Below, piece after piece: positions 1 through 64,000 of a stretch of DNA of 64,000 bases. Numbering within the stretch: position 1 is the first letter of the stretch; each line of letters begins with the position of its first letter. The notes below the pieces were generated by a model that was not told where the DNA came from, did no database searches, and was given only the letters and a program-made list of their open reading frames with translations. This stretch comes from Isosphaera pallida ATCC 43644 (GTDB taxonomy: Bacteria; Planctomycetota; Planctomycetia; Isosphaerales; Isosphaeraceae): contig NC_014962.1 of assembly GCF_000186345.1 (NCBI RefSeq), forward strand, positions 4,678,450 to 4,742,449, given 5' to 3'. A program made the translations under genes and the position numbers.

Positions 1-504
1 GTCCTCCACCTTGGCGGCGATGCTTTGGAAGATCGGTTTGATCAGCGGCCAGCCTTCGACGTTGCCGCCGGGCATGATCGAGGGACCCTTGAGCGCGCCT
101 TCCTCGCCGCCGGAGACCCCGGTGCCGATGAACAGTAGGTTTTTGGCACGCAGCGCCCGTTCCCGACGGGTGGTGTCGGGATAATGGGTGTTGCCACCGT
201 CGATGAGCAGGTCACCGGGTTCGAGCAGGGGCACCAGTTCGTCGATCACGGCGTCCACCGCGGCGCCGGCCTTCACCATTATCATAATTTTGCGCGGACG
301 CTTGAGCGCGGCGACCAATTCGGCGGGCGTGTGGCACCCCACCAACTTTTTACCCCGGCCGCGACCATTGATAAACTCGTCCACCTTGGAGGTGGTGCGG
401 TTGTAAACCGCTACGGTGTAGCCGTGGCTCTCCATGTTGAGAACCAGGTTTTCACCCATGACGGCCAGACCGATCAAGCCGATGTCGGCGGTCGGTTCGC
501 TCAT
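1..504 (-). CDS. gnd: 6-phosphogluconate dehydrogenase, N-terminal part (runs off window)
   Basis: The reverse strand reads open from the ATG at 504 to base 1, giving 168 residues with no stop. The N-terminus carries a Rossmann NADP-binding segment with the family signature GLIGLAVMGENL. Further in are IMIMVKAG, a LLIDGGNTHYPDT segment and GTGVSGGEEGALKGPSIMPGG, all characteristic of 6-phosphogluconate dehydrogenase. The enzyme oxidatively decarboxylates 6-phosphogluconate to ribulose 5-phosphate in the cytosolic pentose phosphate pathway. The all-helical C-terminal domain lies beyond the window edge. The gene directly follows a phosphofructokinase gene on the same strand (124 bp gap), so the two may share a central-carbon transcript. 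Identification is firm; whether the decarboxylating subtype is NADP- or NAD-specific cannot be judged from this part. Confidence 0.95.
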   Translation of the reverse strand, partial: MSEPTADIGLIGLAVMGENLVLNMESHGYTVAVYNRTTSKVDEFINGRGRGKKLVGCHTPAELVAALKRPRKIMIMVKAGAAVDAVIDELVPLLEPGDLLIDGGNTHYPDTTRRERALRAKNLLFIGTGVSGGEEGALKGPSIMPGGNVEGWPLIKPIFQSIAAKVED

Positions 505-627
505 CGTCGTCCACTCACTTCTACGAGACTTGGGGAAGGATTGCGATTCGCGGACAGAAAGACGGAACACTTCAAGGCGATCGAATCGGATGATGGTCGT
601 TGACCAGGCCGAGGAGTCGCGTCCGGC

Positions 628-1929
628 TTATTCGGGCTTGAGGCGATGGGTTTGCGGGACGTAGGCGGGCAGCTTGGGCGTGACCAACGCGGGGGTGATC
701 CGGGCGAAGCGGGCGCGGCCCTTGACTTGGGGCACCGAGACCCAATCGCCGCCAATAAGCGGTTCGGCGTAGGCGAGGAATTCGTCGGTCACGTCGATGC
801 GGTTGGGGGCCAGCCAGCGCTCGGGGAAGGAGCGGTCGAAGGCAGCCACCTTGTCGAGCGGCACCTTGTCGTAGATCACTTGGTAGGCACGAGTGTCTCG
901 CCGGCGCAGCAGGGTCGCCATGTAGCCGGTCCCCTCGGTGCGGGCAAGATGAACGGCGTGACGACCGACCTCGTAAGCTTCGTCGAGATCGACGCCGCTG
1001 GCGTAGGCCATGGCGTTGCGTTGGTCGGTGCCGGGAACCTGTCCCCGCGCTTTGCCGGTGACGGGGAATTTCAGGGTGTTGAGGTAGTTGACCACAACCT
1101 GAGCGACGGTGGTTTGACTAGCGGAGAACTGGATGTGGCCGAAAGCGTCGCGGGTCACGCCGAACTCGCCCACGTCGAACCCTTCGCTGACGACGACCAG
1201 GCAACGGCCGTCGCGTTCGAGTTGGTTGAGGACGTTTTGGCCGAGTTGCTCCAGGGTGAGCTTAGATTCGGCCATGTAGATTTGGAGCGGGAGGCGGCGT
1301 TCGGGGTCGGCCAGACGAGCGGCCGCGGGGATGAAGCCGATCTTGCGGCCCATCGCCTGAATCACCAGAACGGGGTCAGCGGTCCGGCTGCCGGCGTTTT
1401 CCTCATTAGCCTGCAAGATGTAGTTGGCGAAGTAACGGGCCGCCGAGCCGTAGCCGGGAGAGTGGTCGATCAGGGTGAACTGATCGTCCCCAAGGTCGTT
1501 GTCGATCGTTTTGGGAACACCGACGGCCACCAGGTCCAGCCCGACCTCGCGAGCGCGTTGACTGACCTTGTAGGCAGTGTCCTGCGAGTCGTTGCCGCCG
1601 ATGTAGAAAAAATAGCCCACGTCATGGGCTTTGAGCACCTCCACGACCCGCTCGAAATCCTCCTCCTGGTTCGGCTTGAGCTTGTAGCGGCAGGTGCCCA
1701 CGGCACCGGCGGCCGGCGTAGTCCGCAATAGGGCGATCTCCTCGGCGGAGGAGGCGGACAGGTCGATCAGTTCTTCCTTAAGAACGCCCTCGATGCCAAA
1801 CCGTCCGGCGTACACCGCGCCAAAGGTGGCGGGATCGGCGAAACAGGCTTCGATGATGCCCCGCAGGGTGTTGTTAATCACACAGGTCGGCCCGCCCGAC
1901 TGGGCCACCACCACATTGCGCGCGGCCAT
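628..1929 (-). CDS. pfp: PPi-dependent 6-phosphofructokinase (long form)
   Basis: Phosphorylates fructose 6-phosphate in glycolysis. From the ATG at 1929 the protein has 433 residues and begins MAARNVVVAQSGGPT, the normal family start; an in-frame ATG at 2007 adds an unconserved 26-residue leader and is less likely. The phosphoryl-donor site reads GGNDS at about residues 111-115 and PKTIDND at about 139-145. ATP enzymes have GGDGS and usually PGTIDND; the Asp plus Lys seen here mark pyrophosphate users, in which the Asp side chain blocks the ATP pocket. MGRKIGF and a long C-terminal part fit the long PFP subgroup. PPi enzymes are reversible. Family and donor call are inference from motifs. 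Gnd lies downstream on the same strand. Confidence 0.9.
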   Translation of the reverse strand: MAARNVVVAQSGGPTCVINNTLRGIIEACFADPATFGAVYAGRFGIEGVLKEELIDLSASSAEEIALLRTTPAAGAVGTCRYKLKPNQEEDFERVVEVLKAHDVGYFFYIGGNDSQDTAYKVSQRAREVGLDLVAVGVPKTIDNDLGDDQFTLIDHSPGYGSAARYFANYILQANEENAGSRTADPVLVIQAMGRKIGFIPAAARLADPERRLPLQIYMAESKLTLEQLGQNVLNQLERDGRCLVVVSEGFDVGEFGVTRDAFGHIQFSASQTTVAQVVVNYLNTLKFPVTGKARGQVPGTDQRNAMAYASGVDLDEAYEVGRHAVHLARTEGTGYMATLLRRRDTRAYQVIYDKVPLDKVAAFDRSFPERWLAPNRIDVTDEFLAYAEPLIGGDWVSVPQVKGRARFARITPALVTPKLPAYVPQTHRLKPE

Positions 1930-2276
1930 GATCACTCTCGTTTCGTCTCGGATCGTCTGGTTTGGAAAAAGAACGCATTTTCTTTGTGGGAACCAAGGCG
2001 TGGTCACGATGTCTCGAAAAGGGGCGCGACGGTGCCGAGTTGATCGTGGTCGAATCGAACCCGACGCGCCGGGAACGTGACGCCAATCACCCCGTCCCGT
2101 CCATTACCTCAATCATCCATCTGTCCAACCACTCAGCCGTCTGCGAACCGAGGCGGAATCGGTTGGGCTGGATTGGTCTGGTTCAGAGCAGGGCAACGCC
2201 GACCGATTTGACTTGCCGGGCATCATCTTGGTCCAGGCCCGTTGGGGGGTGTTGATGGTCGGGTGGGGGAGCCTAG
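1930..2276. other. Intergenic stretch, no gene recognised
   Basis: About 350 bases between two minus-strand genes. Short open frames on both strands show no recognisable protein and look like chance frames in G+C-rich DNA. It should contain the promoter of the phosphofructokinase gene, but I see no convincing -35/-10 pair. Confidence 0.5.
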
Positions 2277-2645
2277 TCATCCCTTTTCGATTTCCCGACG
2301 CAGGGCCTCTTTGGCGCGTTCATAGGCGGCGGCGAGTTGAGAGGCGAGTTGAGGCGCGTCTGGTTCGAGCGTTCCGGCGCGGGCCATTCCCTCCAAACGG
2401 GCGCAGACTTGGTTGAGTTCGAGAGCTCCGAGGTTGGCCGCGCTTCCTTTGAGGGCGTGAGCCAGCTTGCGGACCATTTCAACCTCGTTGTGGTCAACCG
2501 CCTGGGTCAGTTCGGTGATCAGTGGGTCGCTCTCGGTCTGAAACAGCGCCAACAGGTCGCGGAGCATCGAGGCGTCGCCACCGGACATCGAACGGAGCAT
2601 TGCCACCGTGTCGGGATCAAGCGTCGGCGGGATCGACGGGTCCAT
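2277..2645 (-). CDS. Histidine-containing phosphotransfer (HPt) domain protein
   Basis: A 122-residue single-domain protein when started at the ATG at 2645; the frame stays open to an ATG at 2720, but the extra 25 residues look unstructured. The central motif AHALKGSAANLGA places the phospho-accepting histidine at about residue 63, followed by conserved Lys and Gly, the HPt four-helix-bundle signature. Such proteins relay phosphate between hybrid histidine kinases and response regulators in the cytoplasm. No kinase or receiver gene lies next to it, so it is an orphan whose partners must be elsewhere. The weak Shine-Dalgarno (AGAGG, about ten bases upstream) makes the start uncertain. Confidence 0.85.
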   Translation of the reverse strand: MDPSIPPTLDPDTVAMLRSMSGGDASMLRDLLALFQTESDPLITELTQAVDHNEVEMVRKLAHALKGSAANLGALELNQVCARLEGMARAGTLEPDAPQLASQLAAAYERAKEALRREIEKG

Positions 2646-2895
2646 GATTGCGCAGCCTCTGGAGATCCCAAGGCAGAGCCCTCGTTCCATGGCGGTGTGG
2701 TCGAGGGAAAGTTGCTTCAACCCAGCATCGCCGACGCCGCATCCTATTGAGAGGCAAGCTGGAGATGCTCCTCGACGTCGCCACGTTTCATCCTACCATA
2801 TCCCCTCGCCATCGTCACCAGATTGGCGCAAGGGAACAACCGTGATTCCTTACTCGACTCGAGTTCGCCTGAGTGGGTGGCTTGATCACTTGATC

Positions 2896-3798
2896 TCAAT
2901 CCCCCCAGGGAGGGGTTTCGGGCAGCAGCGCTCGAAACTCGGCGACGCGAGCTTCCATGACCGCGCCAGCGTAGCCGCCATCGAGGAAGCGTGGCAGATC
3001 TTCCTGAAAGAACCGCGCCCAGGAATCATCCTCGCCGCCGGGGTTGATTGGATAAAACAGCGCGCCCACGGCCTGGGCCGCCTTGAGGTCGCCGGGCGCG
3101 TCGCCAATCATGAGCATCCGTTGAGGCTCATACTTGCCTGAGGTGGCCGCCGCCAGAATCTCCCGCTTGGAACCGACCTCCTGACCAGCGATTAGACCGA
3201 CTCGCTCGGCCAGACCGTGTTCGCCCCACTCCTTGCGTAACGCGGCCGTCGGGGTCGCCGAGACCACCGCCACGTCGGCCTTGTCGGCCAGGACCTCCAG
3301 GGTTTCCCGTACCAACGGGAACGGCGGCACCCCTTGAACGATTCGATCGACCGCCTGGTTGACCGCCTTGCTCCAGGCTAACGCCAGGGTCAAATCGGGG
3401 TCACCGGTGCGTTGCACCGCCTCCTCAAGCGCTGGGTTGCCCAGTTTGGACTCCAGAGCGGTCCAGGACCGTAAGCCGGTGATCGCCGGCACCTCGAAGC
3501 CGCGCCGCTTCACCTCGGGACGCTGGGCCAGCAGGTCGAAGGTTAACGCCAGGGCAGGAAATCGGTTGATTCCCCGATGCTTGGAGTACAAGTTCACGAA
3601 CTCAGCGCACTCCCGCGCTACCCGCGCCACGGCGGCCAGTCGGTAGAATTCAATGATGTTGGGGATGAAGCACTCTTTGTGTTTGACTTCCATCGTGTCG
3701 AAGGCGCAGCCGTCGCTGTCGATGCCCACGAAGAACTCGTGACGTTTGGGCATCGCCTTGATCTGATCCAACTGGGCCGCTTCGCCGCGTTCGCTCAT
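2896..3798 (-). CDS. HAD-superfamily hydrolase
   Basis: A 300-residue cytoplasmic protein. Motif I is DSDGCAFDT (residues about 27-35), with nucleophile Asp27 and acid/base Asp29. Motif II is VVSATPTAAL in the middle of the protein, and motif III/IV is MLMIGDAPGDLKAA, which supplies the metal-binding aspartates. A large helical cap lies between motifs I and II, as in C1-cap phosphatases of the phosphoglycolate phosphatase type. Substrate cannot be told from the sequence; the insertion starting near KHKECF is unlike classic Gph proteins. It is a solitary minus-strand gene between the HPt gene and the tandem membrane-protein cluster. Confident at superfamily level only. Confidence 0.85.
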   Translation of the reverse strand: MSERGEAAQLDQIKAMPKRHEFFVGIDSDGCAFDTMEVKHKECFIPNIIEFYRLAAVARVARECAEFVNLYSKHRGINRFPALALTFDLLAQRPEVKRRGFEVPAITGLRSWTALESKLGNPALEEAVQRTGDPDLTLALAWSKAVNQAVDRIVQGVPPFPLVRETLEVLADKADVAVVSATPTAALRKEWGEHGLAERVGLIAGQEVGSKREILAAATSGKYEPQRMLMIGDAPGDLKAAQAVGALFYPINPGGEDDSWARFFQEDLPRFLDGGYAGAVMEARVAEFRALLPETPPWGD

Positions 3799-3914
3799 GA
3801 CCCGTGTTCCCCAACCGTGGTCCGTTTTTCCTGGGATTGGCGTGGTTTCAATTTAGGGTAGGGTATTTTAACGTCGTCCCACCCTATTCCCAAGATGCTG
3901 CCGGCAGTGGGTGG

Positions 3915-5666
3915 TCAAGAGCCGTTTGAGTCGTTGGATTGGTTGGGGGGATCGGTCTTGATCTCCCCTTCGGCTGTGACGGCGGCCTGCGTTTGGGCTT
4001 GGTTCTGGTGGGGCGTCATCCAGGCCGCATACGGCGAGTTGGCGATGCGGGCGGCGAGATGGTCGTCCACGTAAAGCGCGATGGGGTGAGTGCGAGTCAG
4101 CGGAAACCCCGGCACCAGCTTGAGACCGGAAACCTCCCGAGGCAATTCTTTCAAAAGGCGGTTGGCTTCGCCCAAATCCTTGGTAAGAGGAAGGATATGA
4201 ATATAAGCTTGGGGTCGGTAGACACGAATCAGCTCTGGAGGAATCGACTTTTCTGAATTCCAGAACACAGCGACTTGACCTCCAGCATATGTTCGCCAAA
4301 TTTCCCAGTGATTGATCAAAACACGAGTCTCTGTTGGGAGAATCGCCGCGAGATGAATCCCATGTTCGCGTAGTTCCTTCTCACGAGTAATTGCGAATGT
4401 ATATCGAATCAGGAAAGCGGTGGAAATCAACGTAATCAATAATAAAAAAGCCGCAAATCCTTGCACTAGCTTCATCATGCTCCGGTCAGTGCAGCTACTG
4501 GGCCGAATCCCCCACTCCAGGAGAAACAACGCCAACGCGATCCCCACCGTGTCGTAATAGCGGGAGAGGTTGATGCCAGTGTGGGCAAACACCACAATCC
4601 CCGCTGTGAACAGAACAATAGTCAGGGCGTCGCGTCCAACCCGTGAGGCGCGCTCCGAGTTCAAAGCGGCTCCCAAGGAAATGGCTGCCCAGAGCGAGAG
4701 AAGTTGGACGTCGAAGCGATTGAAAAGGGCGAGTTGGCCTTCGATGATCCAATCGCGGATTAGTCCAAGGTGCTTCTGGAACAGCAAGCTAAGAGCGGCG
4801 GGTTGGAACAACGAGTCCGGGGCGGGATGAATCGGATCGTTGGGTGAGTCAAACACATTGGCAACGAAATGATCGCGTTTTTGGTCGATCATGCCCAGTT
4901 CGAACGAGAGAACCCGAAAAGCGACCACGACCGCAAGCATGGCCGCGACCAGCAACAACGGACGCCACAGGACGCGCAGTTGGAAGGGGGATCGGTCTAG
5001 CATCGCCGGGACCAGAGCGATCAACCAGATCAGCGTGTCGGGCGGGCGAAACTCATGGGCTAGCCCCAACAACAGGCCAAACCGCAGCGGCTGGTTGAGC
5101 AGGGTGTGTCGATAACGCCAAGTCCAAACCATCATGATCATCGCCGGCAGATTGGTGGCGGCGGTGAGATAACTGCCTTTGAAGGTTCCGGCAAGAACAA
5201 AAACCAAGATGGTGAGGTTGAAGGCGAGGCTGTTTTGGTGACGGTAAAGAACTATCAAGGAGGCCAGAAGCGTCAGGAGCAACAGGGTTTGTCCCACCCA
5301 GAAGGCGGTAACGTCGTTTGATCCCCAGATGGCCACGAAGGGAGCGAAGTAGAAAGCCGGGGCGGTGTAGACCATCCAATAAGGGAGGGGTTCACCATTC
5401 CACCCCTCGGGAAAGTCACGGACAATCTGAAATGGAAAGACGAGGTTGTAATCGTCGAGCCGTCCGGTTTCAAGCAGGATGGCGGCTGGCTGGGTGGCAA
5501 TCGCCACTATGTCCATACGTAATCCACTTCTATAAAGGTTGAGACTCAAACTTACAAATTGAACTAACGCCAGGAGGATCAGAAAAGAAACAACAAGTTT
5601 TGACCACGTTGACTTATCCTGATAAAACGGCAAGCTTGCAGTCTCGGAGTGTTCTCGAAGGGTCAT
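3915..5666 (-). CDS. Polytopic membrane protein, tandem copy 1 of 3
   Basis: About 583 residues from the ATG at 5666, which has a good GAGAGG Shine-Dalgarno seven bases upstream. The frame is open to 5810, but that part is the repeated intergenic DNA and is unlikely to be translated. Many hydrophobic segments (roughly ten) alternate with short loops. A long non-membrane C-terminal part holds the conserved LVPGFPLTRTHPIALYVDD. The loop with LPYWMVYTAPAFYFAPF, set before a membrane helix, recalls the proline-rich loop of GT-C/GT87-type glycosyltransferases, but this is only a resemblance. The C-terminal tail after about residue 550 differs from copies 2 and 3. Function unknown; two near-identical paralogues follow upstream on the same strand. 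Confidence 0.75.
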   Translation of the reverse strand: MTLREHSETASLPFYQDKSTWSKLVVSFLILLALVQFVSLSLNLYRSGLRMDIVAIATQPAAILLETGRLDDYNLVFPFQIVRDFPEGWNGEPLPYWMVYTAPAFYFAPFVAIWGSNDVTAFWVGQTLLLLTLLASLIVLYRHQNSLAFNLTILVFVLAGTFKGSYLTAATNLPAMIMMVWTWRYRHTLLNQPLRFGLLLGLAHEFRPPDTLIWLIALVPAMLDRSPFQLRVLWRPLLLVAAMLAVVVAFRVLSFELGMIDQKRDHFVANVFDSPNDPIHPAPDSLFQPAALSLLFQKHLGLIRDWIIEGQLALFNRFDVQLLSLWAAISLGAALNSERASRVGRDALTIVLFTAGIVVFAHTGINLSRYYDTVGIALALFLLEWGIRPSSCTDRSMMKLVQGFAAFLLLITLISTAFLIRYTFAITREKELREHGIHLAAILPTETRVLINHWEIWRTYAGGQVAVFWNSEKSIPPELIRVYRPQAYIHILPLTKDLGEANRLLKELPREVSGLKLVPGFPLTRTHPIALYVDDHLAARIANSPYAAWMTPHQNQAQTQAAVTAEGEIKTDPPNQSNDSNGS

Positions 5667-6052
5667 GCCAAACCTCTCGCCTAGCTCATCATCCAAGAAG
5701 CTGCCACAAGGCAGATCAAGCCGTTCAACGTGACGCGATGGTAAGTGACCCGCGGGATTTTGCAAGCGGGCGGACCCCACAAACCAAGGGTTTGCCAAAA
5801 CTCGGGCCAAATCGGGAGCAACTCACCGAGTCGGCCCGAGTCATTGGAGAATCAGGGGTTGGTGGAGGTTGGCCGGGGAGCATTGACCGAATCGGCCTGG
5901 GAATTGACCTCGGCCTTGGTTTGGTCGGGGTTGATCCAGGAGGCATACGGCGAGTTGGCGATGCGAGCGGCGAGATGGTCGTCCACGTAAAGCGCGATGG
6001 GGTGAGTGCGGGTCAGCGGAAACCCCGGCACCAGCTTGAGGCCGGAAATCTC
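5550..6052. repeat. Near-identical 0.5 kb direct repeat, unit A (copy 1/2 junction)
   Basis: This block spans the end of copy 2, the spacer and the start of copy 1. It recurs at 7466-7968 with an offset of exactly 1,916 bp and only about three mismatches that I could see (for example at 5712 versus 7628). Its identity is far higher than that of the neighbouring coding sequence, marking it as the recombination joint of the tandem array. Confidence 0.85.
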
Positions 6053-7582
6053 GTTAGGGAGGGATTTTGAGAGAACGCTCATATCACGCTCCCAATCGGA
6101 CTGAGGCAGGAAGTGGATGTACGCCTGAGGACGATAGGAGCGAATGAGTTCTGGGGGGATTGGCTCGGTTGAATGCCAGAATACGGCGGTTTTTCCTCCA
6201 GCATAAACGCGCCAGACTTCCCAGTGATCGACCAGGACTCGGGTCTCTCGGGGAAGAATGGCCGCGAGATGACGGCCATTCTCTCGCAGCTCGAACTCGC
6301 GGTTCATCACCAGAGCGTTTCTCACAAGGAAAGCCGTGGGAATCATCACTACTAACATCAACATGACCGCGAGCCCTCGCAGCGTGATGGCCGCTCCACG
6401 ATCGGAGCATTGGCCGGACCGGAGGCCCCATTCTAGGAGGAACAACGCCAACGCGATCGCTACGGTGTCGTAGTAACGCGGGAGGTTGATCCCCGTATGG
6501 CCGAACACCACGATCCCGGCAGTGAAGAGAATGATCGTCAGGGCGTCGCGTGCGACCCGTGAGGCGCGCTCAGAGTTCAAAGCGGCTCCCAAGGAAATGG
6601 CTGCCCAGAGCGAGAGAAGTTGGACGTCGAAGCGATTGAAAAGGGCGAGTTGGCCTTCGATGATCCAATCGCGGATTAGTCCGAGGTGCTTCCGAAAGAG
6701 AAAACTGAGGGTAGCCGGGTGAAACAACGTGTCGGGTGCAGGATGAACCGGCTTGTTAAACGACTCGAACAGATTAACGAACAGGTAGTCACGTTTTTGG
6801 TCGATCATGCCCAGTTCGAACGAGAGAACCCGGAAAGCAACCACGACCGCAAGCATGGCCGCGACCAGCACCAACAGACGCCACAGGACGCGCAGTTGGA
6901 AGGGGGATCGGTCTAGCATTGCCGGAGTCAGGGCGATCAACCAGATCAGCGTATCGGGAGGGCGAAACTCATGGGCCAGACCCAACAGCAGGCCAAACCG
7001 CAGCGGATGGTTGAGTAGAGTGCGTCGATAACGCCAAGTCCAAACCATCATCATCATCGCCGGCAGATTAGTAGCGGCGGTGAGATAACTGCCTTTGAAG
7101 GTTCCGGCAAGAACAAGGACCAAGATGGTGAGGTTGAAGGCGAGGCTGTTTTGGTGACGGTAAAGAACCATCAAGGAGGCCAGAAGCGTCAGGAGCAAGA
7201 GGGTTTGTCCCACCCAGAAGGCGGTAACGTCGTTTGATCCCCAGATGGCGACGAAGGGAGCGAAGTAGAGGGCCGGGGCGGTGTAGACCATCCAATAAGG
7301 GAGGGGTTGACCGTTCCAACCGTTAGGGAAGTCGCGGATGATTTGGAATGGTAAGACGAGGTTGTAATCGTCGAGCCGTCCGGTTTCAACCAAGGAAGCG
7401 GCGGGTTGAATTGCAACAGCGACTACATCCAGATGGAGACCGGCTCGATAAAGATAGACAGCCCAACTTACAAATTGAACTAACGCCAGGAGGATCAGAA
7501 AAGAAACAACAAGTTTTGACCACGTTGACTTATCCTGATAAAACGGCAAGCTTGCAGTCTCGGAGTGTTCTCGAAGGGTCAT
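5852..7582 (-). CDS. Polytopic membrane protein, tandem copy 2 of 3
   Basis: About 576 residues from the ATG at 7582. Its Shine-Dalgarno and first 27 residues are identical to copy 1, including MTLREHSETASLPFYQD. The same membrane topology is predicted. Along its length it alternates in which sister it resembles. Its first 27 residues and its membrane core match copy 1. Its loop with FVNLFESFNKPVHPAPD and its last roughly 65 residues match copy 3 almost exactly. This patchwork points to gene conversion or unequal crossing over. The stop is followed by a 250 bp spacer that is also repeated between copies 2 and 1. Role unknown; a membrane glycosyltransferase is one possibility. Confidence 0.75.
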   Translation of the reverse strand: MTLREHSETASLPFYQDKSTWSKLVVSFLILLALVQFVSWAVYLYRAGLHLDVVAVAIQPAASLVETGRLDDYNLVLPFQIIRDFPNGWNGQPLPYWMVYTAPALYFAPFVAIWGSNDVTAFWVGQTLLLLTLLASLMVLYRHQNSLAFNLTILVLVLAGTFKGSYLTAATNLPAMMMMVWTWRYRRTLLNHPLRFGLLLGLAHEFRPPDTLIWLIALTPAMLDRSPFQLRVLWRLLVLVAAMLAVVVAFRVLSFELGMIDQKRDYLFVNLFESFNKPVHPAPDTLFHPATLSFLFRKHLGLIRDWIIEGQLALFNRFDVQLLSLWAAISLGAALNSERASRVARDALTIILFTAGIVVFGHTGINLPRYYDTVAIALALFLLEWGLRSGQCSDRGAAITLRGLAVMLMLVVMIPTAFLVRNALVMNREFELRENGRHLAAILPRETRVLVDHWEVWRVYAGGKTAVFWHSTEPIPPELIRSYRPQAYIHFLPQSDWERDMSVLSKSLPNEISGLKLVPGFPLTRTHPIALYVDDHLAARIANSPYASWINPDQTKAEVNSQADSVNAPRPTSTNP

Positions 7583-7968
7583 GCCAAACCTCTCGCCTAG
7601 CTCATCATCCAAGAAGCTGCCACAAGGCGGATCAAGCCGCTCAACGTGACGCGATGGTAAGTGACCTGCGGGATTTTGCAAGCGGGCGGACCCCACAAAC
7701 CAAGGGTTTGCCAAAACTCGGGCCAAATCGGGAGCAACTCACCGAGTCGGCCCGAGTCATTGGAGAATCAGGGGTTGGTGGAGGTTGGCCGGGGAGCATT
7801 GACCGAATCGGCCTGGGAATTGACCTCGGCCTTGGTTTGGTCGGGGTTGATCCAGGAGGCATACGGCGAGTTGGCGATGCGAGCGGCGAGATGGTCGTCC
7901 ACGTAAAGCGCGATGGGGTGAGTGCGGGTCAGCGGAAACCCCGGCACCAGCTTGAGGCCGGAAATCTC
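7466..7968. repeat. Near-identical 0.5 kb direct repeat, unit B (copy 2/3 junction)
   Basis: Second instance of the 1,916-bp-spaced block, covering the end of copy 3, the spacer and the start of copy 2. The left half of the block holds the shared ribosome-binding site and start codon; the right half holds the shared C-terminal coding end. Confidence 0.85.
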
Positions 7969-9513
7969 CCGAGGAAGATGTTTGGCAATAAATTTGGGGT
8001 TCACCTTTTTGGTGGCTTCGGGGAGGATCTGGATGTACGCCTGGGGTCGGTAAACCTGCTGCAGCTTGGGAGGAATGCGTTCGCCCCAGTACCAGAAGAC
8101 TGCCGTTTTGCCTCCGGCGTAGGCCAACCACCGTTCCCAGTGAGTGACCAACACGCGGGTCTCCGGCGGGAGGATGGCCGCGAGATGACGACCGCTTTTG
8201 CGAAGCTCAAACTCACGGGTCGTTGTCCAGGCGCGGACCAGTAGGAAGCCGGTGGAGATCACGACGAACACCAACAACAGCGCGGCGAGTCTCCAGAGCA
8301 TCCTTGCGGCGTTGGGATTGTGACATCGGCTGGGTCGGACGCCCCATTCCAACAGAAAGAGAGCCAGGGCGATCGCCACCGAATCGTAATAACGGGACAG
8401 GTTGATGCCGGTTTGGGCGACGAGAACAATGCCGACAGTGAAAAGCATTAGCGTCAAGGCGTCGCGCCCGACCCGAGAGGCGCGTGGAGAGGTCGAGGTC
8501 GCGGCGGACCACAGAGAGATGGCCGCCCAAAGGGCTAAAATCTGAATGTCGAGACGATTGAACAAGACATGTTGACCTTCCATGATCCAACTGCGGATCA
8601 GTTCCAAGTGTTTTTGAAAGAGGAAATCGAGGGTAGCCGGGTGGAACAACGTGTCGGGTGCAGGATGAACCGGCTTGTTAAACGACTCGAACAGATTAAC
8701 GAACAGGTAGTCACGTTTTTGGTCGATCATGCCCAGTTCGAACGAGAGAACCCGAAAAGCGACCACGACCGCAAGCATGGCCGCGACCAGCAACAACAGA
8801 CGCCACAGGACGCGCAGTTGGAAGGGGGATCGGTCTAGCATCGCCGGGACCAGGGCGATCAACCAGATCAGCGTGTCGGGCGGGCGAAACTCATGGGCCA
8901 GCCCCAACAGCAGGCCAAACCTCAGCGGCTGGTTGAGTAGAGTGCGTCGATAACGCCAAGTCCAAACCATCATGATCATCGCCGGCAGATTGGTGGCGGC
9001 GGTGAGGTAGCTGTCCTTGAAGGCTCCGCTCAGGATTAGGACCAAGACCGTCAGGTTGAAGGCCAGACTGTTTTGATAGCGGTAGAGCAGGAGGAGGGAA
9101 GCCAAAAGGAAGGCCAGCAACAGGGTTTGCCCCACCCAGAAGGCGGTAACGTCGTTTGATCCCCAGATGGCGACGAAGGGAGCGAAGTAGAAAGCCGGGG
9201 CGGTGTAGACCATCCAATAAGGGAGGGGTTCACCGTTCCAACCTTCGGGGAAGTCGCGGACAATCTGAAATGGAAAGACGAGGTTGTAATCGTCGAGCCG
9301 TCCGGTTTCAAGCAGGATGGCGGCTGGCTGGGTGGCGATCGCCACTACGTCCATATGGAGACCCATTCTGAAAAGGAGAAGAGCCCATCCGCCGAATTGA
9401 ACCGCCGCCAGGATCATAAGGAACCAGAGTAGCGGGGAAGTCCAAGCCGTTTGGGTCGCGTTTAAGGCGGACTCCCGGTGAGAGGCATTTTCCATTCTCA
9501 CAAGCGGCCTCAT
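7768..9513 (-). CDS. Polytopic membrane protein, tandem copy 3 of 3
   Basis: The promoter-proximal member of the cluster, 581 residues from the ATG at 9513 (an ATG at 9495 is an alternative; neither has a clear Shine-Dalgarno). Its N-terminus (MRPLVRMENASHRE) and its upstream DNA are unique, unlike copies 1 and 2. From GLHMDVVAIATQPAAILLETG onward it is nearly identical to copy 1 for about 80 residues, then diverges, then shares its C-terminal segment ending in NAPRPTSTNP with copy 2. It has the same multi-spanning architecture. It probably heads a three-gene transcript. Substrate and reaction are not recognisable. Confidence 0.75.
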   Translation of the reverse strand: MRPLVRMENASHRESALNATQTAWTSPLLWFLMILAAVQFGGWALLLFRMGLHMDVVAIATQPAAILLETGRLDDYNLVFPFQIVRDFPEGWNGEPLPYWMVYTAPAFYFAPFVAIWGSNDVTAFWVGQTLLLAFLLASLLLLYRYQNSLAFNLTVLVLILSGAFKDSYLTAATNLPAMIMMVWTWRYRRTLLNQPLRFGLLLGLAHEFRPPDTLIWLIALVPAMLDRSPFQLRVLWRLLLLVAAMLAVVVAFRVLSFELGMIDQKRDYLFVNLFESFNKPVHPAPDTLFHPATLDFLFQKHLELIRSWIMEGQHVLFNRLDIQILALWAAISLWSAATSTSPRASRVGRDALTLMLFTVGIVLVAQTGINLSRYYDSVAIALALFLLEWGVRPSRCHNPNAARMLWRLAALLLVFVVISTGFLLVRAWTTTREFELRKSGRHLAAILPPETRVLVTHWERWLAYAGGKTAVFWYWGERIPPKLQQVYRPQAYIQILPEATKKVNPKFIAKHLPREISGLKLVPGFPLTRTHPIALYVDDHLAARIANSPYASWINPDQTKAEVNSQADSVNAPRPTSTNP

Positions 9514-9526
9514 GCCAAGTTAAAGG

Positions 9527-9550
9527 GAACGGGTCCGCCATGACCCGTTC
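9527..9550. promoter_or_regulatory. Perfect 8-bp inverted repeat upstream of membrane-protein copy 3
   Basis: GAACGGGT and ACCCGTTC flank an 8-base loop, 14 bases upstream of the start codon of copy 3. The position would suit an operator or a leader hairpin that hides the translation start. It is absent before copies 1 and 2. No protein partner can be named. Confidence 0.4.
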
Positions 9551-10097
9551 TGAGACTCGAAGCAACGCGAAACGTTCCCGCGGCCGGGGAGGTTAAGCTC
9601 TGAGCGCAAAACGCTCAAGCCGTCCTGGAGATCGCTAGCGTTCACACCACGCTCCTCCATGCCGGAACGCGGTCAATCCCGCTTTTGCACTTGTCTTAGC
9701 GGCCCCGCGAGATGAGATGCGTGTTGCGGCGCGTCGGGATTCGGTGGTAAAGTTGAATCTGAAGCGCGGCGAATGATGCGCGATGGAGAGTTTCCTGCAA
9801 CGAATGGTCCTATGGAGTTGGTGCGGGTGGGATGAGTCAGCGATAGGGAAGGGCCGGATCCTCGAATTCCTGCCGCCTTGATCCACGCGGCGACCCAACT
9901 CCGACAGCGTCTCGAACCATCAAACCGGGTTCTTTTTGGGGTCCACCCTCCCATGTGGGTACAATGGTTCCCCTGGAGCGACAGGGGTTTGCTTTCCGGA
10001 TTCCTTCCCGCTCGTCGTTTGCCGCGGACATCCCCGATTTCCCACGCGATCGGTGAGATCTTGATTTGATCCTCGTTCTTCGACTCCGGTTCTTCTC
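9551..10097. other. Divergent intergenic region, no gene recognised
   Basis: About 550 bases between the tandem membrane genes (minus) and the protoporphyrinogen oxidase gene (plus). TACAAT at 9960-9965 resembles a -10 box for the plus-strand gene, but the -35 match (TTGGGG, 18-base spacing) is poor. Open frames in both directions show no recognisable protein. Confidence 0.4.
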
Positions 10098-11762
10098 GTG
10101 GATGGATTGCCCCCTCCTTTGACCAATTCTCCTTCCCCCCCCTCCTCCAGCGCGGTTCACCCAGCACTTGGTGATCCTCTGGATCCCTCGGCGTCCGCCA
10201 TTGGGCGGGGACTTTCCGTCGAAGGGGCCGAGGGAGTCCCGCCCAGCGTTCAGCGTCCGTGTCGCGTGGTGGTTCTAGGTGGTGGCCTAAGCGGGTTGAC
10301 GGCGGCCTATCGGCTCAGTCGAAGCGGTGTTCAAGGTCAGCCGCTCCTCGAGGTAGTATTGCTGGAGGCCCGCGAGCGGGTCGGCGGCGCCATCTGGACC
10401 GACCGCGAGGATGGCTTCACCTTCGAGGGTGGGGCCGACTCGTTCATCACCGACAAGCCCGATGCGTTAGACCTTTGCCTGGAACTGGGGCTGGAGTTGA
10501 TCCCTACCCAGGATCACCATCGTCGTTCATTCGTAGTGCATCGAGGGCGTTTGGAACCGGTGCCCGAAGGCTTTGTGCTTATGGCCCCCAAGCGGCTAAC
10601 CCCTCTGTTGACTTCGCCGATTCTTTCGTGGCGTGGCAAGTTGCGGGTGTTGATGGAGCCGTTCATCCCCCGACGCTCCGGCGAGGACCTTCAAGACGAG
10701 TCGCTGGCCTCGTTCGTGAAGCGGCGTTTGGGACGCGAAGCGCTGGAGCGTCTGGTGCAACCGCTGGTGGCGGGCATCTACACCGCCGACCCCAACGAAC
10801 TCAGTCTCAAAGCCACCCTGCCCCGTTTCTTGGAAATGGAGCGTTCCCAGGGGGGACTGATTCGGGCCGCGCGCCGTCAAGAACGGGCCGCCCGCGCCCA
10901 CGCCGCGTCGCGTCAACGTTCCGATCCCGCCGCCCCCGATCCAACCGGCTCCGGCGCGCGCTATGGGATGTTCGTCACGCCCGCACAGGGGATGGCGAGC
11001 CTGATTGACGCCCTGGCCCGCGCCCTTCCCCCTGGCACCCTGCGGCTGCGTGCTCCGGTTCGGCGCGTCGTGCCGGTTCCACCCAGCTCGGCGTTGGTCG
11101 AGGGCGGCGAACCCAGCCGTCCGTGGCGGGTTGAGTTGCTCGACGGCCCAGCCATCGAGGCCGACGCGGTGATCCTCGCGGTCGAGGCCCACGCCGCGGC
11201 CCGCCTGGTCGATGGCTTCGACTCCGAGTTGGCCCGGCTGCTCCGGAGTATCCCCTACGCCTCGTCGGCCATCCTCAACCTGAGCTTCCGCCGTGATCAG
11301 ATCGCTCACCCGCTCAACGGCTTCGGCGCCGTAGTGGCCGCCCGCGAAAACCGCGACTTGCTAGCCGTCTCGTTCACCAGCATCAAGTTCCCCCATCGTG
11401 CTCCCGAGGGCTATGTGCTGATGCGGGCCTTCTTCGGAGGGGCCACCCGACCCGACCTCTTCGAACACGACGACGAAACCTTGCGCCGGTTGGCCCTACG
11501 CGAATTGAGCGACTTGTTGGGCGTTCGGGGCGAGCCGATCCACGTCAAAGTCGCCCGTCACGCCCGCGCCATGCCCCAATACATCCTGGGCCACCTCGAT
11601 CGAGTCGAGGCGATCGAACAACGGGTCGAGTCCCACCCCGGACTCGCGCTGGCCAGCAATGCTCTGCGCGGGGTCGGCGTGCCCGACTGCGTGCGCTCTG
11701 CTACCCGCGCTGCGCACGCCGTGGCCCAACGGCTTGGCCTGACGCGCTCGCACCGAGCTTGA
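10098..11762 (+). CDS. hemG: Protoporphyrinogen oxidase (HemY/HemG family FAD enzyme)
   Basis: A 554-residue flavoenzyme that oxidises protoporphyrinogen IX (or coproporphyrinogen III) in haem synthesis. The dinucleotide-binding motif VVVLGGGLSGLTAAYRL lies near residues 54-70, followed by EARERVGGAIWT and GFTFEGGADSF, which contact FAD in this family. The C-terminus closes with a second FAD segment, LALASNALRGVGVPDCVRSA, typical of HemY-type oxidases. The first roughly 50 residues are Pro/Ser-rich and not part of the fold, so an internal start is possible, though no better ATG precedes the FAD motif. An insertion rich in Arg/Ala (about residues 255-285) is poorly conserved. It stands alone, without other haem genes nearby. 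Which porphyrinogen it uses cannot be decided here. Confidence 0.92.
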   Translation: MDGLPPPLTNSPSPPSSSAVHPALGDPLDPSASAIGRGLSVEGAEGVPPSVQRPCRVVVLGGGLSGLTAAYRLSRSGVQGQPLLEVVLLEARERVGGAIWTDREDGFTFEGGADSFITDKPDALDLCLELGLELIPTQDHHRRSFVVHRGRLEPVPEGFVLMAPKRLTPLLTSPILSWRGKLRVLMEPFIPRRSGEDLQDESLASFVKRRLGREALERLVQPLVAGIYTADPNELSLKATLPRFLEMERSQGGLIRAARRQERAARAHAASRQRSDPAAPDPTGSGARYGMFVTPAQGMASLIDALARALPPGTLRLRAPVRRVVPVPPSSALVEGGEPSRPWRVELLDGPAIEADAVILAVEAHAAARLVDGFDSELARLLRSIPYASSAILNLSFRRDQIAHPLNGFGAVVAARENRDLLAVSFTSIKFPHRAPEGYVLMRAFFGGATRPDLFEHDDETLRRLALRELSDLLGVRGEPIHVKVARHARAMPQYILGHLDRVEAIEQRVESHPGLALASNALRGVGVPDCVRSATRAAHAVAQRLGLTRSHRA

Positions 11763-12395
11763 TCTCGCCACTGCGGCGAGGAGCAGCGTTCCGCCACGGA
11801 GAGTCGGAATCGCGGGTCAAGCAGAATCGCGTCGAACGATTAAAAGTCAAAGCCACACTGATTCCCTAGCCGATCCCCTCGACCGAGTCGCTGTAACGTC
11901 CGTCATGCCTGGCAAGGGGATGCCGCCGTGGGGCCAAAGCGGACTGAGGGTGTGATATGGCAACACGGCGTCGCTACTCACGTCGTACACGATGGCATGG
12001 CGTGGCACCTAGTCGCGCGGCGAAACGGCAAGAAGTCGATACGCAGGGCTCAAAGGATGGAGGAAGTTTGGCCATCGGGGATCATCTCTTGAGGAGGGAG
12101 CAAGATCCATCGAAAGACAGGGTCCAACCTCCTGTGGTTCGCCTCCAGACCAACCATGTCCGGTTCCTTTGTCCAATGAGTTGGCGTTGAGAAGCGTCGC
12201 CACCCATCCGAATCGCGGTGGGTCGTCTCATACCCTCGGGCGGGTTCGATCAAACAGTATTGGAGCCGACCATCCAATGGTCGAGCGTTGGAAACAACGA
12301 GCCGGTTGGTCGATCGTCGCCTATCGACCAACCGACCCGGATTGAGGAATCAAATGAATCACCATGTGCAAGGCGACCTGCGGAGCTTGCCCGGA
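11763..12395. other. Convergent intergenic region with hairpins, no gene recognised
   Basis: About 630 bases between two genes facing each other. Short frames on both strands have no recognisable product and no ribosome-binding support. Two inverted repeats near its right end are listed separately. Confidence 0.5.
12267..12334. terminator. Paired hairpins in a convergent intergenic region
   Basis: CGACCAT-CCA-ATGGTCG forms a tight seven-pair hairpin near 12267-12283. At 12303-12334, CGGTTGGTCGAT and ATCGACCAACCG form a perfect 12-pair stem with an 8-base loop. They lie between the oxidase gene (plus) and the DUF1080 gene (minus), where bidirectional termination is expected. No proper T-tract follows on the plus strand, so classic intrinsic termination is not certain. 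Confidence 0.5.
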
Positions 12396-13121
12396 TCAAG
12401 GCAGTTCGCGGATCGAGAGGTTGCGGAACTCGATCGGCGAACCTTCGGACTCTAGGCAAAGGTAGCCAGTGGCCGGTTGGCAACCGGTGCCGCCGGAGAC
12501 CTCCTCGCCGTTGACCCACAGCCGCACCTCTCCGTTAATGGCGCGGATGTAATAATGGTTCCACTCGTTCACCCCTTTGCTGAGGTTCTTGGAAGGAAAG
12601 CTGCGTTTGCCGTCCGGGGCGACGGGAGGGAAGGGAGTCATCTTCGAGACTCCAACCGGGAAGACATCGCCATGGGTGGTGAACCAATCGGGCTTCTTGC
12701 CGGTTTGGGCTTCATAACGCTCGGCGTAGCCATGATCCAGAATCTGGCATTCGATGCCGTGGGGTAGCGCGTCGCGTTTGAGGTTGGTCAACGATTCCTC
12801 GGGGGTCCAGAGGAAGATGCCCGAGTTGCCCGCCGACTTCAGATGCCGCCATTCCAGCGAGAGTTCAAAATTCGTGTAGGTTTTCTTGGAACGGGTGACA
12901 CCCACCGGCGTGCCGGTGCAGAATATCACGCCATCGTCGCGGGTAGACCAGGTGTCAGGGTCACAATTGACGTTCTCAAAATCGTCGAGGGTCAGGGTGG
13001 TCCATCCAGGGCCCTTGCCATCGAGAAAAGCGCGGGGTGGTTCGGCGGCCATAAGTATTGGCAGAACCAACAGAATCGGAGCGGTCAGGGCCAGGGAGGC
13101 CGGGGAGAGGCGGAGGTTCAT
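12396..13121 (-). CDS. DUF1080 (3-keto-disaccharide hydrolase-like) secreted protein
   Basis: A 241-residue protein from the ATG at 13121; the frame is open further upstream, but only here does a signal peptide begin (MNLRLSPASLALTAPILLVLPILMAAEP). The mature part is a single concanavalin-like jelly roll with the DUF1080 hallmarks: FLDGKGPGWTTL, FELSLEWR, GNSGIFLW, GIECQILDHG, NHYYIRAINGEVRLWVNGEEV and the terminal GSPIEFRNLSIREL. Some DUF1080 members hydrolyse 3-keto-glycosides, and the family is greatly expanded in planctomycetes. Export to the periplasm or beyond is predicted. It is transcribed alone. Its substrate is unknown. Confidence 0.9.
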   Translation of the reverse strand: MNLRLSPASLALTAPILLVLPILMAAEPPRAFLDGKGPGWTTLTLDDFENVNCDPDTWSTRDDGVIFCTGTPVGVTRSKKTYTNFELSLEWRHLKSAGNSGIFLWTPEESLTNLKRDALPHGIECQILDHGYAERYEAQTGKKPDWFTTHGDVFPVGVSKMTPFPPVAPDGKRSFPSKNLSKGVNEWNHYYIRAINGEVRLWVNGEEVSGGTGCQPATGYLCLESEGSPIEFRNLSIRELP

Positions 13122-13383
13122 CGGCGGGCTCTCGCAAACCAAGGTGGGACAAGGAGGGGGGTTAAACAGCGCGGGAGGGACGCGGGAACGAATCGACAAC
13201 CGTTCCACGTCAAGCCAACGACGACCCGGCCACCTCGCTCGGGTTCCGCTCTGCAATGGCGGAGGGAGCGGACGTCGGGTCGGTCGGAGGATTGTAACGG
13301 CTGGAGATGCCCGCCGCGACCGGGTCTTCACGTCGGTTTGGTCAAGCCGTTGCGAGCGCGAGTTACCCGATTCGCCAGCGGGA

Positions 13384-14997
13384 TCAGGCCGATTCGATGC
13401 CGGGGCGTCCGGCCTGAACCACGAACGAGCCTTTGGTGACCACCGGAGCGCCCGGCTTGGTCACATCCTCGACCACCTGGTAATCGCTCCGCCAGACCTC
13501 GGGCGTGACTTCAACGCGAACATAACCGCGTTGAGCGTTGAAGAATTTGACGCCGGGGTTAATCGACTTCATGCGGTTCATACGCTCGTCGCTGTTGGCC
13601 GCCTTGGGACCGTTGCCTCCCGAGGAGATCGAGGTGCAGACAAACTCGGCGGCGACCACCGGATCATCGTGACGGCGATCGTCCACCCGAAGCTCGTTGA
13701 CCCAGTTGGAATGGATGTCGCCGGTCAGAACCACGGGGTTGGGCACCCGGCGTTCGGCCAAGAAACGGATCAGCTCCATGCGCTCGTGCGTGTAGCCGGG
13801 CCACTGGTCCATCGCATACCGCGGTTCGGCGTCGGCGTCGTCGATGGGCAGGACGAAGCCGACCATCGCCATCATGACCTGTTGGGCCAACACATTCCAG
13901 GTGGCTTGGGACTCCAGGAGGCGGCCCATCAACCACCCCTTTTGGGCGCGTCCTAGAATCGTTTGCCTGGGATCGAGGGCCGCGTCGTTGAGCGGCTTGA
14001 GGCCGTCGTGGTTGGGTTGGTCGGAGCGGTATTGCCGGGTGTCCAGCACCAGGAGTTCAGCTAGGCGGCCGAAGGCGGCCCGACGGTAGAGACGCATATC
14101 CGGTCCCCGAGGCACCGACCGTTTGCGCAACGGCATCATCTCATAATAAGCTTGATAGGCATTGGCACGACGCGTCAGGAACGCGACCGGATCGACCCCC
14201 GGCTCCTCCGAGATGTCGTTGGCATAGTTGTTGTCGAATTCGTGGTCATCCCAGGTCACGAACCAGGGGCAAAGGGCGTGGGCGGCCTGGAGATGGGGAT
14301 CGGTCTTGTACTGGGCGTGACGGATCCGGTAATCCTCCAGTGTGGTGATCTCGGGACCGGCGTGTTTGCGCACGAGGTTGTCCCGCCCGGCGTATTCGTA
14401 GATGTAGTCACCCAGGTGAAAAATCAAGTCGAGATCGTCTTTGGCCATATGTTCATAGGCGGTATATAGGCCGGTCTCGTAGTGCTGGCAGGAAGCGAAG
14501 GCAAACCGCAGACGCTCAGGCGCGGCGTTGGGAGCGGGCAGGGTGCGGGTGCGCCCCACCGGACTGGTCGCATCGCCTGCGAGGAACCGATAGAAGAAGA
14601 TCCGATCCGGTGGCAGGCCGCGGGTCTCGACGTGGACCGAGTGGCCCAGTTGCGGGGTCGCAAGCGCGTTGCCTTGCGTAACGATCTTGGTGAACCCCTC
14701 ATCCTCGGCCAGTTCCCAGCGGACCTCGACCGGCTCGGGGTCCATACCGCCGAACGGTTCCAGGGGACGGGGGGCCAGACGGGTCCAAAGCACCATGCCG
14801 TCGGGTCCGGGATCGCCCGAGGCCACGCCCACCGTGAACGGGTTGTCAGCCAGGCGGGGACGACGCTTCACCGCGCCCTCGGCACGCGTCCCCAACCACG
14901 GCAGAGCCGCCAGACTCGCCGCTTGCGCCAGCATCAGACGACGGGTAATCCCGCCCTCGTAACGCACCGCCTCGGCAATCTCACGCTTCGTCCACAT
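13384..14997 (-). CDS. phoD: PhoD-family alkaline phosphatase / phosphodiesterase
   Basis: A 537-residue metallophosphoesterase-type protein. The N-terminus TRRLMLAQAASLAALPWLGTRA is a twin-arginine-like signal, matching PhoD enzymes exported folded with Fe and Ca. An N-terminal beta domain (NPFTVGVASGDPGPDGMVLWTRL) precedes the catalytic part. Metal and active-site motifs follow in order: FASCQHYETG, HLGDYIYEY, TWDDHEFDNN, LVLDTRQYR, and LTGDIHSNWVN near the C-terminus. It removes phosphate from phosphomonoesters and diesters outside the cytoplasm, usually under phosphate starvation. No Pho box is obvious upstream, where instead a 1 kb repeat region lies. Family call is firm; substrate range is not visible. 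Confidence 0.93.
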   Translation of the reverse strand: MWTKREIAEAVRYEGGITRRLMLAQAASLAALPWLGTRAEGAVKRRPRLADNPFTVGVASGDPGPDGMVLWTRLAPRPLEPFGGMDPEPVEVRWELAEDEGFTKIVTQGNALATPQLGHSVHVETRGLPPDRIFFYRFLAGDATSPVGRTRTLPAPNAAPERLRFAFASCQHYETGLYTAYEHMAKDDLDLIFHLGDYIYEYAGRDNLVRKHAGPEITTLEDYRIRHAQYKTDPHLQAAHALCPWFVTWDDHEFDNNYANDISEEPGVDPVAFLTRRANAYQAYYEMMPLRKRSVPRGPDMRLYRRAAFGRLAELLVLDTRQYRSDQPNHDGLKPLNDAALDPRQTILGRAQKGWLMGRLLESQATWNVLAQQVMMAMVGFVLPIDDADAEPRYAMDQWPGYTHERMELIRFLAERRVPNPVVLTGDIHSNWVNELRVDDRRHDDPVVAAEFVCTSISSGGNGPKAANSDERMNRMKSINPGVKFFNAQRGYVRVEVTPEVWRSDYQVVEDVTKPGAPVVTKGSFVVQAGRPGIESA

Positions 14998-15759
14998 CAG
15001 ATCGCATTCCTCTCAGATGCCGAATTGATCAAACTAAAAACAACCTTCGACCTGTTCAACATGACCTTTCGAATCCCGGAAATCGGACAAGACGGGATAA
15101 GATCATGCGAGCAGGCGATGGTCTTCGTTGTACCATGTTGTGTTGATGTAAGCGTGAGATTTGATAAAAGCTTTGGAGAAAGATTGATGAACTGGGTGTG
15201 GGGTGTGGAGGGGAAGAGTGGGAAATCAATGTGAAGTATAGGGTGGTAACGAGGAAGTTTGGTGTGGAGGAGAAAAGTGGGAAGTGGAAGTTCGGTGTGG
15301 GGAGCGAGATGTTCGAAGGGAAATGTGAGATGCAGAGAATGAGCAGTGAGGAGCAAAAAGCAAGAGAGTTGAGAAGGGGATGCGCGTGTAAAGCCCACGT
15401 TTCCAAGAGAGAACCAGCCACACTTACCGGTCTTACCGGAAGCTAAGCGTCCCGCTCGCTTCCCCGCAACTTATTTGGTTGTTTACAGGGACTCAATTAG
15501 GGGATCCCAAGTCTCAACCTCCTTGCTCTTTCCTACATTACTCTAAATATCCCAAACCCCAATTCTTACGCCCTACTCTAAACATCCTATACACTCCATC
15601 CCCTACACTCCACTTCGAACACTCCCTACGCTGAACTCTGAAAACTCTACTTCCTCCTCAATCCACTTCAGATTTCGCATTCTCTCCATTCCATTTCAGA
15701 TCTCCTACTCTTTCCACTCTACTTCGAACTTTCTAGTTCCCACACCGCACTCCGCCCCC
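14998..15759. other. Non-coding region with degenerate heptad and G-rich sequence
   Basis: Between the phosphatase start and the perfect heptad array. At 15194-15222 four G-runs of three or four bases on the plus strand are separated by loops of 3, 6 and 6 bases, a good G-quadruplex candidate. About 15180-15330 is purine-rich on the plus strand. From about 15530 the plus strand turns pyrimidine-rich, with a visible seven-base rhythm (tacactc, catcccc, cacttcg, aacactc) that becomes more regular toward 15760. A minus-strand open frame here (15056-15421) is of biased composition and is probably not a gene. Confidence 0.6.
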
Positions 15760-16025
15760 CACTCCCCACACTTCACTCCCCACTCCCCACACTTCACTCC
15801 CCACTTCCCACTCCCCACACTTCACTCTCCACTCCCCACTCCCCACTCCCCACACTTCACTCTCCACTCCCCACTCCCCACACTTCACTCCCCACTTCCC
15901 ACTCCCCACACTTCACTTCCCACTCCCCACTCCCCACTCCCCACACTTCACTCTCCACTCCCCACTCCCCACTCCCCACACTTCACTCCCCACTTCCCAC
16001 TCCCCACACTTCACTCTCCACTCCC
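15760..16025. repeat. Heptanucleotide tandem repeat, 38 units in perfect phase
   Basis: Thirty-eight consecutive 7-base units with no phase slip. Four unit types make it up: CACTCCC (most common), CACACTT, CACTCTC and CACTTCC. The order is itself patterned: CACACTT recurs every three to five units and is nearly always preceded by CACTCCC. The array ends eight bases before the stop codon of the minus-strand baeRF gene, so the transcript of that gene would carry G-rich repeats in its 3' end. Similar heptad arrays are known from filamentous cyanobacteria. Confidence 0.95.
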
Positions 16026-16033
16026 CACACAGG

Positions 16034-17185
16034 TCAGAACCGCATGATCGCGGCCAGGCCGGTGGTGGTGGGCATCAGGTTGGCGGGTAGGGCGATGACT
16101 CGCCCGCCGTGACGTAGCACGACTTCGGCGAGGTCGTCGAGCAAATCATCGACTTCCGGGTCATAAAGCTCGCCGGTTTCGATTGCGCCTGTGGTCGGAT
16201 CGAGCCGTCCGGGAATCACCCTATCCACTTCAACCAGCAGAGTTGAAATTTGTGAGGCGACTGCAGCGCGAGCAGCGTCGGAAAGGTCGGAGGTGGCGTG
16301 TTGGCGGGACTGGGCGGTGCGGAACGAGTTGACCACTTCGGCCAAGCGGGCGAGACGTTCTGGTTCAAACGCCTCCCAGACTGCCGCACGAATTTGATCC
16401 TCGCTCATCCCGTCGGGGTTGCCGTGGATGCCAACCTCGGTGAGATAAGGATTTTTGGCGACGGATCGGAAAATCGGATGGTTCTCAGCCAGGGCTAACG
16501 GGATCAGTGGTAGGCCGGACGGCTTAGAGATCCGCTCGGTCACCGCGTGGTCTACGACCCGGAAAAACCGTTCGGCGTCCTTATCCTCCTCCTCGCGGCG
16601 TCCACCGTGACCATGCACCATCGCCGGGCCGGCGACGCCCATTCCGTAAGAGGCGACGGTGCGGTGCGGCTCGGTTAGTTCCGATCCCAGCGCCTTTTCA
16701 ATGGTCGAGGGGAAATCGTCGCTCAAATCGATTGGGTCCAAGGCGAATCGGTGGCCTTCCCACAGCCGAATCGCCTTGCGGGACAGACCCAGCACTTGGA
16801 ATCGTTCGGACGAAAGGGTTGCTTGCATCAGTGGCTTGAGGTGGAACGACTCGGCCACCACCACCCGTTCGCTCACGGCGAGTTGCAGCGGCATGACCTG
16901 GAAAAAGCCATCGGCGCTTGTTAGTACCACGAGGCCGTCGAGCGTCTTGTTCCAGAAAGCGTGGTTGGCAGCCAGCGTCTCGAGACGTTCAATGAGGGGG
17001 CGGATCTGACGATTGCCGTATTTCTGACGCAGCGATTCGTCGACTTGCTTGACCAGGTTGCGGAATCGGATGGGATCCTGCTGGTTATCAGGGTGATGAC
17101 GATGGGTAGGTTGGTAGATCGAGACGCAGGGCGGTTCGGGGGTTGCCGGCAACGCTCGGATGCTGTCCAGAGTGATCGGGTCCAC
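16034..17185 (-). CDS. eRF1-like protein (bacterial archaeo-eukaryotic release factor family)
   Basis: About 383 residues from the GTG at 17185, giving the usual family opening VDPITLDSIRAL followed by CVSIYQPTHR; a TTG at 17236 would add 17 Ser-rich residues. Conserved pieces are DGLVVLTSADGF, the GHGGRREEEDKDAERFFRVVD segment in the centre, and the C-terminal RVIALPANLMPTTTGLAAIMRF, typical of baeRF proteins related to eRF1/Pelota. Some members are proposed to act in ribosome rescue or stress; the function is not established. It lacks an evident NIKS-type stop-codon decoding motif. The gene stands alone, with a heptad repeat array immediately after its stop. Confidence 0.75.
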   Translation of the reverse strand: MDPITLDSIRALPATPEPPCVSIYQPTHRHHPDNQQDPIRFRNLVKQVDESLRQKYGNRQIRPLIERLETLAANHAFWNKTLDGLVVLTSADGFFQVMPLQLAVSERVVVAESFHLKPLMQATLSSERFQVLGLSRKAIRLWEGHRFALDPIDLSDDFPSTIEKALGSELTEPHRTVASYGMGVAGPAMVHGHGGRREEEDKDAERFFRVVDHAVTERISKPSGLPLIPLALAENHPIFRSVAKNPYLTEVGIHGNPDGMSEDQIRAAVWEAFEPERLARLAEVVNSFRTAQSRQHATSDLSDAARAAVASQISTLLVEVDRVIPGRLDPTTGAIETGELYDPEVDDLLDDLAEVVLRHGGRVIALPANLMPTTTGLAAIMRF

Positions 17186-17315
17186 GTGGCGAAATCCTAG
17201 CCTGGAGGCGAAGAGAGAAGAGGAGGAGTGAGACAACCGCGAGTCGGAACACCGAGATCATTCGGACATCCATCAACGGGGGACCGAATCGCGGCCTGAA
17301 AACCAGAACCGTGTG

Positions 17316-18698
17316 TCAGTCATTTTCGGGATCAGGTTGGTCGCGGTCGCGCAAGGCGTAGAGGAGCAGGCTCGATCCTAGGATGACGCTGATGAGCGAT
17401 CCCGACAAGATGCCGATTTTCCCAGCTGCCTCCATCGCCGCCAACTCCGAATTGGATCCGCTGGGAAACGCCAAGGCGTTAACGAACAGTGCCATTGTGA
17501 ACCCGATTCCTGCCATGCAGGCTCCGCCGGCGAAGATGGTCCAGGTAAGGTTGTCGGGCAGGCGGATCCAGCCCAGACGGGCGGCGATCCAGGAGAAGCT
17601 CAGGATGCCTACCGGTTTGCCGATCGCCAGGCCGGCAGCCACCGCGATCAGGACCGACTCGCCCAATCCCTTGGCGTCGATGGTTACTCCCGCGTTCGCC
17701 AGCGCGAATAGGGGAATGATTCCAAAAGCCACCCAGGGATGAAGCGCCGTTTCTAGGCGTTGAAGCGGCGAGATCGACTCGCGGGCGGTAAAGGCCAGGT
17801 GTTGGAGATTGACCTGGCGGTCGTCGGGATCGAGTGGTTCTTCATAGCAGGTCAACCGTTGCCACAGCTCGGCCATCACCTCGCTGAACGCCTTGTCTCC
17901 AATCCAAGCGCTGGAGGGAGTCAACAACCCCAACAAGACCCCGGCGACGGTGGGATGGATGCCCGACTTGAACACCGCAACCCAGATGAAGCAGCCCACT
18001 ACCACATAGGCCCCTACTTGGCGAACCCCGGCCAGGTTCATGCCATAGGTCAAACCAAACCCGGCGGCCGCCGCGGCGACCCAGATCCACTCCAGTCGCT
18101 CGGTGAACACGAAGGCGATCACCAGCACCGCTCCCAAGTCGTCCACGATCGCCAGCGACAATAAGATGATCTTCAGAGAAAAGGGAACCCGCGGACCCAA
18201 CAGCGCTAAAAAGCCAACCACGAAAGCGATGTCGGTGGCCATCGGCACCGCCCAACCGCGAATCCCCGGTTGGCCCCATTGCAACGCCGCGTAAATCAAC
18301 GCCGGAACCACCATGCCCCCTAGTGCCGCGACCACCGGCAACAACGCCTTGCGTGGATCGCGCAGTTCGCCGCAGACCAGCTCCCGCTTGAGCTCTAGGC
18401 CTACGATGAAGAAGAAGAGGGTCATCAAAACGTCGTTGATGACCAGGTGGCCCAAATCGCCCACGATTGAAAAGCCGCCGATGATCAACGCCACCTCGGT
18501 ATGCCACAAGGCTTTGAACCCCGAGGCCAACGGCGAATTGGCCAGAATCAGAGCCACCACAGTGCAGGCCAGCATCACCATCCCACTGGCCGATTCAATG
18601 TGCATGAACTTGCGAACCGGCGTCATCCAACGCTCGATCGGCCGCGGTGGCAACCCCGCTGGTCGATCCAAGGTGTTGGGCGCTTGCGTCGTCGTCAT
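17316..18698 (-). CDS. nhaA: Na+/H+ antiporter NhaA
   Basis: A 460-residue inner-membrane antiporter with about twelve hydrophobic helices. The family signature region is intact: HLVINDVLMTLFFFIVGLELKRE early in the protein, WAVPMATDIAFVVGFLALLG with the Asp of the first unwound helix, and SLAIVDDLGAVLVIAF with the adjacent Asp pair needed for Na+ and H+ exchange. A cytoplasmic loop of about 50 residues (from AELWQRLTCYEEPLDPDDRQ) is longer than in E. coli NhaA. The C-terminal tail DRDQPDPEND is acidic. It exports sodium at the expense of the proton gradient and controls pH. It is monocistronic, and a 435-base region separates it from the divergent redoxin gene. Confidence 0.95.
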   Translation of the reverse strand: MTTTQAPNTLDRPAGLPPRPIERWMTPVRKFMHIESASGMVMLACTVVALILANSPLASGFKALWHTEVALIIGGFSIVGDLGHLVINDVLMTLFFFIVGLELKRELVCGELRDPRKALLPVVAALGGMVVPALIYAALQWGQPGIRGWAVPMATDIAFVVGFLALLGPRVPFSLKIILLSLAIVDDLGAVLVIAFVFTERLEWIWVAAAAAGFGLTYGMNLAGVRQVGAYVVVGCFIWVAVFKSGIHPTVAGVLLGLLTPSSAWIGDKAFSEVMAELWQRLTCYEEPLDPDDRQVNLQHLAFTARESISPLQRLETALHPWVAFGIIPLFALANAGVTIDAKGLGESVLIAVAAGLAIGKPVGILSFSWIAARLGWIRLPDNLTWTIFAGGACMAGIGFTMALFVNALAFPSGSNSELAAMEAAGKIGILSGSLISVILGSSLLLYALRDRDQPDPEND

Positions 18699-19136
18699 TC
18701 ATGGGCTCCGCTTCGGGGTTCGCTCCGCTCTGGTGGCGTACTCCGGCCATTCGCCGGCCAGTGGAGGGGGTCGATCAAACCGAGGATGAAGGTGACCGCT
18801 CCTAGATCCACTCCAGCCGTTCGCGCGTCTCGTTACGATAGGATCAGTTCATCCGCCGCCCACCATAAGGCGAGGCGGCCTAGGGACCGTTATCTTAGCC
18901 GATCCCCACCTCTGAACAAGGTGGCCACCTCTTCGTCCTCTAACTATCCCACCTGGGAAACCTATCCGAGACCGAAACTGATCGCCGGTCCGCAGGGTAA
19001 CCCTCTCCATGACGATTCCTTTGTTGTCGTCAATGGTGTCTGAATGGCTACCGAGACAGGTGGACGCCATCGCTCGGATTCTATCCTCGACCGGTTGAGG
19101 AAGCGGGACTGAACAACGTCCCTCAAAGGGAGTGTG
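18699..19136. other. Divergent intergenic region, no gene recognised
   Basis: About 435 bases holding the promoters of nhaA (minus) and the redoxin fusion gene (plus). I found no convincing promoter, hairpin or small gene in it. Confidence 0.4.
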
Positions 19137-21107
19137 ATGAAAGCAAATCGTTGGACCCGTTGGTTAAGGTCGTGGTGGGGGGCGGTCGGAGTGGCCTTAC
19201 TCGCCCTGGATTTCTGCGGTTTTGGGCGCGTCGCCGCCGAACCACCCACGGTGATTGAACTTCGGGACGCCCTGCTCGACCTTGACGGTGTCGCTCACCA
19301 CCTCGCCCAAAACGACCGGCGCGCCACGCGGGTCGTTGTCTTCCTCTCCCCTGAGTGCCCGATCGCCAACGGCTCGCTGCCGACTTTGGACCGCCTGGCG
19401 CGACGCTGGAGCGAGGCTTCATCTTCAGCCGTGGCCAATACGCGGGTCGAATTCTTCGGGGTGATCGTCGGTGATCCGACTCTCAAGCGCAGCGACGCCG
19501 CCCGCCACTACCATGAATTCGCGCTGAGCTTCCCCATCCTGTTCGACGCCTCCGGAGTCTTGGCCGATCAGTTCAAACCATCGCATGTGCCGGAATGTTT
19601 CGTGATCGACCCCGACAACCGCCTGGTCTATCGAGGAGCGATCGACAACGCCTGGGAGGCCGTGGGCAAGCGTCGGCTCAAGGCCGAACGAACTTATCTG
19701 GCCGACGCTCTTGACGCCCTGGCGCGTGAGCAACCTATCCCAATAGCGCGAACAACCCCAGTGGGCTGCCCGATCGAAACCTTCAATCCCCGCGCCGTCG
19801 ATCCCCAAGGTCGGGAACAGCCGGCCATAGTCACCTACACCCGCGACATCGCGCCGATCCTTCAAGCCCGCTGCGTGGTCTGCCACCGTCCCGGCCAGGT
19901 CGCCCCCTTTTCCCTGACCCGCTACGAGGAGGCCGCCAAGCGGGCCGACTGGCTGGCCCAGGTCGCCGAGGAACGGTTGATGCCCCCGTGGATTCCTGGC
20001 CCGGGCGATCATCGCTTCGTGGGCGATCGTCGCCTCAGCGACCGCGAACTCGCCCTGCTACGCATCTGGGCCGACTCGGGGCGTGCCCAGGGCGATCCGG
20101 AGGATCTCCCCCCCACCCCGGTCTTTGACGACAACGGCTGGCGTTTGGGCACGCCTGATCTGGTCGTCCGCATGACCGAACCATTCGAGGTGCCTGCCGA
20201 TGGTCCCGACATCCTGCGCAACTTCGTCATCCCCTTGAATGTTGATGAGGACCGCCTGGTGACCGCGATCGAATTCCGGCCCGGCAACCCCCGGGTGACC
20301 CACCACGCCGTGTTGTTCCTCGACGCGGGACGAACCGCCCGCAAGCTCGACGCGGCCGATCCCCGACCCGGCTACGACGGCTTCGGTGGACCCGGCTTCC
20401 TTCCCTCGGGGGCGTTGGGCGGCTGGTCGGTCGGCAACACCCCGCGCCATCTTCCCGACGGCATGGGCCGCCACCTCAAAAAAGGGTCGGACTTGGTGGT
20501 TCAAATCCACTACCACCCCACCGGCAAGCCGGAAACCGACCAGTCGGAAATCGCGTTGTACTTCCTCGACCGCTCCGTGGCCGAAACCCTCAGTCAGCCC
20601 AACAAGCTGGTGGGCAGTTTCTGGGTGGCCGACTACCGCATCGACCTGCCCCCCGGCGAAACCGACCTGCCTGCCCGTGCTTCCTACACCCTGCCCCGTC
20701 CCGTGACGCTGGTGGGAGTCGTCCCCCACATGCACTTGCTGGGCAAGTCGATGAAGGCCACCGCCCAACGCCCCGACGGAACCCGCGACGTTCTCATCGA
20801 CATTCCCCAATGGAACTACAACTGGCAGGACGAGTATTATTTCGAGCGCCCCTTCCGCCTCCCCGCCGGAACCGTGCTGGAGGTCGAGGCCCGTTTCGAC
20901 AACTCCGACGCCAACCCCTTCAACCCCAGCACCCCCCCAAGACGAGTCACCTGGGGCGAGGGAACCCTCGACGAGATGATGTTCTGCTTCTTCCTGGCGA
21001 CCGCTGACACCAGTTCCGACCTGATCCGGGTTATCTTCGATAACCTCGCCCACGACGCCCGCCAACCCCGCCTCTTGACCGAATCCCCACCAGCGCGGCA
21101 ACCTTGA
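19137..21107 (+). CDS. Redoxin / cytochrome c-like / Cu type II monooxygenase-like fusion
   Basis: About 656 residues, started at the ATG at 19137 (GGGAG four bases upstream) rather than the GTG just before it. A signal peptide (residues 1-35) precedes a thioredoxin-fold peroxiredoxin-like domain with SPECPIANGSLPTL, where only one Cys of the usual CxxC pair is present. A haem-binding CVVCH motif at about residue 248 follows YTRDIAPILQARC. The C-terminal half holds histidine pairs typical of copper type II ascorbate-dependent monooxygenases: VTHHAVLFL, QIHYHPTG and VVPHMHLLGKSM. It is therefore an exported, probably periplasmic, redox protein of unknown substrate. The three-part layout recurs in planctomycetes as far as I recall. 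Monocistronic. Confidence 0.8.
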   Translation: MKANRWTRWLRSWWGAVGVALLALDFCGFGRVAAEPPTVIELRDALLDLDGVAHHLAQNDRRATRVVVFLSPECPIANGSLPTLDRLARRWSEASSSAVANTRVEFFGVIVGDPTLKRSDAARHYHEFALSFPILFDASGVLADQFKPSHVPECFVIDPDNRLVYRGAIDNAWEAVGKRRLKAERTYLADALDALAREQPIPIARTTPVGCPIETFNPRAVDPQGREQPAIVTYTRDIAPILQARCVVCHRPGQVAPFSLTRYEEAAKRADWLAQVAEERLMPPWIPGPGDHRFVGDRRLSDRELALLRIWADSGRAQGDPEDLPPTPVFDDNGWRLGTPDLVVRMTEPFEVPADGPDILRNFVIPLNVDEDRLVTAIEFRPGNPRVTHHAVLFLDAGRTARKLDAADPRPGYDGFGGPGFLPSGALGGWSVGNTPRHLPDGMGRHLKKGSDLVVQIHYHPTGKPETDQSEIALYFLDRSVAETLSQPNKLVGSFWVADYRIDLPPGETDLPARASYTLPRPVTLVGVVPHMHLLGKSMKATAQRPDGTRDVLIDIPQWNYNWQDEYYFERPFRLPAGTVLEVEARFDNSDANPFNPSTPPRRVTWGEGTLDEMMFCFFLATADTSSDLIRVIFDNLAHDARQPRLLTESPPARQP

Positions 21108-21252
21108 GCGAGGTGTGACCCACGCTCAAACCCAAACCCGCCGCGCTAAGTCACCCTGATGGTTGTTCCCACCTTTGCCCCCACGCCAAGGCGGGACCAC
21201 CAAATCGCATGGTCGCGGTCCCCCCCCCTTTTTTCTCCATCAATCGACCCTC

Positions 21253-21470
21253 ATGAAAATCGGCATCCTCGGCAGTGGCAACGTGGGTGGCACGTTGGGC
21301 AAGGTCTGGGCCCAGCCCGGCAACTCGCCACCGAACTCGGCTTCGACGCGATCGACGTGGGCGGCTTGACCCAGGACCGTTTGCTCGAACCCTGCGCGAT
21401 GCTTTGGATTCATCTGGCCTACCGCGGCGACCGGGGCCGCGACTACGGCTTCGCCCTAGTGAAGCGCTGA
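21253..21470 (+). pseudogene. Remnant of an NADPH-dependent F420 reductase-like gene
   Basis: The frame from 21253 begins MKIGILGSGNVGGTLGKVWA, the Rossmann start of the F420-dependent NADP oxidoreductase family (about 210 residues when intact). It then jumps into another frame, which reads LATELGFDAIDVGGLTQDRLLEP and CAMLWIHLAYRGDRGRDYGFALVKR, the family C-terminus. Only about 70 codons remain, so an internal deletion of some 140 codons plus a frameshift has joined the two ends. It lies at the left edge of the tcmP island. Confidence 0.8.
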
Positions 21471-21515
21471 GAGATGGGCTTTTGATCCTGATAGATGTTG
21501 TACACAGCCCGGTAG

Positions 21516-21552
21516 GAGACGGATCGACTTGGATAGGGTGTCGATCCGTCTC
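21516..21552. terminator. Perfect 13-bp inverted repeat between pseudogene and tcmP
   Basis: GAGACGGATCGAC and GTCGATCCGTCTC pair perfectly around an 11-base loop, followed on the plus strand by a short T-containing stretch (TTGTGATT). It may terminate transcription from the left, or mark the boundary of the inserted island. Confidence 0.5.
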
Positions 21553-21590
21553 TTGTGATTGGTTGGAATTTACGGTCTAGAGGGCGATAG

Positions 21591-21618
21591 TTGACAGTCC
21601 CAGAACTTGAACTATACT
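21591..21618 (+). promoter_or_regulatory. Sigma70-type promoter for tcmP
   Basis: TTGACA at 21591-21596 and TATACT at 21613-21618 with a 16-base spacer, a near-consensus match in AT-rich DNA. It lies 58 bases before the tcmP start codon. Confidence 0.7.
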
Positions 21619-21675
21619 TTTCTACATAGTGGACATCCTTCGTCATTGTTCCTTCCCCTTTGGTGGAGGTTGAGC

Positions 21676-22608
21676 ATGACTAGCCAGACAAAATTTGGTG
21701 GGAAGTGGACTCAGCTCAAGCTTTCAGCACTTGAAGCTTATCTTGAGGCGTACCTCAAAGTCATGAAGAAACAGAAGTTTAATCTTATTTACATTGACGC
21801 TTTTGCTGGAACAGGCTGTCTGCAGAATTGGGATAACCAAAAAGACAAGATAGAATCCTCCAGATTAGAGTTCGGTGGAGACGATGAGGCTAACGAGGCT
21901 CAGGATTTCTTGAACGGTTCAGTAAAAGTGGCATTAAATGCTGGCCAGGAGGATGGTAATAGCTTTCACGAATATCGTTTTATTGAAAAATGCTCTAGAA
22001 AATTTGAAGAATTGAATAATATTAAAAACGAGTTTCCTAGGAAGAAAATTCTCATCCGGAATGCAGAAGCAAACTTAGAAGTTAGAAGAATGTGTGAAGG
22101 TTTAGGCAAAATGGATCGGGCTGTCTTGTTTCTTGACCCCTTTGGAATGCAAGTTGAATGGAAAACAATTGAGTTCATCGCTCTCACAGAGAGAATTGAC
22201 TTGGTGCTGTTATTTCCGGTTGGTGCAAGTTTGAGGCTGATGCCGCGAGATGGTGACCTTGATGAAGCGACCAAAGAGAAACTGAATCAATTCTTTGGAG
22301 ATGAAAAATGGCATAATGAGATATACAAACCAGCAAGCTCTTCGTTTCTTCCTCCTTTTATTGATTCGAACGAACAGCCTGTATCCAGAGAAGCAGGGAC
22401 TCACAAAATTGAAGGTTTTGTCCGAAAAAGGTTGTCAGACATTTTCTTTGGTGTTGTAGATCGGCCTCTACGCCTGGTGAATACCAAAAACGCCCCCCTC
22501 TATTTGCTATTTTTTGCTTTCGGGAATGAAAAAGGCGCTGAAATTGGTAAAAGAATTGCAAATAGAATCATCGCTAATCATTCCTCGCCAAATTACAGAA
22601 AGCGATGA
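21676..22608 (+). CDS. tcmP: Three-Cys-motif partner protein TcmP
   Basis: A 310-residue protein started at the ATG at 21676, with GGAGG about eight bases upstream; the frame's earlier ATG at 21607 overlaps the promoter. It matches the TcmP family: KFGGKWTQLKLSALEAYLEAYL, then IYIDAFAGTG (residues about 39-47), then VLFLDPFGMQVEW (from about 149), and the late stretch PLYLLFFAFGN. DAFAGTG and LDPFG resemble the SAM-binding and catalytic loops of adenine-type methyltransferases, though the family has no proven activity to my knowledge. Codon use is strikingly AT-rich against its surroundings (near 40% G+C by eye), pointing to recent acquisition. It overlaps the next gene by ATGA. Confidence 0.88.
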   Translation: MTSQTKFGGKWTQLKLSALEAYLEAYLKVMKKQKFNLIYIDAFAGTGCLQNWDNQKDKIESSRLEFGGDDEANEAQDFLNGSVKVALNAGQEDGNSFHEYRFIEKCSRKFEELNNIKNEFPRKKILIRNAEANLEVRRMCEGLGKMDRAVLFLDPFGMQVEWKTIEFIALTERIDLVLLFPVGASLRLMPRDGDLDEATKEKLNQFFGDEKWHNEIYKPASSSFLPPFIDSNEQPVSREAGTHKIEGFVRKRLSDIFFGVVDRPLRLVNTKNAPLYLLFFAFGNEKGAEIGKRIANRIIANHSSPNYRKR

Positions 22609-23420
22609 GCGACCACACCACCATCGAATGGACTGATGCGACTTGGAACCCTGTCCGGGGTTGCGACAAGATCAGCCCCGGCTGCAAGCATTGCTACGCC
22701 GAAACCTTCGCCGAGCGGTTTCGAGGGGTGGCCGGGCATCCCTATGAACACGGGTTTGATCTGCGCTTGGTCCCGGCTAAGCTCGCCGATCCGTTTCGCT
22801 GGGCCGCGCCGAAGCGGGTGTTTGTGAACTCGATGAGCGACTTGTTCCACCGCGACGTGCCGCTGGATTACATCGAGCGAGTGTGTCGCGTCATGGAGAT
22901 TGCCAACTGGCACACGTACCAAGTTCTGACCAAACGCCACGAACGCCTGCGTGAGCTACTAAGCGGTCCGCTCAACTGGGCCGGTCGGCTGCCGCACGTT
23001 TGGTGGGGCGTCTCGGTTGAGGACCGCCAATACGGCCTGCCCCGAATCGACGCCCTCCGGGTCACGCCGGCGGTGGTCCGGTTCTTGTCGATCGAGCCTC
23101 TCTTGGAGGACTTGGGGACGCTTGACTTGGCCGGCATCCACTGGGTGATTGTCGGTGGCGAAAGCGGGCCTGGCGCGCGGCCGATGCAACCCGAATGGGT
23201 GGTGTCGATCCGGGACCAATGCCAACGCGCCGGGGTGCCGTTCTTCTTCAAGCAGTGGGGTGGGACGAGGAAGCATCGGACGGGACGACTGCTCGAAGGT
23301 CGCACCTGGGATGAGCTTCCCCCGATTCAACCCTGTCGTCCCATGCCATCTCTGCCCCAACGCCGTGTCCTGAGCAACACGTTGCTCAATCCGACGACGG
23401 GAATAGTGGCCCCGCCTTGA
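22605..23420 (+). CDS. DUF5131 (phage Gp37/Gp68-like) three-Cys-motif protein
   Basis: A 271-residue protein starting inside the tcmP stop (ATGA), so translation is coupled. The N-terminus shows IEWTDATWNPVRGC, then Cys20, Cys27 and Cys30 in a C-x6-C-x2-C arrangement, which resembles a radical-SAM iron-sulfur site with altered spacing. Other family marks are VFVNSMSDLFH, YQVLTKRHERL, WWGVSVEDRQYGLPRID, FLSIEPLLEDLG, WVIVGGESGPGARPM and FFFKQWGG. Homologues occur in phages and genomic islands, and TcmP is named for standing next to them. The reaction is unknown. G+C content is as high as the chromosome, unlike its partner. The last 30 residues past GRTWDELPP look like a non-family tail. Confidence 0.88.
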   Translation: MSDHTTIEWTDATWNPVRGCDKISPGCKHCYAETFAERFRGVAGHPYEHGFDLRLVPAKLADPFRWAAPKRVFVNSMSDLFHRDVPLDYIERVCRVMEIANWHTYQVLTKRHERLRELLSGPLNWAGRLPHVWWGVSVEDRQYGLPRIDALRVTPAVVRFLSIEPLLEDLGTLDLAGIHWVIVGGESGPGARPMQPEWVVSIRDQCQRAGVPFFFKQWGGTRKHRTGRLLEGRTWDELPPIQPCRPMPSLPQRRVLSNTLLNPTTGIVAPP

Positions 23421-23489
23421 CTGAAAGAAAACCGGGCTTGACCTGGCGCAATCCGCCGTGATTCCACAAGACCACCTTGCGACCAAGGT

Positions 23490-23522
23490 TTTTGACAAAA
23501 TTTTTGGTGAAAATCGTCAAAA
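23490..23522. promoter_or_regulatory. AT-rich inverted repeat upstream of sufR
   Basis: TTTTGAC (23490-23496) and GTCAAAA (23516-23522) enclose an A/T-rich centre, about 90 bases before the sufR start. TTGACA within the left arm could also serve as a -35 box. The site is a candidate SufR operator for autoregulation; that role is inference. Confidence 0.45.
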
Positions 23523-23611
23523 AGTCGTCCCGCGGTCTAGACGAGGGCTGATAGGCCGACTAGGATGGGTCGTGTGGTCATGGTGTCCCAAGCGAACGGG
23601 AGTGATTCACG

Positions 23612-24454
23612 ATGTCCGACTCGTCCGACCGCGCGATTCTCGATTTGTTGCGTCGGCGAGGCTCGCTGACGATCGAGGAACTTATCCGGGAGTTGGGGAT
23701 CACCGCCACGGCGGTGCGTCATCGGCTCAACAAGCTGATGGGCGAGGGTTTGATCGAGAAAACGATCGAACGCGGCGGCCGCGGTCGTCCGCGCCACGTT
23801 TATCAAGCCAGCGCCGAGGCGCAACGGACTTTGGGTCAGAACTACGGCGACCTTGCCAAAGTTCTGTGGGAAGTGGTGCGGGCCGACGTGGCCGATCCCA
23901 AGCTGCGTGGACTGTTGTTCCGGGCAATTATTGAGCGTCTGGCCGACCATTACCGCGCTTTCGTGCCCGACCGGGGCGATCTGGATCGACGGATGAGCGA
24001 CCTTCGGTCGTTGCTCGCGGTCCAGGGGGTCGAGGTCGAGGTGATTGCCGAGGCGGTCGGCGGCTCGGATTTGCCGGTGCTTCGGCAACACTCTTGTCCC
24101 TACCATGATCTGGCGGAAGCCGACCCGGTCATCTGCGCATTGGAACGCAAGATCTTCGAGAAGGTGCTGGGTCATGGTTTGACGTTGCGTCAATCGCGTC
24201 AAGGGGCACATCGCGTTTGCGAATTCGTGCCCAAAAGCGAGGTCCGCGGCGAAGCGGGGGCTCCGGTTCCCTCATCGTGCGGTTCCTCCCCCACTTTGAA
24301 TGAAGATGCTCCTCTTCAATTACATCACCCCGCCGACGTCGCGGAGGAGTCGAAACGCGAAACGCCGCCCGACCCCACAAGGCCCCAACTGCCGCGTGGT
24401 CGTTCCCGGGCCCGGTCGCGTGCCGACTCTTCACAGGTCAAAACCTCAGCTTGA
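23612..24454 (+). CDS. sufR: SufR-like iron-sulfur cluster-sensing repressor
   Basis: A 280-residue regulator. Residues 5-65 form a winged helix with DLLRRRGSLTIEELIRELGITATAVRHRLNKL and the wing GGRGRPRHVY. The C-terminal domain has cysteines at 162, 175 and 203 (C-x12-C-x27-C), including HSCPYHDLAEADPVIC, matching the cluster-ligating cysteines of cyanobacterial and actinobacterial SufR. In those, holo-SufR with a [4Fe-4S] or [2Fe-2S] cluster represses the suf operon. Position directly before sufC-sufB-sufD supports the same job here. Residues after about 210 are Pro/Arg/Ser-rich and probably disordered. A 263-base gap to sufC and an AT-rich palindrome upstream suggest that both promoters are controlled. 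Confidence 0.85.
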   Translation: MSDSSDRAILDLLRRRGSLTIEELIRELGITATAVRHRLNKLMGEGLIEKTIERGGRGRPRHVYQASAEAQRTLGQNYGDLAKVLWEVVRADVADPKLRGLLFRAIIERLADHYRAFVPDRGDLDRRMSDLRSLLAVQGVEVEVIAEAVGGSDLPVLRQHSCPYHDLAEADPVICALERKIFEKVLGHGLTLRQSRQGAHRVCEFVPKSEVRGEAGAPVPSSCGSSPTLNEDAPLQLHHPADVAEESKRETPPDPTRPQLPRGRSRARSRADSSQVKTSA

Positions 24455-24589
24455 GTTGAGTTCCTCCGTCCCGGTTTGTTCCGTTGAGGTTCAGGTTCGG
24501 GGGGAGTGAAACCAAACCAGGTGGTAGGTCGTCCACAAGACCGGTTGCGTCCGCGGTTAGCTGGCCATTCGGTCGTGATGGAGTTGGTT

Positions 24590-24615
24590 GATCTGATCTG
24601 ATCCGATCTGATTTC
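24590..24615 (+). repeat. Short GATCTGATC direct repeats before sufC
   Basis: The pentamer TGATC/CGATC recurs several times in a row (GATCTGATCTGATCCGATC), about 100 bases upstream of the sufC start. It could be a regulator-binding array in the sufC leader or a simple expansion. Confidence 0.5.
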
Positions 24616-24717
24616 TCCGTGGTGCTGGTCATGTTTGAGTCGCCCCCGGCGTGTCGTCAGGGCCGGGTGTCGGCAATGGTCCCCCGATGTTCCGACGAAG
24701 ACGAGACGGTACAAACG

Positions 24718-25545
24718 ATGTCCAACGAGTTGCGGATCGAAGACCTGCGCGTCGCCATCGAAGGTAAGGAAATCCTCAAGGGTGTGAGCCTGACAGTACG
24801 TCAAGGCGAGGTCCACGCCCTGATGGGCCCCAACGGTTCGGGCAAAAGTACCTTGAGCTACGCCCTGATGGGGCACCCCAGCTATGAGGTGACCGGCGGC
24901 TCGGTGTTGCTCAACGGCTGCAACCTGTTGGAGATGGAGGCCGACGAGCGAGCCAAGGCTGGGTTGTTCTTGGCGTTTCAGTATCCCACGGCGATCCCCG
25001 GCGTGACCGTGGCCAACTTCCTGCGGCATGCTGTCACCAACATCCGCCACCCCGACCGCAAGGAGGGCGAGGATCTCATCCCGATGCGCGAGTTCCGCAA
25101 GGAACTGCGCGCAGTGATGGACGAACTGGGGATCGACCCCGAGTTTGCCCGCCGCTACCTCAACGACGGCTTCTCCGGCGGCGAGAAGAAGCGGGCTGAG
25201 GTATTGCAACTGGCAATGCTCAAACCGGCCTTCGCCATTCTGGACGAAACCGACTCGGGCCTGGACATCGACGCGGTGCGTCTGGTCTCCGAAGGGGTCA
25301 ACCGGGTTGTCCAGCGCGAGGGGACCGGAGTGTTGGTGATCACCCACTACCAACGCATTCTCAACTACATCAAGCCCCAATTCGTCCATATCCTGCTGGG
25401 CGGCCGAATCGTCGAACGCGGCGGTCCTGAACTCGTCGAGATTCTGGAGCGCGACGGCTACGACTGGGTGCGTGCCAAGCATCCAGTCGAGGCCCGCGAG
25501 GCCGAGGAGCTCGAAGCGGCCCACGCTGGCGCGGACTCGTTCTGA
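24718..25545 (+). CDS. sufC: SufC, Fe-S assembly ATPase
   Basis: 275 residues from the ATG at 24718, which begins MSNELRIEDLRVAIEG as SufC proteins do; upstream in-frame ATGs add an unconserved leader. Walker A is GPNGSGKSTLSYALMGH, the Q-loop region is FLAFQYPTAIPGV, the signature is FSGGEKKRAEVLQL, Walker B is FAILDETDSGLDIDA and the switch His is VITHYQRIL. These SufC-specific forms separate it from transport ATPases. It is a soluble ATPase that drives the SufBC2D scaffold. It leads the structural genes, with sufB 111 bases downstream. The C-terminal tail rich in Glu/Ala (about 20 residues) is slightly longer than usual. Confidence 0.96.
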   Translation: MSNELRIEDLRVAIEGKEILKGVSLTVRQGEVHALMGPNGSGKSTLSYALMGHPSYEVTGGSVLLNGCNLLEMEADERAKAGLFLAFQYPTAIPGVTVANFLRHAVTNIRHPDRKEGEDLIPMREFRKELRAVMDELGIDPEFARRYLNDGFSGGEKKRAEVLQLAMLKPAFAILDETDSGLDIDAVRLVSEGVNRVVQREGTGVLVITHYQRILNYIKPQFVHILLGGRIVERGGPELVEILERDGYDWVRAKHPVEAREAEELEAAHAGADSF

Positions 25546-25656
25546 CCCAACCGAACTCGACTCGACCAGGATCGATCGACCTTCGCCGCCCCTTCCTTTC
25601 TTCGTCCCCGTCCATCCCCGTTTGATCCGCCACGTTTTCCACGGAGGAACGCCGCC

Positions 25657-27078
25657 ATGTCCACCGATCTCGATCTCGCCAGTCAGGTTGCCGGTATCAA
25701 CGAAAGTTACAAGTACGGGTTCCGCGACAGCGAAGACCATTACGCCTTCAAGTCGGGCAAAGGTCTCACCGAGGAGACGGTCCACCAAATCTCCGAGATG
25801 AAGAACGAGCCGGACTGGATGCGCGAGTTCCGGCTCAAGAGCCTAGCCGCCTTCCGGGCGAAGCCGCTGCCCACCTGGGGCGGCGACCTGTCGGAACTCG
25901 ACTTCGACGACATTCACTACTTCGTCAAGGCAACCGACCGCCAAGGCAAGAGCTGGGACGACGTGCCCGCCGAAATCAAGAACACTTTCGACCGTCTGGG
26001 CATCCCCGAAGCCGAACGCAAGTTCCTGGCGGGCGTCGGAGCCCAGTACGAATCCGAGGTGGTCTACCATTCGCTGCGCGAGGACCTGGCCGCCAAGGGA
26101 GTCATCTTCGTTGACACCGACACCGCGGTTCGGGACTATCCTGACCTGGTCCGCGAATACTTCGGGACGATCATCCCCTACACCGACAACAAGTTCGCCG
26201 CGCTCAATTCGGCGGTCTGGTCAGGTGGATCATTTGTGTACATCCCGGCTGGCGTCAAGGTAGACATTCCGCTTCAGGCCTACTTCCGGATCAACGCCGA
26301 GAACATGGGCCAGTTCGAACGGACCCTCATCATCGTCGAGGAAGGAGCCCAGGTCCACTACGTCGAGGGCTGCACTGCGCCAATCTACACCTCCGAATCG
26401 CTGCACTCGGCGGTGGTGGAGATTATCGTCAAGAAGGGCGGGCGGTGCCGCTACACCACGATCCAGAACTGGGCCAACAACATTTACAACTTGGTCACCA
26501 AGCGGGCTGTGGCGCAGGAGGACGCCCTGATGGAGTGGGTGGACGGCAACCTCGGCAGCCGCTTGACCATGAAATACCCTGCCGTCTACCTGACGGGTCC
26601 CGGCGCGCGGGGCGAGATTCTCTCAATCGCCTTCGCGGGCAAGGGCCAGCATCAGGACGCCGGCGGTAAGGTGGTTCACGCCGCGCCCCACACCTCCTCG
26701 CGGATCATCTCCAAGAGCATCAGCAAGGACGGCGGACGCTCCAGCTATCGCGGATTGCTCAAGGTGGTGGACGGAGCCAAGGGATCCAAGAGCAACGTGG
26801 TCTGCGATGCCCTGATCCTCGACCCCCGCAGCCGCTCCGACACCTATCCCACGATCGAGATCGACGAGGAAGACGCCAAGATCGGCCACGAAGCCAGTGT
26901 CTCCAAGATCGGCGAGGAGCAGCTGTTCTACCTGATGAGCCGAGGCCTCTCCGAAGCGGAAGCCTCAACCTTGATCGTGAGCGGCTTCATCGAGCCCTTG
27001 GTCAAGGAACTGCCGATGGAATACGCCGTTGAGATGAACAAGCTCATCGAACTTCAGATGGAAGGCTCGGTGGGTTAA
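25657..27078 (+). CDS. sufB: SufB, Fe-S scaffold subunit
   Basis: A 473-residue protein with the GGAGGAA ribosome site eight bases ahead of its ATG. It has the standard SufB features: [20 protein letters not shown] early, [38 protein letters not shown] with the conserved Cys, [43 protein letters not shown] and the C-terminal [31 protein letters not shown]. SufB forms the beta-helix core on which the nascent cluster is built with sulfur delivered by a sulfurtransferase partner. It sits between sufC and sufD, the usual order. Length is normal for the family, and nothing looks truncated. Confidence 0.97.
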
Positions 27079-27316
27079 GTTGAGTTGGAGAGCGCCGAAT
27101 CCGCCGCCTCTCTCCTCCTTCACTTTTTCCTCAATCGCTAACCCCGGTCAATTCCGCTTAGGCGACCTGCGCCGCGCTCGTCTTTCCTGGCCACGGGTTG
27201 GGACGGGCGTGGCGGGCTCTGACGCCGTTTCCCGAATACGCCACCGGTCAAGCTGGTTTGGTTGCGTCCTGTTGACGGATTCTCTTCCCTCGTTCCCTGG
27301 TTTCTTCTGAATCAAT

Positions 27317-28708
27317 ATGTCTTCCATCGTCACCCGCTCTGCCACTGGATTCCACGCCGATGCCCTCGCTGCGTTCCTGGAGGGACGCGACGAGCCCTCC
27401 TGGTTCGGCGACCGCCGCCGGGCCGCGTTCGAGCGGTTTATCCAGACCCCTCTGCCCACCCTCCGCGACGAGGAGTGGCGACGCACCGATTTGAGGGGCC
27501 TCAAGCTCGACCAATTCGGCCCGGTCGCCGGTGGGCCTGCCTCCCCGTCCGAGGCGCTTTCGGCCTCGCCGGCTTGGTCCACCTTGGCGGAGACCCACGG
27601 GGCCGAGTTCGGTGTGCATCACCGCGACGGACGCCCCGCCACTCACCCTGCGTCCGCCCCCGAGTTGCCCGCGGGCGTGGTCTTTACCGATCTGGCCACC
27701 GCCCTCAAGCGCCACCCCGACCTCATTCAACGCCACCTGGGACACGCCATCGACACCCAGGCCGACGCCTTCGCCCTGCTTCAATCCGCCTTTGTCTCTG
27801 GCGGCGTGGCGCTGTACGTTCCCCAAGGCGTCAAGCTCGACCATCCTTTGTTCCACCTGATCGAACTGGGACCGGACGGACGAAGTGACTTCAACCACAC
27901 CTTGGTGATTCTGGAAAAGGGGGCCGAGGCCACCTTCATCCAAGAGACCGCCTCGACCCAGCGTCCTGACAAGACCCCGGCCCTGCATGTGGGCGCGGTC
28001 GAATTGTTCGTGGGCGAACGGGCCAAACTTCGATTTGTGAACATTCAGAACTGGGACCGCCAAACCTGGCACTTCAGCCGAGAACGCGCCGTCGTCGCCG
28101 CCGAAGGCGCGCTGCAGTGGACTGTGGGCGGCCTCGGCGCGCGGCTGGCCAAGGTCAACCAAGATGTCGCCCTCGCCGGTCCCCGCGCCCGCGCTCAGGT
28201 CAATGGGGTGCTGTTCACCACCGGACGCCAACACCTAGCCTACTTCACCCGCCAGGACCACCAAGCCCCCCAGACCACCAGCGACCTACTCTACAAGGGA
28301 GGGTTGACCGACCACTCGCGCCTCGTCTGGAAAGGCATGATCCGAGTCGAACCAGATGCCCAGAAGACCGACGCCTACCAGAAAAACGACAGCCTCATCC
28401 TCTCCCCACATGCTCGCTCCGACTCGATTCCGGGTCTGGAAATCGAGGCTAACGACGTGCGCTGCACCCACGGCGCAACCGCCGGTCCCATCGATCCGGA
28501 GATGCTATTCTACTGCCGCTCGCGTGGACTGGGTCGAGAGGAGTCGGTTCGGTTGATTGTCGAGGGATTCTTCGCTAACGTGTATGACCGTATCAGTTTG
28601 GAGTCGGCCCGCGCGACCCTGGAAACCGTGGTGGCCCAGCGTTTCGCCGAATCGGTCGGCCTGCCCGCCGACGCGATCGCCGCCTCCCTCGCCCGCGAGA
28701 AAGCGTAA
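27317..28708 (+). CDS. sufD: SufD, Fe-S scaffold subunit
   Basis: A 463-residue SufB paralogue. The N-terminal helical domain has the FQTP-like PTLRDEEWRRTDLRGLKL. The beta-helix core then carries GGVALYVPQGVKLDHPLFHL, FVNIQNWDRQTWHFSRERA and FTTGRQHLAYFTRQDHQAPQTTSDLLYKG. The C-terminus holds KNDSLILSPHARSDSIPGLEIEANDVRCTHGATAGPID, with the conserved Cys/His pair of SufD, and LIVEGFFANV. It pairs with SufB in the SufBC2D complex and helps iron entry. A 238-base gap separates it from sufB, wider than usual, with no gene recognised in it. Confidence 0.95.
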   Translation: MSSIVTRSATGFHADALAAFLEGRDEPSWFGDRRRAAFERFIQTPLPTLRDEEWRRTDLRGLKLDQFGPVAGGPASPSEALSASPAWSTLAETHGAEFGVHHRDGRPATHPASAPELPAGVVFTDLATALKRHPDLIQRHLGHAIDTQADAFALLQSAFVSGGVALYVPQGVKLDHPLFHLIELGPDGRSDFNHTLVILEKGAEATFIQETASTQRPDKTPALHVGAVELFVGERAKLRFVNIQNWDRQTWHFSRERAVVAAEGALQWTVGGLGARLAKVNQDVALAGPRARAQVNGVLFTTGRQHLAYFTRQDHQAPQTTSDLLYKGGLTDHSRLVWKGMIRVEPDAQKTDAYQKNDSLILSPHARSDSIPGLEIEANDVRCTHGATAGPIDPEMLFYCRSRGLGREESVRLIVEGFFANVYDRISLESARATLETVVAQRFAESVGLPADAIAASLAREKA

Positions 28709-28966
28709 CGCGGCGGCCGTCCCACGCTCACAACGTCTCCGCTCCGTCCGCTCCCCTCTTGCAGCATTCCCCAGGCCGATTCGCCCCTCTTGGCCGTTGT
28801 GGCGTCTCGGCCCATCGAGGCCGTCGATCCGCCGCGTTCGCCTTCCCCTCTGTCCTGATCCGACCACGGCTAAGCGTCGGCGGGCCCAAGGGGGACCGGA
28901 CCACGTTTCGCTCCCGACGCCGCGGCCTGCTTCGCCTTATGCTCTTCTTCGGAGTCATCGTATCCC

Positions 28967-29833
28967 ATGTCCAGCGGACCCGCTGATTATGCCCATCCTG
29001 AGGTTCTGGTCTCCACCGACTGGGTTCAGAACCATCTGGCCGATCCCTCGGTTCGCATCGTCGAAAGCGACGAGGATGTCCTGCTCTACGACCTGGGACA
29101 TATCCCCGGCGCGGTCAAAATCGACTGGCACAGCGACCTGCAGGACCAGCTAATTCGAGACTACATCAATATCCCCGCCTTTGAGGCACTCTGCTCCCGC
29201 TGCGGCATCGCCAACGACACCACCGTGGTCTTCTACGGCGACAAGTCGAACTGGTGGGCCTGCTACGCCTTCTGGACCTTCCAACTCTTCGGCCACGATC
29301 GCTGCAAAGTCATGAACGGCGGCCGCAAACTCTGGATCGATCAAGGCCGCCAACTGACCACCGCCAAACCATCCTACCCTCCCACCACCTACAAGGTCAC
29401 CGCCAACCGCGAGGCCGAGATTCGCGCCTTCCGCGACGATGTATTGGCCCACCTTCAAGCCAAAAAACCCCTGGTGGATGTGCGGAGTTTCAAAGAATAT
29501 ACCGGCGAATTGCTCCACATGGAGGAATACCCCCAGGAAGGTAGCCTGCGCGGCGGACACATCCCAGGCGCTCGGAACATCCCCTGGAGCCTGTGCGTCC
29601 GCGAGGACGGCACCTTTAAGTCGGCCGAGGAGCTTCGTGCCCTCTTCGAGGGCGAGCACGGCCTCAAACCCCAAGACGACATCGTGGCTTACTGCCGCAT
29701 CGGTGAACGCTCCAGCTTGACTTGGTTCGTCCTGACCCACCTGCTGGGATACCCCCGGGTGCGCAACTACGACGGCTCTTGGACCGAGTGGGGGAACCTG
29801 GTGCGGGTTCCCATCGCCAAGGGACCCGAATGA
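28967..29833 (+). CDS. Two-domain rhodanese (thiosulfate/3-mercaptopyruvate sulfurtransferase)
   Basis: A 288-residue protein of two rhodanese domains. The N-terminal one has [39 protein letters not shown] and no catalytic Cys. The C-terminal one has [24 protein letters not shown] and the active-site loop [12 protein letters not shown], with Cys at about residue 243. The CRxGER loop matches the thiosulfate sulfurtransferase type more than the CGSGVTA mercaptopyruvate type. It can carry persulfide sulfur from thiosulfate or a related donor. Its place between sufD and sufE, where a cysteine desulfurase (sufS) normally stands, suggests that it feeds sulfur to SufE; that link is inference. Confidence 0.9.
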
Positions 29834-29925
29834 CCCGGCGGCCCGACGCGGTACGCCCATCCACGCGTCCCACACCCGCCGCCCCCGCCCCGACCCCTCC
29901 CTGATTCCACCCCCCACCCCGAAGG

Positions 29926-30393
29926 ATGGCCACCGTGACCAACGCCCTGGACGAGATTATAGAGGAATTGCGCGCGGCCGACCGCGAGGAGCGGATCGAA
30001 CTGCTGCTCGACTACGCGCGGCGGTTGCCCGAATTGCCACCCCGCCTGGCGGCGCTGCGCGACGCGGGTCACCGGGTCGAGGAGTGCCAGTCGCCTGTTT
30101 ACCTCTTCGTCGAAGCAGTGGACAATCGACCCCGCCTTTACGCCGACGCACCAATGGAAGCTCCCAGCGTGCGCGGCTTCGTCGCGCTGCTGCTGGAAGG
30201 TCTACGCGACGCTAGCTTCGAGCAGATCATGACCTTGCCCAACGACTTGGTCCAACAAGCAGGCCTGGTCGAAATCCTGGGACTCCTTCGCGTCAAGGGT
30301 CTCTCCGGCGTGTTGCATCGCCTCAAGCGCGAAGCGGCCCGCGTCGCCGCCGAAGCCGGTGTCGCAGCCAACACCGTGGCGACCGCCCGCTGA
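29926..30393 (+). CDS. sufE: SufE-family sulfur acceptor protein
   Basis: A 155-residue protein. The core shows LLLDYARRLPELPPRL and GHRVEECQSPVYLFVE with the acceptor Cys at about residue 54, equal to Cys51 of E. coli SufE, then FVALLLEGL and LGLLRVKGLSGVLHRLKREA, the standard C-terminal helices. SufE takes persulfide sulfur from a donor enzyme and hands it to SufB. The AAGG preceding the first ATG is too close to it, so the GTG three codons later, giving MTNALDEIIEEL, may be the true start. It follows the rhodanese by 92 bases. Confidence 0.93.
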   Translation: MATVTNALDEIIEELRAADREERIELLLDYARRLPELPPRLAALRDAGHRVEECQSPVYLFVEAVDNRPRLYADAPMEAPSVRGFVALLLEGLRDASFEQIMTLPNDLVQQAGLVEILGLLRVKGLSGVLHRLKREAARVAAEAGVAANTVATAR

Positions 30394-30528
30394 GGTGTTC
30401 CAAGCCGAATCAACCCTATCCATTCCGTCCCACACGGATTCGACCCAACCCCCCCTCCACCGCCTCAGTCGGACCACTTACCGCTCAACCTGTTTGACGT
30501 TCATCTTAGCACAAGATGGTTTCTTGCC

Positions 30529-30852
30529 ATGAGTTCCAGTACATTTATCGATGTCGCCGATTTGAATGACCTGCCGCCTGGGGGACATCTGCTGGTCGAA
30601 CATGACGGCCAGTCACTTGCTCTGTTCAACATCGACGGCACGGTTTATGCCATCGAGGATCTCTGTACCCACGACGGCGGCCCCCTGGTGGAAGGCGAGA
30701 TCCACGGTTATGAAGTCACCTGCTCGCGTCATGGCGCGCGGTTTGATGTGCGAACCGGAAAAGCGCTTTGTATGCCGGCGGTGGAGGATATCCGCACCTT
30801 CCCCGTCGAGATCCGCGACGGTCGGATCCTGGTGTGCCTCGACGAAGATTGA
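30529..30852 (+). CDS. Rieske-type [2Fe-2S] ferredoxin
   Basis: A 107-residue soluble protein. The two ligand pairs are Cys46-His48 in LCTHDGGPL and Cys65-His68 in CSRHGARFDVRTG, the Rieske arrangement C-x-H and C-x2-H. The tail PAVEDIRTFPVEIRDGRILV is typical of dioxygenase/nitrite-reductase-like Rieske ferredoxins. Such proteins pass electrons to oxygenases or, in suf clusters, probably serve as an electron source or client in cluster assembly. Here it stands between sufE and sufT with the same orientation, which argues for a shared transcript. Its partner reductase is not in the window. Confidence 0.93.
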   Translation: MSSSTFIDVADLNDLPPGGHLLVEHDGQSLALFNIDGTVYAIEDLCTHDGGPLVEGEIHGYEVTCSRHGARFDVRTGKALCMPAVEDIRTFPVEIRDGRILVCLDED

Positions 30853-31080
30853 GCATCCCTCTCTCTCCTCCAACCCACCCAATCGGGTCGCGTCGCATTG
30901 TGTTGACTCGATTTGGAATCGAATCCCCCTCGTCAATCGAATCCCCTTGGTCGTTGGCCGGGCTACATCGGACGCGACGAATCCTGCCCGGGTTCCGAAT
31001 GTTCCTCCTCTCCAATAAACTGGGAGCGTGGTCGTCGAGTTTCCCCGCCCAGCGGCCCTCGTATGCGGAGCCCTCTTCCA

Positions 31081-31391
31081 TGCCACTGCCCGATCAGGAT
31101 ACGATTATCGACGCCCTCAAGACGGTCACGGACCCGGAACTGGGTGTGAACATCGTGGATCTTGGTTTGGTCTACACCATCCAGGCCCGCGAGGAGGAAG
31201 GTGAGATCGACGTGGAAATGACCTTGACCTCGCCCGCCTGCCCCGCCGGTCCCCAGATCCTCCGCGACGCCACCGACGCCTTGGAAAACCTCGAAGGCGT
31301 CTCCAAAGCCAACGTGCGTTTGGTGATGTCCCCCCCTTGGTCGATGGAGCGAATGACCGACGACGCCCGCGACCAATTGGGGATCTTCTAA
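31081..31391 (+). CDS. sufT: SufT / MIP18-type Fe-S assembly factor (DUF59)
   Basis: A 103-residue protein started at the ATG at 31081, which matches the family's usual beginning; the longer frame from 30768 covers the preceding spacer. The DUF59 hallmarks are DALKTVTDPELGVNIVDLGLVY, MTLTSPACPAGPQI with the conserved Cys54, and the terminal PPWSMERMTDDARDQLGIF. Members help load or carry iron-sulfur clusters to client proteins. Position at the end of the suf cluster fits. The gap of 228 bases after the Rieske gene is wide, but orientation is kept and no terminator is evident. Confidence 0.93.
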
Positions 31392-31739
31392 GCCAAGCCA
31401 AGCCAAGCCGGATCCTCGTCGTTCGCTCGTTCCCCGCGGCCGGGGTGGCTCGATGGATCAAGCCGCCCGGTTTGATTGACTTCCGTTCCGATCGGTTCCG
31501 CACCGGCCGCGACGCCCCCCTTCTCCGCGTCGCGGCGAGTCGCGCTTGACGAGACGATCTTCAGCGACCGCCTCGACGCCGTCGTGAGCCCCCTCGGCTT
31601 GGAGCGCGTTTGGGATCCCCGGCGTTCGGCCAGGGTTACCTCGTCCACCGCGACTCGCCGTCCCGCCTCCCCTCCCCGTGCGTTGCCGCCTTCGCTCCGA
31701 TCGCCTTCGACCCCCGCAAGAGGGTCGCGGAGCTCCGTT
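31392..31739 (+). other. Leader region before the second phosphofructokinase gene
   Basis: About 350 bases. It opens with a short GCCAA pentamer repeat (about 31391-31410). The downstream gene's frame is open back to 31476, but that stretch is Pro/Arg/Ser-rich and has no family homology, so it is treated as non-coding leader. No clear promoter seen. Confidence 0.45.
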
Positions 31740-32771
31740 ATGAATCTCGGCATCCTCACCGGCGGCGGTGACTGTCCCGGACTCAACGCCGTCATCCGCG
31801 CGGTCGTCCAGCGCGTTCATCAGGCCGGTTTCTCAACGCTGGGTATCCTCGAAGGCTGGAAAGGTCTCATCCAGGACGCCACCCTGCCCCTCACCCCCGA
31901 CCGCACCGACGGCCTGATCGGTCAAGGCGGAACCATCCTGGGCTCCTCGCGCACCAACCCCTTCAAAGACGCCGACCGCGACCTGCCCCGCCTCCTGGAA
32001 AACCTCAAACGCCACCGCCTGGACGGACTCATCGTCGTCGGCGGCGACGACACCCTGGGCGTGGCCCATCGCCTTAAACGCGACCACGACGTGGCCGTCG
32101 TGGGCGTGCCCAAGACCATCGACAACGACCTGAATGTGACGGAGTTCACCTTCGGATTCGACACGGCGGTCAATATCGTGATGGAGGCGATCGACCGACT
32201 GCGCACCACCGCCGAAAGCCATCGCCGAGTCATGGTGGTCGAGACCATGGGCCGTCAAACCGGCTGGATCGCCGCGTTCGCCGGCATCGCCGTCGGAGCC
32301 GACTACATCCTGGTCCCTGAAGTCCCCGCCGACCTCGACCACTGCTGCGACGTGCTGACCCGCCGTCGCGCCCAGGGCAAACACCACGGAATCGTGGTCG
32401 TTTCCGAAGGGGTCCAGCTTCTCCATAGCGGCCTGATCTCGCAGTACGACGAACTCGACTCCTTCGGCCATCCCCGGCCCACCGGAATCGGCCCCCTTAT
32501 CGCCCGGATCATCGAAGACCTCACCAACATCGAAACACGCGCGGTCATCCTGGGACACCTCCAACGCGGCGGCGCGCCAACCGCTTCGGACCGCATCCTC
32601 GCCACCCGGATGGGACTTGCAGCCGCCGACCTGGCGCTGCATCATCACTTCGGCCGACTCGTAGCCCTCCACCAAGGTCGGATCGTCGATGTGCCGCTCG
32701 ACCAGTCCGTCACCGAGATCCGCAAACTCGACCCAAGTTATTACGAGGCCGCGTCCGCCTTCTTTCGGTGA
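31740..32771 (+). CDS. pfkA: 6-phosphofructokinase, PPi-type motifs (short form)
   Basis: A 343-residue enzyme from the ATG at 31740, giving MNLGILTGGGDCPGLNAVIR, the exact family start. The donor site has GGDDT at residues 101-105 and PKTIDND at 124-130. In characterised enzymes the Asp of GGDD together with the Lys of PKTIDND goes with pyrophosphate, while ATP enzymes have GGDG and PGTIDND. The rest is standard: MGRQTGW, a fructose 6-phosphate site in VVSEGVQL, and LGHLQRGGAPTASDR. It is a cytosolic glycolytic enzyme. A second PPi-type gene lies near the start of the window, so no ATP-type enzyme is visible here. The donor call is by motif only. Confidence 0.9.
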   Translation: MNLGILTGGGDCPGLNAVIRAVVQRVHQAGFSTLGILEGWKGLIQDATLPLTPDRTDGLIGQGGTILGSSRTNPFKDADRDLPRLLENLKRHRLDGLIVVGGDDTLGVAHRLKRDHDVAVVGVPKTIDNDLNVTEFTFGFDTAVNIVMEAIDRLRTTAESHRRVMVVETMGRQTGWIAAFAGIAVGADYILVPEVPADLDHCCDVLTRRRAQGKHHGIVVVSEGVQLLHSGLISQYDELDSFGHPRPTGIGPLIARIIEDLTNIETRAVILGHLQRGGAPTASDRILATRMGLAAADLALHHHFGRLVALHQGRIVDVPLDQSVTEIRKLDPSYYEAASAFFR

Positions 32772-32896
32772 GCCGCCGCCTTCCCCCTGCTCGTAGTCGC
32801 TTCTCCGTATTCGTGGCGATTGCAGCGCGGGTCGGGCGAACTTGGATCAGGCCATCGGATTATCCATGTGGTTTCAATTCCGGAGATTTTCCCACC

Positions 32897-33037
32897 ATGC
32901 GCTCGTTGTCGCTCTTGCTCCTCGTTCTCGTCTCCGCCTTGGCTCCGCTGGGCTGTGGCGGCTCCCAACCGGAAACCAAACCCGCCCAACCCCTCACGCC
33001 CGAGCAGGAAAAGCAAGGTCCGCCCCCCGCGATGTAA
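32897..33037 (+). CDS. Tiny predicted lipoprotein
   Basis: 46 residues: a hydrophobic signal MRSLSLLLLVLVSALAPL followed by GCGGSQ, where the Cys fits a lipobox-like LGC, then a short Pro/Gln/Glu-rich tail ending QGPPPAM. Processing would leave a peptide of about 27 residues anchored to a membrane by its lipid. Such miniature lipoproteins are common in planctomycete genomes, often unnoticed. It sits 125 bases after the phosphofructokinase gene on the same strand. The in-frame extension upstream to 32768 is not supported. Function unknown. Confidence 0.6.
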   Translation: MRSLSLLLLVLVSALAPLGCGGSQPETKPAQPLTPEQEKQGPPPAM

Positions 33038-33074
33038 AAGTTTCCCCCCTCTCCGTTCGCGTTTCGGCGTGAAC

Positions 33075-33103
33075 TTGACGACAGCTGGTACGCGAATTAC
33101 ATT
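33075..33103 (+). promoter_or_regulatory. Sigma70-type promoter for the DUF1559 gene
   Basis: TTGACG at 33075-33080 and TACATT at 33098-33103 with the ideal 17-base spacer. It is 266 bases before the start codon, leaving a long leader that contains the hairpin at 33108-33140. Confidence 0.55.
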
Positions 33104-33107
33104 TCGA

Positions 33108-33140
33108 TCGCTCGTTGTCCAAGCGAGGCACAACGAGCGA
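33108..33140 (+). promoter_or_regulatory. Perfect 11-bp inverted repeat just after the promoter
   Basis: TCGCTCGTTGT and ACAACGAGCGA pair perfectly around an 11-base loop; one further A-T pair extends the stem to twelve. It begins about five bases after the -10 box, so it would be near the 5' end of the transcript, as an operator or a stabilising 5' hairpin. Confidence 0.55.
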
Positions 33141-33368
33141 TTCCACCAATATCGGTTCGTGCCCGTGACATGAGCTAAGCGTCGTTTCAGCTCAGTTCAT
33201 GCCTCTGACGATCTCCACGGTTCCACTCATCGCCTCCCGACCCTTTCCTAGCTTGCTTTCTTGGCGACGTGGCTCCCTTGGCATATCCCTCATCACGGCG
33301 ACCCGAACTGATCCTCTCTCCTCACCTCCATTCAAGTCGCGGACCAATCTCACATCGGAGACACGCCT

Positions 33369-34406
33369 ATGTCTTTTTCTCGTAACCGAGACTCCCGGTC
33401 CGGTTTTACCCTCATCGAACTCCTGGTCGTCATCGCCATCATCGCGGTGCTGATCGCGTTGTTGCTGCCAGCGGTGCAGTCGGCGCGGGAAGCCGCTCGA
33501 CGCGCTCAGTGCGTCAACAATCTCAAACAACTCGGCTTGGCTATGCACAACTATCACGACCAGATGGGAACCTTCCCGATCGGTCGCATGGGCTCGGGCT
33601 ACAATTATGCCCCCCTACCCGGCCAACGCCGAACCTGGGCCTTCAGCATTATGCCCTTCTTTGAACAGACCGCCGTGTTCAACTCGATCAATTTCAGCTG
33701 GCAGTTCTTCCAGGCCCCCAACCACACCGCAATCCGCATCTCATACGCGGTTTTCCAGTGCCCCAGCGACACCCCCGCCCTCCAGGAAACCGACCAACCT
33801 TGGGCACGTTCAAAGGGGAATTATGTGGTCAACTGGGGTAACACCCACTTCTGGCAAGATGAACCGAACCGTGGAGCGCAAGGCGGCAACCCCTACGTGG
33901 GCGGGCCGGCGCTCGGGGGTCCCATCAATGCGCCGGTACCTGGTGGTCCAGTGCTGTTCGGCGGCGCTCCGTTCCGCGGCAACCTATCCATCGGCATCAA
34001 CGCCATCACCGACGGCACCTCCAACACCCTGCTGGTCGGCGAGGTCATCCAAGGTCAGAACCGCACCGGCGGCTATGCGCCCGGGAACTATGACCACCGC
34101 GGCGACATTTTCAACGACGGTGGCATGTGCCTGATGTTCATGGCCTACACCACCCCCAACTCGCGGATTCCCGACCAAATGGGCACCAATCCCGCTTTCT
34201 GCGGCGATCCGGCGTTGCGTAACCCTCCCTGTATCACGGGGAACTTCCCCGGCTTCGTCGCCGCCCGCAGCCGTCACCCTGGCGGCGTCAACGCGAGCAT
34301 GGCCGACGGATCGGTGCGATTCTTCAAGGACACTGTGAATCTCTTCGTCTGGCGTGCCTTGAGCACCACCCAGGGGGCTGAAGTCATCAGCGCCGACGCT
34401 TTGTAA
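33369..34406 (+). CDS. DUF1559 (H-X9-DG) pseudopilin-like secreted protein
   Basis: A 345-residue protein. Residues 12-45 form a type IV prepilin/type II pseudopilin signal, [23 protein letters not shown], with Gly before the cleavage site and Phe after it. The linker [30 protein letters not shown] is the invariant planctomycete DUF1559 block. The C-terminal [26 protein letters not shown] is the other family signature, with the His and DG of the H-X9-DG motif. The body is a beta-rich extracellular domain. Planctomycetes carry many such proteins; role unproven. A pseudopilin peptidase must process it. Monocistronic, driven by a promoter at 33075. Confidence 0.95.
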
Positions 34407-34479
34407 TCCTTCCCCTTCTTCCAAAGCATGACCCCGTCGGATCGAGTTCACAAGCTTCTCGAAAATTTCGTCGGGGTTC

Positions 34480-34507
34480 TTGACATGGCGGCGGGAGGTG
34501 GTACCAT
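34480..34507 (+). promoter_or_regulatory. rrn promoter
   Basis: TTGACA at 34480-34485 and TACCAT at 34502-34507, with a 16-base spacer, preceded by an A/T-rich stretch (GAAAATTTC) resembling an UP element. It lies about 370 bases before 16S rRNA and upstream of boxA, as in other rrn operons. Confidence 0.6.
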
Positions 34508-34580
34508 GCCTTCCGTCGCCAGTGACTGCGACGCGAACTCACAAAACGCGTGACCTTCGCTCCTCAGCCGTCACCGGCTC

Positions 34581-34593
34581 GCTCCTTGACAAT
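34581..34593 (+). promoter_or_regulatory. boxA antitermination site, 16S leader
   Basis: GCTCCTTGACAAT closely matches the rrn boxA consensus bound by NusB/S10. The same motif in the same flanks (..CGGT) recurs before 23S rRNA. The embedded TTGACA has no -10 partner at the right distance. Confidence 0.75.
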
Positions 34594-34879
34594 TCGGTCG
34601 ATCGCCAAAAGCACATCAAGCAGACCAAGCAAGTTAGCGTGGTGTGAACCCTTGAGGGAAGCCGGCGGGAACTCAACACGGCGTTCGCCCTTTCGTCGCA
34701 AGACGACAAGGACGACACCGCGAAGTTGATTCACGCCTCCGAGCTTGGACCGACGCGAGGTCGTCCCAACTCGGTGAGCGACCTCAGTTTCTATCCATCC
34801 TCGAACCCGAGGATGACCCGACGCGTTGGCCAACGGGAGCAGACAGCAACGCCTTGCCCCGTGCTAACGTGGTGGGACC

Positions 34880-36404
<1,525 letters not shown>

Positions 36405-37160
36405 TAAGGATCCTTGAACACCTCAGCGGACGATGAGGCTTATTCTCACTGTCCCGCCCCGAGGTGAACATCGACCGCTTCGCGTTGCATGCCGCCCGTT
36501 GAGGCTCGCCGCCGGCTTCCCACAAAGGTTCGTTACTCCACGCTTCACTTGGCCTGCCCAACGTGCCCCTTGGCGATCGACGGATTGTCGCCACGGATCA
36601 GCTCGACCACCATCGCCCCTTGACAGGGGAATCGTGGTTGTGCTCATCATGTCCATGTTCGCCTTCGCTGGACGCGGGGCGTGGCAGTCCTCACCCATGC
36701 GGCCTGCCCCACCCCCTGGCCAGCGGCCAGAGGAAGGGGTTGACGTAACCTTGCTTCACGGATGCCCTCCGTGCTGATTGGTGGTTCAACCCGTTCCCGC
36801 TCCTTGACAATCCGGTGGCGTCACACAAGCAATCTTGTTTGATGTGGACATCTTAGACTCTCTCGATAACGCCAAGTATGAGTGAGCATGGTTCGTTGCG
36901 ATAACGGACCCTGTCGTTGACTCGTCGTTGCGTTTGCCTGCCGTGACGGCGGCCAGACGCAACGTCGGGAGGTTGACCGTGATCCACCGTGGGCGAATCG
37001 CTTCGTCCCGGGGAACGCCAACGCGACCCAGCCAGCTGGGCTTGCTGGCTTGGACCGGTTTTGACCCCGATGTGGTGAGGCCAATGCATGGCCAAACCAA
37101 ACTAATCTGGGCCAAGTGCTCGTCTCAGCCTCAAGCATCAGTCGGGTGGTTCGACTCAGC
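36405..37160 (+). other. 16S-23S internal transcribed spacer, without tRNA genes
   Basis: About 755 bases. I looked for Ile and Ala tRNAs and found neither: no T-arm GGTTCGAxTC with pairing flanks. It holds a second boxA at 36800 and runs of short hairpins (for example around 36610-36650). Open frames here are chance. Confidence 0.7.
36800..36812 (+). promoter_or_regulatory. boxA antitermination site, 23S leader
   Basis: GCTCCTTGACAAT, identical over 13 bases to the copy before 16S rRNA. A spacer boxA ahead of 23S is also found in E. coli rrn operons, where it reloads the antitermination complex. Confidence 0.75.
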
Positions 37161-39942
<2,782 letters not shown>

Positions 39943-40248
39943 CTGATTCGACCCGCCCGCCCATCCTTATCTCCTTCCTGCCTTCCGAGAAGGTGGGTAA
40001 GATTGAATGGAGTTGAATGGCATGAGGCTGGGCATGAAAAAGCGGCCAAGCCACGAGTTCACCCCCGACGACGCGACGAGTCAACAGTGGAGTGGAAGTG
40101 ACTCCCACTGACCTTACTCAGAGCGCCATGACGCGGTTGACCAGATCAACCGCAAGGGAGAAGCTCAGATGGCCCGTTGAACCTCAGACGGCTTGGAGTG
40201 ACGCCCTGGATGTCGTCGTCGTGTGGTCTGAGGGTCACGCGACGGCTT
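39943..40248 (+). other. 23S-5S spacer
   Basis: About 305 bases, longer than the usual 100 or so. It contains a small hairpin (CAGTGGAGTGGAAGTGACTCCCACTG, near 40085) but no tRNA or gene that I can recognise. Confidence 0.5.
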
Positions 40249-40356
40249 TCCGGTGACCATACCGTCGGGGTCCTACCCGTTCCCATTCCGAACACGGCCG
40301 TCAAGCCCGCCGGGCCTATGATAGTGCGTCAGCGCGAAAGTCGGTGATCGCCGGAT
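40249..40356 (+). rRNA. rrf: 5S ribosomal RNA
   Basis: About 108 bases. TCCGGTGACCATACC at the start pairs with GGTGATCGCCGGA at the end, and the core GGTCCTACCCGTTCCCATTCCGAACACGG is the conserved 5S loop B/C segment. It is the last gene of the operon, followed within 15 bases by a terminator. Confidence 0.93.
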
Positions 40357-40368
40357 CTGTTCAATCGC

Positions 40369-40416
40369 CTACCCCCATGCCGCCCTCCCCCAGGGCCGCA
40401 TGGGGGTGGGTTTTTT
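40369..40416 (+). terminator. Rho-independent terminator of the rRNA operon
   Basis: CTACCCCCATGC pairs with GCATGGGGGTGG (one G-T pair), and the stem is followed by TTTTTT at 40411-40416. The loop is about 17 bases and contains a further small stem. Confidence 0.9.
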
Positions 40417-40500
40417 GTGGTGGGTTCAAGCTTCCGGGGTTGATCATTTGTGGATGATCAACCCAGGGAGGATCGTTCTTTGTGACCGGGCTCGGTTTGG

Positions 40501-41517
40501 TCAGCGTCCTAAGATTTTCTTGAGTGTCGCGAGATAGCGGGGAATAGCGGAGCGTGGTTCTTCGGGCGCTTCATATTCCAGCACGACGTAGCCGGAATAT
40601 TTGGCGTCGCGGAGGATGTCAATCAAGCGGTTCAGGTCGGCTTCGACTTTGGGTTGGCCCTGGGTCTGGATTTCAGTTTTGACATGAACATTCACCGCGT
40701 AGGGGACGAGTCGCGCGAAGTCGCCGTAGGGGTCGGCGGTTCGGAAGTTGCCGGAGTCGAGATTGACGCCGAACCAGGGCGAATCAATCGCTTCGACCAG
40801 TCGAAGCATCTGATCGGCGGTGGCGGTGATGCCTCCATGATTCTCGAGCGCCAGCATGACCCCGCGTTTGGCAGCGTGTTCTAACATGGCGTTGAGAAAC
40901 GCCACCGCGCGCTGAAACGCCTCCTCTTCGTTGGAGTCCCGGGGGACGTTTCCGGCAAAGACGCGAACGACCGGCGCGCCCATGACGGCGGCGCGGTCAA
41001 TCCCTTCGATCGCTTTGCGGAGTTCGGCGTCGCGGGCCTCTCCCGGAGCGAGGGTGCCGTTATTGCCGATCGAGGTTCCCGAGATGTCTAGACCGAGTTT
41101 GAACGCATGGAGCCGCAACTTACGAAGCCAAGCGTCGTCGGCGTCGGCGGGGATGTAGTACGAGGTGGGTTCAACACCGTCCAGGCCGTGATCGGCGGCG
41201 AAATTGACGAAGTCAAACAGGTTCATCGTAGGCGGTTTGGCGGTCAGTTCCTTGCGGAACGAGTAAGCCGCCAGACTGAGTTTGAGGTGGCTAGGACGGG
41301 TTCGCTCAATCGGGTCGATGACCGGTGAAGGTTTCGGGGTCGTTGGGTTCGCTAGGACCGACGACGTTAATGTTGACGTTGAAATAGCGCCCATTCCGAA
41401 GCCGATCCCCAGCCCGACCCGACCCAGCCAAACGCGGCGCGACCATGAACGCTGTTCGCGTCGCGCTGCTTCGTGCCGCGTTGCGGAGGACGTTGGGTCC
41501 GAAGTGTACCACTCCAT
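40501..41517 (-). CDS. Tat-exported sugar-phosphate isomerase/epimerase-like TIM barrel
   Basis: 338 residues from the ATG at 41517, which has GAGGTG six bases upstream. The leader RREQRSWSRRVWLGRVGLGIGFGMGAISTST carries the twin-arginine motif SRRVWL before a hydrophobic stretch, so export by Tat is predicted. The barrel is of the xylose-isomerase-like AP-endonuclease 2 fold: LSLAAYSF, GLDGVEPTSYYIP, VVRVFAGN, LALENHGGIT with Glu and His metal ligands, GVNLDSGN, and VHVKTE near the end with VVLEYEAPEEP. Homologues in planctomycetes are annotated as sugar phosphate isomerases, and a role in breakdown of uncommon sugars is likely. Substrate unknown. Confidence 0.85.
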   Translation of the reverse strand: MEWYTSDPTSSATRHEAARREQRSWSRRVWLGRVGLGIGFGMGAISTSTLTSSVLANPTTPKPSPVIDPIERTRPSHLKLSLAAYSFRKELTAKPPTMNLFDFVNFAADHGLDGVEPTSYYIPADADDAWLRKLRLHAFKLGLDISGTSIGNNGTLAPGEARDAELRKAIEGIDRAAVMGAPVVRVFAGNVPRDSNEEEAFQRAVAFLNAMLEHAAKRGVMLALENHGGITATADQMLRLVEAIDSPWFGVNLDSGNFRTADPYGDFARLVPYAVNVHVKTEIQTQGQPKVEADLNRLIDILRDAKYSGYVVLEYEAPEEPRSAIPRYLATLKKILGR

Positions 41518-41610
41518 GAACTTCACCTCGCAAGGAATACCGAAGTCGATTCGTGAGTGTGAAAACCACGGCAGGTCCAAGCTGGATTGGAATCAACCTT
41601 CGCCGTTGGT

Positions 41611-41895
41611 TCAAGGGGGGGGAGGCTTGGCGACTTCGGGTTGAGGGGGAGGTGGTGGATTGAGTTGATGAGCGGGGTCCAGCGAGACGAAGCCGGATAG
41701 CAGGATCCAGATCACCGCGACCGCCAGGCCACCGCCGCAGATCACCGACATCCCAATACCGAACACACCCATCCAAGTTGGTTCCACCTCCTCATCTTCA
41801 TCAGGTGGCTCTTGGAGGGTTTCCAAAGCCGGCGGCGACGCGTCAGTGTCGCCCACCGGCTGGAGACCGGGTTGAGAGGGAGAATTGGGGATCAT
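41611..41895 (-). CDS. Small single-span membrane protein
   Basis: 94 residues. An acidic, Pro/Glu-rich N-terminal half (EPPDEDEEVEPTW) precedes one transmembrane helix, MGVFGIGMSVICGGGLAVAVIWILLSG, and a proline-rich tail ending PEVAKPPPP. No known domain is recognised. It lies 93 bases upstream of, and in the same direction as, the Tat-exported barrel protein, so the two may share a transcript. Composition agrees with the chromosome. Confidence 0.6.
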   Translation of the reverse strand: MIPNSPSQPGLQPVGDTDASPPALETLQEPPDEDEEVEPTWMGVFGIGMSVICGGGLAVAVIWILLSGFVSLDPAHQLNPPPPPQPEVAKPPPP

Positions 41896-42216
41896 AGGAT
41901 CACTCTCGTCGAGTGGAAGAGGTTGAACTCGCTTGCCAACGAATCAACCAATGAATTGGACCCGAGACTCCGACCCGATGGTGGGAAAATTCACCGACGA
42001 TTGGGCGAAGAATTTAGCGAATGAGGCTGAATCGTCTTTAACAGTTGGCGTCGATGAGACTAGAATATCGCGTTAGCGACGCGACGTCATGCCCACGGCG
42101 GTCTTTGTTCCGGATCGAGCAAATGTGTAGTTTGCTCCCGCGTCAAGCCTTGACTTGGGGAAAGCTTGTTTCCATGATAGCGTGGATCGAAGACCGGGAG
42201 GGGGAACCGACCCATC
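41896..42216. other. Divergent promoter region
   Basis: About 320 bases between the small membrane protein (minus) and the ABC exporter (plus). It contains the promoter at 42150; nothing else is recognised. Confidence 0.5.
42150..42178 (+). promoter_or_regulatory. Possible promoter of the type I secretion operon
   Basis: TTGACT at 42150-42155 and CATGAT at 42173-42178, with a 17-base spacer, 38 bases before the exporter start codon. The Shine-Dalgarno GGGAGGGGGAA follows before the ATG at 42217. Confidence 0.5.
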
Positions 42217-44685
42217 ATGGCGATTCGAAGTGATCTCAACGCCCTTGAGGTGTTGGCGCGCTCGGTGAAGTGCGAGCATGATCCGTCGGAACTATCGTGG
42301 GCGTGGCATCGCGCCGCGGAGGACTTGAGGCGGCGCAAATCAGGATCGGCGAGGGAAGAAGGCTCGTCTAATTCCTCCGCTCACCCGACCCCTTCCGGTT
42401 CTCCCCATGCCAATGGCGATTCCCAATCGGTGGGCGTCGATCGTTCGTCTCATCGCGGCTTGTCCCAGACCGCCAGAGATGAGCGAGAAGACTGGGATTG
42501 GTGCGAGCGTTTGGAAATTTGTGGCCGCGACCTGGGGTGGCGTGCCGAGTTGTTTCACGCCACCGCGGCAGTAGCGGCCGACACGGCCGCCCCTTCTCAT
42601 CCGGTGGTGACTCGTTTGAACGATGGTCGCTGGGTCATCATCGTGGACCATCGCGGCGGGTCGGTCAAAATCATGGGAGAGGAGGCGGGGCAATCCGACG
42701 TTTCAATCGGCACGGGACGTTGGATCTCAATGAGGCGGCTGCACAAGCTGCTCGACGCCTCCCCCCGCGCTTCTCGACGCTGGGTGGTGATCCAGTCGTT
42801 GATTTCCGGCGATGGTCACAGCCATGCTCCCCACCACGGGAATGATCATGGTCATCATGCTCACGGAATGCCGCCGTTATGGCGTCTGATGGGCCTGATG
42901 CGTCCCGAATGGGCCGATATCAAAACGATCGCCGTGTTCGCCGTCGCGGTGGCGGTTCTCTCGCTGGCAACCCCCTTGGCGATTGAGGCGGTGGTCAGCA
43001 CGGTGGCAATGAGTCTGTTAGCTCAACAGTTGACCGTACTAGTATTGATTTTACTGGGCTGCCTGGCCCTAGCCGCGGCGATCCAAGCGCTCCAAGCCTA
43101 CATCGCGGAGATCATCCAACGGCGATTGTTCGTGAGAATTGCCGGCGAATTGGCCGAGCGTCTGCCAAGGGTTCAGATAAGTGCTTATGATCGGGCATAC
43201 GGTCCCGAACTGGTCAACCGATTCTTCGACGTGTTGACCGTTCAGAAAGTGGTCGCGTTGATGCTGCTGGACGGTCTGGGGCTCGTCGTGTCGTCGTTCA
43301 TCGGCTTGGCGGTCGTAGGTTTCTACAGCCCATTGTTGTTGGCGTTCTCGGTAGGTCTGCTGTTGGTGACCATCTTGGCGGTGTTCGTCCTGGGGCGCGG
43401 CGGTATCACCACTCAGATCAACGAGTCGATCGCCAAGTACGGGGTCGCCTCCCAGCTGGAGGATTTGTCTCGCGCTCCCCTGGCCCACAAGGCGGCGGGG
43501 CTCCACTTTGCGTTGGAGCGGGTGGACGCTCGGGCGCGGAACTACCTGGATCACCGCGAAGCACATTTTCGAATCCTCATTCGTCAGATTGTGTTCTCAC
43601 TCTCGTTCCAAGCGACGGCGATGGCCGCGGTCCTTGGCTTGGGTGGATTCCTCGTGATCCAGGAGCAGTTGACGCTTGGTCAGTTGGTCGCCACGGAGTT
43701 GATCATCGGCACCTTGGTTGGTTCGTTGGCCAAGCTGGGGACTAAGCACATCGAAGCTTGGTACGACCTGATGGCGGCGGTAGACAAGTTGGGCCATTTG
43801 TTCGATCTGCCTTTGGAACGCTCCGACGGCGCGGTTTTGCCTCTCTCGGCGGTCAGCACCACCGAAGCCCCGACCCGCGAGCAGGTTGAATCGCAGGGGT
43901 TGCGGGCAACCCCAGCGGCGACGCCAGGGGTGATGCTGCCCCGCCCAGCGGCCTTGAGGATTCGGGACGTGAGCTTCGCCTACGAGGGTCGGCCTCCCGT
44001 GCTCAAGGGGGTTAACTTAGCCCTGGAGCCAGGCGAGCGAGTCGCCTTGGTGGGGCGGGGCGGCTCGGGCAAGAGTACCCTAGCTGAGCTTCTCTTCGGT
44101 TTGCGCGAACCCAGGACCGGTGTGGTGGAACTTGATGGGTTTGCCCTAAGCGACCTGCGGTTGGACACGATTCGGGAACACGTGGCCCTGGCGCGCGATT
44201 TGGAGGCGCTTGAGGGCACGGTTTTGGACAACGTTAAGCTGGGCCGGAATTGGGTCGATCTCGAAGCAGTACGCGACGCGCTGGATCGAGTCGGCCTGCA
44301 TGACGATCTCACCACGGTTTGGTCAGAAGGGCTTTATCTGACCTTATCGAGTTCGGGCGCGCCTTTGGCCAAGGGACAGTTGCGGCGTCTGACGCTGGCC
44401 CGCGCTTTGGCGGGTCAACCGCGGTTGTTGGTGATCGACGAGACGCTGGATGGGTTGGACATCGAGACCCGTGCCCCCATTTTGGAAATGCTCACCGATC
44501 GTTCCAACCCCTGGACTCTGCTGGTGATCACCCATGACGCCGACGTAGCGGCCGCGTGTGATCGGGTGGTGACGTTGGATCAGGGTCGGGTGATCCTGGA
44601 TGTCGATCCCCAATCGGACCAAGCTCCCCGACGACGGGGTTCGTCGCGTTTGGAGCTGGAAGGCTGGCTCAACAAGGACCAATAA
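42217..44685 (+). CDS. Type I secretion ABC exporter (permease-ATPase) with degenerate N-domain
   Basis: 822 residues. Residues about 105-185 (RAELFHATAAVA... VVTRLNDGRWVIIVD) resemble a C39-peptidase-like domain without catalytic Cys, as in RTX exporters. A histidine-rich linker (HSHAPHHGNDHGHHAHG, 201-217) follows. About six membrane helices lie between residues 235 and 510. The ATPase domain has Walker A GRGGSGKST near 613, Walker B LLVIDETLDGLD near 737 and a switch His in ITHDADV. The signature is LAKGQLRRLTLARA instead of LSGGQ. It probably exports a protein to the outside with the adaptor and TolC-like genes that follow, the adaptor four bases downstream. Client unknown; the RTX protein at 62858 is a candidate. 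Confidence 0.85.
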   Translation: MAIRSDLNALEVLARSVKCEHDPSELSWAWHRAAEDLRRRKSGSAREEGSSNSSAHPTPSGSPHANGDSQSVGVDRSSHRGLSQTARDEREDWDWCERLEICGRDLGWRAELFHATAAVAADTAAPSHPVVTRLNDGRWVIIVDHRGGSVKIMGEEAGQSDVSIGTGRWISMRRLHKLLDASPRASRRWVVIQSLISGDGHSHAPHHGNDHGHHAHGMPPLWRLMGLMRPEWADIKTIAVFAVAVAVLSLATPLAIEAVVSTVAMSLLAQQLTVLVLILLGCLALAAAIQALQAYIAEIIQRRLFVRIAGELAERLPRVQISAYDRAYGPELVNRFFDVLTVQKVVALMLLDGLGLVVSSFIGLAVVGFYSPLLLAFSVGLLLVTILAVFVLGRGGITTQINESIAKYGVASQLEDLSRAPLAHKAAGLHFALERVDARARNYLDHREAHFRILIRQIVFSLSFQATAMAAVLGLGGFLVIQEQLTLGQLVATELIIGTLVGSLAKLGTKHIEAWYDLMAAVDKLGHLFDLPLERSDGAVLPLSAVSTTEAPTREQVESQGLRATPAATPGVMLPRPAALRIRDVSFAYEGRPPVLKGVNLALEPGERVALVGRGGSGKSTLAELLFGLREPRTGVVELDGFALSDLRLDTIREHVALARDLEALEGTVLDNVKLGRNWVDLEAVRDALDRVGLHDDLTTVWSEGLYLTLSSSGAPLAKGQLRRLTLARALAGQPRLLVIDETLDGLDIETRAPILEMLTDRSNPWTLLVITHDADVAAACDRVVTLDQGRVILDVDPQSDQAPRRRGSSRLELEGWLNKDQ

Positions 44686-44689
44686 TCCC

Positions 44690-46252
44690 ATGAATTCCCA
44701 GACTTCCGCCTCTGCGTCCATCGCCGACGCCAACCACGGCCCTTCCGATCACGCGGAACCAGCCCGGACCCACGGTCACGGCCACGGCTTGGACGCCCAC
44801 TTGAGATCGCAGAGCCACACGCTGGTCAAACCGCGACGCACCGCGTTAAGCCGTCAGCTGAGAACCATTGCCGATCCCCGCGAACTCAAGCTGCCGGCGC
44901 TTCGCTTAACCCGCTCGTTACGAGTGGCTCGTCAGCTCGGTTGGTGGATGGGGCTGATTCTGATTGCCTTTCCTTTGTTTTTGGCGCTGACCCCCTGGAT
45001 TCAGGTGATCGAGGGGCAAGGGCGGGTCGCTGCCTTCGGCCCCCTGGAACGTCGTTTCAATATCGAGGCCCCGATTTCAGGCGTCGTTGTCAAGTGGCAC
45101 GTCACGGAAGGCTCAGAAGTCAAGGTCGGTGACCTCCTGGCGACCCTTTCCAACAACGACCGTCAGTTCGTCGAGGCGTTGGAGGAGCAGAAGCAGGCGA
45201 TCATCCGGGAACGCGACACCGCCCAACGGGAAGTGGATTTCTACGAGACGATCATCGCTGACACCCGCAAGGTGATGGAGGCGGCGGTAGCGGCGGCGGA
45301 GAAGTCGGTCGAGGCCACCGAGCAAAAGGTCGAAGCAGTCGAAAAGAAAGTCGAGGCGTTCCAAGCGGTTTACGTGGCCGACTTCTCCCGGTTTCGGCGG
45401 TTCAAAGACACCGGCGCGACTGGCGTGGTCGCCCCGTTGGAGTTAGACATCGCCGAGGGCAAAGCACGCGAGAGCCGGGCCAAGGTCGAGGAGGCCAAGG
45501 CCGAACTCAAATCGTCCGAAGCCGATCTGGCCGCCAAGCGGGCGTTCCTGGAGGAAACCCGCGCCAAGATGAACGCCGAGGTCCAAAAAGCGCTGGTGGA
45601 GCAGCAGAAGGCCATCGCTAAGGTCGAGGCTAAGAACAAAGAGCTTCAAGATGTTTTGGTGAAGATTCGCCAACAGGAGAACCGCGAAGTTCGGGCCGTG
45701 CGGAACGGTCGGATCTTCCGCATTCTGGTCAACGAACAGCTGATGCAGGTCAAGGAGGGGGAGCCGCTGGCGCAACTGATTCCCGAGACCGATCAGCCGG
45801 CGGTCGAGTTGTGGGTGGCGGGCAACGACGCGCCCCTGATTCACCTGGGGGATCCAGTGCGTCTCCAATTCGAGGGCTGGCCGGCCGCCCAGGTGGTGGG
45901 CTGGCCGAGCGTGGCGGTGGGCACCTTCGCCGGCGAGGTCAAGGTGATCGACACCGCTGACGACGGTATGGGGCGGTTCCGCATCGTGGTGGTCCCCGCT
46001 GAAGGGGAAAGCTGGCCCGAGGCCCGCTACCTGCGTCAGGGCGTTCGCGCCAAAGGTTGGGTGTTGTTGAGCCAGGTGAGTCTCGGCTTCGAACTCTGGC
46101 GGCGTCTCAACGGGTTCCCACCCATGATCAAGCCGTTCGAAGACGGTCCCGGCATCGGCGACTACGACAAGGGAGTCCTCGGCGACGCCAAGGCTACGGG
46201 CGACGACAAGGCCAAGCTCGACCCCATCACGCCTAAACGTCTGATCAAGTAA
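44690..46252 (+). CDS. HlyD-family membrane fusion (periplasmic adaptor) protein
   Basis: 520 residues, starting four bases after the exporter stop, so translation is coupled. The cytoplasmic N-terminus has a His-rich stretch (THGHGHGLDAH, about 27-37). One membrane helix follows at 83-105, then a biotinyl-like half-motif (FNIEAPISGVVVKWHVTEGSEVKVGDLL). Next comes a very long coiled coil (about residues 155-340, rich in Glu/Lys/Ala), the second lipoyl half (RAVRNGRIFRILVNEQLMQVKEGEPLAQLIP), and a beta-barrel domain. It bridges the inner-membrane exporter and the TolC-like channel. The tail after ERRLNGFPP-type sequence is rich in Asp/Lys. Part of one operon with its neighbours. Confidence 0.9.
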   Translation: MNSQTSASASIADANHGPSDHAEPARTHGHGHGLDAHLRSQSHTLVKPRRTALSRQLRTIADPRELKLPALRLTRSLRVARQLGWWMGLILIAFPLFLALTPWIQVIEGQGRVAAFGPLERRFNIEAPISGVVVKWHVTEGSEVKVGDLLATLSNNDRQFVEALEEQKQAIIRERDTAQREVDFYETIIADTRKVMEAAVAAAEKSVEATEQKVEAVEKKVEAFQAVYVADFSRFRRFKDTGATGVVAPLELDIAEGKARESRAKVEEAKAELKSSEADLAAKRAFLEETRAKMNAEVQKALVEQQKAIAKVEAKNKELQDVLVKIRQQENREVRAVRNGRIFRILVNEQLMQVKEGEPLAQLIPETDQPAVELWVAGNDAPLIHLGDPVRLQFEGWPAAQVVGWPSVAVGTFAGEVKVIDTADDGMGRFRIVVVPAEGESWPEARYLRQGVRAKGWVLLSQVSLGFELWRRLNGFPPMIKPFEDGPGIGDYDKGVLGDAKATGDDKAKLDPITPKRLIK

Positions 46253-46710
46253 AATCCATCCACGCCGGGAGCGACCTTCGGCGGTCCGTCCAAACCACCT
46301 ACCGACCAGAGCGGGCGTATTGGACCTCTCGACCCGTCAACCCAGCGGGTTCGAGGAGGCCAGCACGCCCCGGTCGCATTTTCGGGACGAGCCGACCACG
46401 ACCATTCCGGTGTGACCGGCGCGATCCGCGAGTCTGGAATCAAGTTGGAGCATCATTGATGACGATTTGACAACAGCCGCGATCTGGCTGGATTGGCGTG
46501 GAGGCGTCGCGATTTCGGAACCGTGCGCGTCAGTCTCCGCCGCATGACCCCGCGGAGACCGAGAAGAGTACGCCGTGGACCCGTCTCGACTGGATGGTAC
46601 GTGGATGGGATGAGGAACACCGACCCCAACCTCTTAGCTCAACGAGGGTTGAACCAGGTCGTCCAGGCGGGTTTGGCGGGTTCAGATCGTTCCAGAAGGA
46701 GGTGGGAACC
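46253..46710 (+). other. Gap between adaptor and TolC-like genes
   Basis: About 460 bases without a recognised gene. The downstream frame is open from 46498, but the strong ribosome site at 46694 fixes the start at 46711. A weak promoter-like pair (TTGACA at 46467, TGGATT at 46489, 16-base spacer) may give the channel gene its own transcript. Confidence 0.4.
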
Positions 46711-48858
46711 ATGCGGCGAGACCATTGGAAACGTTCCTTCTTCCCACCGATGTTACCGTCCGGGTTGTCGATGTGTTTGAATCACTTGTTTAAAAAGCAG
46801 TTGACTGGAACATGGAGGGGGTTGAGAATCTTGGTTTTGGTCGGTAGTGGGCAGTTGGGCTGGTGGGGCGTCCCGGTTGAGGGGCAGGAGCCCCCCGGCG
46901 CGGTTCGGCCACCCTTCACCACCATGCCTGACCGCTTGCCGGGTCCCCCGCGTGCGATGGGGGAGTTGCCAGCGGGTCGGGACTTGCCGCCTTCGACCTT
47001 GCCGGGTCGCGCGCCGGGACAGCCGCCTCGTTCGATGGGGGAAGCTCCACCGCCCTTGGGCGACTTCGGGCCGACCGCCCCCCTGCCCCGTTTCGGCGAT
47101 CCCAACCGATTGACCCCGGCCCCGCTGCGGGTCGATCCCCGGGGCGTTTCGCCCGGTTTGGATGTGCCCTCGGTCGATCCGTTCGACGCCGCTCGACCCG
47201 GCGGCTCGCTCTTCGACTTCCAGAATCGCCTCAACAAGCCAATCGAGTTGGATGACGACACCCGCATCCCGATCACCGACCAGATTCCGCGCCGAACCCG
47301 TCGCCAAGAGGAACAACCCACTGAACCTCCGATCGAATTGCGGGACGTTTATCTCTCCGCCCTCCAAGCCTACCCCCCCTTCCAGGCGATCTTGCTGGAA
47401 CGAGACATCGCCGAGGGCGGGGTTCTCAGCGCCATCGGCGCGTTCGACACACGTCTCAACGCTGACTCACGCAATTATCCCCTGGGATACTACCGCCGTT
47501 CGGTCCACGACATTTTCATCGATCAGCCGTTGCGCGACTTGGGCGGCAAGTTTTTCGCGGGCTATCGAATTGCCGAGGGCTTGCATCCCAGTTACTACAG
47601 TTTTCTCAACACGCGGGGCGGCGGGGCGTTCGTGGTTGGCGTCGAACTGCCGCTGTTGCGCGACCGCGCGATCGACGCCAAGCGAGCCAAGCTGATCCAA
47701 GCCGAGATTGAGCGGACCAAAGCCGATCCCACCATCCTCAAGGATCGGCTCACCTTGGCCAAAATGACCGGCAAGGCCTATTGGGAGTGGTATGCCTCGG
47801 CGCGCGCCCTCAAGGTGCTGCGGCTGCTGTTGGAACTCGTCGAGGAGCGCGGCGAGGCGATCGAAACCCGAATCCGCGAGGGCTTGGACCGGCCCGGCAT
47901 TGACCTGCTGGAGTTCCGTCGCTTGTTGCTGGCGCGACGGATTCAGGTGGTCGCCGCCGAACGACGGTTCCAACTGGCCAACATCGAGTTGTCGCTGCTG
48001 CTGCGCGACCCGCGCGGCTTTCCGGTCATTCCCCGTTTCCAGCAAGTTCCCGGCGCGTTGACCGCCGAGATTCTTCCTCCCAACGATGAACGCCTGCCAC
48101 GCGACTTGAATTTGGCGCTCCAGTTCCGTCCCGAGGCAGTCGCCTTTCGGCTCAACGCCGCCAAGGCCGACGTCGAGGCCACCCTGGCCCGCAATCAGCT
48201 ACTGCCCGCGCTCAATTTTTATGTGTACACCGAACAAAACATCGGCGACCGCAACCGGCAGCTCGAACCCGACTTCCGGCCCTTCATCGCCGAGACCTCA
48301 TTGTTGTTCGACGTGCCCTTGCAGCGTCGGGAGGCGCGGGGGCGGATCATCAGCGCCGACGCCCAGGTGCGGCAAAGCCTGCTCGACGCCCGCTTTGCCG
48401 AGGAGCGGATTCAAGCCGACGTTATTCAAGCCTACGCCACCCTCCAAGCCCTCTATCGCCAGCTGCAAGACGCGCGGGAGAACGAGCGGGCCAACCTCGA
48501 TCTGGAACGGGCCGAGATTCAAGCGTTCAATGCTGGATTCAGCAATATCCTCTTCTTGAATATTCGAGAACAGGCTACCCTCGACGCCCGCATCTCGCGG
48601 ATCGAGGCCGAAGGCCGCTACCAGTCGGCCTATATCGACTATCTGGCGGCCCTGGGTTTGGACATTCTGACTGCGCCGTCGGAGCTGCTGGAAGCGACAC
48701 CGCCGCCCCAGGAACTCAACTTGGGTGACAACCCACCTGCCGGACCCCGTTCCGCGCCCGCGGCCGCCGACCAGCCCGACCCCGTTGATCCCGACGCGCT
48801 GCAGCCACCCGGCGACGACGAGATTCCCCAGCCTTTGCTCAATCCCGACCAGCCGTGA
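46711..48858 (+). CDS. TolC-family outer-membrane efflux protein
   Basis: 715 residues from the ATG at 46711, preceded by AAGGAGGTG at ideal spacing. A signal-like hydrophobic segment (about 35-55) is followed by a long Pro/Arg-rich, low-complexity stretch to about residue 190. The TolC fold then appears: LRDVYLSALQAYP, GAFDTRLNADS, repeated long amphipathic helices (FVVGVELPLLRDRAIDAKRAKL, IELSLLLRDPRG), VRQSLLDARFAEERIQADVIQAYATLQALYRQ and the second repeat with NIREQATLDARISRIEAEGRYQSAYIDYLAALGL. The Pro-rich N-extension is unusual. It forms the outer-membrane exit of the type I system. It converges on the CobW gene. Confidence 0.88.
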   Translation: MRRDHWKRSFFPPMLPSGLSMCLNHLFKKQLTGTWRGLRILVLVGSGQLGWWGVPVEGQEPPGAVRPPFTTMPDRLPGPPRAMGELPAGRDLPPSTLPGRAPGQPPRSMGEAPPPLGDFGPTAPLPRFGDPNRLTPAPLRVDPRGVSPGLDVPSVDPFDAARPGGSLFDFQNRLNKPIELDDDTRIPITDQIPRRTRRQEEQPTEPPIELRDVYLSALQAYPPFQAILLERDIAEGGVLSAIGAFDTRLNADSRNYPLGYYRRSVHDIFIDQPLRDLGGKFFAGYRIAEGLHPSYYSFLNTRGGGAFVVGVELPLLRDRAIDAKRAKLIQAEIERTKADPTILKDRLTLAKMTGKAYWEWYASARALKVLRLLLELVEERGEAIETRIREGLDRPGIDLLEFRRLLLARRIQVVAAERRFQLANIELSLLLRDPRGFPVIPRFQQVPGALTAEILPPNDERLPRDLNLALQFRPEAVAFRLNAAKADVEATLARNQLLPALNFYVYTEQNIGDRNRQLEPDFRPFIAETSLLFDVPLQRREARGRIISADAQVRQSLLDARFAEERIQADVIQAYATLQALYRQLQDARENERANLDLERAEIQAFNAGFSNILFLNIREQATLDARISRIEAEGRYQSAYIDYLAALGLDILTAPSELLEATPPPQELNLGDNPPAGPRSAPAAADQPDPVDPDALQPPGDDEIPQPLLNPDQP

Positions 48859-48886
48859 CGACCGAGGGGACGCCGCCTGGACAAGA

Positions 48887-50218
48887 TCAACGGCGGTGGG
48901 GGTGAGAATGAGGGTGAGGGTGGGGGCGAAGGTCGGTCTCCATTCCCTCCAACTCAGGGTCCTCCATCTCCATCTCCCAAGGGGCGAAGGGGTCGGGAAG
49001 TTGGCTCCACCAGGCCGGGCCTTTTTGGAGTTCCGCGGCGGTCAGTAAGCAGGCGTCGAGTTCCTCGCGTAGTTGGTTGGGGTCGAGACTCATGCCGATG
49101 AACACCAGTTGGTTCTTACGGTCGCCGAACTCGGGATGCCATCCGGCCAGGGTGACGGCGATGGTTTCAGGGTCGTCGGGCCATTCCTCCCGAGGGGTGG
49201 CGGCCAACCAGCGACCCACTGGCTCGATTCGGCAGGAGCCGCCCGCTTGATTGTACGAGCCGATCCAGTCGGGGCGGGTCGCCAGCCAAAAGAAGCCTTT
49301 GACCCGATAAACCCCTTGCCACTCCCGGTTCAGGAAGGCGTGGAACCGTTGGGGGTGGAACGGAGCCTCAGCACGATAGACATAGCTGCCGATGCCGTAT
49401 TCCTCGGTCTCGGGCTGTTCCTGGCCCCGCAGGGTTTGGAGCCAACCGGCCGCCTGAGACGCTCGATCGAAGTCGAACAGGCCAGTGTTCAACACCCGAT
49501 CCAGCGGCACCTTGCCGAACTTCGAATGAAGGATCGTCGCCTCCGGGTTGAGGCTACGCAGGATCGCCTCCAGCAGCGCCACCTGTTCGGTCGAAACACG
49601 GTCGATCTTGTTGATGATCAGAACATTGGCGAATTCGACCTGTTCCACCAAAAGATCGACAACCGTACGGTCATCCTCCTCGCCCAGTCCCAAACCGCGG
49701 TCCCTGAGATCGTCGGCGGCCATGTATTCCTTGAGGAAGTTTTCCGCGTCCACCACCGTCACCATCGTATCCAGCTGCGCTCGGTCAGCAAGCGCTGCGC
49801 CGGTTTCATCGACGAAGGTGAAGGTTTCGGCCACTTGCATCGGCTCGGAAATCCCGGTGGATTCGATCAAGAGGTAATCGAATCGCCCTTCGTCGGCCAA
49901 ACGGGCCACTTCAACGAGTAGGTCTTCCCGCAGAGTGCAGCAGATGCAGCCGTTGGACATTTCGATCAGTTTTTCCTCGACCCGATTGAGTTGAACCGCC
50001 CGGTCCACCAGGTCGCGGTCGATGTTGATTTCGCTCATGTCGTTGACGATGACCGCGACCCGCCGGCCCTCTCGGTTGTTGAGGATGTGGTTGAGCAGGG
50101 TGGTCTTGCCAGCTCCGAGGAAGCCGGAGAGCACCGTCACCGGCAGCTTGGGCCGGGATTCCGGCCCGGAGGCTGGAAGGGAGGCGATCGTCGATGTCGG
50201 CCTTGGCGTGGTGGTCAT
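48887..50218 (-). CDS. CobW/ZNG1-type metallochaperone GTPase with His-rich tail
   Basis: 443 residues. Walker [10 protein letters not shown] lies at 32-40, the metal-binding CICC at 91-94 (in [13 protein letters not shown]), then [11 protein letters not shown], a DAENF switch and NKID. The C-terminal domain [30 protein letters not shown] is the CobW_C fold, and the tail ends in [11 protein letters not shown], which could bind Zn, Ni or Co. Such GTPases deliver metal, mostly zinc, to client proteins, often under metal starvation. It is the last gene of a minus-strand run that includes an ABC-2 exporter/importer and a DUF4198 protein. Which metal is not visible. Confidence 0.92.
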
Positions 50219-50240
50219 CGTTGGAGCGTCCGTGGGGTGA

Positions 50241-50975
50241 TCAGGAGGAAATCCCGGTGAGCTCGCTCATGTGTTCCAGATAGATTTGTTCGAGGTCGGC
50301 GTGGCTCACGTCGGCGGTCTTGAGGGTGGTCAGCAATTTGCCTTCACGCATGATCCCGACCCGGTGGCCCGACTCCTTGGCGCGGAATAGGTCGTGGGTG
50401 GCCATTAGCACCGCCACCCCCCGGCTACTGAGGTCTTCGATCAGGCGTGAGAATTCATTCGAGGCTTTGGGGTCCAGACCAGAGGTTGGTTCGTCCAGCA
50501 GCAGGGCTTCGGCTTGTTTGGCCAAGGCGATGGCAATGCCCACCTTTTGACGCATCCCTTTGGAGTAGCTCGAAACCCGACGGGTGGCTGCTTCGCGGGG
50601 CAACCCGGCCTTTTCCAAAATCTCCAACAATTCGGCGCGGCTACGCGACCCTTTGCCTGCCAGGTCGTTGAAGTAGGCCAAATTTTCCAGGCCGGTCAGG
50701 TTGCGGTAAAGATTGACCTGTTCGGGAATGTACGCTAGATCGGCCTTCGTTTCCAAAGGGGCATCCACCACCGAACGGCCTTTGATGCGCGCTTCGCCCG
50801 AGGTCGGCTCGATGAAGTTGAGGAACAGGTTGATCGTCGTCGTCTTGCCCGCGCCGTTGGCTCCGAGCAAACAAAAAATTTCCCCCGGAGCGATCGACAG
50901 GTTGAGTCGATCCAACGCGAGATGTCCGTTGTACGACTTGCTCAAATCAATGGCTTGCAGGATCGGTTCGGCCAT
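50241..50975 (-). CDS. ABC transporter ATP-binding protein (ABC-2 type)
   Basis: 244 residues. Walker A is [17 protein letters not shown], the Q-loop [18 protein letters not shown], the signature [17 protein letters not shown], Walker [17 protein letters not shown] and the switch [10 protein letters not shown]. This form, with SKGMRQ, is typical of ABC-2 transport ATPases that energise large permeases. It ends 22 bases before the CobW gene and follows two permease genes on the same strand (122 bases from the nearer). Together they form one transporter in the inner membrane. Substrate unknown. Confidence 0.93.
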
Positions 50976-51097
50976 GGGCGATTGTCTCGTCTTGAAGCGC
51001 GTGGAGCAAAAGGAAACGCGGAGGATTGTCTAACGCGGCGGGGGAGTTCGAAACGCCCTGCAAAATCTGGTCAGGGGCGAAGCGACGGGGTGATCAA

Positions 51098-52564
51098 TCA
51101 TTCTGAGCCGGTGATCGGGTAGCGTCGCAGACGGGCCAGCCCCCAAGCTCCCACCGCTAAGGTGGGCAGCAGCAGTCCCAGAACCGCCACCGCGACCCGA
51201 CCGCCGACTTGGGTGAGGGATTCCTCGACAAACTCAAAGGTGGGAACCTGATCGAGGTCGTTGGTGGTCAGCTTTTCTTTTTTGAAGATTTTGGGCAGGA
51301 AAAACTCACGCCATCGCTCATGGAACGCGGCGACTTGATCGAAATAGGCACGGTGGCGGTGGCGTCCGGTGCCGGCGAGGTCCTGAAACGCCTCGTCGGC
51401 CAGCACGGTGGGGGAGAGGAAGCGGAACCAATCGACCAGGCGTTGTTGGCGTTCCAGTTGGCGGTCGAACTGCTCCAAGAGCGGGGCGATGATCCGTTCC
51501 TCCTCTTCGCGGACCGCCTGGGCGGTGACGGCGAAGGTGTCGAGTTGGCTGGCGGTGCGGGAGCGTTCCGGCAGCAATTCGGGGTGATCCTCGTAGAAGC
51601 CCTTGAGCAGTTGACTACCCCGCGCCTTGGCTTCGTTGGCGGCGACGCGTTTGTCCAGTTCCAGCTGGATGCGGGAGGGCATCGGGTAGGCGGTCGAGAC
51701 CGCAAGGGCGATTAGCGACGGGATCACTAGCGCGAAGGCCAGCCAAAGACCCGCTAGCGCTAAGGCGTTGAACGACGAGGAGCGACCCAGGGCGTTGACC
51801 GCGATCGCCAAGGCCAGCCAGAACGCGCCGTAGGCTAACACCACCACCACGTAGCCGCCGAACCTTAGCAGGGTGTCCGGATCGTCGAACCGGCCGCCGC
51901 CGATGAGGAAGGCCACGATGGAGAGGACGATCGCTAGACCAGCCACCACCAGACCCCGTGCCAAGACCTTGCCCGTGGCCACCAAACGCAGCGACACCGG
52001 CTCGCACAGCACCTGAGCAAGCGTTCCCTGCTCCCGGTCGGCCGAGAGCAAATTGTAAGACAACGCCAAAATGACCAAGGGAAACAGGGTCGCCAGCACG
52101 AAGCCAAGGTCACAGCGTCCCGAAAGCAGGTGGGCGGGGTTCTCAATCTCGGAATTGTCCAGGAAGGTGTGTTTGTTCTCGAGGGTCGGTTGGACGTAGT
52201 AGGGCAGCAAGTCGCTTTGGCCGATCGCCAGCGCGGCCAGCGGTCCCGGCGGCAAGACCGCATGCCGAACCGCCTGTTTGGAGGCCGCCACCGAGGGCGA
52301 GCGGGGGTCGTCCAGACGGAACACCGGACGGGTGGAGTTGGCGTCGCGTTGCTCGGCCTCGGCCACCCGGACCCGCCATTGGGCGATCTTTTCCTCGTCC
52401 TCCCGCGCGATCGCCGCCAGCGTGTCGTTCTGGAACCCGGTCCAGAACAGCCCGTTGAAAACGCCGTACACCGTCAAAACACCCAGCACCACCAGCGCCG
52501 CCCAAAGCGAGCGGTCCCGGCTCAACACCAAAATCTCGTGACGAATCACTCGGAACAACATCAT
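51098..52564 (-). CDS. ABC-2 permease with DUF3526
   Basis: About 488 residues from the ATG pair at 52564, the first residues being MMLFRVIRHEILVLSRDRSLWAALVVLGVLTVYG; an extension to 52630 seems unneeded. One membrane helix, then a long periplasmic loop of about 140 residues (from WTGFQNDTLAAIAREDEEK), then five membrane segments around SADREQGTLAQVLCEPVSLRLVATGKVLARG, then a second soluble stretch and a final helix. This matches the DUF3526 family. It pairs with the upstream permease to form the membrane part, with ATPase downstream. Substrate not recognisable. Confidence 0.85.
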   Translation of the reverse strand: MMLFRVIRHEILVLSRDRSLWAALVVLGVLTVYGVFNGLFWTGFQNDTLAAIAREDEEKIAQWRVRVAEAEQRDANSTRPVFRLDDPRSPSVAASKQAVRHAVLPPGPLAALAIGQSDLLPYYVQPTLENKHTFLDNSEIENPAHLLSGRCDLGFVLATLFPLVILALSYNLLSADREQGTLAQVLCEPVSLRLVATGKVLARGLVVAGLAIVLSIVAFLIGGGRFDDPDTLLRFGGYVVVVLAYGAFWLALAIAVNALGRSSSFNALALAGLWLAFALVIPSLIALAVSTAYPMPSRIQLELDKRVAANEAKARGSQLLKGFYEDHPELLPERSRTASQLDTFAVTAQAVREEEERIIAPLLEQFDRQLERQQRLVDWFRFLSPTVLADEAFQDLAGTGRHRHRAYFDQVAAFHERWREFFLPKIFKKEKLTTNDLDQVPTFEFVEESLTQVGGRVAVAVLGLLLPTLAVGAWGLARLRRYPITGSE

Positions 52565-52713
52565 CGCGGCACGCTCAAGGATGAAGGAAGAGGTCTCACT
52601 TGATGATGAGTCAATCGGGGCGAACGGCAAGTGTCAGGGCCGGGGAGGCCGATTCAACCGAGATCGGTTTCGGACCCGTCTGGTTGGCGACCCGAAGGAC
52701 CGACAGGGTCGGG

Positions 52714-54153
52714 TCATTCAGGACGCAGATCCTGGGCGGAGGCGTACAAGGCGTAGCCGGAGAGGGCCAACCAGATCGCCAGGCCCACGATTGGCAGCGT
52801 CGCCCGTTCGACCACCTCGCGGGCCGGAGGCATGCGGTAATGGAAGTGGGGAATGGTTTCGTATTCCTTGCGGCCGATGGTGTAGGCCGAGCCGAGGTCG
52901 CCGGCATTCTCAATCAACAGCTGGTTGAGGTCGCGGACCAGAATCCGTCGATACCGTTCGGCCGCTTCGGCGAACTGCTCGTGGTGGGCGTTGTCGGTGC
53001 CCGCCAGCGCCATCGAGAGCGAGCGGGTGGCCAGAGCGGGAAACAGAAGCCCCAGAGCCTCGCGCACCACGTCTTGATCTCGGAAACTCTGCCAGAGTTC
53101 GGCGTAGCACTTATCGAGGATCGCGTTGGTGGCGTTCTCTCCCTCCTGAAGCGCGATGCCGGCGAAGTTGACTGGCAGATCCTCCACGTCGTCCACCTGA
53201 TACTTATCCAGCAACTCTTGCTTGATCTTCTCCAGGCGTTCATCAGCGGCGTTGTGGCCGTCGATACCGCCTTGGAGGTCGCGTTCCACCTGACGGGCGA
53301 ACTCAAAGGCCGAGGGAGTCGGGGCGAGACGCTTGGCCACGTCGGCGGCCAAACGGGGCGCGGCGATCACGTTGAGCATCCAAAAGCCCAGCAACGTCAA
53401 CAACGCCGCCCGCGACGATCGGGAGCGGGCCGAGACCGCTAGGGTCACCATCAGCACCACCGCGAACCAGCCTAGATATGTGAGGGTGAGCAGCACAAAA
53501 CGGGTGCGGCTGGGAGTGAGTTCCACGTCGCCGCCCAGCGAGATCAGGCCAACGCCCACGAGGGTCACCGGCACCAGGACCAAACCCAGCGCCGCAGCGA
53601 TCCCCAGCAGCTTGCCCGCGGCCAAGTCGAGCGGACGCACCCCCAGACTAAGCAGCTGCCGTAGGGTGCCGCGTTCCCGTTCGCTGGTAAAGGCCGAGAA
53701 GCCCAAAAAGATGATCACCAGCGGCACTAACGCCTGCAACACCAGCGAGGCGGTCAGTTCGCCGAATCGTTGGAGCGTGGTTGAGTCTTTGGCGGGGACG
53801 TGCTGGGGTTCGTTGCGGTGGTGCGCCTCCAGCTTGAACGAGACGCCGGTGTAGGCGTCCACCCCGCGGTCCACGAACGAAAGAGGAGACCGCGGCTTGA
53901 AGACGAACATCCCATAGTGAGCCGCCGCGTGGGGATTCTTTTCCTCTTGGCAGACGAAATCCATCCGCGCCTGCTCCATCGCCCGCTTGTGATCGGCAGC
54001 GACGGTTCGCCAGTGGACAAAACCGATCAACAGCGCCGTGGTCAGCAGCACCCCCAGGACCACCGCCGAACCGACGAAACGGCCGTCCCTCACCAGATCG
54101 ACGAACTCTTTGCGGGCGATCCGAAACGCCTGCAAACTCACCGACGCGATCAT
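52714..54153 (-). CDS. ABC-2 permease (DUF3526-like), partner subunit
   Basis: 479 residues with the same plan as the next gene: an N-terminal helix (RFVGSAVVLGVLLTTALLIGF), a long extracytoplasmic loop with RMDFVCQEEKNPHAAAHYG, and then five membrane helices around TSERERGTLRQLLSLGVRPLDLAAGKLLGIAAALGLVLVPVT. A further soluble stretch follows with a terminal helix AIWLALSGYALYAS. ERERGTLRQLL is the conserved cytoplasmic coupling region of this family. It heads the transporter operon after the TPR gene, from which it is separated by 185 bases. The two permeases are about one third alike by eye and probably form a heterodimer. Confidence 0.85.
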   Translation of the reverse strand: MIASVSLQAFRIARKEFVDLVRDGRFVGSAVVLGVLLTTALLIGFVHWRTVAADHKRAMEQARMDFVCQEEKNPHAAAHYGMFVFKPRSPLSFVDRGVDAYTGVSFKLEAHHRNEPQHVPAKDSTTLQRFGELTASLVLQALVPLVIIFLGFSAFTSERERGTLRQLLSLGVRPLDLAAGKLLGIAAALGLVLVPVTLVGVGLISLGGDVELTPSRTRFVLLTLTYLGWFAVVLMVTLAVSARSRSSRAALLTLLGFWMLNVIAAPRLAADVAKRLAPTPSAFEFARQVERDLQGGIDGHNAADERLEKIKQELLDKYQVDDVEDLPVNFAGIALQEGENATNAILDKCYAELWQSFRDQDVVREALGLLFPALATRSLSMALAGTDNAHHEQFAEAAERYRRILVRDLNQLLIENAGDLGSAYTIGRKEYETIPHFHYRMPPAREVVERATLPIVGLAIWLALSGYALYASAQDLRPE

Positions 54154-54338
54154 AAGCTCATCCTCGGGGTTTCTCTTGATCGAACCCGGTCAGGTCAACG
54201 GACGCCTCAACTGGAACAGGGGAGGCGTTGGAGGGCGTGGAGGGATGATCGTGGGAAGAGGAATGGAACAGCGGCGGGTGAAGCCAAACCCACGTGACCG
54301 CGATGGTCGGTCTCCCGCGCCCTCCGGCTTCAGTCGTT

Positions 54339-55475
54339 TCACTTGGCGGCGACCCGTGGAGCGAGGCTTTTGGCGCGGGCGCGGAGGTCGTTGGCCGTGG
54401 CCTTGTCCTCGGCCGCTTCGAGTACCTGAGCGCATGCTTCCAACAAGCGGGCGTCGCGGAAGTTGCTAGCCAGCGCCTCGCGGACCAACTCGGCGGCCTG
54501 GGCGGTTTGTCCCGAGGCGTGTTGAGCCATCGCCAGGGCGACCAGGGTTTCAGCGTCCCGGCGTCCTTTGATCAGGTCCAGTCCCAAGTCGCGGGCCTTC
54601 TTGAGGTTGTCCGACCCTCCTTGTTCGATCAAAACCCAAATCAGGGCGCGACGAGCCTCAGGCAGGGTTTGGGCCAGTTTGATCAGACGGTGTTCGGCCT
54701 GCGCGGCCAGAGCCTGGCGAGTCTCGCCGCCCTCCCGGAAAAACCGCCAGGCCAGCAAAAGCGCTTGGGGCGAGACTTCGGGACGGGCCACCGCCCGTTT
54801 GAACAAACGCTCAGCTCCCTTGATGTCCTCCCGCGCCGCCCGGCAGAACGCCAGACCAGCCGTGCCGTCGGCGGTAAAGAAGGCGTCGTGGTCGTGGTCA
54901 ATATTCAGCTCGTGATATTTGGCGTGTTCGTCATCCAGTCGGCGAATCGCGTTCTTGAAGGCCGCTTCGGCCTTGTCTAGATCGCCGCGGGTCAGTTCGA
55001 CGTAACCCAGTTCGACCTCCACTGGCGCGATTTCGAGGGCCGATTCGGCCGTTTTCTCGACCTGGGCGAGGGCGGTCTTCAGGGTGTCAGAGGCCGCTTC
55101 GACCTCGCCCCGAGCCAACTGCAACCGCGCTTGACGCACAAGGACAATCGCGGCGGTTGGTTTGCCGGCGTGACGTTGGGTCAGACGGTCCAACGTGATA
55201 GCGGCCTGGTTGAGCGCTCCAGCAGCGAGTTGAGCGTCGAAGGCGATTTCCAGGGCTTCGTTGGAGGCCGCCTCGTCGTCAAGGACCGGGGCAAGGGTGG
55301 CGGCGGCTTGAAGGTATTGGCCGGCAGCGGCCTGTTCGGTCGCCCGACGGATCGCGGCCTCGTCGGAACCCGACGCCGTTGAACCGGCGACGGCCAGAGT
55401 CATCGCCAAGCTCGCCGCCAAAACGCCTCGAAGTGGGTTCCAGTTCCAGCCTGGTTGTTCGATCAACCTCGACAT
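54339..55475 (-). CDS. Secreted TPR-repeat protein
   Basis: 378 residues. After a signal-like stretch (GVLAASLAMTLAVAGSTASG), the chain consists of tetratricopeptide-like helical pairs, for example QAAAGQYLQAAATLAPVLDD, ALNQAAITLDRLTQRHAGKP, ELTRGDLDKAEAAFKNAIRRLD and ASGQTAQAAELVREALASNF. A linker with ELNIDHDHDAFFTADG lies near the middle. Such proteins scaffold or recognise partners in the periplasm. It stands between the DUF4198 gene (upstream) and the permeases (downstream) on the same strand, suggesting a joint task. Its precise role is not recognisable. Confidence 0.75.
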   Translation of the reverse strand: MSRLIEQPGWNWNPLRGVLAASLAMTLAVAGSTASGSDEAAIRRATEQAAAGQYLQAAATLAPVLDDEAASNEALEIAFDAQLAAGALNQAAITLDRLTQRHAGKPTAAIVLVRQARLQLARGEVEAASDTLKTALAQVEKTAESALEIAPVEVELGYVELTRGDLDKAEAAFKNAIRRLDDEHAKYHELNIDHDHDAFFTADGTAGLAFCRAAREDIKGAERLFKRAVARPEVSPQALLLAWRFFREGGETRQALAAQAEHRLIKLAQTLPEARRALIWVLIEQGGSDNLKKARDLGLDLIKGRRDAETLVALAMAQHASGQTAQAAELVREALASNFRDARLLEACAQVLEAAEDKATANDLRARAKSLAPRVAAK

Positions 55476-55830
55476 CGCGGAATCCTCTGGTTGATTGTGG
55501 GTTGTGTGGAGTGGAGTCAGGTGGGCAGGGTGAACCCGTCGTCGATACCAATCGACGGACGCTCGTACCGACCAAGTCCGCCGGGAAACCGCAGAACCCC
55601 TGAATTGAATTGCGCAACGCGACGTTGGGTCGCGTGGCCCGCCCGACAGCGGCCGCTAATCAGTCAGAATCCAAGTCGTCGCGCGTCCCATCCACCCACC
55701 CGGCGCGCGGCGCGGAAGGTGGACGGGAGAGCGCGCTTTTGTCCTACGCGAATCAAAGCGACCGAGGTTCGATTCATTCATCCCGCGGCTCGTCGCACGA
55801 TCTGAGACGAGCGATCGTCCGGGGTGGGGA
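55476..55830 (-). other. Intergenic spacer within the minus-strand cluster
   Basis: About 355 bases between the DUF4198 gene and the TPR gene. It has no recognised gene or clear terminator. A wide gap, so the TPR gene could have its own promoter. Confidence 0.4.
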
Positions 55831-56655
55831 TTAGTCCTCGCGGATGCCCAGCGACAGGGTCGCGCCGTAGGATTCCTGATCGAACTGGCTTTGCAGATCG
55901 GCCGGAGCGGGCAGACGTTGACCCACGCCGAGAATCCAGGTGCCAGCGTGGGCCGGGGTGAACTCGGCGATCCCTTGGGCGTTGGTCTTGATCGTCAGTT
56001 CCGGGCGGCCGTCGGGATTCAGTTGGGCCGAGGCGGCGGTGATCGAGGCGTCGGCGAGCGGTTGGCCGTTGAACAGCGCCTGGACTTTAATGGTCGAGCC
56101 AGTCTGGAGGCTAGAAAGGTCCGAAACCACGACCAACTCGATCGGCAGACCGAGCGGGCCAGGAGCCGGTCCTTGAGCGTCGCCGGCGACGGCCAACGCC
56201 TTGGCGAACTGACGCGACCGCAGGCTGGCGGTGAACTCGCCACCTTCCGGCAGGGTTACCTCGGACTTGGGCCCGATGTGGTGACCACGTCCCCCTCGGC
56301 CATCCTTCCACATCGTTACCACGGTGGGGGTGCGGACCACTGAAACCTGATAGACGCCACTTTCAGTCAGGGAAAACTCGAAGGCTTGCAGGGTGCGGCC
56401 CGAATCCGGCGTCAGCTTGGTGACCGTTCCCGACGGGCTCACAATCTCGTAGGAGGTGAGCGTCGAACCGTCCACCAACTCGTCCACCGGCAGGCGGTGG
56501 CCCCAGCAGAGGTAAACGGTCGTCTTGCCACCTGTTGGTCCGTAAGGTTTAGTAACAATCACGCTCAACGTGTGAGCCGTCGCCGCCGGTCCAATCAGGC
56601 CGGTCGCCGCCACCAAAACCACCAGCTGCTTGATCCATCGCGTCACGTTGCCCAT
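55831..56655 (-). CDS. DUF4198 (NikM-like) periplasmic protein
   Basis: 274 residues. The signal peptide MGNVTRWIKQLVVLVAATGLIGPAATA is followed immediately by HTLSVIVTKPYGPTGGKTTVYLCWGHRLPVDEL, which matches the DUF4198 opening (His at the mature N-terminus, and the WGH motif). The C-terminal half has a beta-sandwich repeat (VQALFNGQPLADASITAASA, TNAQGIAEFTPAHAGTWIL). Members near nickel and cobalt transporters are thought to bind metal with their N-terminal His. It is the first gene of the transporter/CobW run. Substrate specificity cannot be read from it. Confidence 0.85.
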   Translation of the reverse strand: MGNVTRWIKQLVVLVAATGLIGPAATAHTLSVIVTKPYGPTGGKTTVYLCWGHRLPVDELVDGSTLTSYEIVSPSGTVTKLTPDSGRTLQAFEFSLTESGVYQVSVVRTPTVVTMWKDGRGGRGHHIGPKSEVTLPEGGEFTASLRSRQFAKALAVAGDAQGPAPGPLGLPIELVVVSDLSSLQTGSTIKVQALFNGQPLADASITAASAQLNPDGRPELTIKTNAQGIAEFTPAHAGTWILGVGQRLPAPADLQSQFDQESYGATLSLGIRED

Positions 56656-57121
56656 GCCGGTGCGTCTCCAACTTATGGTAGAGTGCGTGTCGAAGAGTAA
56701 TCTGCCTCCTGCATCGCGGAACCGTCTCCGTTGGGTTCACGCCGGATTGTGGTGGCTTTCACAGCGACTCGACCTCCCTAGGAAGTCAGACCGTTGTGTT
56801 TCCACTCCCAAACCGTCCTAATGAGAATACCGTATCAGGTGAGATGTGACGACGTCAAGGGGGTAGAGGAAGGGGGTGAGGGACGGGATTGGTTCGGGAT
56901 GTGGCCGACTTTGGTTGGCGACTTCTTGTTGCTGCGGCTTGGAAGGTTGACCGTGGCTTTGAATCCAAGCCGGTACGATGATTCATGGAATCCCTCCATC
57001 CCACCGGAGTCGCGGCGTGGCGTGGGGCTTCGACCGCTTCGGACGGGTTGGTTTCCGCTTGTTTCCTTCAGCCTGGAGCCGACCCGCCCGGAGCGGGATT
57101 CGGACGATGGAGAGTCCCGCC
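56656..57121. other. Divergent intergenic region
   Basis: About 465 bases between the DUF4198 gene (minus) and the kinase gene (plus). It must contain both promoters, but none stands out. A short palindrome ATACCGTAT near 56826 is too weak to call a regulator site. Confidence 0.4.
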
Positions 57122-57997
57122 ATGCCGGATGTAAAACTGGCCGACTTGAAATTCACCGTGGTCAAGGAATTGGGTCGTGGGGCTGGCAGCGTGGTTAAGC
57201 TCATCAAGGAGGTTGATACGGGGCGACGGTTCGCCCTCAAAAGCGTCGAACGTCGCTCGGAGGAGGACGAGATTTATCTCAACCAACTTGAACACGAGTT
57301 CGAGGTTCTCCGACGGCTCGATCATCAGGCGATCATCAAGGGATATGATTTGAGGATCCGCAAATCCTGGATGAAGACGGTCGGGGCCGACCTGTTGATG
57401 GAATACGCCGACGGCGTGATGTTTGACGAGTACGCCGAGGCGCTGCGCGAGCCGGTAGCGGGCAAATCGCCCAAAGAGGTGGCCTTCAAGCGGATTCGAC
57501 GATTGGTAATCTTGTTCGCCAACTTGGCCGCGGCGTTGAGTCACATGCATCGGCGTGGGATTTCCCACGGCGACCTCAAGCCGGGTAACGTGGTCATCAC
57601 GGTGGACAAAAAGCTCAAGCTGATCGACTTCGGCACGGCCTGGATCGCCGGCGAGGACAAAAACCGGGTCCAGGGCACGCCGGAATACATGGCTCCCGAG
57701 CAGGCGGGCGAACGGGTGGTCAATCCCGCGACCGACCTCTACAACTTCGGCGCGACCATGTACAAAATCCTGGTGGGCGAGCCGTTCAACATCTCGATGC
57801 CTCACCCGGATTATCCGACGATGTATCGCTCGAAGACGACACCGCGTCAGGCCGATCCGATGATTCCGCGCGAGTTGAACGACCTAGTGATGGCCTGTTT
57901 GGCTCACAAGCCGCGCGAGCGTCCCGAGTCGGCCCACCAGGTCCAACTGGCTCTGGTGGCGCTGGCCGAGACAATGGGGGTCACTCCGGGCGGCTGA
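57122..57997 (+). CDS. Serine/threonine protein kinase (single kinase domain)
   Basis: 291 residues from the ATG at 57122, with GGAGAG seven bases upstream; an ATG at 57107 is the alternative. The kinase fold is complete: glycine loop GRGAGSV (18-24), catalytic lysine in FALK (40), catalytic loop HGDLKPGN (149-156, where the usual HRD is HGD), DFGTAW (169-174), a TPEYMAPEQ activation-loop end and a final PRERPESAHQV. There is no membrane helix or sensor domain, so it is a soluble cytoplasmic kinase. Loss of the HRD arginine suggests that it is active without loop phosphorylation. It converges on, and overlaps by 17 bases, the CHAT protein gene. Confidence 0.92.
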   Translation: MPDVKLADLKFTVVKELGRGAGSVVKLIKEVDTGRRFALKSVERRSEEDEIYLNQLEHEFEVLRRLDHQAIIKGYDLRIRKSWMKTVGADLLMEYADGVMFDEYAEALREPVAGKSPKEVAFKRIRRLVILFANLAAALSHMHRRGISHGDLKPGNVVITVDKKLKLIDFGTAWIAGEDKNRVQGTPEYMAPEQAGERVVNPATDLYNFGATMYKILVGEPFNISMPHPDYPTMYRSKTTPRQADPMIPRELNDLVMACLAHKPRERPESAHQVQLALVALAETMGVTPGG

Positions 57998-60900
57998 GGG
58001 CCGGCGGCTCACGGTGTGTCTTGGTGGTCGTCGAAACCAAGGAGGTGACCACGCCTCGGCCCAACGGCAAGGCAACCGGGTCGCAACCTCGGCTCGAGCG
58101 TGGCTGGCGTTGCGAAGCTGGTCCCGCCGGAGCGAGGCCATCGGGGTGGTTGACTAGCAGGGTCCAGAGGCTTCGACGGCCGCGGTCCCCCAGGGGCGCA
58201 TCGAGGGTTTGCTGGGCGTGGCGAACCGCCTGAGGCACCGGCAGACCCCGACTCCAGAGTGCCTCGGCCAACCGCCCGAGAAAGCCGATGGTCGCGTCGT
58301 GCGGCGCGGGTGACGAGGAGAGCAGAACCCGACGCGCTCCGGCCCGAACCAAGGCGTCCACCAGATCGGACGCCACCCCGCCGGTGATAGCCGGTGGTTG
58401 CTCAGGATGGAACCAGATCGACAGCACCACCAAGTCGCATCCTCCAAGGTCGCAAGCGGCCAAATCCTCGGCCGTGATCAGATAGGGGCGAAGGTCCGGT
58501 TCGCCGGTCAAGGGGTCGGGGGGGGCGTCGGCCGCGCCCGAGGCCACCAAAGCCGCCAGAGGACGGCCCGGAGTTGGCTCGAATTCCGGCGACCACGGGA
58601 TCGCCGCCGGATCGGGACCATGCGTCCGCCACGGCAGACCGACCGCCGGCAACGCCAAATGGACGTAACGCTTGCCCGCCAGCGCGCCTAGGATCGCCTC
58701 GCGCTGCGCCGCGCCGCCTCGCAGCTCGACGATCGGTCCCTCCAGACCGGCCTTGCGCGCTGCGTTGGCTAGCATCATCGCCTCGGCCTGGGAACCCGGT
58801 CGATAATGAAGTTGACGAAGGAGCCTCTGCGAGTCAAAGGCGGCGGTCGGTTCGCTCCATTCCTGTTCCCGCTTCGCGGTGGTCGGCGGGGGGGGCGTCG
58901 CGGAGGAAGGGAAACATTGCCGCGAGGCGTGGGCGAGGCTGGCGTGGGGGATGGACGGCGATGGCTCGCATCCGCGGTCTGAGGCGTGGGCAGTCCCCTC
59001 CTGCCGAAGGACCGTTCCGGCACCGCTGCGGAGCGATGGTTGAGGCGCGGCCACCGTCAAGAGACCTCGACCTTGGGGCTCCGGCTCTAGGTGACGATTT
59101 GCGGTCCGGGGGCGGGGGCGGCGATCGAACGGAGCGGCTCCGTCCAGGCGGAACGACCAAGAGGCGACCCGACGCGCGGAGGGGACCACCACCACAGTCT
59201 GCCGACGTCCTAAAGGCTGACGGTCAGGATCGGTCGGGTCGGGCAGGTCGGCCCAGGGCAAAACGAGCCAGGGGTCGCTTGCTTCGTCAGGGGGCGCAAT
59301 CAGAACCGTTTCGGCCTCACGAACCAAACCGGCCAACGGAGCCCAAAGACCAACCGCCAATGCCCAAGCGAGAGCCTCAGGAGAGGCAACGTCGGCGTTT
59401 GTTTGCGGGACGCGGTGGTTGGTTTGAAGGGGCGCAGCGGCCCAGGGCACCAATCCCAATCCCAACGCGGCTGGTCTCGCCGACAGGTTGCCGCAAGGAA
59501 CACGCTCGTCGCGCTCACGCTCAAGATGCTCAAGAGAATGACCAATGGGGGACGCGATCGACGCGGCGGTCGTTGCCGGCGGCGAGGTTGAGACCGCCGC
59601 GGCGATCGGGCTAGGGTCGTTCAGACTCTCCAACCAGCGCCGCGCCAGATGTTCTAAGGGGATGGCCGGTCCCAAGTCGATGCGGACCGTCGCGCTGGTG
59701 AAGGGGGCGTCGTCGCCCTCCAGATCGACCGAGTCGCGGCGAGTTACGAACGCGACCAGATGGGGTTCCGACGGGGAATCGGAGTCGGAAGCGAGGTTAG
59801 CCTCGGGGTCGGCCTCGAAATCGACGTTCCTTCTCGTCGTTGATGCCACCCGCGACAGCTCGACGAAGACGGTTTCATCAGGTAAAACCGCGGCCAGTTC
59901 GCTAGCGGTCGGCGGGGTCTCTGGCCAGCCGACCGAGCGCCGCCAGTCCCGGATCAGACGCTGCGCGCGCCGCTCGGCGTCGCGGAGACGTCGGGTCTCC
60001 TCGGCCAGTTCGGGAAACGGGCCAACCGCAGCGGAGGAAGCGAGGCGGTGATGGCTGGCAAGCCGGGCGTGGCGATCCTCGATCCACACGCGCGCCTTGA
60101 GCCATTGGAGACGTTGGGCGCGGTGGTGGTCGCTGAGGCGGCACTGAATCCAAGCGGCTTCCCGAGCCGCGCCTTTCCAAGCGACCCGCCAATCGTTGAT
60201 CCAAGGCAGGTGGGCGGGGTTGTCCACTCGGGCGAGTTGCTGGGCGAGACGGTCGGCCTCGCAACCAATAGCGCGTCGGGGGAGCGTGGGCAGGGCCGGC
60301 AGCATCGCCAGCAAGGCGTCGCCCCTAGCCGAATCGCCGCCCAAGTGGTTGAGCCAGCGTCGCGCTTGGTCAAACGCGCCGACTTCAGCGAAACGACGGG
60401 CCAGCCTCAAGAGAACGAACAGGGTCGGCAAGCCCGAGGCTCCCCAATTCCGGCTCATGAGCTCGGCGAGTCGTTGGGCCAACGTTTCCGCGTGGGCGAT
60501 CTCGCCCCGACGCAAGTGGACCGCGATCCGCCCCTCCAGAGCCATCGCCCAGGCCATCCACCGCGTGTCCCGCTCGCCAGGGGAACCGGCGGGGATCTCC
60601 GCCTCCAAAGCCTCGACCCGCGCCCGACGGGCTTCGATCAGGTGATCGAACAAACCAGCGGGGTCGCTAGAGGGGTCCGGGTTGGTTCCAGGAGCGAGGA
60701 GATGGGCCCAGGCCAAACGTTCCAAGGCGTTCAAACGGTCGGGGGCGTGAGGATCGCTCCCTTGGTTTTGAAGCTCGAGCGCGCGATTGAAGGCGTCGCG
60801 GGCGGTCTCGACCTCGCCCAGTTCCCAGGCGACTCGTCCCAGACCGCTCCAGATTTGAAACCGCGCGTGCGCCCAGGGATCGGTAGAGGGGGGGGCGTCG

Positions 60901-62075
60901 GCGTCGGGCGGGCAGACGGAAGCGGCGTCGAGCCGGTCACGGAGCGAGGCGAACCAATCCCGAGCCGATTCCAGGTCGCCCGCGGCCCAGCAGCATAGGG
61001 CCAACTCCAAGGGGGCGCGGAGGCGTTGAAGGTCGAGGACTCCTTGAGGGGCAAGTCGGTCTTGGAGATGGATCCAGGCCAGCGAGCGGGCCGAAGCAGG
61101 GCGTCCCCGAGCATGTTCGGCGGCGATCAGAGCCTCGATCACCGCAACGATCGCCTGGGACGAGGCGACGCCGTAGGACCGAGCGGCGGCGAGAACTCGA
61201 CCTCCCCACACCACCACGTCCTCCCAGCGCCGTTGCCGGCGGGCGGTTTCGACGAGTCGGGTCAGAACCGCCATTTGGCGGGAATCACCGTCTTCCAGGC
61301 CGATCGCGCGGCGCGTCTCGTAGGCCCGACGACGCATCCACTCGCCCCGCTCCGAACCACTCGAGGACGATTCCACCGCCACCCCAGCCTGCTCGGCATC
61401 GCTTCGAATCCGAGCAACCTGGGTCGCCTCGTGATGTTCTTCCAAAGCCGCGAGACCCTCCAGCGCCTCGGCCCAATCCAGCGCTTCGGACAAGGAGGAC
61501 CAACCCGAGGCCGGGTCGGGCCGAGCCTCAGCCAGGCGCCGCGCCGCCTGGAACGAAACCTCACCCTGGGGCGTGTTCCAGCGAAGGCGAGCGTGGGCTA
61601 CCCGGATGCTCAACACCACCGAGGGGGAATCGCCTTCCCAGCGTTCGATCCGCGCCACCAAGTCGTCGGCGAGGTCGCGGGCCTCCTCAAACGCCCCAAC
61701 CGCCTCAAGCAAAGGTAGCAGCCGACGACTCCAGACCAACGTGTCGGGGTGATCGCTCCCTAGATGACGTCGCCGCATCGCCAGCGAGCGACGATACAAC
61801 TCGATCGCCTGGGCACGATCCCCCTTCATCCAGTGAACATTAGCCAGATTGTGCAGCACCCGAGCCGACTCGAGACTCTCCGCGCCGGTGGTGGCCGCCA
61901 CCAACTCAGCCGCGGCGCGGAGCAGTATCAACGCCTCGTCCCAGCGACCAGCGTTCGCCATGGCAACCCCCTGGATGAGATGATGATCGGCCTGATCGCG
62001 TAGAGAGTCCCCGCGGTTGGCCCTCACTCCAGTTTGGGTCGCGTTTGCCTTACTTGGCTTGCCTAACCAGCCCAT
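57981..62075 (-). CDS. Giant TPR-CHAT protein, catalytic dyad apparently lost
   Basis: About 1,364 residues from the ATG at 62075, which has a nearby AAAGGA; the frame goes up to 62237 without conservation. The first half is TPR-rich: ALILLRAAAELVAA, SARVLHNLANVHWMKGDRAQAIELYRRSLAMRRRHLG and more to about residue 660. The C-terminal third is a CHAT (caspase HetF-associated) domain. In its catalytic places I read RYVHLALPAVGL (His expected after ALT is absent, about residue 1139 onward) and VVLSIWFHP (Trp near 1221 where LSAC has Cys). The ending AQQTLDAPLGDRGRRSLWTLLVNHPDG is CHAT-like. A protease role is therefore doubtful; binding is likelier. It converges on a kinase gene. Confidence 0.8.
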   Translation of the reverse strand: MGWLGKPSKANATQTGVRANRGDSLRDQADHHLIQGVAMANAGRWDEALILLRAAAELVAATTGAESLESARVLHNLANVHWMKGDRAQAIELYRRSLAMRRRHLGSDHPDTLVWSRRLLPLLEAVGAFEEARDLADDLVARIERWEGDSPSVVLSIRVAHARLRWNTPQGEVSFQAARRLAEARPDPASGWSSLSEALDWAEALEGLAALEEHHEATQVARIRSDAEQAGVAVESSSSGSERGEWMRRRAYETRRAIGLEDGDSRQMAVLTRLVETARRQRRWEDVVVWGGRVLAAARSYGVASSQAIVAVIEALIAAEHARGRPASARSLAWIHLQDRLAPQGVLDLQRLRAPLELALCCWAAGDLESARDWFASLRDRLDAASVCPPDADAPPSTDPWAHARFQIWSGLGRVAWELGEVETARDAFNRALELQNQGSDPHAPDRLNALERLAWAHLLAPGTNPDPSSDPAGLFDHLIEARRARVEALEAEIPAGSPGERDTRWMAWAMALEGRIAVHLRRGEIAHAETLAQRLAELMSRNWGASGLPTLFVLLRLARRFAEVGAFDQARRWLNHLGGDSARGDALLAMLPALPTLPRRAIGCEADRLAQQLARVDNPAHLPWINDWRVAWKGAAREAAWIQCRLSDHHRAQRLQWLKARVWIEDRHARLASHHRLASSAAVGPFPELAEETRRLRDAERRAQRLIRDWRRSVGWPETPPTASELAAVLPDETVFVELSRVASTTRRNVDFEADPEANLASDSDSPSEPHLVAFVTRRDSVDLEGDDAPFTSATVRIDLGPAIPLEHLARRWLESLNDPSPIAAAVSTSPPATTAASIASPIGHSLEHLERERDERVPCGNLSARPAALGLGLVPWAAAPLQTNHRVPQTNADVASPEALAWALAVGLWAPLAGLVREAETVLIAPPDEASDPWLVLPWADLPDPTDPDRQPLGRRQTVVVVPSARRVASWSFRLDGAAPFDRRPRPRTANRHLEPEPQGRGLLTVAAPQPSLRSGAGTVLRQEGTAHASDRGCEPSPSIPHASLAHASRQCFPSSATPPPPTTAKREQEWSEPTAAFDSQRLLRQLHYRPGSQAEAMMLANAARKAGLEGPIVELRGGAAQREAILGALAGKRYVHLALPAVGLPWRTHGPDPAAIPWSPEFEPTPGRPLAALVASGAADAPPDPLTGEPDLRPYLITAEDLAACDLGGCDLVVLSIWFHPEQPPAITGGVASDLVDALVRAGARRVLLSSSPAPHDATIGFLGRLAEALWSRGLPVPQAVRHAQQTLDAPLGDRGRRSLWTLLVNHPDGLAPAGPASQRQPRSSRGCDPVALPLGRGVVTSLVSTTTKTHREPPALSRPE

Positions 62076-62857
62076 TTCCGATCCTTTCTCTGGATTCAGT
62101 TCCGACGGGCCGAAACTCGGCCGTCCGAACCGCTGGGCTCGGTGGGTCCATAGCCGGAATTGTGCATGGAATCGGTCGCTTCGACAATCCCCGTTTGAAT
62201 TGACCGAAACCACAGGAGTTCCGACCAACTCCACCAATCTGCCCCCCCCGCGCCGGCGGGAAAGACCTCTCCCAAAGCGCGTCGAGCATCGACTTCTCCG
62301 ATAAGGAAAAGTACGATGGCGACGGTTTCGCCTATTCGAGGGATTTTGGGCTTTTGGCTTGACGGACCACTGGATTTGGCTTTAGAGTCAAGAAGGGTAA
62401 TCGAGGAGATCACCCTCCAAGATTCCCCAAAATACGTCAACGCCATCGGTTCGAGGATTTAACCTCCCTTCACCAGTCTCCAGCCGGATTGTGTGCAACC
62501 ACCATATCGAGGTTGACGCTCGGCCGCGACCGCAGCGTCGTGACGACGGAGTCGGACCCCGCAGGTCTCGATGCGGGATCATCCCGCGCGTGTCGTCATC
62601 GCACAAATCGAGCGGGAGCAATTTCCACTCCATCTCACTCATAAAAGATGAGATGAAGATGAGAAGAAGATATGGAGAAGTGAAACCAGCTGGGATGTCG
62701 GAGGAATCGGTGGTTTCGACTCGTTGACCTTCCGCAAGCAGTTCGTTGATCGATTGCGCTATCCCTTCACGCTTGTTATCTAGAACCGGTCTGCTCCACC
62801 GCGCGCTCGCGTCGGTCGGTATTGACGACTTGCTTCACCCGCGAGGAATCCGCCACC
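62076..62857. other. Divergent intergenic region, no gene recognised
   Basis: About 780 bases between the CHAT gene (minus) and the RTX gene (plus). A purine-rich stretch with repeated AGATGA/GAAGAT sequence lies near 62645-62680. No promoter or small gene stands out. Confidence 0.4.
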
Positions 62858-64000
62858 ATGTCGCCGAATTCGCCGTCCGAGTTGTCTTTCGAGTCGAATC
62901 GTCCCCGCCGCCGTCGCGCTTGGCAACCTCAGCGACGCCTGGCCGCGCTCTCGCCTTCGGCCGGTGTGGTTCGCCGCTTCCGCTCGCTGCCGACCTTCGA
63001 GACGCTCGAATCCAAGACTCTCCTCACCACGTCGGTCGAGTTCCTGGGGGGGACGCTGCTGATTCAAGGCAATACCGCCAACAACGTCATCGAAGTGTCC
63101 ACGTTGGACAACGGACGGATTGAGGTCATGGTGGACGGCCAGCTGCGGACCGCGCCTGGCGGCGGCCCGCTGGCTTCTGAAGTGACCGAGTTGCGGGTGC
63201 TGGGCCGCGCAGGCCGCGACCTGATCGACGTGTCGCGCGTCACCGGCCTGTCCTCCAACGCCGTGGTCGTGCTAGATGGCGGCCAAGACGCCGACACCAT
63301 CCTCGGCGGCCTCGCGGCTGAGCGGATTCTCGGCGGCTCGGGCGACGATGTGATTCTCGGCGGCGACGGTGACGACACCATCCTCGGCGGCTCCGGCGAC
63401 GACTCGATCGAGGGTGGCGACGGTCACGATTACATCGAAGGTGGTACGGGCAACGACACCATCCTCGGCGGCGCAGGCAACGACACCATCTACGGCGGCG
63501 ACGACTCCGACACCATCCTCGGCGGCTCCGGCGACGACTTCCTCGACGGTGGTGACGCCAACGATTCAATCGACGGCGATGCGGGCGACGATACGATCGT
63601 GGCCATCGCGGGTAACAACACCATTGAGGGTGGTCTCGGCAACGACGTCGTCCTCGGCGGCGACGACGATGACTTCATCACCGATATCGACGGCGGCGTC
63701 TTCACCGGCGGCCGGGGCAACGATACCATCCTCGGCGGCTCCGGCGGCAACTTCATCGACGGCGGCTCGGGCGACGATTCCTTGGTGGGCGGCGCAGGCA
63801 ACGACACCATCCTCGGCGGCGCAGGCAACGACACCATCCTCGGCGGCGCAGGCAACGACTCGCTGTTCGGCGGTGACGGTGAGGATCTTATCGAGGGTGG
63901 CGACGGTCACGATAACATCGAAGGTGGTGCCGGCAACGACACCGTCTTCGGCGACGCCGGCGACGACACCATCTTCGGCGACGCCGGCGACGACCTGATT
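62858..64000 (+). CDS. RTX-repeat surface protein with planctomycete LExxxLL leader (partial)
   Basis: 381 codons from the ATG at 62858 to the window end with no stop; a GAGGAA ribosome site lies about ten bases upstream. The N-terminus is arginine-rich, then FETLESKTLL at residues 47-56 matches the planctomycete surface-protein leader motif. A roughly 90-residue beta domain follows. From about residue 145 onward there are more than twenty nonapeptide RTX repeats of type GGxGxDxIx (GGSGDDSIEG, GGAGNDTILGG), which fold as a calcium-bound beta roll. RTX proteins are mostly exported by type I systems through a C-terminal signal, which lies outside the window. Candidate client of the exporter at 42217. 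Confidence 0.92.
   Translation, partial: MSPNSPSELSFESNRPRRRRAWQPQRRLAALSPSAGVVRRFRSLPTFETLESKTLLTTSVEFLGGTLLIQGNTANNVIEVSTLDNGRIEVMVDGQLRTAPGGGPLASEVTELRVLGRAGRDLIDVSRVTGLSSNAVVVLDGGQDADTILGGLAAERILGGSGDDVILGGDGDDTILGGSGDDSIEGGDGHDYIEGGTGNDTILGGAGNDTIYGGDDSDTILGGSGDDFLDGGDANDSIDGDAGDDTIVAIAGNNTIEGGLGNDVVLGGDDDDFITDIDGGVFTGGRGNDTILGGSGGNFIDGGSGDDSLVGGAGNDTILGGAGNDTILGGAGNDSLFGGDGEDLIEGGDGHDNIEGGAGNDTVFGDAGDDTIFGDAGDDLI
63794..63874 (+). repeat. 27-base nucleotide repeats inside the RTX gene
   Basis: Two consecutive identical 27-base units (GCAGGCAACGAC plus ACCATCCTCGGCGGC), and the start of a third that diverges after GCAGGCAACGAC, encode AGNDTILGG. Base-for-base identity, including third positions, shows recent tandem expansion. 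Confidence 0.7.

Follow-up and report, generated by a model that had tools for sequence, protein, structure and literature searches.

Three collinear genes form a head-to-tail array on the minus strand of the 64,000-nucleotide stretch of Isosphaera pallida ATCC 43644 DNA analysed here (the window). The copies trade nearest partners along their length, with identity per block swinging from ~60% to 97-100%. Judged from the sequence, this pattern is very probably best accounted for by three old tandem paralogs that have undergone patchy, repeated gene conversion. The initial annotation had proposed a gene-conversion mosaic of three tandem collinear genes, and had named a flat sliding-window plot of nucleotide identity as the result that would speak against it. 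We found that the plot was not flat for any pair, and the mosaic was strongly supported by switching at synonymous sites, permutation tests and sharp tract edges. Copies 1, 2 and 3 of that annotation are referred to here as c1, c2 and c3; the order of transcription is c3, c2, c1.

Two start candidates are present in c3 (ATG at 9513 or 9495). In the case of c1 and c2, longer ORFs that begin at upstream TTG codons within the repeated spacer, and that traverse the spacer, would extend c1 to 5810 (631 aa) and c2 to 7726 (624 aa). A GAGAGG motif precedes the ATG codons at 5666 and 7582 (MTLREHSE...), and these codons are likelier than TTG to be the true starts of c1 and c2. The distance between the two intergenic junctions is 1916 bases. 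Hydropathy analysis predicted at least 9 transmembrane (TM) helices within the first 430 residues and a C-terminal tail of 165 columns. Promoter and terminator scans gave signals at the array no more often than in shuffled sequences.

The genome of I. pallida IS1B, ATCC 43644, comprises a chromosome of 5,472,964 bases and a plasmid of 56,340 bases, with an average GC content of 62% (PMC3072084). A search of this 5,529,304-base genome recovered the three full copies alone; it contained no further copies, partial copies or silent donor cassettes, even at E 10, and the spacer sequence did not occur in the genome outside the array. The GC content of the array was 0.55-0.59, compared with 0.61-0.67 immediately outside. 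Elsewhere in the window, positions 15001-16000 have a low GC content (0.51 against a background of 62%) and a strongly negative GC skew of -0.32.

Segmentation of the aligned copies with a five-state HMM yielded 11 segments (Table 1). The tracts are named as pairs, donor and recipient being unpolarised with one genome and no outgroup. When each informative site was labelled by the odd copy out, the labels formed 175 runs as compared with 283 +/- 10 expected from 2000 shuffles, among which the minimum was 248; nearest-partner switching thus exceeded chance. For every pair, the longest run of agreement gave p<0.0002 in 5000 permutations, and this result held with third codon positions alone. The same value (p<0.0002) was obtained for the c1/c3 run at 9334-9261, for the run in the c2/c3 tract, which encodes FVNLFESFNKPVHPAPD, and for the c1/c2 run in the tract at c2 6537-6694. 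The claim that c1 and c2 share most of the membrane core stood only in part, as c1 and c3 were equally close or closer in columns 60-130 and 168-270.

Table 1. Genes, junction repeat and HMM segments of the array. Segments are in c3 coordinates, and identities are listed as c1c2, c1c3, c2c3.
Feature	Coordinates	Strand	Partner coordinates	Identities	Remarks
Copy 3 (c3)	9513-7768	-			First transcribed; ORF; 581-aa predicted polytopic membrane protein
Copy 2 (c2)	7582-5852	-			Middle; ORF plus start context; likely ATG 7582
Copy 1 (c1)	5666-3915	-			Last transcribed; ORF plus start context; likely ATG 5666
Junction repeat copy A	7467-7968	-			c3 3' end, spacer, c2 5' end
Junction repeat copy B	5551-6052	-			c2 3' end, spacer, c1 5' end
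Segment	5' flank to 9387	-		99,45,45	HMM
Segment	9386-9356	-			Diverged in all pairs (HMM)
c1/c3 tract	9355-9244	-	c1 5406-5517	77,96,79	c2 odd
Segment	9243-9116	-			Alike in all three (HMM)
c1/c2 tract	9115-9007	-	c2 7085-7193, c1 5169-5277	97,66,68	c3 odd
Segment	9006-8714	-		93,97,95	Alike in all three (HMM)
c2/c3 tract	8713-8617	-	c2 6695-6791	64,63,96	c1 odd
c1/c2 tract	8616-8453	-	c2 6537-6694, c1 4621-4778	97,72,72	c3 odd
Diverged block	8452-7965	-	c2 6049-6536, c1 4133-4620	65,61,63	
Segment	7964-7859	-		97,97,100	Alike in all (HMM)
Segment	7858 to spacer	-		54,54,100	HMM

Synonymous sites followed the same blocks. Within tracts, pS was 0.00-0.07 for one pair, while the odd copy stood at 0.6-0.8 over the same codons. 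Thus, c1c2 gave 0.00 versus 0.75 in codon columns 1-45, 0.07 versus 0.66-0.68 in columns 131-165, and 0.00 in columns 321-340 (c1c3 and c2c3, 0.84 each). The c1c3 pair gave 0.06 in columns 61-80, where the other pairs were at 0.44-0.51, and c2c3 gave 0.06 versus 0.74-0.80 in columns 271-296. Were the copies the product of ordinary duplication without recombination, the pattern would have to come from protein constraint together with relaxed or diversifying selection. The three copies are indeed alike in columns 168-270 and 519-555, as protein constraint would give. However, purifying selection on the protein does not act on a single pair, and constraint therefore cannot explain synonymous identity that is specific to one pair and that switches with the blocks, with different pairs at the same codons; moreover, the untranslated spacer is 98% identical between its two copies. 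Because of the synonymous switching and the runs permutation, protein-level constraint alone is excluded. We consider an origin without recombination extremely improbable, and constraint as a substitute for recombination is refuted by the synonymous-site pattern.

The matching 5' ends of c1 and c2 and the matching 3' ends of c2 and c3 are part of a single 502-bp repeat that crosses the spacer. Its copies A and B are identical at 499 of 502 positions, are separated by an offset of 1916 and end abruptly; all three differences (5713, 5724 and 5751) are in the spacer. The initial annotation had noted that c1 and c2 share their first 27 residues and that c2 and c3 share their last 65. This sharing was found, but not as two separate events, a reading that we rejected as the shared ends belong to one continuous repeat. 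Conversion spanning the junction, tandem duplication and unequal crossover would each explain such a repeat. Thus, the statement that the pattern is not expected from simple duplication applies to the gene bodies but calls for caution at the shared ends, where tandem duplication or unequal crossover gives the same junction repeat. In length, the repeat roughly matches or exceeds one 454 read. The published assembly of ATCC 43644 was built from 454 plus Illumina reads (PMC3072084). The perfect coding parts of the repeat could come in part from consensus building during assembly, yet the three spacer differences were retained; the tracts of ~100-160 bp should fit within single reads and be robust.

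The constant offset of the duplicated spacer, together with the match of c2 to c1 at the 5' end and to c3 at the 3' end, is also exactly what would be left behind had two older genes undergone one recent unequal crossover, with c2 as the hybrid and no conversion at all. A single crossover predicts that c2 matches one parent everywhere and switches once. Instead, several switches were observed, and c2 was saturated with respect to both c1 and c3 in columns 46-60 and 351-515 (pS 0.59-0.81). A lone crossover is therefore very improbable, and as the sole event it is refuted by the multiple switches and the saturated columns of c2, although unequal crossover could be one among several events.

Divergence between the tracts bears on the age of the copies. 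All three pairs diverge strongly in columns 46-60 and 351-515 (pS 0.42-0.91). The diverged block at 8452-7965, where pS was 0.6-0.9 in every pair, covers the last predicted TM helix and the first part of the C-terminal domain. As all three pairs are saturated in columns 351-515, c1, c2 and c3 are old, or else c2 also carries material from a lost copy or from another strain. Besides the level of 0.00-0.07 seen in the tracts, columns 168-270 showed a second one (pS ~0.12-0.19), and synonymous divergence at two or more levels suggests that exchange was repeated. Import of alleles, in which a lost fourth copy or other strains with divergent alleles supplied some of the segments, would fit both the blocks of c2 that resemble neither neighbour and the GC content of the array, which is below that of its flanks and the 62% genome average. 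No donor is known, however, and near-exact tracts between copies still need exchange among them. We regard import as unlikely, though it can coexist with conversion among the three paralogs.

Repeated conversion in an old array thus remains the preferred reading. In this model, the array consists of three old paralogs in tandem, deeply diverged from one another, that encode an orphan family of polytopic membrane proteins. Repeated, localised homologous exchange, presumably by RecA-type recombination, would then have produced tracts of ~100-500 bp that are nearly identical between differing pairs, and probably included a junction-spanning event or an unequal crossover. Blocks between the tracts have stayed diverged, most markedly at the last TM helix and the beginning of the C-terminal domain. 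Exchange would have taken place among these three copies, and not with a lost copy or with another strain's alleles.

Gene conversion within genomes and concerted evolution have been described for bacterial paralogs such as tufA/tufB and fla (reviewed by Santoyo and Romero 2005, cited in PMC6053082). There, too, paralogs within one genome show patchy identity, synonymous sites included. Unlike tufA/tufB and fla, homogenisation here is partial and the pairs switch, and with no orthologs in the genomes searched the species-tree criterion used for bacterial paralogs is inapplicable. The array also resembles the bab genes of Helicobacter pylori (PMC4552749), which are paralogs for membrane proteins and swap segments through conversion. 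The bab products are outer-membrane adhesins with strain data, whereas the present case concerns polytopic, helix-rich proteins from one genome. The mosaic is a known process in an orphan family, with no evidence of a new mechanism. It offers a clear worked example, from outside the pathogens, of patchy conversion among tandem bacterial genes, and mosaics of this kind lead gene trees and the assignment of orthologs astray. The more unusual part is the orphan 580-aa polytopic family with three recombining copies.

The suggestion of possible selection for variation, as with phage receptors or enzymes of surface glycans, found no support. In the most variable block (columns 396-515), pN was 0.25-0.39 and pS was 0.62-0.91, and pN was below pS in every diverged block with one exception. 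The exception was a noisy 20-codon block (501-520) in which pN exceeded pS for c1c3 only; as it holds few synonymous sites, it was given no weight. No receptor or enzyme family was recognised, and features of antigenic-variation cassettes were lacking, with neither silent donors in the genome nor excess amino-acid change in the variable blocks. A selected diversity generator, in which reshuffling of segments within the array alters a surface-exposed domain or its glycan product, for example against phages, would agree with the position of the most variable block (at the last TM helix and the beginning of the C-terminal domain) between homogenised blocks and with the failure to find relatives of the family. 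Given the pN and pS values, the lack of silent cassettes or extra copies and the absence of a match to defence- or phage-related families, we consider such a generator improbable. A further prospect is that this lineage-specific array actively recombines and so diversifies the C-terminal domain in a new family of integral-membrane proteins (surface glycan or phage-receptor variation), with breakpoints that vary among strains; this too we hold to be improbable, and slightly the more so.

The family has so far been found only in the hot-spring bacterium I. pallida and would, on present searches, be an orphan. A single-protein search of 58 relatives returned no homolog, nor did a 3-row profile in the taxonomic family (44 other genomes) or in 392 phylum and 398 class genomes, two samples that overlap. 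The sole extra profile match (L011; E 0.001, 66 columns) fell on a gene resembling those for pseudopilins and was put down to chance. Two contig scans of 84,980 species also gave no homolog; these scans depend on short peptide patterns and mainly reach close relatives. Searches of viral contigs, plasmids and PDB sequences were likewise negative, and Pfam, NCBIfam, PHROGs and PADLOC gave no family match.

The predicted layout consists of a TM helix, a long loop rich in acidic residues and aromatic-proline motifs, more helices and a soluble tail. From this layout, we tentatively guess that the protein may be an integral-membrane enzyme, GT-C-like or of a similar type, whose C-terminal domain is soluble, although we think it somewhat doubtful. 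The likeness to GT-C glycosyltransferases (GT87 PF09594, PMT_2 PF13231) is one of layout only, namely many TM helices, a soluble C-terminal domain and a first large loop that is long and contains many acidic residues. Unlike GT87 and PMT_2 proteins, the family has no Pfam match, and hhalign gave no profile-profile match to GT87, PMT_2, Wzy or MFS sets from planctomycete relatives. As a control, a 3-row GT87 profile sufficed to recover its own family; GT87 against PMT_2 reached only 26% probability, indicating that the method barely links two GT-C families and could have missed a distant GT-C relationship. AlphaFold2 models from the 3-row alignment had mean pLDDT values of 38 and 48, too low for a fold search.

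Several other gene groups were seen in the window. Two different 6-phosphofructokinase-like genes, by sequence appearance, lie at 628-2007 (minus strand) and 31476-32771 (plus strand). Three consecutive putative SufC, SufB and SufD genes at 24619-28708 (plus strand) resemble an iron-sulfur cluster assembly operon. Adjacent ORFs at 21607-23420 (plus strand) presumably encode proteins that resemble a three-Cys-motif partner protein (TcmP) and a phage Gp37/DUF5131-like protein; TcmP and Gp37/DUF5131-like proteins are often paired. Finally, a row of putative ABC-transporter, HlyD-like and TolC-like ORFs at 42217-48858 (plus strand) resembles a gene set for export or type I secretion.
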